DNA of 25,425 bases from a virus. The stretch covers positions 1-25,425 of the IMG/VR virus record IMGVR_UViG_3300032323_000741. One strand, 5' to 3'. The position numbers and the translations under genes were made by a program. Under the pieces are notes generated by a model. That model ran no database searches. It was not told where the DNA came from and saw only the letters and a list, made by a program, of their open reading frames with translations. Positions within the stretch are counted from its first letter, which is position 1, and each line of letters begins with the position of its first letter. Positions 1 to 25,425 of this stretch are shown here, piece after piece.

Positions 1-13
1 AGAATCAAACACA

Positions 14-1015
14 ATGACATATATTTTAGTTGATACTGCTAACACATTCTTTCGTGCTAGACATGTCATTAACGGTGATGCTGATATTAAACTTGGCATG
101 GCCTTTCATATTACACTAAACTCTATTAGAAAAGCGTGGCAGCAGTTTAATGGCAGTCACGTGATCTTCTGTCTAGAGGGTAGATCGTGGCGTAAGGATT
201 ATTATGCTCCTTACAAGCGTAATCGTTCAGATGCTCGTGCTGCACACACAGAAAAAGAACAAGAAGAAGAAAAAGTATTTTGGGAAGCATTTGACACATT
301 TAAAGACTTTATTGCAGAAAAGACTAACTGTACAGTATTACAAAATGGTCAGTTAGAAGCAGACGATTTAATTGCAGGCTGGATACAAAGTCATCCAAAT
401 GATAATCACGTTATTATTAGCACAGACACAGATTTTGTGCAGTTAATTGCGCCTAATGTCAAACAGTACAACGGTGTTATGGAATGTACTATTACACACG
501 AAGGACATTTTGACGATAAAGGTCGTCCTATTATTGACAAGAAAACACAGTTGCCTAAGCCTGCACCTAATCCAGAATGGTTGTTGTTTGAAAAATGTAT
601 GCGTGGTGATACCAGTGATAATGTCTTCTCAGCGTATCCAGGTGTGCGTACTAAAGGCACAAGCAAAAAAGTGGGTCTTACTGAAGCGTTCGAAGATCGT
701 AACTCAAAAGGGTTTAACTGGAATAACTTAATGCTACAACGATGGACTGATCACGAAGGCAAAGAACATCGCGTATTAGAAGACTATGAACGTAATCGTA
801 GACTAATCGATCTTGCACAGCAGCCCGACGATATTAAAAAAATTATTACAGATACTATTACTACTGCAACAGCAGCCAACAAAGATATTAGTCAGGTAGG
901 TATTAGACTAATGAAATTCTGCGGACTATATGATTTAAAGAAAATTTCTGAACAGGCTGCTAGTTATGCTGAACCGCTGAATGCAAAGTACCCAAATGAA
1001 AATATGTCAGTTTAA
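14..1015 (+). CDS. 5'-3' exonuclease / RNase H of the FEN-1 family (T4 rnh-like)
   Basis: The 333-aa product is a metal-dependent 5' nuclease of the type that removes RNA primers and flaps during phage replication. Visible motifs are the N-terminal D7, a basic stretch at 54-71 (LEG, WRK, YKRNR), the acidic cluster EADD at 115-118, STDTDF at 136-141 (D138, D140) and RGDTSDN at 197-203 (D199, D202). The last leads into a G-V-R-T-K-G turn where FEN-family enzymes carry their helix-hairpin-helix DNA-binding element. This spacing and order match FEN-1/T4 RNase H proteins, which are about 300 aa. Only 13 bases precede the ATG in the window, so its ribosome site cannot be judged. It heads a + strand run of small phage genes. 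The family call is firm; the exact T4 orthology (rnh) is inferred. Confidence 0.88.
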   Translation: MTYILVDTANTFFRARHVINGDADIKLGMAFHITLNSIRKAWQQFNGSHVIFCLEGRSWRKDYYAPYKRNRSDARAAHTEKEQEEEKVFWEAFDTFKDFIAEKTNCTVLQNGQLEADDLIAGWIQSHPNDNHVIISTDTDFVQLIAPNVKQYNGVMECTITHEGHFDDKGRPIIDKKTQLPKPAPNPEWLLFEKCMRGDTSDNVFSAYPGVRTKGTSKKVGLTEAFEDRNSKGFNWNNLMLQRWTDHEGKEHRVLEDYERNRRLIDLAQQPDDIKKIITDTITTATAANKDISQVGIRLMKFCGLYDLKKISEQAASYAEPLNAKYPNENMSV

Positions 1016-1048
1016 GGATACCTGTGAAAACAAAAAGAAAGATTGTTG

Positions 1049-1052
1049 GGAG
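1049..1052 (+). promoter_or_regulatory. Shine-Dalgarno GGAG deciding the 1059 start
   Basis: GGAG lies six bases before ATG 1059. It supports that start over the upstream in-frame ATGs at 981 and 996, which sit inside or at the end of the nuclease gene. Confidence 0.6.
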
Positions 1053-1058
1053 AAAACA

Positions 1059-1535
1059 ATGACAGAATTACACGCTAAACCGATTATCGATAATAAATTT
1101 TGGATTGTCGAACAAGATGGAGAAAAAGTTGCCACTCTTCGAAAAAATGAGGACAATCGATTTGTTATGAGCAATGAAGGTGGTATTAAGATATACGATA
1201 CCAAAGAAAGCCTAACTAGAGAATTTGGTAAAAAATTCTTTACAGTAAAAATTGTTAAAGAATCCGAAGATGCTTTACCTAACGAAGTTCACGGATACCC
1301 TACCAGCACTGCTCCATACAATGCTATGTTTGATATTAGAAAAAAACTTCCGTTGTTTACCAAGAGTGACGACTCAAAAAGTTTATACTGTGCAGGATAT
1401 TACACAATCAAGTTTGAGAAAGGGTGGGTCAAAAGTTTTTGCCCTAAAAAGATCACACTTGAACGTTATCCCTACAAAGGTCCATTTAAAACAGAACTAG
1501 AAATGAAACAGGTGTTATCAAATGTCTCAAAATAA
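1059..1535 (+). CDS. Conserved phage hypothetical protein, 158 aa
   Basis: I do not recognise a function. The frame is open from 981, inside the end of the nuclease gene, but I start it at ATG 1059. A GGAG at 1049-1052 lies six bases upstream, and the in-frame ATGs at 981 and 996 lack a comparable site. The protein opens MTELHAKPIIDNKFWIVEQ, is mixed alpha/beta in character, rich in Lys and aromatic residues, with no signal peptide or membrane segment. Two cysteines (in SLYCAG and KSFCPKK) lie in the C-terminal half. It overlaps the next gene by 14 bases, which suggests translational coupling. A longer form from 996 would add a Cys-rich N-terminus (three Cys in about 17 residues) and cannot be excluded. 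Confidence 0.72.
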   Translation: MTELHAKPIIDNKFWIVEQDGEKVATLRKNEDNRFVMSNEGGIKIYDTKESLTREFGKKFFTVKIVKESEDALPNEVHGYPTSTAPYNAMFDIRKKLPLFTKSDDSKSLYCAGYYTIKFEKGWVKSFCPKKITLERYPYKGPFKTELEMKQVLSNVSK

Positions 1536-1773
1536 TATACCAAACACATTGCCCACTGTTGAAAAATTAGTTCAACGTGTAAACATTGCCGAAAAGAGTC
1601 AACAGAAAGAAATAAGAATTACAATACAAGAAGCACGTGACTTAACTGCCGAATTAGCTATTCTTACTTCTAAATTAGGTCGTACAGTACAGGAAATACA
1701 TCAAACTCTACTCGAAATACGTGAATCTACTACCAAAATAGATGTTAAGTTTGACGGCGGCGGCTTTAATTGA
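1522..1773 (+). CDS. Small helical hypothetical protein, 83 aa
   Basis: Function unknown. After a polar N-terminus the residues from about 13 to 70 look almost wholly alpha-helical, with heptad-like spacing of Leu/Ile (LTAELAILTSKLGRTVQEI), so a short coiled coil or oligomer is likely. The tail ends in a Gly-rich DGGGFN. It starts 14 bases inside the end of the upstream gene and is followed by a late-promoter box 1 bp after its stop codon, so it is probably the last gene read before a promoter boundary. It could be a small scaffold or accessory subunit, but nothing in the sequence decides this. Confidence 0.65.
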   Translation: MSQNNIPNTLPTVEKLVQRVNIAEKSQQKEIRITIQEARDLTAELAILTSKLGRTVQEIHQTLLEIRESTTKIDVKFDGGGFN

Positions 1774-1781
1774 TATAAATA
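1774..1781 (+). promoter_or_regulatory. T4-type late promoter TATAAATA
   Basis: An exact match to the T4 late promoter -10 box, recognised in T4 by the gp55 sigma factor; marine T4-like phages are reported to use NATAAATA. It sits directly between two genes and 31 bases before ATG 1813. By T4 geometry transcription would begin near 1787, inside the left arm of the adjoining inverted repeat. Confidence 0.65.
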
Positions 1782-1812
1782 TATACGTGGTTAATTAGGA
1801 AACACGTATATA
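1780..1812 (+). promoter_or_regulatory. Perfect 10-bp inverted repeat abutting a start codon, with the SD in its loop
   Basis: The arms TATATACGTG (1780-1789) and CACGTATATA (1803-1812) pair perfectly around a 13-base loop, and the next base is the A of ATG 1813. The loop holds AGGA (1797-1800), the only plausible SD for that gene. The left arm overlaps the late-promoter box by two bases. An mRNA reading through from upstream would fold this hairpin over the ribosome site; one starting at the late promoter would lack most of the left arm and could not. T4 uses this arrangement for gene e, soc and I-TevI. The regulatory role here is inferred. Confidence 0.55.
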
Positions 1813-2097
1813 ATGAGTAGACCAAAACCAAAGATACTTTTAGAATATGCCAACAAAGAAACTTTTAAAATCGAGCAGATCCTCGATAGCGAAGCTATTT
1901 GGGCAGTATTCTATCAAGGTCAACCATTCAATCTTAAGAGTGGTAGTCTAGTTGCCAGCTACCCAGGACCTAAATATAAAAAAGTAAGTTTTAGTAATCC
2001 TGGTCACGCTCACAATCTAGCAAAAAAATTAAATCGACTTTTTAAAACCTTAGACTTTGCCGTTTATAAACTAACCTCAGGCGAAGAGGTCAAATAA
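1813..2097 (+). CDS. Conserved phage hypothetical protein, 94 aa
   Basis: Function unknown. The protein is basic and compact, with an N-terminal strand-rich part (ILLEYANKETFKIEQIL), a motif AIWAVFYQGQPFNLKSGS and a C-terminal helix rich in Lys and Asn (HAHNLAKKLNRLFKTLDF). The combination suggests a small nucleic-acid-associated or replication-accessory protein, but no named domain is recognisable. A perfect late-promoter box lies upstream, and the start codon sits at the foot of a 10-bp hairpin that may limit translation from read-through transcripts. Its stop is one base before the next start, so the two are likely translated together. Confidence 0.7.
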   Translation: MSRPKPKILLEYANKETFKIEQILDSEAIWAVFYQGQPFNLKSGSLVASYPGPKYKKVSFSNPGHAHNLAKKLNRLFKTLDFAVYKLTSGEEVK

Positions 2098-2098
2098 C

Positions 2099-2500
2099 AT
2101 GGATATCAAGGATACCTATACTAGGGTATTCTTACAGGCAGCAAATCGGCCGGCTGACACAGATATTATTAAAAAACATAAATCTTTATGGTGGTGGAAC
2201 TTTAGATCAAAAGATACAGGTGGTCTAAGATTGACAGAAGAAGCTATAACCTTTATTCAAGAAGATGCTAAAATAAAAACATATAAAATAGAGTTTCCCA
2301 AAGAGTTTGCATTTACCCCGCAGGTTCTAGTTTGGTTAGATAACTTCATTGATTCACCCTTTTACATAACTAAAAAGTTTATTGTGGTTTTGAAAGAAAA
2401 AGCAGCCTTTGAACTGTACCTGTTTTCAGGAGATATTCGTAAACTAGGGTATAACAAAGCTCTGGCCAAAAGATTAAGCCAAGAATCGGTACCAGAATAA
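2099..2500 (+). CDS. Conserved phage hypothetical protein, 133 aa
   Basis: Function unknown. The N-terminal half carries a notable Trp run (SLWWWNFRSKDTGGLRLTEEA) that resembles a short winged or DNA-contacting segment, followed by alternating hydrophobic stretches (KFIVVLKEKAAFELYLFSG) and a basic C-terminal helix (YNKALAKRLSQ). There is no signal peptide or transmembrane helix. It starts one base after the previous stop, with GAAGAGG about ten bases upstream serving as SD inside the preceding gene, so the two form a coupled pair. It ends just before a second late-promoter box. I cannot assign it to a named family. Confidence 0.7.
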   Translation: MDIKDTYTRVFLQAANRPADTDIIKKHKSLWWWNFRSKDTGGLRLTEEAITFIQEDAKIKTYKIEFPKEFAFTPQVLVWLDNFIDSPFYITKKFIVVLKEKAAFELYLFSGDIRKLGYNKALAKRLSQESVPE

Positions 2501-2508
2501 ACTACCCT

Positions 2509-2516
2509 TATAAATA
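2509..2516 (+). promoter_or_regulatory. T4-type late promoter TATAAATA, close to a start codon
   Basis: An exact TATAAATA lies in the 24-bp gap between two genes, only eight bases from ATG 2525. With T4 spacing the transcript would begin about three bases before that ATG, giving a near-leaderless message. The box could equally serve the downstream genes at 2794 and 3038, which have strong SD sites. Confidence 0.6.
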
Positions 2517-2524
2517 TTTTCACT

Positions 2525-2794
2525 ATGTTTGACTTGAATCCTATAGATGTTTTAAAACAAAGAAAATTAAAAACACTGCCCCCACATTTTTCAAAGATGA
2601 AAATTTCAGATTTTGAATTATTTGAAGGCATTGAAGACTGGGTCAAAACTAAACTTAAAGGTCGTTATTGTTTAGTTAGATCACCAGGCATCGATGAAAG
2701 TGGAAATTTAAAATCTTCTACATATATAGGGTTTGAGCAACAGAAAGAACTAACATATTTTATGCTAGCATGTCCAAATTTAAGGAGAAACTAA
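2525..2794 (+). CDS. Conserved phage hypothetical protein, 89 aa
   Basis: Function unknown. The product is a small soluble alpha/beta protein with a basic N-terminus (VLKQRKLKTLPPHF), an acidic middle (FELFEGIEDW) and a C-terminal ELTYFMLACPNLRRN. No catalytic motif is obvious. There is no SD before ATG 2525, and a late-promoter box lies only eight bases upstream, so a leaderless or SD-independent start is possible. A later in-frame ATG at 2597 has no better ribosome site. The stop codon overlaps the next start by one base (TAATG), and the SD for that next gene (AAGGAG) lies within its final codons. Confidence 0.66.
   Translation: MFDLNPIDVLKQRKLKTLPPHFSKMKISDFELFEGIEDWVKTKLKGRYCLVRSPGIDESGNLKSSTYIGFEQQKELTYFMLACPNLRRN
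2782..2787 (+). promoter_or_regulatory. Shine-Dalgarno AAGGAG deciding the 2794 start
   Basis: A strong AAGGAG six bases before ATG 2794, lying within the end of the preceding gene. It argues against the in-frame ATG at 2770. Confidence 0.7.
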
Positions 2795-3036
2795 TGTCAG
2801 ACGAAGTTCAAAAACAAGAAGCACAGGCACCAGCTGCCGAAGTTGCTAACACAGAAGCAGCAGCTCAACAACCACAGGGTCCTGATTTAAACGTCAGCGA
2901 TCTTATGGCACTGAAAAATATTATTGAAGTTGCAACAACCAGGGGAGCGTTCAAAGCAACAGAACTAGAAGCAGTGGGCAAGACTTTTAATAAGTTAAAC
3001 TCATTCCTAGATGCTGTTTCTAAAAAGGAGAGCTAA
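2794..3036 (+). CDS. Conserved small acidic phage protein, 80 aa
   Basis: Function unknown. The frame is open from an ATG at 2770, but AAGGAG at 2782-2787, six bases before ATG 2794, fixes the start there. The first 35 residues are low-complexity and rich in Ala, Gln, Glu and Pro, probably disordered. Residues from about 36 on (SDLMALKNIIEVATTRGAFKATELEAVGKTF) look like a helical bundle of two or three helices. This layout, an acidic disordered tail plus a small helical core, is common in phage accessory or transcription-associated proteins, but nothing specific can be read. It overlaps the gene before by one base and precedes the next by one base. Confidence 0.72.
   Translation: MSDEVQKQEAQAPAAEVANTEAAAQQPQGPDLNVSDLMALKNIIEVATTRGAFKATELEAVGKTFNKLNSFLDAVSKKES
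3025..3030 (+). promoter_or_regulatory. Shine-Dalgarno AAGGAG deciding the 3038 start
   Basis: AAGGAG lies seven bases before ATG 3038, inside the end of the preceding gene. It rules against the upstream in-frame ATG at 3011. Confidence 0.7.
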
Positions 3037-3037
3037 A

Positions 3038-3694
3038 ATGGCAAAGCCGTTAAAACACATTGGTCGTATGAAAAACACAGGAGTAAAACTTCTGGTTATA
3101 TTTAGAACACTACCGGGCGAATCAAACATGGCACTAACATTGCCTGTATCAAATTTGTCAGATGTATATCACGATAGTATTATGACTGTGGTAGAAACAG
3201 ATCAAGCACAAGAATCGTTTGAACTTGGTGAAATTTTGTTTACTCGAACTTTTCCAGATGGTCGTCCAATGCTACAAGCACTACAAGCAGACAACAGATT
3301 ACAGAAAGTTGCAACAGATTTAGTTGTAATGTCTCCAACTGCTAACGACTCTGTACAGTTAGATCAGTTAAATGTGTTGATTGCAGAACAACGTAATTGT
3401 TCAGTAGATGATTTATATACTTTTGTATCTGGGGCTCCAAAGAAATCCGATGCTACTGTTGAGGACATTGCCAAAGTTAAAGATCTTGCTCCTAGTGTAG
3501 ATCCAGATATTCCTGCGCCCGTAAGAGCACAAGCAGCTAATACCGAAGTTTTGTCTGACAAAGACATTGCTAAGAGTTATCGTAGTCAAGCAGATGCTCT
3601 TTATAAAGAAGCTGCAAAGCTACGTAAAGATGCAGATGAATTGGATCCGCCTCAGAAGAAAACTACAAAGGTAAAAGAAACTGCTGATGCCTAA
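3038..3694 (+). CDS. Conserved phage hypothetical protein with helical C-terminus, 218 aa
   Basis: Function unknown. The frame opens at 3011, but the strong SD at 3025-3030 places the start at ATG 3038. The N-terminal domain (about residues 1-130) is alpha/beta and opens MAKPLKHIGRMKNTGVKLLV, with a conserved-looking FTRTFPDGRPMLQAL stretch. A Pro/Ala-rich linker (about 140-170) leads to a charged helical segment (SYRSQADALYKEAAKLRKDADEL) that reads as a coiled coil, then a Lys-rich tail. The architecture, a globular domain joined by a flexible linker to a coiled coil, suits a subunit that bridges partners. It overlaps the next gene by eight bases. I cannot match it to a named T4 product. Confidence 0.74.
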   Translation: MAKPLKHIGRMKNTGVKLLVIFRTLPGESNMALTLPVSNLSDVYHDSIMTVVETDQAQESFELGEILFTRTFPDGRPMLQALQADNRLQKVATDLVVMSPTANDSVQLDQLNVLIAEQRNCSVDDLYTFVSGAPKKSDATVEDIAKVKDLAPSVDPDIPAPVRAQAANTEVLSDKDIAKSYRSQADALYKEAAKLRKDADELDPPQKKTTKVKETADA

Positions 3695-3992
3695 TCCTTT
3701 GTTTAGACCGCCACGACATCTTGTCAAAGAGTGGCCGGAAGTATTTGAGGATCTTTATATGAATACCATGCCTGTGGCTTATCTAGATACTATTCATCTA
3801 GAATTTGCCGATGGCAGGGTATGGCAGATAGATATTAAAGATCAGTTAAAAGAAGAAAAACCAGATGCCATTGCTGATCGATTACTCGAAACACTAGCAG
3901 AATACAAAGATGAAATTAAGAAAATAGATTTTAAAGTAGATATTGATAGACTTAAAAAAGATATAGGCGATTCAACTAAATCAATTCTCTAG
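3687..3992 (+). CDS. Conserved phage hypothetical protein, 101 aa
   Basis: Function unknown. A short basic N-terminus (PLFRPPRHLVKEW) is followed by a strand-rich part (YLDTIHLEFADGRVWQIDI) and a long charged C-terminal helix (residues 55-98, many Lys, Asp and Glu). It starts eight bases within the end of the preceding gene with only a weak upstream purine run, so translation may depend on coupling. It is the last + strand gene of this block. Its final 17 bases overlap the end of the convergent dehydrogenase gene, with no room for a terminator between them. Confidence 0.72.
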   Translation: MPNPLFRPPRHLVKEWPEVFEDLYMNTMPVAYLDTIHLEFADGRVWQIDIKDQLKEEKPDAIADRLLETLAEYKDEIKKIDFKVDIDRLKKDIGDSTKSIL

Positions 3993-5202
3993 TATTACCA
4001 TAATGTATTACAGTATGTTCATCTGATTTAAATGTTCTCCAAGGGTCAACAACAACTGACCCTTGTTCTATTTTACAGTATAGATTTTGTAGTTCATTAA
4101 ATCCACGATACTCGTATGTGACTTTTCTATTGTGTGCTAACAGTACGACCCCATAACACCCTTTAATGTCGTCACCAGTTAGTGGATCAATATAGGTTGG
4201 AGTATGCCCTAATTCTTTACAGTAATGTCCAATTAATAAACTATAACTACCGTCACAGTATTCAACTCCCGGTTTATAGGCTTTGCCGTGAATAAAGATA
4301 CTCATTCTATTTTTCTCAGCGTGTTTTACTAATTCTTTGGCTAGATTTTTAGCCTGTATTTCCCTAGCAGACATTATTGCATCAAACAGATCGTAGCCTA
4401 GATCTAATTCTTCTGCTAGATATCTTAGTGCAATATTATCTCGGGGATGACACGCACCTCCATCCCCCATACCGGCCTTCATATACTGCGGGCCCATAAT
4501 ACGCAAAGTTGACTTTTCTAAAGCATCAGTGACCACATCGACATTAATATTTCCCTGACGTACAGCTACATCCTGTATCATATTAACTAATCCGATCTTA
4601 GTTGAAATAAAAGTATTATAAAAAATCTTTATACACTCACACTCGTCCCAGGTTCCTACAACATATCTAGGATTATTTTCCATTACAGTTTTATAGAAAT
4701 CAATTAGTTGTCGAGCATCACCGGTTTCTTCCCCGTCTTTGGTGCCAATCATAATCATTTCAGGATTAACCATATCCCATGCTACTGACCCCATAGCAAT
4801 AAGATAGGGATTATAAACAAATCTAGTATTAGGTATTAACTCGATAAACTCCCGTCTAGTAGTTCCGGGCAGTACTGTGCTAATAAGAACTAACAATTGA
4901 TCTTTAGTCATATGCTTATTTGCTTCTATTAAACATTCCTTAACTATCGAGTAATCAAAGTCTTTAGGTTCTAAATGAGAAGTAGGCTGTCTGCCATCGT
5001 ATGCAGGATCGTGGGGGGTTGGCACAGCAATAAACACAATATTTCTATCTTGCACTGTTTCTTTAATAGTCGACTTTATGTCTATCAATATAGTTGGCTC
5101 AACTGTTTGAATATCGTAGCCCGCAACTGTGTGTCCCTTCTTTGCAATTTCTTCTGCGCAGGGCATACCTAACTTACCTAAACCAATAAAACCAATTTTC
5201 AT
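3976..5202 (-). CDS. UDP-glucose/GDP-mannose-type nucleotide-sugar 6-dehydrogenase, divergent
   Basis: The 408-aa protein belongs to the dehydrogenase family that oxidises a nucleotide sugar at C6 to a uronic acid, using two NAD+ via a Cys thioester. Visible are the Rossmann GFIGLGKLGMP at 4-14, VPTPHDP at 60-66, the conserved lysine helix (K202, N207), the catalytic-Cys motif GGACHPRDN at 248-256 (C251, D255), and a C-terminal sugar-binding domain opening near GKAYKPG. The loop that normally reads PEFLxEG is here PYLIAMG (132-138), so two usually conserved glutamates are absent. AAAGGA at 5209-5214 is the SD, and the start overlaps the upstream radical SAM gene by ATGA. The family is firm; substrate and even activity are open. 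A product such as UDP-glucuronate would feed the nearby epimerase. Confidence 0.85.
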   Translation of the reverse strand: MKIGFIGLGKLGMPCAEEIAKKGHTVAGYDIQTVEPTILIDIKSTIKETVQDRNIVFIAVPTPHDPAYDGRQPTSHLEPKDFDYSIVKECLIEANKHMTKDQLLVLISTVLPGTTRREFIELIPNTRFVYNPYLIAMGSVAWDMVNPEMIMIGTKDGEETGDARQLIDFYKTVMENNPRYVVGTWDECECIKIFYNTFISTKIGLVNMIQDVAVRQGNINVDVVTDALEKSTLRIMGPQYMKAGMGDGGACHPRDNIALRYLAEELDLGYDLFDAIMSAREIQAKNLAKELVKHAEKNRMSIFIHGKAYKPGVEYCDGSYSLLIGHYCKELGHTPTYIDPLTGDDIKGCYGVVLLAHNRKVTYEYRGFNELQNLYCKIEQGSVVVDPWRTFKSDEHTVIHYGNTRELI

Positions 5203-7121
5203 TTTTGTTCCTTTGTTACTAGAGATTTACCAAAGTTACGTTTTCTTCCAAAATAGATGTTTTCTAAAAATCTATCCAAACTGATATCTTTACTTTCGTG
5301 AAACTCAAACTTATATTTTACAGTATTCTCTAGTGGTGTGTTATCTAATATGTAACCTAAGAAGTCATAATCAAACTCAATTGTATAAGGAAATTGTTCT
5401 ATGTTATCATAATCAATTACATAGTTACGTTGAAACTGTAATAATTGTGTTAAACATTTTGCATCTAGAGAAAACTCACTGATTACAAACTTTTCTATTA
5501 GATCAAATACATAATTATATTTTCTATCTAGATGCATATTCAATGTAGTTCTATGTATAATATTCCATCCGTGGACTTCAATGTTAGATATATTAGGATG
5601 ATTAATTTTACCATCAATCATCCAATTACAATAATAGTGTCTAAGCTCGTCACGTTCTTTAATAAACCAAGGATCGTCTTGTAGGTAATTCCATAGTCTA
5701 TCATAAAATACAGAATAGTCTATATCTGCATTTTTATGTAAGAATCTGCTGATGTATGTAGTAAGTCCGTTAATATGAAATGTTTGCATAAACCAACTGA
5801 ATACCTGACTATCTAACATTTCTTCTGTTGGCATGTCCTTAGTTCCGGTAACTACATCAACACACTCTTGGAGTTCATTATAGTTATAGCTTCCGCTCAT
5901 ATAATCGTACACGGGTACACTGGTAATTTCATAAAGACGTTGTTGTAGCAAATTCATTTCAGCGTTTTCAAGCAGTTGTGCGTGTAATATATTAATACCG
6001 GTGTGATTACCTGCACGGTATATCTTATAGAATCCTTCCTTCCATGTGTCTTTTGTTTCGCCCGGAAGTCCTAGAATAATTTCTGTATAAACAGGAACAT
6101 TGTTTTTATCGCATAGTGCAAAAATGTTTTCAATTTTGTGTTGTGCTAAATTTTTACGTTTGATATTTTCTAGAACATCAAGATCCATACTTTGCACACT
6201 AACAGTCAATCCCTGATTAAACTTAGGATTCTTAATTAGTTTGAACACAATATCAAACACTTCAGGTTTTTGATCTTTGGCCCAACTCATACTGAAGCTG
6301 TTAGGAAATCCGTATTTTTCCTGCACTTCAATTAGCTTATCAGCGATAGCATTATCACGTTCTACAAACATACCAAAGTTAGCATCAGTAATAGTGACAA
6401 ATCCGCAACCTTTTTGTCCTATCCATTCTAACTCTGCAAATACCTTTTCTAAATTAAACTTTTTAACTTTGTTATAAGTTAGACTACCCCAATCACAAAA
6501 TGTGCAAGCATATGGACATCCTCGATTTGTTTCGACTGTTGCGTTCCACTCTACATCAGTAGTTTCTGTCATTATCTTATCAAACACACCTGTAAGATAT
6601 GGACTAGGCATATCTTCTAAACTGCTGATACGTTCTCCGTCACCTGTGTCTACTGCTAATCCGGCGTTATTAATTAACAATCCCTTAATATCAAGCCAAG
6701 AAGTGTTAGCCGATATTGCATCTAATAATTGCCGTAAAATAATTTCGCCCTCTGACTTAATTACTACATCAACAAATGGCAACTTTTCAAAAATATTTTT
6801 CTTTGTAATAGGCATTTCTGGACCGCCAAAGAATATCAAACAGTCTGGGTTTATTTCTTTAAGCCTACGTGCTAGTGCGTAGTTATAGTTTTTGTTCCAC
6901 ACATAGGTGCTGAAGCCAACTATATCACATTTAGACAACTTGGATACAGTTTCGTCAATGTTATCACGTCGCCAGATTAAATCTTCTAGTTGGTAATTAG
7001 ATTTAATTGATTCAAATTGATTAACATAGGCCCATAATACTCCTACGCTGTATGGAAGGTAGTGTGCATTAAATTCTTTTGGACCTTGTTGAAAATTTGG
7101 TTGAACAAGACTTATTTTCAT
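5199..7121 (-). CDS. Radical SAM protein with B12-binding-like N-terminal domain
   Basis: The N-terminal 140 residues resemble a cobalamin-binding Rossmann domain (LVQPNFQQGP, VGFSTYVWN, FFGGPEMP), but I see no DxHxxG motif, so base-off B12 binding is doubtful. The radical SAM core follows, with the Fe-S ligands in RGCPYACTFCDWG (C202, C206, C209), then VTITDANFG and EIILGLPGET segments typical of class B-like enzymes. The last 230 residues match nothing I know and may bind substrate. At 640 aa it is long for the family. The frame extends to an ATG at 7157, but that form would overlap the divergent gene, so I take ATG 7121; no clear SD supports either. It is coupled by ATGA to the dehydrogenase. 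Chemistry could be methylation or rearrangement of a sugar or other small molecule (inference). Confidence 0.83.
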   Translation of the reverse strand: MKISLVQPNFQQGPKEFNAHYLPYSVGVLWAYVNQFESIKSNYQLEDLIWRRDNIDETVSKLSKCDIVGFSTYVWNKNYNYALARRLKEINPDCLIFFGGPEMPITKKNIFEKLPFVDVVIKSEGEIILRQLLDAISANTSWLDIKGLLINNAGLAVDTGDGERISSLEDMPSPYLTGVFDKIMTETTDVEWNATVETNRGCPYACTFCDWGSLTYNKVKKFNLEKVFAELEWIGQKGCGFVTITDANFGMFVERDNAIADKLIEVQEKYGFPNSFSMSWAKDQKPEVFDIVFKLIKNPKFNQGLTVSVQSMDLDVLENIKRKNLAQHKIENIFALCDKNNVPVYTEIILGLPGETKDTWKEGFYKIYRAGNHTGINILHAQLLENAEMNLLQQRLYEITSVPVYDYMSGSYNYNELQECVDVVTGTKDMPTEEMLDSQVFSWFMQTFHINGLTTYISRFLHKNADIDYSVFYDRLWNYLQDDPWFIKERDELRHYYCNWMIDGKINHPNISNIEVHGWNIIHRTTLNMHLDRKYNYVFDLIEKFVISEFSLDAKCLTQLLQFQRNYVIDYDNIEQFPYTIEFDYDFLGYILDNTPLENTVKYKFEFHESKDISLDRFLENIYFGRKRNFGKSLVTKEQK

Positions 7122-7129
7122 TATGTGTG

Positions 7130-7147
7130 TATTTAACCGAATAAATA
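7130..7147. promoter_or_regulatory. Divergent late-promoter-like boxes in a 30-bp gap
   Basis: AATAAATA (7140-7147, + strand) fits the NATAAATA consensus. The opposite strand carries GTTAAATA (7137-7130), which shares the TAAATA core. The two boxes form a 6-bp inverted repeat (TATTTA/TAAATA) and point away from each other towards ATG 7152 (+) and ATG 7121 (-). Both leave only four to eight bases to the start codon, so transcripts would be leaderless or nearly so. The + box is the more convincing. Confidence 0.4.
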
Positions 7148-7151
7148 TGTT

Positions 7152-8339
7152 ATGCAAAAATTAAAAATTAAACTAGAAGACAATCCATTTTTTTCTAGTC
7201 CAGAGATGACCACCTTAACTAATGGTGTTGGTGCTGCATCTCGAGCACACTTTGGTGTTAACAAGTATCGACATCTATTTAATAACCATGCCGATGTTAG
7301 TTACATTAGTCTTTTATTAGGTTATGGTCAAAAAATAACTGCGACTACAGACTTGTTTAAATTTATAGATTTCGAATCAATTAATGAGTTAAGAAATGGA
7401 CGTACTGTTTTAATTTTTGATGCTACTCTCGAAGGATATAGTGAAACAGAATTACCTTTAAAAACTTGTCTATATTATAATGCAATCTTACACAATATTA
7501 ATCCTTCTAAGATTTTTTTGTTTACAGGAAATTTTTTAACTGCAGATGATAATATCAATGTAATTCCTATTTTTTTATTAGATACCGGCTGGCATAATAT
7601 TCCAACTCCAGCTACCATTAACGATGCTACAGCAGAATGTTTTAAAAATTTAGAAAAAATAATTTTAAGTTTGTCTCGAAGAAATAGATTTCCTCGAGTT
7701 GTAGCTCATTTTGCATTATGGAAGTCCCAATTAAATCAAGATTCTATTATTAGTCAAGACATAGTGTCTACCACCGCTACATTGTCTGCAGATGTTTTAA
7801 AAAAATTAGATCTAACTATAGAAGATTGGAACGAATTTAAAAGTGTATTACCATTACTAGCAGATGGCAATAACTTTCATATTAATGCACCGTTTGATCA
7901 TTTGCCCGATCTGCACTCTAAGACTGTGTTTAGTATTGTTAATGAAACACTAATTAGTGACTATAATAATACTTCTTTGTTCTTTTCGGAAAAACTATTA
8001 AAACCGATTATTAACTATCAACCAATGGTAATCTACGGACAACCGTGTATTAATCGTAAAATTCAAATGCTAGGGTTTAAAACTTACGATGACTATTTTG
8101 ATTTAAGTTTTGATGACGAACCCGACGACATTTTAAGATATAAAAAATTATTAGCGTCTGTTGAAAGTACCGTTAATCATCTAAAATCTTTATCACGGGA
8201 CGAGCAAATTGCTTGGCGTTTTAAAGAGTTAGAATTGTTAATCTACAATCGAGAAGTGTTTTTACGTAAAGAAAACAATATGAAACAATTAGAATTATTT
8301 TCAGAAAAACTTACATCAATTTTTCAGACCAAGTCTTAG
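7152..8339 (+). CDS. GT-B-like putative glycosyltransferase, 395 aa (paralogue of 10177-11535)
   Basis: The only + strand gene inside the sugar cassette. It aligns with the 452-aa protein encoded at 10177-11535: both have a LRNGR-x-x-L-I-D-x-x-x-E-G-Y segment (here 80-96) and a C-terminal block with an acidic residue (E265), SEK (279-281), a P-x-V/I-x-x-G turn, GFKTYDDYFD (308-317) and an acidic D-E-P-D-D run. A C-terminal SEK followed by a P-I-x-x-G turn recalls nucleotide-sugar-binding ends of GT-B transferases such as family 10 fucosyltransferases, but this is a resemblance only. No signal peptide or membrane segment is seen. There is no SD at ATG 7152. The 3' end overlaps the convergent epimerase gene by 29 bases. 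A glycosyltransferase is the best guess. Confidence 0.6.
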   Translation: MQKLKIKLEDNPFFSSPEMTTLTNGVGAASRAHFGVNKYRHLFNNHADVSYISLLLGYGQKITATTDLFKFIDFESINELRNGRTVLIFDATLEGYSETELPLKTCLYYNAILHNINPSKIFLFTGNFLTADDNINVIPIFLLDTGWHNIPTPATINDATAECFKNLEKIILSLSRRNRFPRVVAHFALWKSQLNQDSIISQDIVSTTATLSADVLKKLDLTIEDWNEFKSVLPLLADGNNFHINAPFDHLPDLHSKTVFSIVNETLISDYNNTSLFFSEKLLKPIINYQPMVIYGQPCINRKIQMLGFKTYDDYFDLSFDDEPDDILRYKKLLASVESTVNHLKSLSRDEQIAWRFKELELLIYNREVFLRKENNMKQLELFSEKLTSIFQTKS

Positions 8340-9312
8340 GAGTCTGTTCATTGATTATTTCTAAAGGATAAGAATAGTCGAAAGGTTTAGAGCCTTGTTC
8401 TTTGATATATTGTATAGTGCCTCTAACACCATCAATTAATTTTGTTGACGTAGTGTAGCCTAATTGAGTTCTAGCTTTGGTAGCATCACAGGTTGCATAT
8501 TTTACTTCATTGGGTCTGTCTGCTACATAGATTGACTCTTCGTTAAAATCTAATTCCTGAATAATTATGTTGGCAAGATCTTTAATTGTAATAAACTCTT
8601 CGTCTGGACCAATATTAAAAATATCATTTTTAATAGTTGGGTCAAAGGCTAATTTTTCTAAACAAAAAATACAGTCGTCTATAAAACTAAAACAACGCAT
8701 TTGACTGCCGTCTCCGTAGATAATTGGCGGTTTATTCTGTAGCACACGATTAATCATTATGCTCATTACATTACGGAAGGGATCGTCATAGCGTTGACGA
8801 GGTCCTACAATATTGTGAGGGACTGCTATAACCCATTCCATATTGTTTAATTCTGCTAGACATTTTAAAACATCTTCTCCAGCTACTTTGGCAATACCAT
8901 AAGGGTCAATAGGTCTTGGTTGTTGTGTTTCTTTAAACGGATATTCTTGATTACCATACCTTGCCATACTAGAACAGTAGACAAATCGCTTAACTTTATT
9001 TTGTATTGCAGCACTAATCGTTGACACACTAGCTTGGAAAATATTTCTTGTTATAAAACTAGGACTGAATATACTTAACCCTTCATGTGCTGTGGCTGCA
9101 CAATGATAGACTATATCGCTGCCTTGCATAGCTTTAGTCATTGTGTCGACATCACAACAATCAATTTGATAAAATTCTGCTTGTTTGGGAACATTGTCAA
9201 TATATCCGCCAATTAAAGTATCATTGCCTGCAACTGTATGACCTAATTCAATCATTCTGTCAGCTAGGTGACTGCCTAAAAATCCTGCAATACCTGTTAT
9301 AAAAATTTTCAT
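8311..9312 (-). CDS. NAD-dependent nucleotide-sugar epimerase/dehydratase (extended SDR)
   Basis: The 333-aa product is an extended short-chain dehydrogenase acting on an NDP-sugar. It shows the NAD-binding TGIAGFLGSH (6-15; G7, G10, G13), D31 at the end of the second strand, an HCAATAHEG loop, CSSMARYG (113-120) supplying the catalytic Ser, and YGIAK (138-142; Y138, K142). PHNIVGPRQRYDD and SFIDDC follow in the usual places. Length and order match UDP-glucose/UDP-glucuronate 4-epimerases and related dehydratases; the intact Ser-Tyr-Lys set implies an active enzyme. Substrate cannot be read, but the dehydrogenase at 3976 makes a UDP-uronic acid a reasonable candidate. It overlaps the SGNH gene by ATGA and has only a weak upstream GAAA, so coupling probably drives translation. 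Confidence 0.87.
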   Translation of the reverse strand: MKIFITGIAGFLGSHLADRMIELGHTVAGNDTLIGGYIDNVPKQAEFYQIDCCDVDTMTKAMQGSDIVYHCAATAHEGLSIFSPSFITRNIFQASVSTISAAIQNKVKRFVYCSSMARYGNQEYPFKETQQPRPIDPYGIAKVAGEDVLKCLAELNNMEWVIAVPHNIVGPRQRYDDPFRNVMSIMINRVLQNKPPIIYGDGSQMRCFSFIDDCIFCLEKLAFDPTIKNDIFNIGPDEEFITIKDLANIIIQELDFNEESIYVADRPNEVKYATCDATKARTQLGYTTSTKLIDGVRGTIQYIKEQGSKPFDYSYPLEIINEQTPKTWSEKLM

Positions 9313-10175
9313 ACTAGATTTCGTTTTTTAATTTCTTCATATAGATATTCTGATACCTTAAGTTGTCCTTCAATAGACCAGTGGGCACACGGAGTAACAT
9401 ATTTCGTAGGAACTGATAAAGTCCTTCCTAGTGCAAATAGATCATGCATGCTTTTATATTCGTTACCGTCTGCTTGATATATCATGGACATTAAAGACGA
9501 ATACGGCTCAGTAGATATAAAATCACTCCAATCTATTAAGTCTATGAGATAATCTTTATCTTCTAAATCTTTTTTTATGTTTTCTCTACTAATTCGTTCG
9601 TCAAATACAGTAGAAAATAAAAATTTATATCCACGACTTTGACAATAATTTTTAGCATCATTGATATTAAAAAGAAATTCTATGGCATCATTTCTAGGAG
9701 ACCATATTTCTTTAAAGTATTCTTTTTCAAATTTTGAAATAGCGCCACGATCACTGTTTGGATTAGGCCAAACAGTTTGCCACTTTTGATGCCAATTTAA
9801 TCCAGCTGTTTGGTCCGACTGTTTTATAAAATCATATCTTTCCATTCCGGTAGCTAACAATATTACAATCACATTGCCTAAATTGTCAGGCAATTTGTTT
9901 AAAAACATTTCTCTAATTGTTCCCCTATTGCCTCCACCGTTTACTCCAAGATTAAATGTTTTATAATTTAATCTGTTAGCTAATTGTCTTACCCAATTGT
10001 TTTGTGATTGTTCTTCTAAAAACTGTGTTCCTGAAATATTATAGGTAGCTGGGTCCTTAGGAATAGATTTCCAAGTTTCTAAAGAATATGCCCCTACGCC
10101 TTGAGTAAAACTATCGCCTAGTCCTATAATAACATTATCGCCTTCTTTTATATCATCGCAATGTGTTGGAAGCAT
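9309..10175 (-). CDS. SGNH/GDSL-family hydrolase, 288 aa
   Basis: SGNH proteins hydrolyse or transfer acyl groups, commonly acetyl groups on carbohydrates. Block I is GLGDSFTQG (18-26, nucleophile S22), block II is FNLGVNGGGNRG (74-85), block III may be LLATGMERYD (107-116), and block V holds H265 in PCAHWSIEG. The Asp normally three residues before that His is Pro here (P262), so a Ser-His dyad, or another acid, would be needed. The frame extends to an ATG at 10211, but AAGGA at 10181-10185, five bases before ATG 10175, decides the start. No signal peptide is visible, so it should act in the cytoplasm. It begins one base after the preceding gene's stop. A role removing or adding acyl groups on the cassette's sugar is inferred. 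Confidence 0.82.
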   Translation of the reverse strand: MLPTHCDDIKEGDNVIIGLGDSFTQGVGAYSLETWKSIPKDPATYNISGTQFLEEQSQNNWVRQLANRLNYKTFNLGVNGGGNRGTIREMFLNKLPDNLGNVIVILLATGMERYDFIKQSDQTAGLNWHQKWQTVWPNPNSDRGAISKFEKEYFKEIWSPRNDAIEFLFNINDAKNYCQSRGYKFLFSTVFDERISRENIKKDLEDKDYLIDLIDWSDFISTEPYSSLMSMIYQADGNEYKSMHDLFALGRTLSVPTKYVTPCAHWSIEGQLKVSEYLYEEIKKRNLV

Positions 10176-10176
10176 T

Positions 10177-11535
10177 TTATTCCTTAAAATAATCAAAATA
10201 ATATTTAACAAGAGAGGTGTGCTCTTGAAATTGTTGGGTATGAATTGATAAAAACAATTTATGATTATGCTCTAATATATTTTGCATTGATTCATACCAC
10301 GCTGCTTTATCTTTGATGTTTTTAATTTTTTCTAGAGAATTAACTATTCCTAAGAATCTCTCACGATCGTCTAGATCATCATACGATTCGTCTATAAATC
10401 CTTCAAAGGTTTTATATCCTAACTTTCTTAAATATTTTAAAGTGTGTTTGCTACCCACAATAATAAAAGGCTGCATACAGGCAATAGGTTTAAATGTTTT
10501 TTCACTAATGAAAACACTATGTTCATAATCGAAGTAACTAGATTCTGTAATTACAGACACCCAGCTGTTTAAATAAACTTCGTCTAATATACGTTCAACA
10601 AACTCGTAATATCTAGTAGAATCCGTAGGAGTTACTTGATTTATATTTCTAGGAGTAATTGTAGTATTTAGATCTATAGGTAAATGATATTCTGATAACT
10701 GTTCTTTAGTTAATTTAGTTTCCCACTCTGGATGTGTTCCTATACTAATGTTTCCGTACGGTACTAACCCTGCATTTTCAAGATGTAGATAATTAAAAAT
10801 TCTTTGAGGTCTTGGTCTAAAATTAGTACAATCGTATAGATAAACTTTAGAAGAATTTTCTTTCTTATAATTTAATACTTTATCAAATGTAATATTAAGT
10901 CCACGATTAACATAAGTTTGATTTATGTAAAAAGATAAAGTTGTAGACGGAAGTATGTTTAGTTTATCAACGACATTGTTATCTATAGTCCATCGATCAT
11001 AATTATCTGACGATGATTGATCACCAGTGACATACATAATTGCCTGTGGTTGTATATTGTATTCTGAACATTTTTTATGAAACCACTGCCATAACCAATC
11101 GGTATGATATCCTTCAACACTTTGATCGATTAATAGCATTGCCCTTCCATTTCGTAAATCGTTTAAGTATATAGAATTAATGCATTCAAATATTGATTGT
11201 TTTTCTGCCGGCTTACCGTTAACTAAATCTGTCCAATCGTTTGGATGATACGCTACTGCTATTGGAATAATATACTTACTGTCGTTTAAACTGTTAATAG
11301 ATTCAATGTTTATTGTGTATTTAGAATTTGGTTCAATACGAGCATGATAATAAAAAATGATATCCACTAATTGTGAAAATCTAAAACGAGAATCTTTTAA
11401 GAAATTACCTATAAGCGATCTATCTGATTTGAAAATATCTCTAAACGGGGGATTTGTAACATCCTCTCCAATATATTTAGATTTCAATGTTTCAAATCTA
11501 AATGTAATTTTATTCGATATATTGTTTACAGTCAT
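10177..11535 (-). CDS. GT-B-like putative glycosyltransferase, 452 aa (paralogue of 7152-8339)
   Basis: A soluble protein with a strand/helix pattern suggesting two Rossmann-like halves. The central DLRNGRAMLLIDQSVEGY (126-143) and the C-terminal block (E331, SEK 344-346, QPFIIVG 355-361, GYKTF 373-377, DESYDDLDDRERF 382-394) match the + strand gene at 7152 point for point. Residues 236-257 (CTNFRPRPQRIFNYLHLENAGL) resemble the N-x-x-x-R-x-x-R acceptor-side segment seen in several viral and bacterial glycosyltransferases. No catalytic residue can be named with confidence. It overlaps the end of the radical SAM gene by 26 bases, with AGAAG about 8 bases before the ATG as a weak SD. It lies between a radical SAM enzyme and an SGNH hydrolase, which supports a role in sugar transfer. 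Confidence 0.62.
   Translation of the reverse strand: MTVNNISNKITFRFETLKSKYIGEDVTNPPFRDIFKSDRSLIGNFLKDSRFRFSQLVDIIFYYHARIEPNSKYTINIESINSLNDSKYIIPIAVAYHPNDWTDLVNGKPAEKQSIFECINSIYLNDLRNGRAMLLIDQSVEGYHTDWLWQWFHKKCSEYNIQPQAIMYVTGDQSSSDNYDRWTIDNNVVDKLNILPSTTLSFYINQTYVNRGLNITFDKVLNYKKENSSKVYLYDCTNFRPRPQRIFNYLHLENAGLVPYGNISIGTHPEWETKLTKEQLSEYHLPIDLNTTITPRNINQVTPTDSTRYYEFVERILDEVYLNSWVSVITESSYFDYEHSVFISEKTFKPIACMQPFIIVGSKHTLKYLRKLGYKTFEGFIDESYDDLDDRERFLGIVNSLEKIKNIKDKAAWYESMQNILEHNHKLFLSIHTQQFQEHTSLVKYYFDYFKE
10181..10185 (-). promoter_or_regulatory. Shine-Dalgarno AAGGA deciding the 10175 start
   Basis: AAGGA lies five bases before the ATG at 10175 on the - strand, within the last codons of the upstream gene. 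It favours this start over the ATG at 10211. Confidence 0.65.
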
Positions 11536-12883
11536 TATAAAATTCTTCTAACTTTGGAAAGGTTTTTGCAAAATCAGTACCTCTTCTACAATCATATTCA
11601 GCAAACCAATTAAAGAAGTCTCGTTTGCCTTCTTTTAGCTTTTCTGGGGTATAGATACTAGATTCCATGTATTTTACAACTCTTAAGAATTTTTCGTACT
11701 CTAACTCACTGAATTTACTACGGTTTTTATCGTCTAAATTGGCTAGAATGAAGTCTAGGTGACTAGTCATATACGGCATAAATTCTTCTTTAGGCAACAA
11801 ATTCATATCATACTGTAACGGCTCTTTTAAATAAGGCGTATCAAATCGTATACGTTGCCACTTGTTTTGCTCTGTGCCGTTATACTTAATTCGCCATTCT
11901 AAAATCTTTTCTAATAAACTTTGAAAATTAGTTACTGCAAGTATATTAAAAGTTATCATAAAAGTAATAGGCAAAGATGTTTTAGTTAGATATGTATCTA
12001 AGTTTCTTTCCCACACTGCGAGATCTAAACCTGTGCGAATATATTCTGCAGGAGCACCCCATGTGTCGATGCTGGTAAAAATCTTAAAGTCTTTGATTTT
12101 ACCGTTGTTTATTAGATTGTTAACTTTTTCAACTAATCGATCTATAAGTACAGGTTTAACACCAAAGTTACTGTTAATGTTTAATTCTAAATTAGGTAAC
12201 GGATTCTTTTCTAAATCCTCTAATAATCGCCAGGTGCTTTGTTGTAGTAAAGGTTCGCCTCCAGTAATACGTAAGATAGTTAATGTCTTACGAACTTCGG
12301 GCCACCAACGCCACCAAGCTTCTACATAAGGATTAGTTTCTTCTTCGTAGATTTGAAACCAATCAATATCATTTCTATGATTTTTAACCATAGTGTACGG
12401 ACCGTGATCTTTGATTTCTTTGTAATAGCTACTTGAGTGTTTAGGGTGACAATATCCGCATTTAAAATTACACTCGTTACCGAACGAAATTTCTATATAC
12501 TGCGGATTAATGTTTTGATCCCAATCGCCTTCTTTGATCTTTTGAAAACGTTCTGGAGTATAGATAGTTGAATTGCGTTCTTTGCGATCGCTAATATAAT
12601 CTTCACCCAATGCTTCAATGTTCCAACAATAATTACATCCGCTAGGTTTACCGCCATTCAGCATTTCTAAACGTTCGTGTTTCTTTTGATTGGTATTATG
12701 TAAAGCACTAGCATCAACAACAAGTTCGTCTAAGGGAATCTTGTGAGGAGCGGGATGATAGCAACTGTGTGTTTCGCCTGTTTGCAAATAAATGGTTGTG
12801 TGATGCCACTTGGCCATACAAAATGTAGGCGAGATCTCGTTCATTATAGGAATAAACTTTTTTATTCTTGCCTTATCGTCCAC
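11510..12883 (-). CDS. N-twitch-type radical SAM protein, 457 aa
   Basis: A radical SAM enzyme with the [4Fe-4S] motif NECNFKCGYC (C138, C142, C145) and ITGGEPLL (206-213), the usual SAM-contacting loop. Before the core, C22, C41, C83 and C86 sit in a pattern (FCMAKW, SCYHP, SGCNYCW) like the auxiliary cluster of radical SAM proteins with an N-terminal twitch domain, so a second Fe-S cluster is likely. The start is GTG at 12883: AAGGAA at 12891-12896 is seven bases upstream, and the ATG at 12844 has no SD. It overlaps the preceding gene by 11 bases and the following gene by 26. Substrate unknown; its place among sugar genes suggests modification of a sugar or of a peptide near it. Confidence 0.85.
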   Translation of the reverse strand: MDDKARIKKFIPIMNEISPTFCMAKWHHTTIYLQTGETHSCYHPAPHKIPLDELVVDASALHNTNQKKHERLEMLNGGKPSGCNYCWNIEALGEDYISDRKERNSTIYTPERFQKIKEGDWDQNINPQYIEISFGNECNFKCGYCHPKHSSSYYKEIKDHGPYTMVKNHRNDIDWFQIYEEETNPYVEAWWRWWPEVRKTLTILRITGGEPLLQQSTWRLLEDLEKNPLPNLELNINSNFGVKPVLIDRLVEKVNNLINNGKIKDFKIFTSIDTWGAPAEYIRTGLDLAVWERNLDTYLTKTSLPITFMITFNILAVTNFQSLLEKILEWRIKYNGTEQNKWQRIRFDTPYLKEPLQYDMNLLPKEEFMPYMTSHLDFILANLDDKNRSKFSELEYEKFLRVVKYMESSIYTPEKLKEGKRDFFNWFAEYDCRRGTDFAKTFPKLEEFYNDCKQYIE

Positions 12884-13571
12884 TTAACCGTTCCTTAACT
12901 CTATTAAATTCAGATTCTAACCAATCAAAATCATTAATTAATTTTAACCCTTCGGAATTATCGCTATTGCTTTCACCATAATATTTTCCATTCTGAGCTC
13001 CGAGATATGAATGAAATCCGTAGGGTACAGATTCATTTAGTTTACACCATGCATCTAATCTCTGCTGAGTTTCTGTATCGTCTTGTCTGTCAATTGTTCT
13101 GCTTGCTAATTTACAACATTCTCTAAAAGCACTTTTCCAGGTATTAAATGGGTCTGTATTAAATTTTGTTACATTACTAACTTCGTCTATGGCTTTAAAC
13201 AAAGAACTAATACTTGTGGTCATATCTGGTTTTGTGAGATCCATATTAACTGTTAGTGTCTTAGGTAACAATTTTACTCCGCCGTATCCATATTGTAATC
13301 CGTTGACAGGATTAATACTTCGCCACACGTGAACACACTCTTGACTCCAAGCATCTGCTACATAGTCAAAATTAAATGTATCTACTATTTCAGCATCGCC
13401 GTCGACTACCCAAAACATTTTAGTAAAAGACTTCTTAGCAGCCGCAACGTGTGCTTGATGTATTCCTTTAACTCCGTGTACACGCTGCGCTCGAGGAAAC
13501 CTTGTTTTTAATTTGGCAAAGTTTTCGTCTGCATTAGGTTCTTGATAGCTAATAAATATTATATCGTACAT
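12873..13571 (-). CDS. GT-A-like putative glycosyltransferase, 232 aa (tandem paralogue of 13559-14449)
   Basis: The N-terminus DIIFISYQEPNADENF (3-18) leads to RVHGVKG (30-36), then WVVDGDAEIVD (54-64) with a DxD (D57, D59), the signature of metal-dependent GT-A transferases. An INPVNGLQYGYGGVKLLPK stretch (86-104) follows, as in the acceptor region of related proteins. The next gene upstream shares all of these in the same order, so the two arose by duplication. It is shorter than its neighbour by about 64 residues, mainly in the C-terminal half. It starts 13 bases inside that gene with no clear SD, so coupling is likely. No signal peptide or membrane segment is seen. Donor and acceptor are unknown. 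Confidence 0.7.
   Translation of the reverse strand: MYDIIFISYQEPNADENFAKLKTRFPRAQRVHGVKGIHQAHVAAAKKSFTKMFWVVDGDAEIVDTFNFDYVADAWSQECVHVWRSINPVNGLQYGYGGVKLLPKTLTVNMDLTKPDMTTSISSLFKAIDEVSNVTKFNTDPFNTWKSAFRECCKLASRTIDRQDDTETQQRLDAWCKLNESVPYGFHSYLGAQNGKYYGESNSDNSEGLKLINDFDWLESEFNRVKERLSGR
12891..12896 (-). promoter_or_regulatory. Shine-Dalgarno AAGGAA supporting a GTG start at 12883
   Basis: AAGGAA lies seven bases before the GTG at 12883-12881 on the - strand. It is the main reason to accept a non-ATG start for the radical SAM gene. Confidence 0.55.
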
Positions 13572-14449
13572 TGTTGATAGTAAGTTGCGTTTAGTCTAAT
13601 GGTCTCATCATAAAGATCTACTGTATACTTGCTTTGCTGAGGTGTTAGAAAAGGCCAGTCTAATCCTAGATTATATTTTATTTTATCTCCTAGGTCTTTT
13701 ATATCTGCTTCTAAACTACCGTGAAGGACATTTTCTTTGTATATGTTTTTAAGAATTTCAAAATCACGCACATCAACATAATTCCAATCAGTGCAGTTGG
13801 TCATCCAAGTGCCTAATCTAGCACCGTATACTGCATATAATCCGTTTTCTTCGTGGGCGCCAACGGTTGACCACATACGCAGTCTATGAATGTTATGCCA
13901 CCAAATACGTTCTTTAATTTCTTGAGGTGGTACACGTATTCCATCCAGCAGAGTCATTTTAACACCTTCGCGGAATCCTGCTCTCCAGGCTTGAAACGGG
14001 CTGCCAGTAATAATGCTTTCACTATAAACTCGAGGAAAGTTACGATACCCATCTTCCCAACAAAAATCTACCTGCCCTCGTTCACTGTCTGAATTTTCGT
14101 GTGTTCGCATATTAAGAACAAAATCTCGTTTCCAAATCTTTAATCCGCCATTGCCGTAACGTAGTCCGTTAATACTATTACGGCCACACCACCCATAGAC
14201 CTGAATCTTAGGATCTGCCATATCAAGATCTAAATCAAAAAATTTAGGATCCACAATATTGTCTGCATCAACTGTAATAAACCATTCTGTTTCTGCTAGT
14301 TCAGCAGCAGCTTTATGTGCATGATCTGAACCTTTTACCCCGTGTACACGTTTAGCCCAAGGAGCTTTGTTACAGAGATCGGCATAGTGCAAATCTGCGT
14401 TAGGTTCGTCGTAACTTAAAAAAACAATATCAAATTCAATAACTTTCAT
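13559..14449 (-). CDS. GT-A-like putative glycosyltransferase, 296 aa (tandem paralogue of 12873-13571)
   Basis: Same layout as its downstream partner: DIVFLSYDEPNADLHY (7-22), RVHGVKGSDHAHKAAAE (34-50), ITVDADNIVD (58-67) with D61 and D63 as the DxD, then SINGLRYGNGGLKIW (92-106). Both continue with a P-F-x-x-W-x-x-x-F-R-E segment and an H/Y-x-x-x-G-A motif nearer the C-terminus. A longer C-terminal tail (from about residue 230) is unique to this copy. It overlaps the 205-aa gene by ATGA and has no SD of its own. The DxD and the position in a sugar operon support a glycosyltransferase, possibly of the GT2-like superfamily; the family number cannot be read. Confidence 0.72.
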   Translation of the reverse strand: MKVIEFDIVFLSYDEPNADLHYADLCNKAPWAKRVHGVKGSDHAHKAAAELAETEWFITVDADNIVDPKFFDLDLDMADPKIQVYGWCGRNSINGLRYGNGGLKIWKRDFVLNMRTHENSDSERGQVDFCWEDGYRNFPRVYSESIITGSPFQAWRAGFREGVKMTLLDGIRVPPQEIKERIWWHNIHRLRMWSTVGAHEENGLYAVYGARLGTWMTNCTDWNYVDVRDFEILKNIYKENVLHGSLEADIKDLGDKIKYNLGLDWPFLTPQQSKYTVDLYDETIRLNATYYQQCTI

Positions 14450-15063
14450 TTGTATGCTATCACATAATTTTTAAATAATCGTCTAGTGTAAACACTAAAT
14501 CGAGTGCTATCAATATTTTTAAACGTCTTTGATTTGCTAATTAGATCTTTTATTTTAACAGAAATTATCTCAAAAAGCACGTTGGGATCATTATAATCAG
14601 TAATAAAAAAATCCATTTCGGTATCGCCATCCCATACAATTCGACGTTCTTTAACAGGAACTATAGGAACTTTGGTTCCTCCAAATTCTGTTGACAGTTC
14701 AATTTTTAAACTTTTATTTTTTGAATTGTAGGTTAGATAGATATCTGCATTTGTGTCATCTGCATATTCGATTGATATAATTCTATGTAGTACATTGTCT
14801 ATTTTAAAAACAGATCTAATTTCTGCTACTTCGAGAGTGTTCGAATTAATATTAATAACACAAGAATCTATTTTAATCTCTGCTGAAATAATAGATTCAG
14901 CTGTCTCTTTATCAATAGGAACTTTGTGCTTTTCGTTGATAAATGCATGTGCTGGTCCAACGCTTAGAACTGCACCTGTCTGAGAATCAAATACCGCAAC
15001 ATACTCTACCGGATTTGGTTTACAATCAAGATACCATTGATCAAAATCTAAGATTTTTTCCAT
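14446..15063 (-). CDS. Hypothetical protein of unknown function, 205 aa, within the glycosyltransferase operon
   Basis: I do not recognise it. The sequence is strand-rich with alternating hydrophobic and polar residues (EYVAVFDSQTGAVLSVGPAHAF near the N-terminus, then RIISIEYADDTNADIYLTYN, then RRIVWDGDTEMDFFITDYND), which suggests a beta-sandwich. There are two cysteines, no signal peptide and no membrane segment. GAGGAA at 15069-15074, five bases before the ATG, is a strong SD. It overlaps the preceding gene by 16 bases and the next by ATGA, so it is made together with the DxD proteins on either side. It could be a carbohydrate-binding or partner subunit, but that rests on context alone. 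Confidence 0.72.
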   Translation of the reverse strand: MEKILDFDQWYLDCKPNPVEYVAVFDSQTGAVLSVGPAHAFINEKHKVPIDKETAESIISAEIKIDSCVININSNTLEVAEIRSVFKIDNVLHRIISIEYADDTNADIYLTYNSKNKSLKIELSTEFGGTKVPIVPVKERRIVWDGDTEMDFFITDYNDPNVLFEIISVKIKDLISKSKTFKNIDSTRFSVYTRRLFKNYVIAYK

Positions 15064-15890
15064 ACTATTTCCTCTAGTATATTAATTACCTCGGCATTGA
15101 TTTTATCTTTTTCAACATAGTGAACAATATCTAGTTGTTGATAATTACCTAATTTTAATTCGCCTTGTTTATTAATATAAAATCCAATATGATCCGACCA
15201 TGCATCTGCAGGCCATGGCCAATTTTGTATCATTGGTTTCATATGCACTACTCGTGGAAACTCTAAAGGGTAGGCAATTTGATCTTGAATATCTAAAATT
15301 TTTGCTGCCAATGCAAATGCTTCGTCGGTACCTAAAATTTTAGGTTTGTGTTCTGTTAAAAACGAATTAGTAAACTCTACAGGATTTTTTATAATTTGAC
15401 GACCAAGCTCAAAAAAATCTGTAGCCATAGAGCTATCTTTTTTAAAGAAGGTATAAAAACTATAAAGATTAGGTAAATTATTTTTTATGAATGCTTTTCG
15501 ATAATAAGGATCATAAACTAGCTCACCTCGATACGTATAACTTTTATTTGCTACATATAAGTTGCAGTTCTCTAAAAAATAATCAATCCAATGACTGTAA
15601 TCTCTCATAAACAGCATGTCTACATCAAGACAAACTGTGGCGTCAAAAGGACTTAATTGATCCATCCAAGATCTACCGTCCCAAAAAGTTTCCTGTCTCC
15701 ATTCTATAATGTGATCAAAGACCCAAGAACTTTTTAATTGATTAATCTTTTCCTTGTTATCGATAACCAAGGCTACTTGATCATATCCTGGCTTTTGAGT
15801 ATTTTTAATACTAATAGCTAATGCATAGGCTAAGTTTAGGTAATCGACCGTATCGTGTTCCGAAACTATTAATAGATATCCAAAGCTCAT
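15048..15890 (-). CDS. GT-A-like (GT8-type) putative glycosyltransferase, 280 aa
   Basis: An alpha/beta protein opening GYLLIVSEHDTVDYLNLAYA, with a DxD in SPFDATVCLDVDMLFMRDY (80-98; D89, D91). The Asp-x-Asp after a hydrophobic strand and followed by L-F and a small polar loop is typical of GT8-like transferases that bind a metal and a UDP-sugar. A C-terminal LDIVHYVEK may hold the His that such enzymes use. The upstream gene shows the same S/T-P-x-D-x-T-x-x-I/L-D-x-D signature, so these form a tandem pair. It overlaps its neighbours by ATGA (upstream) and 16 bases (downstream). GGAA about six bases before the ATG is a modest SD. Confidence 0.68.
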   Translation of the reverse strand: MSFGYLLIVSEHDTVDYLNLAYALAISIKNTQKPGYDQVALVIDNKEKINQLKSSWVFDHIIEWRQETFWDGRSWMDQLSPFDATVCLDVDMLFMRDYSHWIDYFLENCNLYVANKSYTYRGELVYDPYYRKAFIKNNLPNLYSFYTFFKKDSSMATDFFELGRQIIKNPVEFTNSFLTEHKPKILGTDEAFALAAKILDIQDQIAYPLEFPRVVHMKPMIQNWPWPADAWSDHIGFYINKQGELKLGNYQQLDIVHYVEKDKINAEVINILEEIVWKKS

Positions 15891-16744
15891 ATTAATTCCA
15901 ATAATGCTTCTTTGTTTCTGATTATACTCTGTTTGTTCATAACATGTATATCTATACCGTCAACAGCGGCTGCGCAGAAGTTTGAATCTAATTTAGGACT
16001 AACTAATAATGTTAATTTTTTGTCGACTGAATATAGTACATCTTTATCAAGTAGTGTTAGTACCGGTGGTAAATCCTCATTATCATTTTGTTCAAAACCA
16101 TTTAAGATATGTTTTGCAATACTAAACGCAATATCATTTCTAAATTGTTTGCTATCAAATCGATAAGTGTCGGCATAGTATTGATAGTAATCTTTGATAT
16201 GTTTTACTAACTCAAAAAATATTTTTGTTTTTGTATTTTTAGTAAACATAACAGTAGTAGCCCAATATAATTTTATTCCTACATCAGAAATATATCGGTC
16301 ATGATACCCTGTTCTATTATTATCATATATGTCTTTGATTGATTCTCCGATCATTAGATCACTATCAACATTCCAGTATTCAGATAATCTATTTGAAAAA
16401 ATTAAAAAATCGCTGTCAATTAGCAGAGTTCTATCATACGGAGTTAACTCCCAGGCCGATGATCTGTTAGAATTAATAAAAGGTACTACGACATTATCGG
16501 TGCCGTCATACAATCGTCGACTATTATTTGTTTGAGGTTTATCGATTACAATAATGTATTCAAATATTTCATTGGCTGTGTTATATATTTTAGACTCTTT
16601 CATCCAATCTACAGTAAACTTATCTGTAACCAACGATACCGATTTATTAAGATATTTTTTAGCCAACCCTCCAGAAATTACAGACATCAGTGCATAATCA
16701 ACTGATCGACTGTTATGAGCGTAAATTAATATACCTTGGGTCAT
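15887..16744 (-). CDS. GT-A-like putative glycosyltransferase, 285 aa (paralogue of 15048-15890)
   Basis: The motif ELTPYDRTLLIDSDFLIFSNRL (99-120) carries D110 and D112 as the DxD and lines up with the same block of the next gene. The N-terminus ILIYAHNSRSVDYALMSVI is a first strand and helix as in GT8-type folds. Outside these parts the two have diverged: this copy has a longer loop around residues 70-98 (NNSRRLYDGTDNVVVPFINSN) and a His near the end (DIHVMNK). No signal peptide or membrane helix is seen. It starts within an ATGA overlap with the 116-aa gene and has no clear SD. Donor and acceptor unknown. Confidence 0.66.
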   Translation of the reverse strand: MTQGILIYAHNSRSVDYALMSVISGGLAKKYLNKSVSLVTDKFTVDWMKESKIYNTANEIFEYIIVIDKPQTNNSRRLYDGTDNVVVPFINSNRSSAWELTPYDRTLLIDSDFLIFSNRLSEYWNVDSDLMIGESIKDIYDNNRTGYHDRYISDVGIKLYWATTVMFTKNTKTKIFFELVKHIKDYYQYYADTYRFDSKQFRNDIAFSIAKHILNGFEQNDNEDLPPVLTLLDKDVLYSVDKKLTLLVSPKLDSNFCAAAVDGIDIHVMNKQSIIRNKEALLELI

Positions 16745-17091
16745 TGTTCTAGTAATTTTTCAACCGATCTACTTTTTTTCAATTTTTGATATGATTCAAA
16801 ATACTCATAAGTTGCTTCGAAATATCTAGAAAAAATTTCATCTCTAAACATTTCTAAATCATCTACGAGGATTGGGTTTTCATTTGAATCCAAAATTACC
16901 GCTCCAGCGGTACGACCTTTTGTACATAGAATTTCTACAAAGGTTAGTAATGTTCTGTCAATATGAAATAATCCACCATTATAACCGTAGGTTAGTTTAG
17001 ATGAAATTTTTTCTTTAAGTGTTCGACGTTGAATTGAAAATGTCTGCTGATAGTTGGCAAACTCTAGAGCTTTTTTTAATTGCCCGTGCAT
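16741..17091 (-). CDS. Conserved phage hypothetical protein, 116 aa, first gene of the sugar operon
   Basis: Function unknown. Mostly helical at both ends (MHGQLKKALEFANYQQTFSIQRRTLKEK and YFEATYEYFESYQKLKKSRS) with a central strand region holding LTYGYNGGLFHIDRTLLTFVEIL and GAVILDSNENPILVDD. It reads as a soluble cytoplasmic protein. AAGGAG at 17097-17102, five bases before ATG 17091, is the strongest SD in the cassette, so this first gene should be well translated. It is joined to the first DxD protein by ATGA. A late-promoter-like GCTAAATA lies 27 bases upstream. Similar proteins seem familiar from marine T4-like phages but I cannot attach a function. Confidence 0.74.
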   Translation of the reverse strand: MHGQLKKALEFANYQQTFSIQRRTLKEKISSKLTYGYNGGLFHIDRTLLTFVEILCTKGRTAGAVILDSNENPILVDDLEMFRDEIFSRYFEATYEYFESYQKLKKSRSVEKLLEQ

Positions 17092-17096
17092 GTTTT

Positions 17097-17102
17097 CTCC
17101 TT
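17097..17102 (-). promoter_or_regulatory. Shine-Dalgarno AAGGAG of the sugar operon's first gene
   Basis: AAGGAG lies five bases before ATG 17091 on the - strand, a near-ideal site. It marks 17091 as the head of a translated unit. Confidence 0.7.
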
Positions 17103-17118
17103 AATTATCTGCGCAGTT

Positions 17119-17126
17119 TATTTAGC
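17119..17126 (-). promoter_or_regulatory. Possible late promoter, GCTAAATA
   Basis: On the - strand this reads GCTAAATA, matching the last six bases of TATAAATA. It is in the 64-bp gap between the adhesin gene ending at 17156 and ATG 17091, with room for a leader and the strong SD. The first two bases are off consensus, so this is tentative. Confidence 0.3.
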
Positions 17127-17155
17127 GACTGATAAATTTAGAGAAAAATTTATTA

Positions 17156-18187
17156 TTAACCTATTGATCCGATTGTAACTGTGGGTTGTGTTACAGTAAA
17201 ATTGCCAAGACTGCCAGGAACTAAGACTCCGGTAGCATACAGTAATGAAACTGCTATGGAAAAAGTTCCGTCAACTTTGTCGTCTGGAAGATAATCTGCA
17301 GTAGTTGCAGTTTGAACTCCGCCACCTGCAGTGCCAACGCCAACTGGTGTTCCTTGAGGGAAAGCTGTTGCTCCAGGAACGATTCCTGGATCGACATAGT
17401 TGTCAGTAAATAATACTCTGAATTCGCTGGCTGCAGCAGCACCAGTAGAATTATTTGCAGTATCAGTGACTCTAGCTTGTAAATTATAAGAGTTTCCACC
17501 ATACGGACTTGATCCAGCTAATGTATAGTATGTTTGAAATGAATTAGTCAATCTATACCAATTTTGTCCATCGCTGGGTGATGTTCCGGTGCCGGGATTA
17601 TTTCCACCAAAACTTTGTGTACCAGCACTGCTTAAAATACTAGTCCATTGGGTATTTTGCGTTGTGCTGCTACCTCCCGATCTTGAACTAGTAATCCGAA
17701 TTTGACCACCACTATTCCAAAAAAATCGAGCAGCATTAGCACTAGGCCATTGCAGATTTATAGTACAGGATATGCTAGCATTCCAAAAATCGCTACCGAC
17801 TCCTGTCCAAGTTCTAGATGCGGGACTACCTGTAGGTACAGACACTGCTGACTGTCCGGCACCTACGTTAAATCTATTTGTTATAAGTGTATTGGCTAGT
17901 GCATCATAGGTAGTTATTGGAGCATCTACAGCACTAAATCTTACAGTATTACCTTCCGCTACTGTAACCGTGGTAGGATTAGAGCCTGTTTGGTGTACCC
18001 AAGCATTAATAATATCAAATCGTAAATTAGCATATTCGTTGATAGTAACTCGGGTGCCTAAAGCTACTGCAGAACTGTTAAGAGATTGTCCGTAACCAGA
18101 ATTCCCCGAACCTGTACCGAGTACACCAATTACTTTATTTCTAATGTTATTGTATTCAGCTTGTGTGATTATGTCGTTTACAGGCAT
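17156..18187 (-). CDS. Putative tail adhesin/structural protein, 343 aa (paralogue of 18223-19116)
   Basis: A Ser/Thr/Gly/Asn-rich strand-forming protein of the type found on phage tails. It shares its plan with the next gene: a helical start (QAEYNNIRNKVIGVLG, then YANLRFDIINAWVHQTG), an NRFNVGAGQS motif, ARFFWNSGGQIR (153-164), NSFQTYYTLAGSSPYGGNSYNLQAR, and an acidic VDGTFSIAVSLL near the end. This copy has two extra Gly/Ser-rich insertions, around 194-206 (GNNPGTGTSPSDG) and 269-300. There is no signal peptide, as expected for a virion protein. The SD is weak (AAAGA about 7 bases before ATG). It is the last structural gene before the sugar cassette and may be a fibre tip or decoration protein. 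Confidence 0.68.
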   Translation of the reverse strand: MPVNDIITQAEYNNIRNKVIGVLGTGSGNSGYGQSLNSSAVALGTRVTINEYANLRFDIINAWVHQTGSNPTTVTVAEGNTVRFSAVDAPITTYDALANTLITNRFNVGAGQSAVSVPTGSPASRTWTGVGSDFWNASISCTINLQWPSANAARFFWNSGGQIRITSSRSGGSSTTQNTQWTSILSSAGTQSFGGNNPGTGTSPSDGQNWYRLTNSFQTYYTLAGSSPYGGNSYNLQARVTDTANNSTGAAAASEFRVLFTDNYVDPGIVPGATAFPQGTPVGVGTAGGGVQTATTADYLPDDKVDGTFSIAVSLLYATGVLVPGSLGNFTVTQPTVTIGSIG

Positions 18188-18211
18188 GTATTTGTCTTTA
18201 ATTAAGTTTTA

Positions 18212-18219
18212 TATTTAAT
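18212..18219 (-). promoter_or_regulatory. Possible late promoter, ATTAAATA
   Basis: On the - strand this reads ATTAAATA, sharing the TAAATA core of the late box, in the 35-bp gap before ATG 18187. The spacing to the start (24 bases) equals that of the better box at 20942-20949 before ATG 20917. Tentative because the first bases are off consensus. Confidence 0.3.
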
Positions 18220-18222
18220 CTG

Positions 18223-19116
18223 TTAGCTGGCAGTAATAACAGAAAGTGAATATGTTGGGCTAACAATAGAAAACGATCCCGAAGGAAATAATGTTCCTGC
18301 TGCTTTTAATTCTTCTACTGATATAGTCAACGTTCCGTCAACACTATCCCCTGGAGCTGGTAATCCTAGATCTGTGTAGTCATCTGTTAGAGTCGCTCTT
18401 AATGTTAACACCGTTGCTGTACCGGTAGAATTATTAGATACATTTGTTCTTGCTTCTAATTTATAATTATTTGCAGAATACGGCGTAGATAAAGAACTTT
18501 GATAATATGTTTGAAACGAATTGGTTAGTGTATAATAATTTACCAGCGGATCTGTATCTGCACCAAATGAGCGGATACCTGCTGAATTTAAAAAATTAAA
18601 CCAAGCATTATATTGGGCTGATCCTGAACCGCCACTAACTGCGGTATTCAATCTAATTTTACCGCCGCTATTAAAAAAATATCTACCTTGGTCTGCAGTA
18701 CCAAAAGTAACAGTTAATGTAAACTGCGCTGATGAACTCCATGCGCTGGTATAAGTTGCTGACCCTTTTGATGTAACTACTGACTGGCTGGCTGCTATTT
18801 GAAATCTGTTAGTTGTAGCTGTTTCTAGTAAAGTATCGTAATTAGAATTTGGCTGTCCTGCACCGAACTGAATTACATCTCCGGCATTGACTGTTGCAAT
18901 ATTAGGTAAATCTCCGGTTTGGTGATAAAGAATATTAACAATATCAGTTTTTAATAAATCCCACTGTGCCCGAGTAATTTGATTACCGGTAAACACATCT
19001 GATGATGTTACTGTTTGATTATAACCTCTAGTTCCTGCTCCCGCACCTAACAAAGATTCAGCTTTATTTTGTATTGTAACAAACCCAGCGGCTGTTATAT
19101 TTGATCCTGTGGTCAT
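18223..19116 (-). CDS. Putative tail adhesin/structural protein, 297 aa (paralogue of 17156-18187)
   Basis: Shorter copy of its downstream neighbour, with the same order of elements: TAAGFVTIQNKAESLLG, then QWDLLKTDIVNILYHQTG, an NRFQIAASQS motif, RYFFNSGGKIR (145-155), NSFQTYYQSSLSTPYSANNY and VDGTLTISVEEL. High Ser/Thr/Asn content and regular strands point to a secreted-like beta structure on the virion. It starts one base after the stop of the fibre gene with no evident SD, so it is likely read by coupled translation. The two copies differ mostly in loop length, as expected of surface-exposed adhesins. Confidence 0.66.
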   Translation of the reverse strand: MTTGSNITAAGFVTIQNKAESLLGAGAGTRGYNQTVTSSDVFTGNQITRAQWDLLKTDIVNILYHQTGDLPNIATVNAGDVIQFGAGQPNSNYDTLLETATTNRFQIAASQSVVTSKGSATYTSAWSSSAQFTLTVTFGTADQGRYFFNSGGKIRLNTAVSGGSGSAQYNAWFNFLNSAGIRSFGADTDPLVNYYTLTNSFQTYYQSSLSTPYSANNYKLEARTNVSNNSTGTATVLTLRATLTDDYTDLGLPAPGDSVDGTLTISVEELKAAGTLFPSGSFSIVSPTYSLSVITAS

Positions 19117-19117
19117 A

Positions 19118-20917
19118 TTACAATACCAATGCTTCTATAACTTTAATACCTGTATCATCATTAGATTCCAATGCTATAGCAAAGATATCTAATCGGTCTG
19201 CGGCAACTTGAGCACATCCCTGATCTCCGGCAACTAGTCTGTCTCCTTTTTTAACTGCACCGGTTACTTTAACCGGTACACGACCTTTTAAAGCAATGTA
19301 AGTACCGCCCTCAAGATCTTTGTTCATCATAAATGCTGGATTAGCACTTACTACGCCAATGGCTAGTTCACCGTAACTAGATGCTGTAACTTCTGCGGTT
19401 CCACCAACCACAACTACTGTACCTGTTTCGTATTCTTGATCTGCAAGATATTTTTCTGCTAGGTCGGCATACCGAGCTGCGGTAGCTGTACCATTAAAAA
19501 TATTTGCTGTAATGTTAGCACTGGCATCTCGAGCAGCAATGCTATATGGTGTTGCTAGTAATTTTGCAGTTCTATACTGTGTGCTAACTGTGGCTCCGGC
19601 CCATGTTGGATCAACTACTGTGTTAGAGGCATCAATAAAAGTCTTATCTGTTTTTTCTACAACGCCTATAAATTGATTAGCATAGATATTACCCGCTGTA
19701 TCTCTTACTGGAATAGTTGATACTCCCGGAGCAACTACTGCTACTGATGGATTTAAATCATTTAGTTTACTTGAATTAGTAGCAGATGCGGCAGAACCAG
19801 TAACTGATCCTGTTAGTGTTCCAACAATGTTAGCTCCTGCATAACCAATCTGTTTAGTAGTACCATTAATTATAACTGTGTTGTCAGAGGCCAGTACATT
19901 ACCTGTGTGTACACCGGTAGAATTTCCTGTGAGATTTCCAACAAGATTACCTGTAAATGTTGCAGCATAAACATTATTCCATCTTAATAGCGGAGTACCT
20001 AAAGAATATGCGTTGTCATTTCCAGGAACAGCACCAGTTGACTGTACAACTAGAACTTCTCTTTCGTCGGTTGACTCTGTAACTGTTATTTTAAATGTTA
20101 TAGGGTTTCCTAAGCGATTTTCAATAACGGCTTCGTCGCCGTTTTCAATTCGAACTCTTAGATCATTACCGTCACCAACTGTAAATCCTGGATCGCTAAA
20201 AGCAACCTCTCCTGGGAATGCACTATCACCTGTTCTAATATATTCACTAGCGTCAACGCCACCTAATTTAGCAGCATTACTAGCAGTGCCCCATAACACG
20301 TAGTCGTCTGTGGAGATTCCTGTTTGACTTTTAGCTAGAGTAAACCCTTTCTTAATTACTGAAAAATCTTCAATTGGATTTTGACTATTATCAAGAGTAA
20401 ATGCAGTTTTGCTGTAAATGCCAATTACCTTATCATCAGCAAATACCTGCAGAATAGTATGTGGTCCAACTGATGTACTCACTGTACCTTTAACTACTGC
20501 TGCTGTTATAGTTGATGCTCCAAGTTCAGGACTTGATTCTGGTCCAACTAATGTGAACTCAGTTCCTGTATAAGCATATAACTGCTTGGCTGTATTGTCC
20601 CACCAAAAGTCTCCTGTGGTCAATCCGCTAGGTGCAGTTGGACTAACCTCAGCTCCGCCTGCTAATTTCCATTTTACGCCGTCGTAAAATTTTAATTTTT
20701 TATTAGCAGAATCAAACCAAATTTGTCCTGTGACCTGTTTAGGAGGGGCTGTAGTGTTGGAAAAATTTTCCATTAGATGCAGGAAATTTTCGTTTTGTAC
20801 TTCTCCGTACCCGGCATAGTTTTTACCTACAAACCGTAAGTCTGAAGAAGTATCAATAGTACCGTCTTCTACTGATACAAAAAATTGCCCGTTAAATTTA
20901 TCTACTTGATATGCCAT
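19118..20917 (-). CDS. Tail-fibre-like protein, 599 aa, with C-terminal processing/chaperone-like domain
   Basis: The first 130 residues form the module shared by all three fibre genes here: VEDGTIDTSS, VGKNYAGYGEVQNENF, a Q-I-W-F-D-S element and YDGVKWK, then a second WWDNTAKQLYAYTG unit. The middle is low-complexity Gly/Thr/Asn/Ser sequence with GNLVGNLTGNSTG repeats, typical of fibre shafts. Residues about 481-599 (ARYADLAEKYLADQEYETG, AIGVVSANPAFMMN, ALKGRVPVKVTGAVKKGD) resemble the C-terminal domain of phage appendages that helps trimer folding and may be cut off (Peptidase_G2-like, by resemblance). An AATAAATA box and a GGTGGAG SD precede the start. Confidence 0.78.
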   Translation of the reverse strand: MAYQVDKFNGQFFVSVEDGTIDTSSDLRFVGKNYAGYGEVQNENFLHLMENFSNTTAPPKQVTGQIWFDSANKKLKFYDGVKWKLAGGAEVSPTAPSGLTTGDFWWDNTAKQLYAYTGTEFTLVGPESSPELGASTITAAVVKGTVSTSVGPHTILQVFADDKVIGIYSKTAFTLDNSQNPIEDFSVIKKGFTLAKSQTGISTDDYVLWGTASNAAKLGGVDASEYIRTGDSAFPGEVAFSDPGFTVGDGNDLRVRIENGDEAVIENRLGNPITFKITVTESTDEREVLVVQSTGAVPGNDNAYSLGTPLLRWNNVYAATFTGNLVGNLTGNSTGVHTGNVLASDNTVIINGTTKQIGYAGANIVGTLTGSVTGSAASATNSSKLNDLNPSVAVVAPGVSTIPVRDTAGNIYANQFIGVVEKTDKTFIDASNTVVDPTWAGATVSTQYRTAKLLATPYSIAARDASANITANIFNGTATAARYADLAEKYLADQEYETGTVVVVGGTAEVTASSYGELAIGVVSANPAFMMNKDLEGGTYIALKGRVPVKVTGAVKKGDRLVAGDQGCAQVAADRLDIFAIALESNDDTGIKVIEALVL

Positions 20918-20941
20918 GTTTTATGCTCCACCCATTGCTTA

Positions 20942-20949
20942 TATTTATT
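20942..20949 (-). promoter_or_regulatory. Late promoter AATAAATA before the 599-aa fibre gene
   Basis: On the - strand AATAAATA (NATAAATA consensus of marine T4-like phages) lies in the 35-bp gap between the chaperone-like gene and ATG 20917, 24 bases from the start with GGTGGAG between. Position and spacing fit a real late promoter. Confidence 0.55.
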
Positions 20950-20952
20950 CAG

Positions 20953-21309
20953 TTATACTATACGAGCAGCGGCTGCCTGCCTCTGCTGTTCTAATTCTAT
21001 ATACTGTGCATCTGTTAAACTTGTCGGCACATTTAATGCTTTTTGACGCATATGCCTTAGAATTTTCCAATCTGTACTATTTAAAAACTCTTTTTCAATT
21101 CCGTTTAATCGATATTGTTCTTTTTCTGCTAAACTAGCAGAATCAACTGTAACTACGGTCCTAGATGCAACATCAAACCTATGGGTTTGATTCATTATTT
21201 GTTGATGCTGCTCATCGGTGATAGTTACCACTGAGACCGTATTAGGTACTGCAGGCTCGTAGCTCTGTACTCCCGTTACTTGATCATTTTCTATACAAAC
21301 ATAATACAT
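20953..21309 (-). CDS. Tail-fibre assembly chaperone-like protein, 118 aa
   Basis: Small proteins of this size next to fibre genes usually help fibre folding or attachment. The C-terminal part reads LNSTDWKILRHMRQKALNVPTSLTDAQYIELEQQRQAAAARI, which matches the tryptophan-arginine signature (S-T-D-W-x-x-x-R-x-x) at the end of phage tail assembly chaperones. The N-terminal half (MYYVCIENDQVTGVQSYEP) is strand-rich. The frame extends upstream to 21378, but GGAGG at 21316-21320 lies six bases before ATG 21309, and the longer form would overlap the fibre gene. It starts two bases after that gene's stop. Confidence 0.76.
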   Translation of the reverse strand: MYYVCIENDQVTGVQSYEPAVPNTVSVVTITDEQHQQIMNQTHRFDVASRTVVTVDSASLAEKEQYRLNGIEKEFLNSTDWKILRHMRQKALNVPTSLTDAQYIELEQQRQAAAARIV

Positions 21310-21311
21310 TT

Positions 21312-23597
21312 TTAGCCTCCCCAGACTACAAGATAATTTGCCGCCGGTGTTGATCTTTGTTCTGTATTCTGCACCCAAACTCTAATTCTGTCACTTAAAT
21401 ATGAATAGGTACATCGAATACTATCGTTACCGTCAACTCCCCCAGCATAGTGTACCACATTAATAGACGGTATAAATGCTATTAGATTTCCCATACTTTT
21501 ACCTGCGGGCGGATATACATCAAAAAAGTTTGCTCCGTCATTAAATGAACCTACCTGATTGGTAAATCCAGCTATACTTGATGATATGCCTGAGATAATT
21601 TGAAATTGTGGTAATCTACTATCAACATATTGTTTAGGAGTAGCATGAAGTGCTGAAACTGGATTTCCATTTAAGGTCAAATAGCCTGTCATTGTATCAC
21701 CGGCTTTTGCAACTTTGGTTGAATCAGTAGCTGTAATTGTTATATCTGCAGTACCGTTAAATGATACTCCATTAATATTTCTAGATGTTTGTAAACTGGT
21801 TGCAGTGCCGGCATTGCCAGAAACTGTGCCTGTAACATTACCTACTAAATTAGCTGTGACCGTACCTGCGGCAAAATTTCCACTGGCATCTCGTGCTACA
21901 ACTTTGCTAGCGGTATTTGTTGAAGTTGCATCTACTGCAATAGTTGCACCAATCACTCCGTCATAGTTAGCAATAGCACCGCTAGTTGTAGTATTAACTA
22001 GTGTTAAAAAAGATCCTTTAGTTAGTGGTTCTCTACTAGATGGTATCCAACTTAGGCCGCCGGCACCAGCAGTAAGTACTGTACCTGCTGCACCCAGGCC
22101 TAACATTGCTGTTGTGCCGGCAGCAGTCTGATATGGTATCGCTCCTAGTCCGCCACCTGCAATATTTGTTGCGGTAGTAGCTAATGTTGCTGTATCTGCG
22201 TTACCAACTAAATTATTTGCATAGATATTATTAAATTTATAACCAGTAATACCAAGATTAGTTGTATTGTCGCCGATAATTGCAGGAGCGTTCGGGCCGC
22301 CTAATGATAGAGAAGTGGCTGCATCAACAAACGACACGTCTGGTCCTGAACTTCCCATATCAAAATTTAAAGTTCCTGATGTGGATCTTAGAGTTGGTCT
22401 AGCTGATTCTACTAAAAATTTTAGAGTACCGGCAGCCCCTATAGATATCCCAGCATCGGCTACTGCTAATGAGTTTAATGTACCTAAAGATACCAAACTT
22501 GATTGTGTAACCGTAGAATTTAGTGTGTTACCTGTGAGAGTTGCTGCTGCCGCAGGCACTGTAATGTTTGCTGTTCCGTTAAAAGTTACTCCGTTAATTT
22601 GTCTCGGAGTTGCCAATTGAGTAGCAGAGTTAGCATTACCAGTTAAAGTAGCTCCTACAAAGACTGTGGCTTGTACAGTATCAAAACTACTGGTGCCTGA
22701 AGTAGCTGTAACATTACCTGTAACATTACCTACAAGATCGGCTGTGATTGTACCTGCTGCAAAACCTCCAGAACTGTTCCTTGCTACTACTTTACCTATC
22801 TGATTAGCAGAAGTTGCATCAACTGACCATGTTGTTGGAGCACTGCCGTCAAAATCAGAACCTAAAATATAAGTACCTTTAATCAGTTTATTAGTAGTTG
22901 ACGCCTTAACTGTAATATCTGATAGGCCATCAAAAGGTACACTATTAATTAATCTTGCAATAGATAACTTATCTGCACTGCTGGCATTACCTATTAAGTT
23001 ACCTTCAAGATTATATCCCGAGGCCATAGTAATGCCTGGTTTAACAGAGCTGGCAAATCCTGGCAGAGCATTTACAGCGAAATCTATAATAAAGGAATCA
23101 CCGGCTCCTATGGCAATAACTGTATCATCAATTTCAAAAAATATTACTGGATGAGATCTTCCATTAACATCAATTAGCACTGTTGATCTTGCTCTAGTAA
23201 TTCCAAATCCTGGTGCCGCCTCAGGACCAACTAGTCCCCAGTCTGTGCCGGTATAAATCTTTAACTGCGTCGATGTAGTATCTAACCACAGAGATCCAGC
23301 ATTAGGATCAACTGGTTCGGTGTCGCTTAGTTTTACTCCAATAGGATTCCAATTAGCACCATCATAAATGTTAGCCAGTTTAGTATCAGTATCAAACCAA
23401 ATCTGACCAGTCAGTGGACGTTGAGGAGGATCATTATTAGCAAAGTTTTCTAATAGATAAACAAAATTTTCGTTTTGTGTTTCACCGTAGCCAACATAAT
23501 TTCTACCTACAAGACCTAGGCTGGTGGAGGTATCTATAGTTCCATCTTCTAAAACTATTAACTGCTCTCCGCTAAATTTATTAATTATATAGGCCAT
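21312..23597 (-). CDS. Tail-fibre-like protein with internal repeats, 761 aa
   Basis: Residues 1-130 are the shared module (LEDGTIDTSTSLGLVGRNY, ETQNENFVYLLENFANND, QIWFDTDTKLANIYDG, then LWLDTTSTQLKIYTG). The shaft holds three copies of a short unit ending I-N-x-V-x-F-x-G-x-x-x-I-T-V (about 205-232, 321-349, 595-623) and two near-identical 28-residue blocks (269-296 and 565-592, KVVAR..GxFAAGT..A.LVGNVTG). This is the repeating beta architecture of long fibres. The C-terminus from about 633 (MTGYLTLNGNPVSALHATPK, then RVWVQNTEQRSTPAANYLVVWGG) is a plausible receptor-binding tip. AGGAG at 23606-23610 is the SD, eight bases before ATG. Confidence 0.8.
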   Translation of the reverse strand: MAYIINKFSGEQLIVLEDGTIDTSTSLGLVGRNYVGYGETQNENFVYLLENFANNDPPQRPLTGQIWFDTDTKLANIYDGANWNPIGVKLSDTEPVDPNAGSLWLDTTSTQLKIYTGTDWGLVGPEAAPGFGITRARSTVLIDVNGRSHPVIFFEIDDTVIAIGAGDSFIIDFAVNALPGFASSVKPGITMASGYNLEGNLIGNASSADKLSIARLINSVPFDGLSDITVKASTTNKLIKGTYILGSDFDGSAPTTWSVDATSANQIGKVVARNSSGGFAAGTITADLVGNVTGNVTATSGTSSFDTVQATVFVGATLTGNANSATQLATPRQINGVTFNGTANITVPAAAATLTGNTLNSTVTQSSLVSLGTLNSLAVADAGISIGAAGTLKFLVESARPTLRSTSGTLNFDMGSSGPDVSFVDAATSLSLGGPNAPAIIGDNTTNLGITGYKFNNIYANNLVGNADTATLATTATNIAGGGLGAIPYQTAAGTTAMLGLGAAGTVLTAGAGGLSWIPSSREPLTKGSFLTLVNTTTSGAIANYDGVIGATIAVDATSTNTASKVVARDASGNFAAGTVTANLVGNVTGTVSGNAGTATSLQTSRNINGVSFNGTADITITATDSTKVAKAGDTMTGYLTLNGNPVSALHATPKQYVDSRLPQFQIISGISSSIAGFTNQVGSFNDGANFFDVYPPAGKSMGNLIAFIPSINVVHYAGGVDGNDSIRCTYSYLSDRIRVWVQNTEQRSTPAANYLVVWGG
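21316..21320 (-). promoter_or_regulatory. Shine-Dalgarno GGAGG deciding the 21309 start
   Basis: GGAGG lies six bases before the ATG at 21309 on the - strand. It also overlaps the last codons of the fibre gene, which explains the choice against the ATG at 21378. Confidence 0.7.
21822..22793 (-). repeat. Two copies of a 28-residue block within the 761-aa fibre gene
   Basis: Codons 269-296 (about 22793 down to 22710) and 565-592 (about 21905 down to 21822) encode near-identical blocks with KVVAR, FAAGT and LVGNVTG in the same places. They are separated by nearly 300 codons, so this is a dispersed internal duplication in the shaft. Confidence 0.65.
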
Positions 23598-23617
23598 TTA
23601 TGCCGCTCCTGTTTTTA

Positions 23618-25425
23618 TTATGCTGGTAAAAGTGTATCTGATGTGTGTACCCATGCACCTGCACTTAAAGTAAACAATTTGATAATTCTTGATGTTGATA
23701 TAGATGCTGAAGCAATAGTTGCTGATGGAAAACTAATGTTTGTTACTGCATTTGACGATGCTCCAGTTAAGTGATCTGTAATAAATGCTGCGGTTGACAC
23801 TGCTGGAGGCAATGAATTAATATCTAAACTGGTAGACGATGCACTAACTAATGTGCATAAAATTCTTGCTAATGTACCGGTTCTGTATTCTTCGGGAGGA
23901 TGAAGAATATTTAAAACATTAGTTATAATATAGGAATTAGGTTTTCCATCTGTTAGATCCATACTAAATCCAATGGATCGTGTTTCAATGGTATTGTCAA
24001 CATATTCTTTAGTGGCAGCATCTTGAGCACTAGTAGGATCAGCCATACCCGTGATCTTAGGACTGCCTATCAATGCCACATTGCCTGTGCCGTCTGGGGC
24101 TAATTCTAAATTTAAGTTGTTTTTAACTGTTGAGATTCGATTATCTTCTAGTCGCATTTCTACGTTTGCTGCCGCAGGATCAGGAGCGGCTCCACTAGGT
24201 CCAATATCTAAAACTTTTTGTGCTCCGAAGGTAACAACTCCAGGAATTGCTGTAATTGCATTTCCTAATCTATATTCACCGGTAAAAGGAAGTATAGGTT
24301 GGATCACCGGGGAACTACCGATTAAAAATGATTTTTGTGATGCTAGATTAATATCTTCTGAGACATTTAACCAATTATCAGCATTTGAATAAGAAATAGT
24401 TTTGTCTGTGGTTCCTTTGATAGTAATTCCTGCACCATCAGCGGAACTATTACTAGGACTGGCTACGTTGGCAATAACAATGTTTTTATCTTCTACGGTC
24501 AAGTTAGTTGTGTTAATAGTTGTAGTGGTGCCTTCTACAGTAAGATCTCCAGTAACTACTAGATTTCCGCCAACTAACACTTGACTGTCTGTAAATCCTG
24601 AATATAATCTAATTTCTCTAGTAGCGGAATTAATGATTACAGCATCTTCTTGATTAATACCTTTTCTAACGTTAAGAATTAAATTTTTGTCTGTAGATGC
24701 GTTTGACATAAAAATGTCTCCAGCAGTCACATATAAATTCATCTGCCCGGCAGATCCGACAACTAGTCCTAGATCTGTACTGATACGTACCTGTCCATTA
24801 ATAATATTAGAAGTATCAGTTCTTACATAGGTTGTAGCTAATGCACCGCCTAGCTGTTCAGCATTTGTACAAGTTACATTAAATTTTATGCCGGCTAGAT
24901 TACCAGCATTAAATCCAGGCTGAACATTTCCAGTAAAGCCAACAATTTCTATCTTAGGTGTAAAACTGTCTTTGGCAAATATGCCTAGCAGTATTCCGTT
25001 ATTATAAAGACTAGTAATAACTCGAGTTTGATTAAGCGTATCTAAAATACTGTCTACTCGTAGCCCGCTTACTCCTTGTGTTTGAGAATAGGCAGGTGCC
25101 AATAATACAGGGTCAGTTCCGTCAAAGAAATACAATTGTGCAGCAACATCATTCCACCATAAGTCACCAATAGATAATGTTTCTGGCTGTGTACTAGAAA
25201 TTGTAGCAGAACTAACTGGAATAAAATCTGAGCCGTTATAAACTTTTAATTTGTTTTCTGCAGTGTCAAACCATACTTGACCTCTTAACGGATATGTCGG
25301 GGCCTGTGTACTGGAAAAATTTTCTAACAGTTTGATAAAATTTTCATTCAGTGCTTCGCCAAAACCGCTGTAATTTTTACCAATTAAGGTAATGTCAGTG
25401 GATAAAGTATCAACCTGGCCGTCTG
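23618..25425 (-). CDS. Tail-fibre-like protein, partial at its N-terminus (601 aa visible)
   Basis: The frame is open to the window edge; an alternative start at 25135 is a TTG coding for Leu inside the gene, not the true start. The visible N-terminus (DGQVDTLSTDITLIGKNYSG, ALNENFIKLLENFSS, RGQVWFDTAENKLKVYNG, then LWWNDVAAQLYFFDG) is the module seen in the two other fibre genes, so only about 20 residues are probably missing. The middle includes TTTINTTNLTVEDKNIVIANV, a repeat known from phage fibre shafts, and PTSAQDAATKEYVDN marks the end of the shaft. The last 110 residues form a separate Ser/Thr-rich tip. The stop is 20 bases before ATG 23597 with no promoter between, so it probably heads a co-transcribed set. 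Confidence 0.78.
   Translation of the reverse strand, partial: DGQVDTLSTDITLIGKNYSGFGEALNENFIKLLENFSSTQAPTYPLRGQVWFDTAENKLKVYNGSDFIPVSSATISSTQPETLSIGDLWWNDVAAQLYFFDGTDPVLLAPAYSQTQGVSGLRVDSILDTLNQTRVITSLYNNGILLGIFAKDSFTPKIEIVGFTGNVQPGFNAGNLAGIKFNVTCTNAEQLGGALATTYVRTDTSNIINGQVRISTDLGLVVGSAGQMNLYVTAGDIFMSNASTDKNLILNVRKGINQEDAVIINSATREIRLYSGFTDSQVLVGGNLVVTGDLTVEGTTTTINTTNLTVEDKNIVIANVASPSNSSADGAGITIKGTTDKTISYSNADNWLNVSEDINLASQKSFLIGSSPVIQPILPFTGEYRLGNAITAIPGVVTFGAQKVLDIGPSGAAPDPAAANVEMRLEDNRISTVKNNLNLELAPDGTGNVALIGSPKITGMADPTSAQDAATKEYVDNTIETRSIGFSMDLTDGKPNSYIITNVLNILHPPEEYRTGTLARILCTLVSASSTSLDINSLPPAVSTAAFITDHLTGASSNAVTNISFPSATIASASISTSRIIKLFTLSAGAWVHTSDTLLPA

Follow-up and report, generated by a model that had tools for sequence, protein, structure and literature searches.

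A late-promoter hairpin at the start codon as a probable translational timing switch in jumbo phages related to PA5oct

Can the position at which a phage transcript begins decide whether a gene inside an operon is translated? The question is raised by a 94-aa gene (gene A) in a viral stretch of 25,425 nucleotides (the window; IMG/VR record IMGVR_UViG_3300032323_000741), in front of which a T4-type late promoter box runs into a hairpin that ends directly before the start codon (Table 1). Very probably, this is a translational timing switch that acts in cis, like the one found at T4 gene e. Read-through RNA from the upstream operon would contain both arms, fold and thereby hide the Shine-Dalgarno sequence and the start codon of gene A. 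At the late stage of infection, RNA polymerase would be brought to the box by a gp55-type sigma factor, and the late RNA would start about 6 nt after the box, inside the left arm. With about 3 pairs still possible, the ribosome site on this RNA would be open, and gene A would be made only from late-initiated RNA despite its place in what would be a continuous operon.

An earlier note on this DNA had read the locus in a similar way. Sequence comparison among relatives makes the switch appear well supported, in agreement with this reading. Promoter activity, the true +1, early transcription of the upstream genes and the block and control of translation are inferred. The layout, its conservation, the covariation of the arms, the position of unmasking and the presence of gp55-type sigma genes in relatives are results of computation.

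Table 1. Elements of the two masked late leaders in the window (position 1 is the first base of the window)
Feature	Position	Strand	Basis
T4-type late promoter box TATAAATA	1774-1781	+	Read from the sequence; late-type box kept in 169/169 deduplicated relatives
Predicted late transcription start	1787	+	Box start + 13, T4 numbering -13 to -6 as given in PMC2988020; masking falls between 5' ends box+8 and box+12
Hairpin left arm TATATACGTG, overlapping the end of the box	1780-1789	+	Sequence, fold, arm swap
Hairpin loop, 13 bases, Shine-Dalgarno AGGA at 1797-1800	1790-1802	+	Sequence
Hairpin right arm CACGTATATA, ending directly before ATG	1803-1812	+	Sequence, fold, arm swap
Gene A, 94-aa protein, predicted compact beta/alpha fold (pLDDT 93), ATG at 1813	1813-2097	+	ORF and structure model
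Upstream 83-aa gene, stop codon TGA at 1771-1773 adjoining the box	1522-1773	+	Homologue upstream in 153/168 relatives
Gene C late-type box GCTAAATA	17119-17126	-	Scan and leader comparison
Gene C hairpin left arm, preceding the box as in T4 gene e	17131-17148	-	Fold and leader comparison
Gene C hairpin right arm, covering AAGGAG	17093-17109	-	Fold and leader comparison
Gene C, 116-aa protein, second masked late gene of the window	17091-16741	-	ORF; structure model (pLDDT 90)

Layout and conservation of the gene A leader

The positions that the earlier note had assigned to box, stem, loop and start codon are all right on direct reading. The two arms pair perfectly over 10 bp, and the AGGA motif ends 12 nt before the ATG. 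The RNA from 1770 to 1840 folds with -12.2 kcal/mol (z -2.6), which 4 of 200 dinucleotide shuffles equal. The box alone is unremarkable, as the window contains 2 copies of TATAAATA compared with 5.3 expected from shuffling. Hence, it is the conservation of box and stem in relatives, not the frequency of the box, that confirms the layout as real. Gene A is closely packed behind the upstream gene, whose stop codon directly adjoins the box, and a terminator scan of 900-2600 found no terminator-like site. Transcripts of the upstream gene should therefore continue into gene A.

A scan of viral contigs with the 94-aa protein yielded at least 597 relatives, of which 80 were kept, and two further scans with divergent members added more. 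By tblastn, 235 gene A loci were found among the matches listed. One of these was too short upstream, and 169 remained after removal of loci identical from -60 to +60. Every one of these relatives has a late-type box no more than 60 nt upstream of gene A, which reads NATAAATA in 166 cases and GCTAAATA in 3, the latter recognised by inspecting the exceptions. The first base of the NATAAATA boxes is mostly G (133, with 24 C, 8 T and 1 A). The region of the box is paired with the bases before the ATG at a stem score of at least 6 in 113 of 136 distinct leaders (box-to-ATG segments), and a score of at least 7 is reached by 79% of these 136 leaders vs 7.6% of their own shuffles. A GGA, GAG or AGG motif lies inside the loop in 89 of 114 distinct stems and no more than 2 nt from it in 20, while 5 stems have neither.

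The function of the gene A protein is not revealed by Pfam, PHROGs, PDB sequence or fold searches, and the viral fold library returns two uncharacterised phage proteins only. Fifteen records of named phages contain relatives of gene A, in which the gene is annotated as a hypothetical protein. In the window, no Rfam family reaches its gathering score. The minus strand at 3976-9312 contains sugar-nucleotide genes (UDP-glucose dehydrogenase, nucleotide-sugar epimerase), and tail-fibre-like proteins are encoded on the same contig.

Predicted masking of start sites and the late sigma factor

Folding predicts that the start site is sequestered on the longer RNA. Loss of the first 13 bases opens the site, as implied by the proposal that early and late RNA differ in their leader start: the mean minimum free energy (MFE) of the 136 distinct box-led leaders changes from -8.9 to -1.4, and the cost of opening the start site in the window drops from 8.4 to 1.6 kcal/mol on shortening to the late RNA. 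Across 168 loci, opening costs 10.0 kcal/mol on read-through RNA, 2.7 on late RNA and 5.4 with shuffled upstream sequence, and at 120 of these loci no more than 1 in 25 shuffles is as costly to open. The T4 gene e leader, scored identically as a positive control, gives 15.3 for read-through and 0.9 kcal/mol for late RNA. When the 5' end is moved along the leader (160 loci), the mean opening cost stays at about 9 up to box+4 and amounts to 7.1 at box+8 and 3.0 at box+12. Masking is lost with 5' ends at box+8 to box+12, adjoining the T4-type +1 at box+13. Box position and 5'-end profile thus place the late promoter such that the late RNA, with its +1 taken from T4 numbering, would lose the 5' arm.

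The strength of masking varies among relatives. The difference between read-through and late RNA is below 3 kcal/mol in 16 of the 168 gene A leaders. The leader of Agrobacterium phage Atu_ph07 is masked (12.1 vs 3.4 kcal/mol, p 0.01). In PA5oct, Paride and Phosso the box is kept, in PA5oct at 35 nt before the ATG, and the shuffle test does not support masking (p 0.38, 0.25 and 0.28, respectively). Gene A of SCTP-2 has no box within 60 nt. Folds of the PA5oct and Paride leaders (L358, L362) contain an 18-bp stem followed by a T tract between the upstream gene and the late box, which may insulate gene A by termination in place of masking. The terminator scan found none, however, and so lends no support to a terminator taking the place of the hairpin in PA5oct.

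The switch was originally noticed at the 94-aa gene and is supported there, but it is not confined to it. Two further genes of these phages (B and C) have masked late leaders, and gene C belongs to the window. Gene B, the second gene with this layout, emerged from a pattern scan and encodes 246-382 aa in 3 of the 4 genomes first examined. Box and ATG are present in 71 of 80 relatives, and the segments printed mostly have a stem that includes the start codon, although the script took an earlier ATG in a few of them. Across 30 distinct segments, the opening cost starts at 8.3 and has dropped to 3.5 with the 5' end at box+12. The shuffle test is weaker for gene B, with p 0.00 in G006 and G005, 0.23 in G003, 0.17 in G010 and 0.23 in G011. 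On the complementary strand of G006 at 73237, the gene B hairpin precedes a different ORF of 111 aa, compared with 246-382 aa elsewhere (G007, G003, G005).

For gene C, database searches for a function were without yield and the structure model has no convincing PDB match. Its leader was put to the shuffle test in 19 of 20 relatives, all with p<=0.07, the site being scored 3 nt off in five identical leaders (L371-L375). The point of unmasking precedes the box (12 loci), as it does in T4 gene e. On two 280-kb contigs, 6 of 68 ORFs with a late promoter are masked at p<=0.033 vs 2.3 expected, suggesting that the switch is restricted to few genes and does not extend to all late genes. Besides genes A, B and C, late-promoter ORFs with a start site masked on read-through RNA are G011 +187873 (289 aa, p 0.00) and G010 -49782 (1184 aa, p 0.03). 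The leader of G010 +97633 (287 aa, p 0.07) resembles that of G011 +187873.

The sigma factor that the proposed switch calls for is encoded in most of the larger relatives. In a search of the records with two gp55 families, the gp55-type late sigma family phrog_12791 matches 9 of 14 related contigs, all five named jumbo relatives (PA5oct, Paride, Atu_ph07, Phosso and SCTP-2) and T4. The gp55 families have no match in the other 5 contigs, which are four fragments of 69-94 kb and the 275-kb G013, which has gene A. Of 20 records, only that of T4 matches the T4-type clamp family PF02916, and none of G001-G014, PA5oct, Atu_ph07, Phosso, SCTP-2 or Paride does; T4 aside, no record with a gp55-type late sigma thus contains a PF02916 clamp, although a clamp of another type may be present.

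These data bear on the possibility that the true start lies further upstream and the hairpin is part of all transcripts, acting as an attenuator, an RNA thermometer or an autogenous protein-binding site. The +1 is inferred from T4 numbering, and thermometers also bury the Shine-Dalgarno sequence in a stem. However, every relative has a late-type box inside the stem or adjoining it, the point of unmasking agrees with the T4-type +1, and relatives encode a gp55-type sigma. A single protein-binding site is further at odds with stems that differ among genes A, B and C and are rebuilt in gene A. We consider such a constitutive hairpin quite unlikely.

Covariation and rebuilding of the stem

If the arms act by pairing, changes in one arm should be answered in the other. 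Compensatory changes, which the earlier note had proposed to look for in related phages, are found, as the arms covary and swapped arms fold worse. Exchange of right arms between different left-arm types of gene A weakens the fold from a native MFE of -9.95 to -5.9 kcal/mol, and the native combination is better in 106 of 113 cases. The same holds for 19 distinct gene C leaders including that of the window (native -17.4 vs swapped -11.7, native better in 18). In a MAFFT alignment of 37 leaders, intended for counting pairs by column, the right arms did not stay in register, and partners were assigned by script instead. At index 11 of the left arm (n=155), where the partner was picked without looking at that pair, the counts are 67 A-T, 55 G-C, 10 G-T, 4 T-A and 19 non-pairs. 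On a tree of 162 rows, built from gene A and the DNA behind it and evaluated for pairs on supported branches, 9 independent pairs differ in the left base; on average, 7.9 of these have a partner that changed in the same direction and 0.0 one that changed in the opposite direction (median p 0.008). The shorter tree of gene A only yields 5 independent pairs and is not significant (p 0.125). Compensatory change thus points to selection on the pairing in genes A and C.

The standard stem is missing from 23 distinct leaders, 11 of which are still masked at p<=0.1. By fold and shuffle test, several leaders (L074, L238, L243, L244, L250, L333, L347 and L352) have a stem with its left arm ahead of the box, which then sits in the loop as it does in T4 gene e. 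In the folds of L283 and L285, a GCTAAATA box is followed by an unrelated stem. In L207 and L078, the box is only 13 and 15 nt from the ATG, respectively, and the late RNA would therefore begin at or beside the AUG. The class labels on the tree (I, II, leaderless, none) were assigned by eye from folds, and four class II labels are without backing from the shuffle test (L220 p 0.28, L224 0.20, L232 0.64, L255 0.88).

Masking is absent from L246, L248, L257 and L263, which keep gene A and the box behind a different upstream gene, and from L046, which keeps both in the usual upstream context. As other relatives with a foreign upstream gene retain the stem, context is not the full explanation of the loss. 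A gene that persists after uncompensated loss of its stem, the observation named at the outset as speaking against the switch, is therefore encountered in a minority (6 of 162 tree rows labelled structureless; 36 of 168 gene A leaders with no win over shuffled-upstream controls at p<=0.1) and not in most relatives.

Covariation by itself would also be expected of a DNA operator for a repressor or activator dimer beside the promoter, since symmetric operators likewise covary between their arms. The inverted repeat overlaps the promoter, and there is a precedent in T4, where I-TevI represses its own late promoter via an overlapping operator according to PMC2988022. However, loop lengths of 5-19 nt across distinct gene A leaders would alter spacing and helical phase, G-U pairs are present in the stems, and in some relatives the stem has been rebuilt from different sequence, with a left arm that precedes the box. 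Moreover, the stems of genes A, B and C are unrelated, yet each hides the start site on read-through RNA. An operator is thus very unlikely.

The structure could also aid initiation by bringing a distant Shine-Dalgarno sequence near the AUG, as in T4 genes 25 and 38, and the AGGA of the window is rather far from its ATG. This is scarcely credible, as the structure of genes 25 and 38 sits between Shine-Dalgarno sequence and AUG (PMC3014915, section 29), whereas here the Shine-Dalgarno sequence is in the loop with the arms flanking it, and the late RNA cannot form the stem. That the palindrome arose by chance from AT-rich promoter sequence, for which the AT-rich box and flanks and the shuffles that fold as well might speak in the window alone, has a negligible probability and is refuted at the family level by conservation, covariation and arm swaps. 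DNA operator, thermometer or attenuator, split-RBS enhancer and chance were each weighed as rivals of the timing switch and rejected.

Relation to known late switches and to leaderless late genes

The closest counterpart of the timing switch at gene A is T4 gene e, where the read-through RNA folds over the ribosome site and the late RNA starts inside the structure and is open. The hairpin effect at gene e is about 100-fold according to PMC3014915 (section 29). The earlier note had called the layout exactly that of T4. The kind of switch is the same, but the geometry is not: in gene e, as in gene C, the left arm precedes the box, which falls in the loop, whereas the left arm of gene A extends over both the box end and the initiation region. 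Moreover, the phages studied here are PA5oct-like jumbo relatives outside the family of T4, and gene A is not a lysozyme gene.

Sequestration of late start sites on early or middle polycistronic RNA is described in the same section and in PMC2988022 for T4 soc, 49, I-TevI and segB and for mobE of Aeromonas phage Aeh1. Many of these are homing endonucleases or single cases in T4 and relatives, whereas here three unrelated genes of one phage group are involved and the gene A layout is kept in most of the 169 relatives. In T4-type phages, by comparison, the gene e hairpin is patchy, and several have gene e without the structure (PMC3014915, section 29). The late promoters share the eight-base box with its ATAAATA core and the gp55-family gene in relatives with T4, and the GCTAAATA variant corresponds to the Aeh1 consensus a/gC at -13/-12 given in PMC2988020. 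They differ from T4 in the first base, here mostly G (133/166), and in the absence of the T4 clamp family from the search.

Late boxes in these phages are often placed exactly 12-13 nt before an ATG, so leaderless late mRNAs are predicted. This spacing, counted from the start of the box, applies to 44 of 164 ATAAATA sites in G003, G005, G006, G007, G010, G011 and the window, four of the 44 resembling the gene B left arm. The control with 20 permuted 7-mers gives a mean of 3.7% and a highest value of 7.5%, and the same spacing is found at 2 of 65 sites in T4 and 9 of 145 in PA5oct. For an 89-aa gene (ATG at 2525; 2509-2525 in the window), the box lies 12-17 nt before the ATG in 28 of 28 distinct segments with a box, and 12 loci are boxless. 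A further candidate for a leaderless late gene is a 395-aa ORF of the window, whose ATG is preceded at 12 nt by AATAAATA (7140-7152). The prediction is not unheard of in kind, given that phage transcripts are often leaderless according to passages of PMC5312081.

We tentatively suggest, as an idea somewhat short of even odds, that the position of the 5' end might be a general licence for late translation in these jumbo phages. Late genes embedded in read-through RNA would be silenced in one of two ways: through a hairpin with its left arm ahead of the late +1, in two interchangeable geometries (A, B and C), or through the lack of any leader, the AUG coinciding with the late +1 and leaving no space for a Shine-Dalgarno sequence (about a quarter of the ATAAATA sites). 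Evolution would then swap the solutions and keep the logic.

Full-text searches that covered few of the subscription journals listed no title or abstract on such a switch or on leaderless late RNA in this phage group. The mechanism is already known; what is new, as far as these searches show, is its setting, the number of genes involved, its deep conservation and the exchange of one geometry for another. The same regulatory logic appears to have been retained at three genes throughout a large group of jumbo phages, in which arms and geometry were repeatedly rebuilt. This would amount to a natural experiment on an RNA switch whose function, rather than its sequence, is conserved, and it offers a testable rule of late expression for cultured relatives, such as Agrobacterium phage Atu_ph07 with its masked leader.

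Follow-up and report, generated by a model that had tools for sequence, protein, structure and literature searches.

Why does a phage carry sugar-modification genes packed against its fibre genes, and on what do their products act? The question is raised by a 25.4 kb record from an uncultured virus (36% GC), the whole of which we call the window. Thirteen tightly packed ORFs lie at 3976–17091, flanked by the fibres and by a row of genes on the replication side. Twelve are on the minus strand, like the fibres, and overlap mostly by a few bases; the exception, GTB1, is on the plus strand. On one side the cassette adjoins two virion-type proteins, adh343 (17156–18187) and adh297 (18223–19116), followed by fibre 599, fibre-assembly 141, fibre 761 and fibre 601 (19118–25423), all on the minus strand; PHROG tail-fibre matches identify the latter as three fibre-like proteins and a fibre-assembly protein. 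On the other side are an exonuclease and eight small ORFs on the plus strand (2–3992), a flank that keeps the same convergent order in all loci reaching that far. The packed set beside three fibres, a fibre-assembly protein and two adhesins that the original prediction described was confirmed.

We compared the cassette with ~150 related uncultured viral contigs. A TwirSAM scan of IMG/VR gave 473 relatives, of which 80 (82–92% identical) were kept; every window protein was mapped onto the TwirSAM-bearing contigs, and a second set of loci was retrieved with DxD2 as the query. The contigs are partial and come from overlapping assemblies, many of which may be the same populations re-assembled, so the locus counts are non-independent. 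Among 50,697 cultured-phage records there was no whole-window DNA match, nor any match to TwirSAM, DxD2, unk116 or a long DxD1 query, and bacterial genomes searched with narrow patterns gave a single weak DxD2 match (27% over 68 residues). The major capsid protein encoded on a related 139 kb contig (L071) is of T4 type (Gp23, 2e-99), and among cultured phages its closest relatives are in jumbo phages: Sinorhizobium phage Phosso (71%), the PA5oct group (66%) and the GAP32 group (66%). The contig most closely related to the window's flank (L155, 163 kb) has 19 tRNA genes, together with one call resembling a tmRNA. The carriers are an uncultured, T4-capsid, jumbo-related group of aquatic (lake) phages. 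A search for the T4 late-promoter motif found no enrichment.

On the mapped contigs the genes follow one order: fibres, adh297, adh343, unk116 (16741–17091), DxD4 (15887–16744), DxD3 (15048–15890), unk205 (14446–15063), DxD2 (13559–14449), DxD1 (12873–13571) and TwirSAM (11510–12883), the cassette genes being on the minus strand in the window. A variable stretch follows TwirSAM, beyond which the genes from g9 to the exonuclease run on the other strand. Since this core order recurs across dozens of contigs at 50–90% protein identity, the grouping does not reflect chance, and the expectation that the sugar-modification genes would stay with fibre and adhesin genes was upheld by this co-occurrence check. 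Loci found with DxD2 have the same core as far as DxD2; often a 35–49% identical paralogue stands in place of TwirSAM. In a 19-locus panel, mean pairwise identity was 84% for TwirSAM, 81% for DxD2, 72% for DxD3, 66% for unk116, 64% for DxD4, 63% for DxD1, 58% for adh297, 57% for unk205 and 52% for adh343. The high values for TwirSAM and DxD2, relative to 52–58% for the virion proteins, indicate that this writer is more strongly constrained than the virion proteins beside it. The two core genes called unk were recognized by position in this order and by alignment; unk116 has an invariant LKKSRSVEKLL-type tail, and a profile of unk205 had no match among PDB sequences.

The gap between TwirSAM and g9 ranges from 2.1 to 8.3 kb. 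Counting from DxD2, 43 complete segments showed 19 gene architectures, albeit from overlapping, non-independent assemblies. In the window, this swap segment, bounded by the exonuclease flank, comprises a UDP-sugar 6-dehydrogenase (UGD, 3976–5202), a predicted B12-dependent radical SAM C-methyltransferase (B12rSAM, 5199–7157), GTB1 (7152–8339, plus strand), an NDP-sugar epimerase/dehydratase (8311–9312), an SGNH-like hydrolase (9309–10211) and GTB2 (10177–11535), all but GTB1 on the minus strand. B12rSAM is 83–86% identical even in L157 and L158, whose TwirSAM identity drops to 58%, and in L163 and L165, where no TwirSAM lies in the stretch sampled, which argues that the segment is exchanged horizontally between phage clades. 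The cassette is a near-invariant core joined to a hypervariable swap segment, rather than one co-inherited block. The compact conserved block that had been proposed therefore survives as the core, whereas the sugar-making genes fall in the variable part.

Family matches are clear for UGD, the epimerase and the two radical SAM enzymes. UGD matched two Pfam domains above their cut-offs (8.7e-18 and 1.4e-16) and a PHROG (4.3e-99), and has the catalytic motif GGACHPRD (GGxCxPRD); it scored 151 against TIGR03026, below the 189.8 cut-off, and has relatives in cyanophage Bellamy and pelagiphage HTVC008M. Its domains and catalytic cysteine motif identify it as a predicted NDP-sugar 6-dehydrogenase. 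The epimerase (Pfam 7.9e-44; UDP-glucose 4-epimerase structures, E 4e-42) contains the TGxxGxxG and YxxxK motifs and is a predicted SDR NDP-sugar epimerase/dehydratase. B12rSAM combines B12-binding and radical SAM domains (Pfam) with a CX3CX2C motif and has its closest matches among enzymes of antibiotic pathways rather than sugar enzymes, namely TokK (1.6e-78) and CysS (1.8e-49), over ~450 residues. Its match to the KedN5 family NF033712 (8.6e-77) reached 258.8 bits against a cut-off of 700, so by score it does not class as KedN5-type, though the B12 domain, the CX3CX2C motif and the TokK match suggest that it works in the manner of that group. The remaining assignments were less firm. The SGNH-like protein has the GDS motif, but its match to Pfam Lipase_GDSL_2 (3.1e-4, 21.7 bits) falls below the 32.9 cut-off. 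GTB1 and GTB2 had been called GT-B-like; they do form a real paralogous family (26% identity, E 6e-16), transferase-like and with a SEKTFKPI motif in GTB2, but no Pfam or PDB match points to a glycosyltransferase, a null weakened by the presence of one radical SAM protein in the family profile alignment used against the PDB.

Representatives of 54 protein clusters from the segments included radical SAM (10), SPASM (4), epimerase/dehydratase (4), 2OG-Fe(II) oxygenase (2) and B12-binding (2) proteins, together with UGD, a DegT-type aminotransferase, methyltransferases and an AMP-binding enzyme. Related segments also encode a sugar C-methyltransferase, a carbamoyltransferase and a cytidylyltransferase-cupin protein. 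The oxygenases in some segments, and the precedent of phage glycosyltransferases that glycosylate DNA (background in PMC12619734), would fit enzymes that glycosylate or hypermodify the bases of the phage genome against restriction. We regard this as very improbable: the cassette runs with fibre genes and not with replication genes, and such a role would leave the B12 C-methyltransferase, the SGNH protein and the linkage to the adhesins unexplained.

What, then, is the fixed core likely to do? The four DxD proteins had no significant Pfam match, and sequence profiles of DxD1 and DxD2 found nothing meaningful among PDB sequences. DxD1 was modelled with AlphaFold through a 350-residue orthologue with one extra module, using 62 sequences (pLDDT 91.8, pTM 0.84). 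The catalytic part of the model matched GT-A enzymes by Foldseek (E 1.3e-5, prob 1.00) and with VIA Z values of 10–12, the best being B4GALNT1 (Z 12.2, 2.6 Å over 141 residues). The peptide S-glycosyltransferases SunS and ThuS (Z 10–11, 137–138 residues) and a capsid-glycosylating enzyme of PBCV-1 were also among the matches and, among viral models, so was a glycosyltransferase of phage Che8 (E 1.2e-5). Some nucleotidyltransferases (IspD) score as well as the GT-A enzymes, so the model speaks to the fold and not to the reaction. By its modelled fold and its DxD motif, DxD1 is thus a GT-A enzyme, and a putative glycosyltransferase. DxD2 is 32% identical to DxD1 (E 3e-30) with D61 and D63 invariant in its alignment, and by this homology and the DxD it is a GT-A-type paralogue; its own AlphaFold model, from 19 near-identical sequences, was too poor for a structure search (pLDDT 54). 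DxD3 (D89/D91 invariant in 63 sequences) and DxD4 (D110/D112 invariant in 49 sequences) are GT8-like putative glycosyltransferases, their joint profile reaching glycogenin at best (E 0.012). The invariance of the DxD in the alignments bears out the four DxD proteins of the original prediction; its wider expectation of glycosyl transfer and rare-sugar chemistry finds support in the GT-A fold of DxD1, the family matches of UGD, the epimerase and B12rSAM, and the sugar C-methyltransferase of related segments.

Relatives of DxD1 carry between zero and seven N-terminal copies of the enzyme's own nucleotide-binding half, the window's DxD1 having none, and the lengths of these ORFs rise in steps of ~105 residues to a maximum of 972. 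In the DxD1 of the window, the half that bears the DxD was matched by a profile built from N-terminal modules alone (8e-11). Both aspartates were kept in 0 of 143 N-terminal modules, mostly with Trp at the first position, while the DxD was kept in 94 of 96 catalytic copies. There are more modules where TwirSAM is of the divergent type (mean 3.6 versus 0.8; Mann–Whitney p 3e-9, with relatedness ignored). A wider scan with the DxD1 relative of L163 had no match beyond itself.

TwirSAM scored 314 bits against NF033640 (cut-off 170; E 1.5e-93), and its CX3CX2C motif (Cys 138/142/145) and Cys 22, 41, 83 and 86 are invariant in 78 sequences, making it a predicted radical SAM enzyme with an N-terminal Twitch domain. 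With a 58% identical TwirSAM relative as the query, 64 of 77 loci had a DxD1/DxD2-family gene no more than two genes upstream; several had an adh343-like ORF of 850–1060 residues directly upstream. TwirSAM also occurs without a GT-A enzyme in some phages (L208, L209), and the identities of DxD1 and TwirSAM to the window did not co-vary (rho −0.02). An anti-phage defence reading of the cassette was considered and set aside, the similarity being only that of radical SAM proteins in general. An IscU gene is also present in the window's nearest relative.

In other clades, many of the loci found with the 58% identical query continue after DxD1–TwirSAM with one to four more paralogues of the Twitch radical SAM. 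Together with the SPASM proteins, 2OG-Fe(II) oxygenases, B12 radical SAM and methyltransferases of the segment, the match of the DxD1 fold to SunS/ThuS and an IscU that could supply the clusters, this would suit a core dedicated to RiPP-like peptide modification of a virion protein, in which adhesin side chains are hypermodified and a sugar is one modification among several. We think this improbable, as B12rSAM is closer to TokK, CysS and KedN5 than to RiPP enzymes, and nucleotide-sugar genes are the commonest segment content after the radical SAMs.

The candidate targets include the two virion-type proteins of the core. adh297 and adh343 are paralogues (38% identity), and adh297 is distantly related to EST35_0123 of phage PA5oct (27% identity, pairwise E 5e-12), which is annotated as detected by ESI-MS/MS and lies two genes from a gp10-like baseplate protein. 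By way of this distant relative, both are probably virion proteins. They are candidate substrates for modification, adh343 being a likely one. An even chance is what we give to the locus being a virion-decoration system, in which a fixed writer and an exchangeable sugar supply act on the phage's host-contact proteins.

For the sugar product, the order of reactions, the virion target and the parts played by the radical SAM and the modules, we infer the following scheme. UGD and the epimerase, working in the host cytoplasm late in infection, would make an activated uronic or epimerised sugar, which the B12 radical SAM, by C-methylation, and other segment enzymes would alter. The core GT-A enzymes would then place the sugar on the baseplate-proximal adh297/adh343 or on the fibres, and the Twitch radical SAM may act either on the peptide that receives the sugar or on the sugar once attached. 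The GT-A-like modules without DxD at the N terminus of the relatives may be binding arms that hold the acceptor chain. Exchange of the segment would alter the glycan, giving a variable coat (for receptor tuning or masking) with the writer unchanged.

The same genes could instead remodel a host surface polysaccharide (the O-chain), mainly to block co-infecting phages, with the adjacency to fibres reflecting only shared selection for host recognition. O-chain sugars are fed by UGD and epimerases, the swap segment resembles O-antigen islands, and the glycosyltransferases of the pelagimyophage cluster were interpreted in this way (PMC7029224). Yet the cassette and 13 related partial records contained no polyprenol-phosphate (initiating) sugar transferase, flippase, Wzy/WaaL-type protein or membrane anchor, control genomes being positive, and there was about one clear membrane protein among 663 downstream ORFs; across these 13 partial records and 663 ORFs, the locus does not class with systems for host-surface O-antigen assembly or modification. 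In addition, however the genes are laid out within the window's group, the most conserved ones always adjoin virion proteins. Stand-alone building of a host glycan needs such membrane parts and soluble glycosylation of virion proteins does not, so we lean towards cytoplasmic modification of virion proteins and consider host remodelling rather unlikely. Peripheral glycosyltransferases could, however, use the host's lipid-linked intermediates as substrates with no membrane protein from the phage.

The evenly weighted case for virion decoration draws on the core order, the linkages to fibres and between DxD1 and TwirSAM, the conserved writer genes and segment exchange. It draws further on the GT-A fold matches, the probable virion status of the adh proteins, the missing membrane machinery, and the sugar C-methyltransferase and carbamoyltransferase. 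Against it count the distant adh link (27%), the non-independent contigs, TwirSAM without GT-A and the antibiotic-type B12rSAM.

Neither fibre-adjacent glycosyltransferase islands nor radical-SAM-rich T4-like viruses are new to the literature. The host recognition cluster of pelagimyophages, located between VrlC and gp14, is hypervariable, contains fibres, GT8 enzymes, UGD and radical SAM cassettes, and was read as modifying the O-chain; its freshwater members are said to be without LPS and radical SAM genes (PMC7029224, Zaragoza-Solas 2020). The present locus resembles it in content, as a fibre-side island of T4-like aquatic myophages with putative GT8-like glycosyltransferases, UGD and radical SAM genes, but differs in having a fixed GT-A/radical SAM core apart from a bounded swap segment, and a capsid nearest to those of jumbo phages. 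A T4-like SAR86 virus whose genome includes Fe–S assembly genes and 12 radical SAM genes (PMC5332604, Nishimura 2017) is alike in its many radical SAM genes and phage IscU; in the part of that report available to us, the fibre/adhesin linkage and GT-A core seen here are not among the features described. Given these published parallels, a large set beside fibres is not as unusual as the original prediction had it, and that prediction as a whole is partly supported.

Moraphages have four core glycosyltransferase groups (PMC12619734), and Che8 is among the mycobacteriophages reported to glycosylate their virions (Freeman 2023, cited by PMC11256854 and PMC12619734). Phage-encoded GT-A enzymes are common to both cases, the Che8 glycosyltransferase being a structural match to DxD1, but that system modifies the capsid and tail tube, and here a large swappable sugar set and radical SAM genes lie beside the fibres. 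SunS and ThuS share the catalytic fold of DxD1 at ~10% identity; the DxD1 relatives differ in carrying arrays of pseudo-GT modules. TokK, CysS and KedN5 are alike in sequence to B12rSAM, which differs in falling below the KedN5 cut-off and in being phage-borne beside sugar genes. Novelty seems to lie in the fixed core, the swap design and the arrays of pseudo-GT modules, which we did not find in a limited open-access literature.

A more specific and rather improbable proposal is a 'coat-switching' locus: a Twitch radical SAM and a dedicated GT-A writer, the latter fused in many relatives to an array of as many as seven GT-A modules that have lost catalysis, would together put a glycan on baseplate-proximal virion proteins, and horizontal exchange of the bounded segment would change its chemistry and produce serotype-like variation among virions. 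The locus also poses two enzymological questions, namely the job of a Twitch radical SAM beside a glycosyltransferase and the ligand of tandem dead GT-A domains. If virion decoration is correct, aquatic phages of a widespread group would bring with them a surface-sugar pathway of their own that can be exchanged. Host range and recognition would then be set by the chemistry of the virion surface, rather than by fibre sequence only, and selection on phage populations would be serotype-like.

The exchanged stretch of the cassette carries further enzymes in related uncultured viral contigs. In six loci this swap segment encodes an 821-aa protein (L054:11349-13811) whose single chain combines a pair of radical SAM stretches with a pair of SPASM stretches. 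One swap segment holds a gene for an AMP-binding (adenylate-forming) enzyme (L121:13304-14743), which could activate acyl groups for sugar acylation. Sulfotransferase and carbamoyltransferase genes (L163:16848-17462; L165:2216-3694) lie close to related sugar cassettes. Contig L163 also carries a gene for a TctA tripartite tricarboxylate transporter subunit (L163:18407-20920; Pfam, 3.1e-78), adjoined by a TctC-looking ORF; this contig could be chimeric.

GTB1 (window 7152-8339), the paralogue of GTB2, alone runs against the direction of the other cassette genes, an orientation that it retains in many relatives. At the edge of the swap segment, the convergent ends of UGD (the UDP-sugar 6-dehydrogenase gene) and the flanking gene g9 overlap by 17 bp (window 3976-3992). 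Just inside UGD, the + strand has a 9-bp hairpin with a run of T's after it (window 4040-4065), which may be where the + strand transcript ends.

In the core behind the fibres, orthologues of the GT-A glycosyltransferase DxD1 (window 12873-13571; L115:4949-7864; relatives) contain 0-7 tandem copies, each of ~105 aa, of their own nucleotide-binding half; the DxD pair is absent from all of these copies. In contigs L208 and L209, TwirSAM (56% identity), the core radical SAM protein with an N-terminal Twitch, adjoins the flanking exonuclease/g2/g4 row, and no GT-A gene is recognised there. An IscU/NifU-type Fe-S scaffold protein is phage-encoded in the 163 kb nearest relative (record L155; G009 62638-63009) and in L163 (16167-16565), and it is possible that the radical SAM enzymes are served by this protein.
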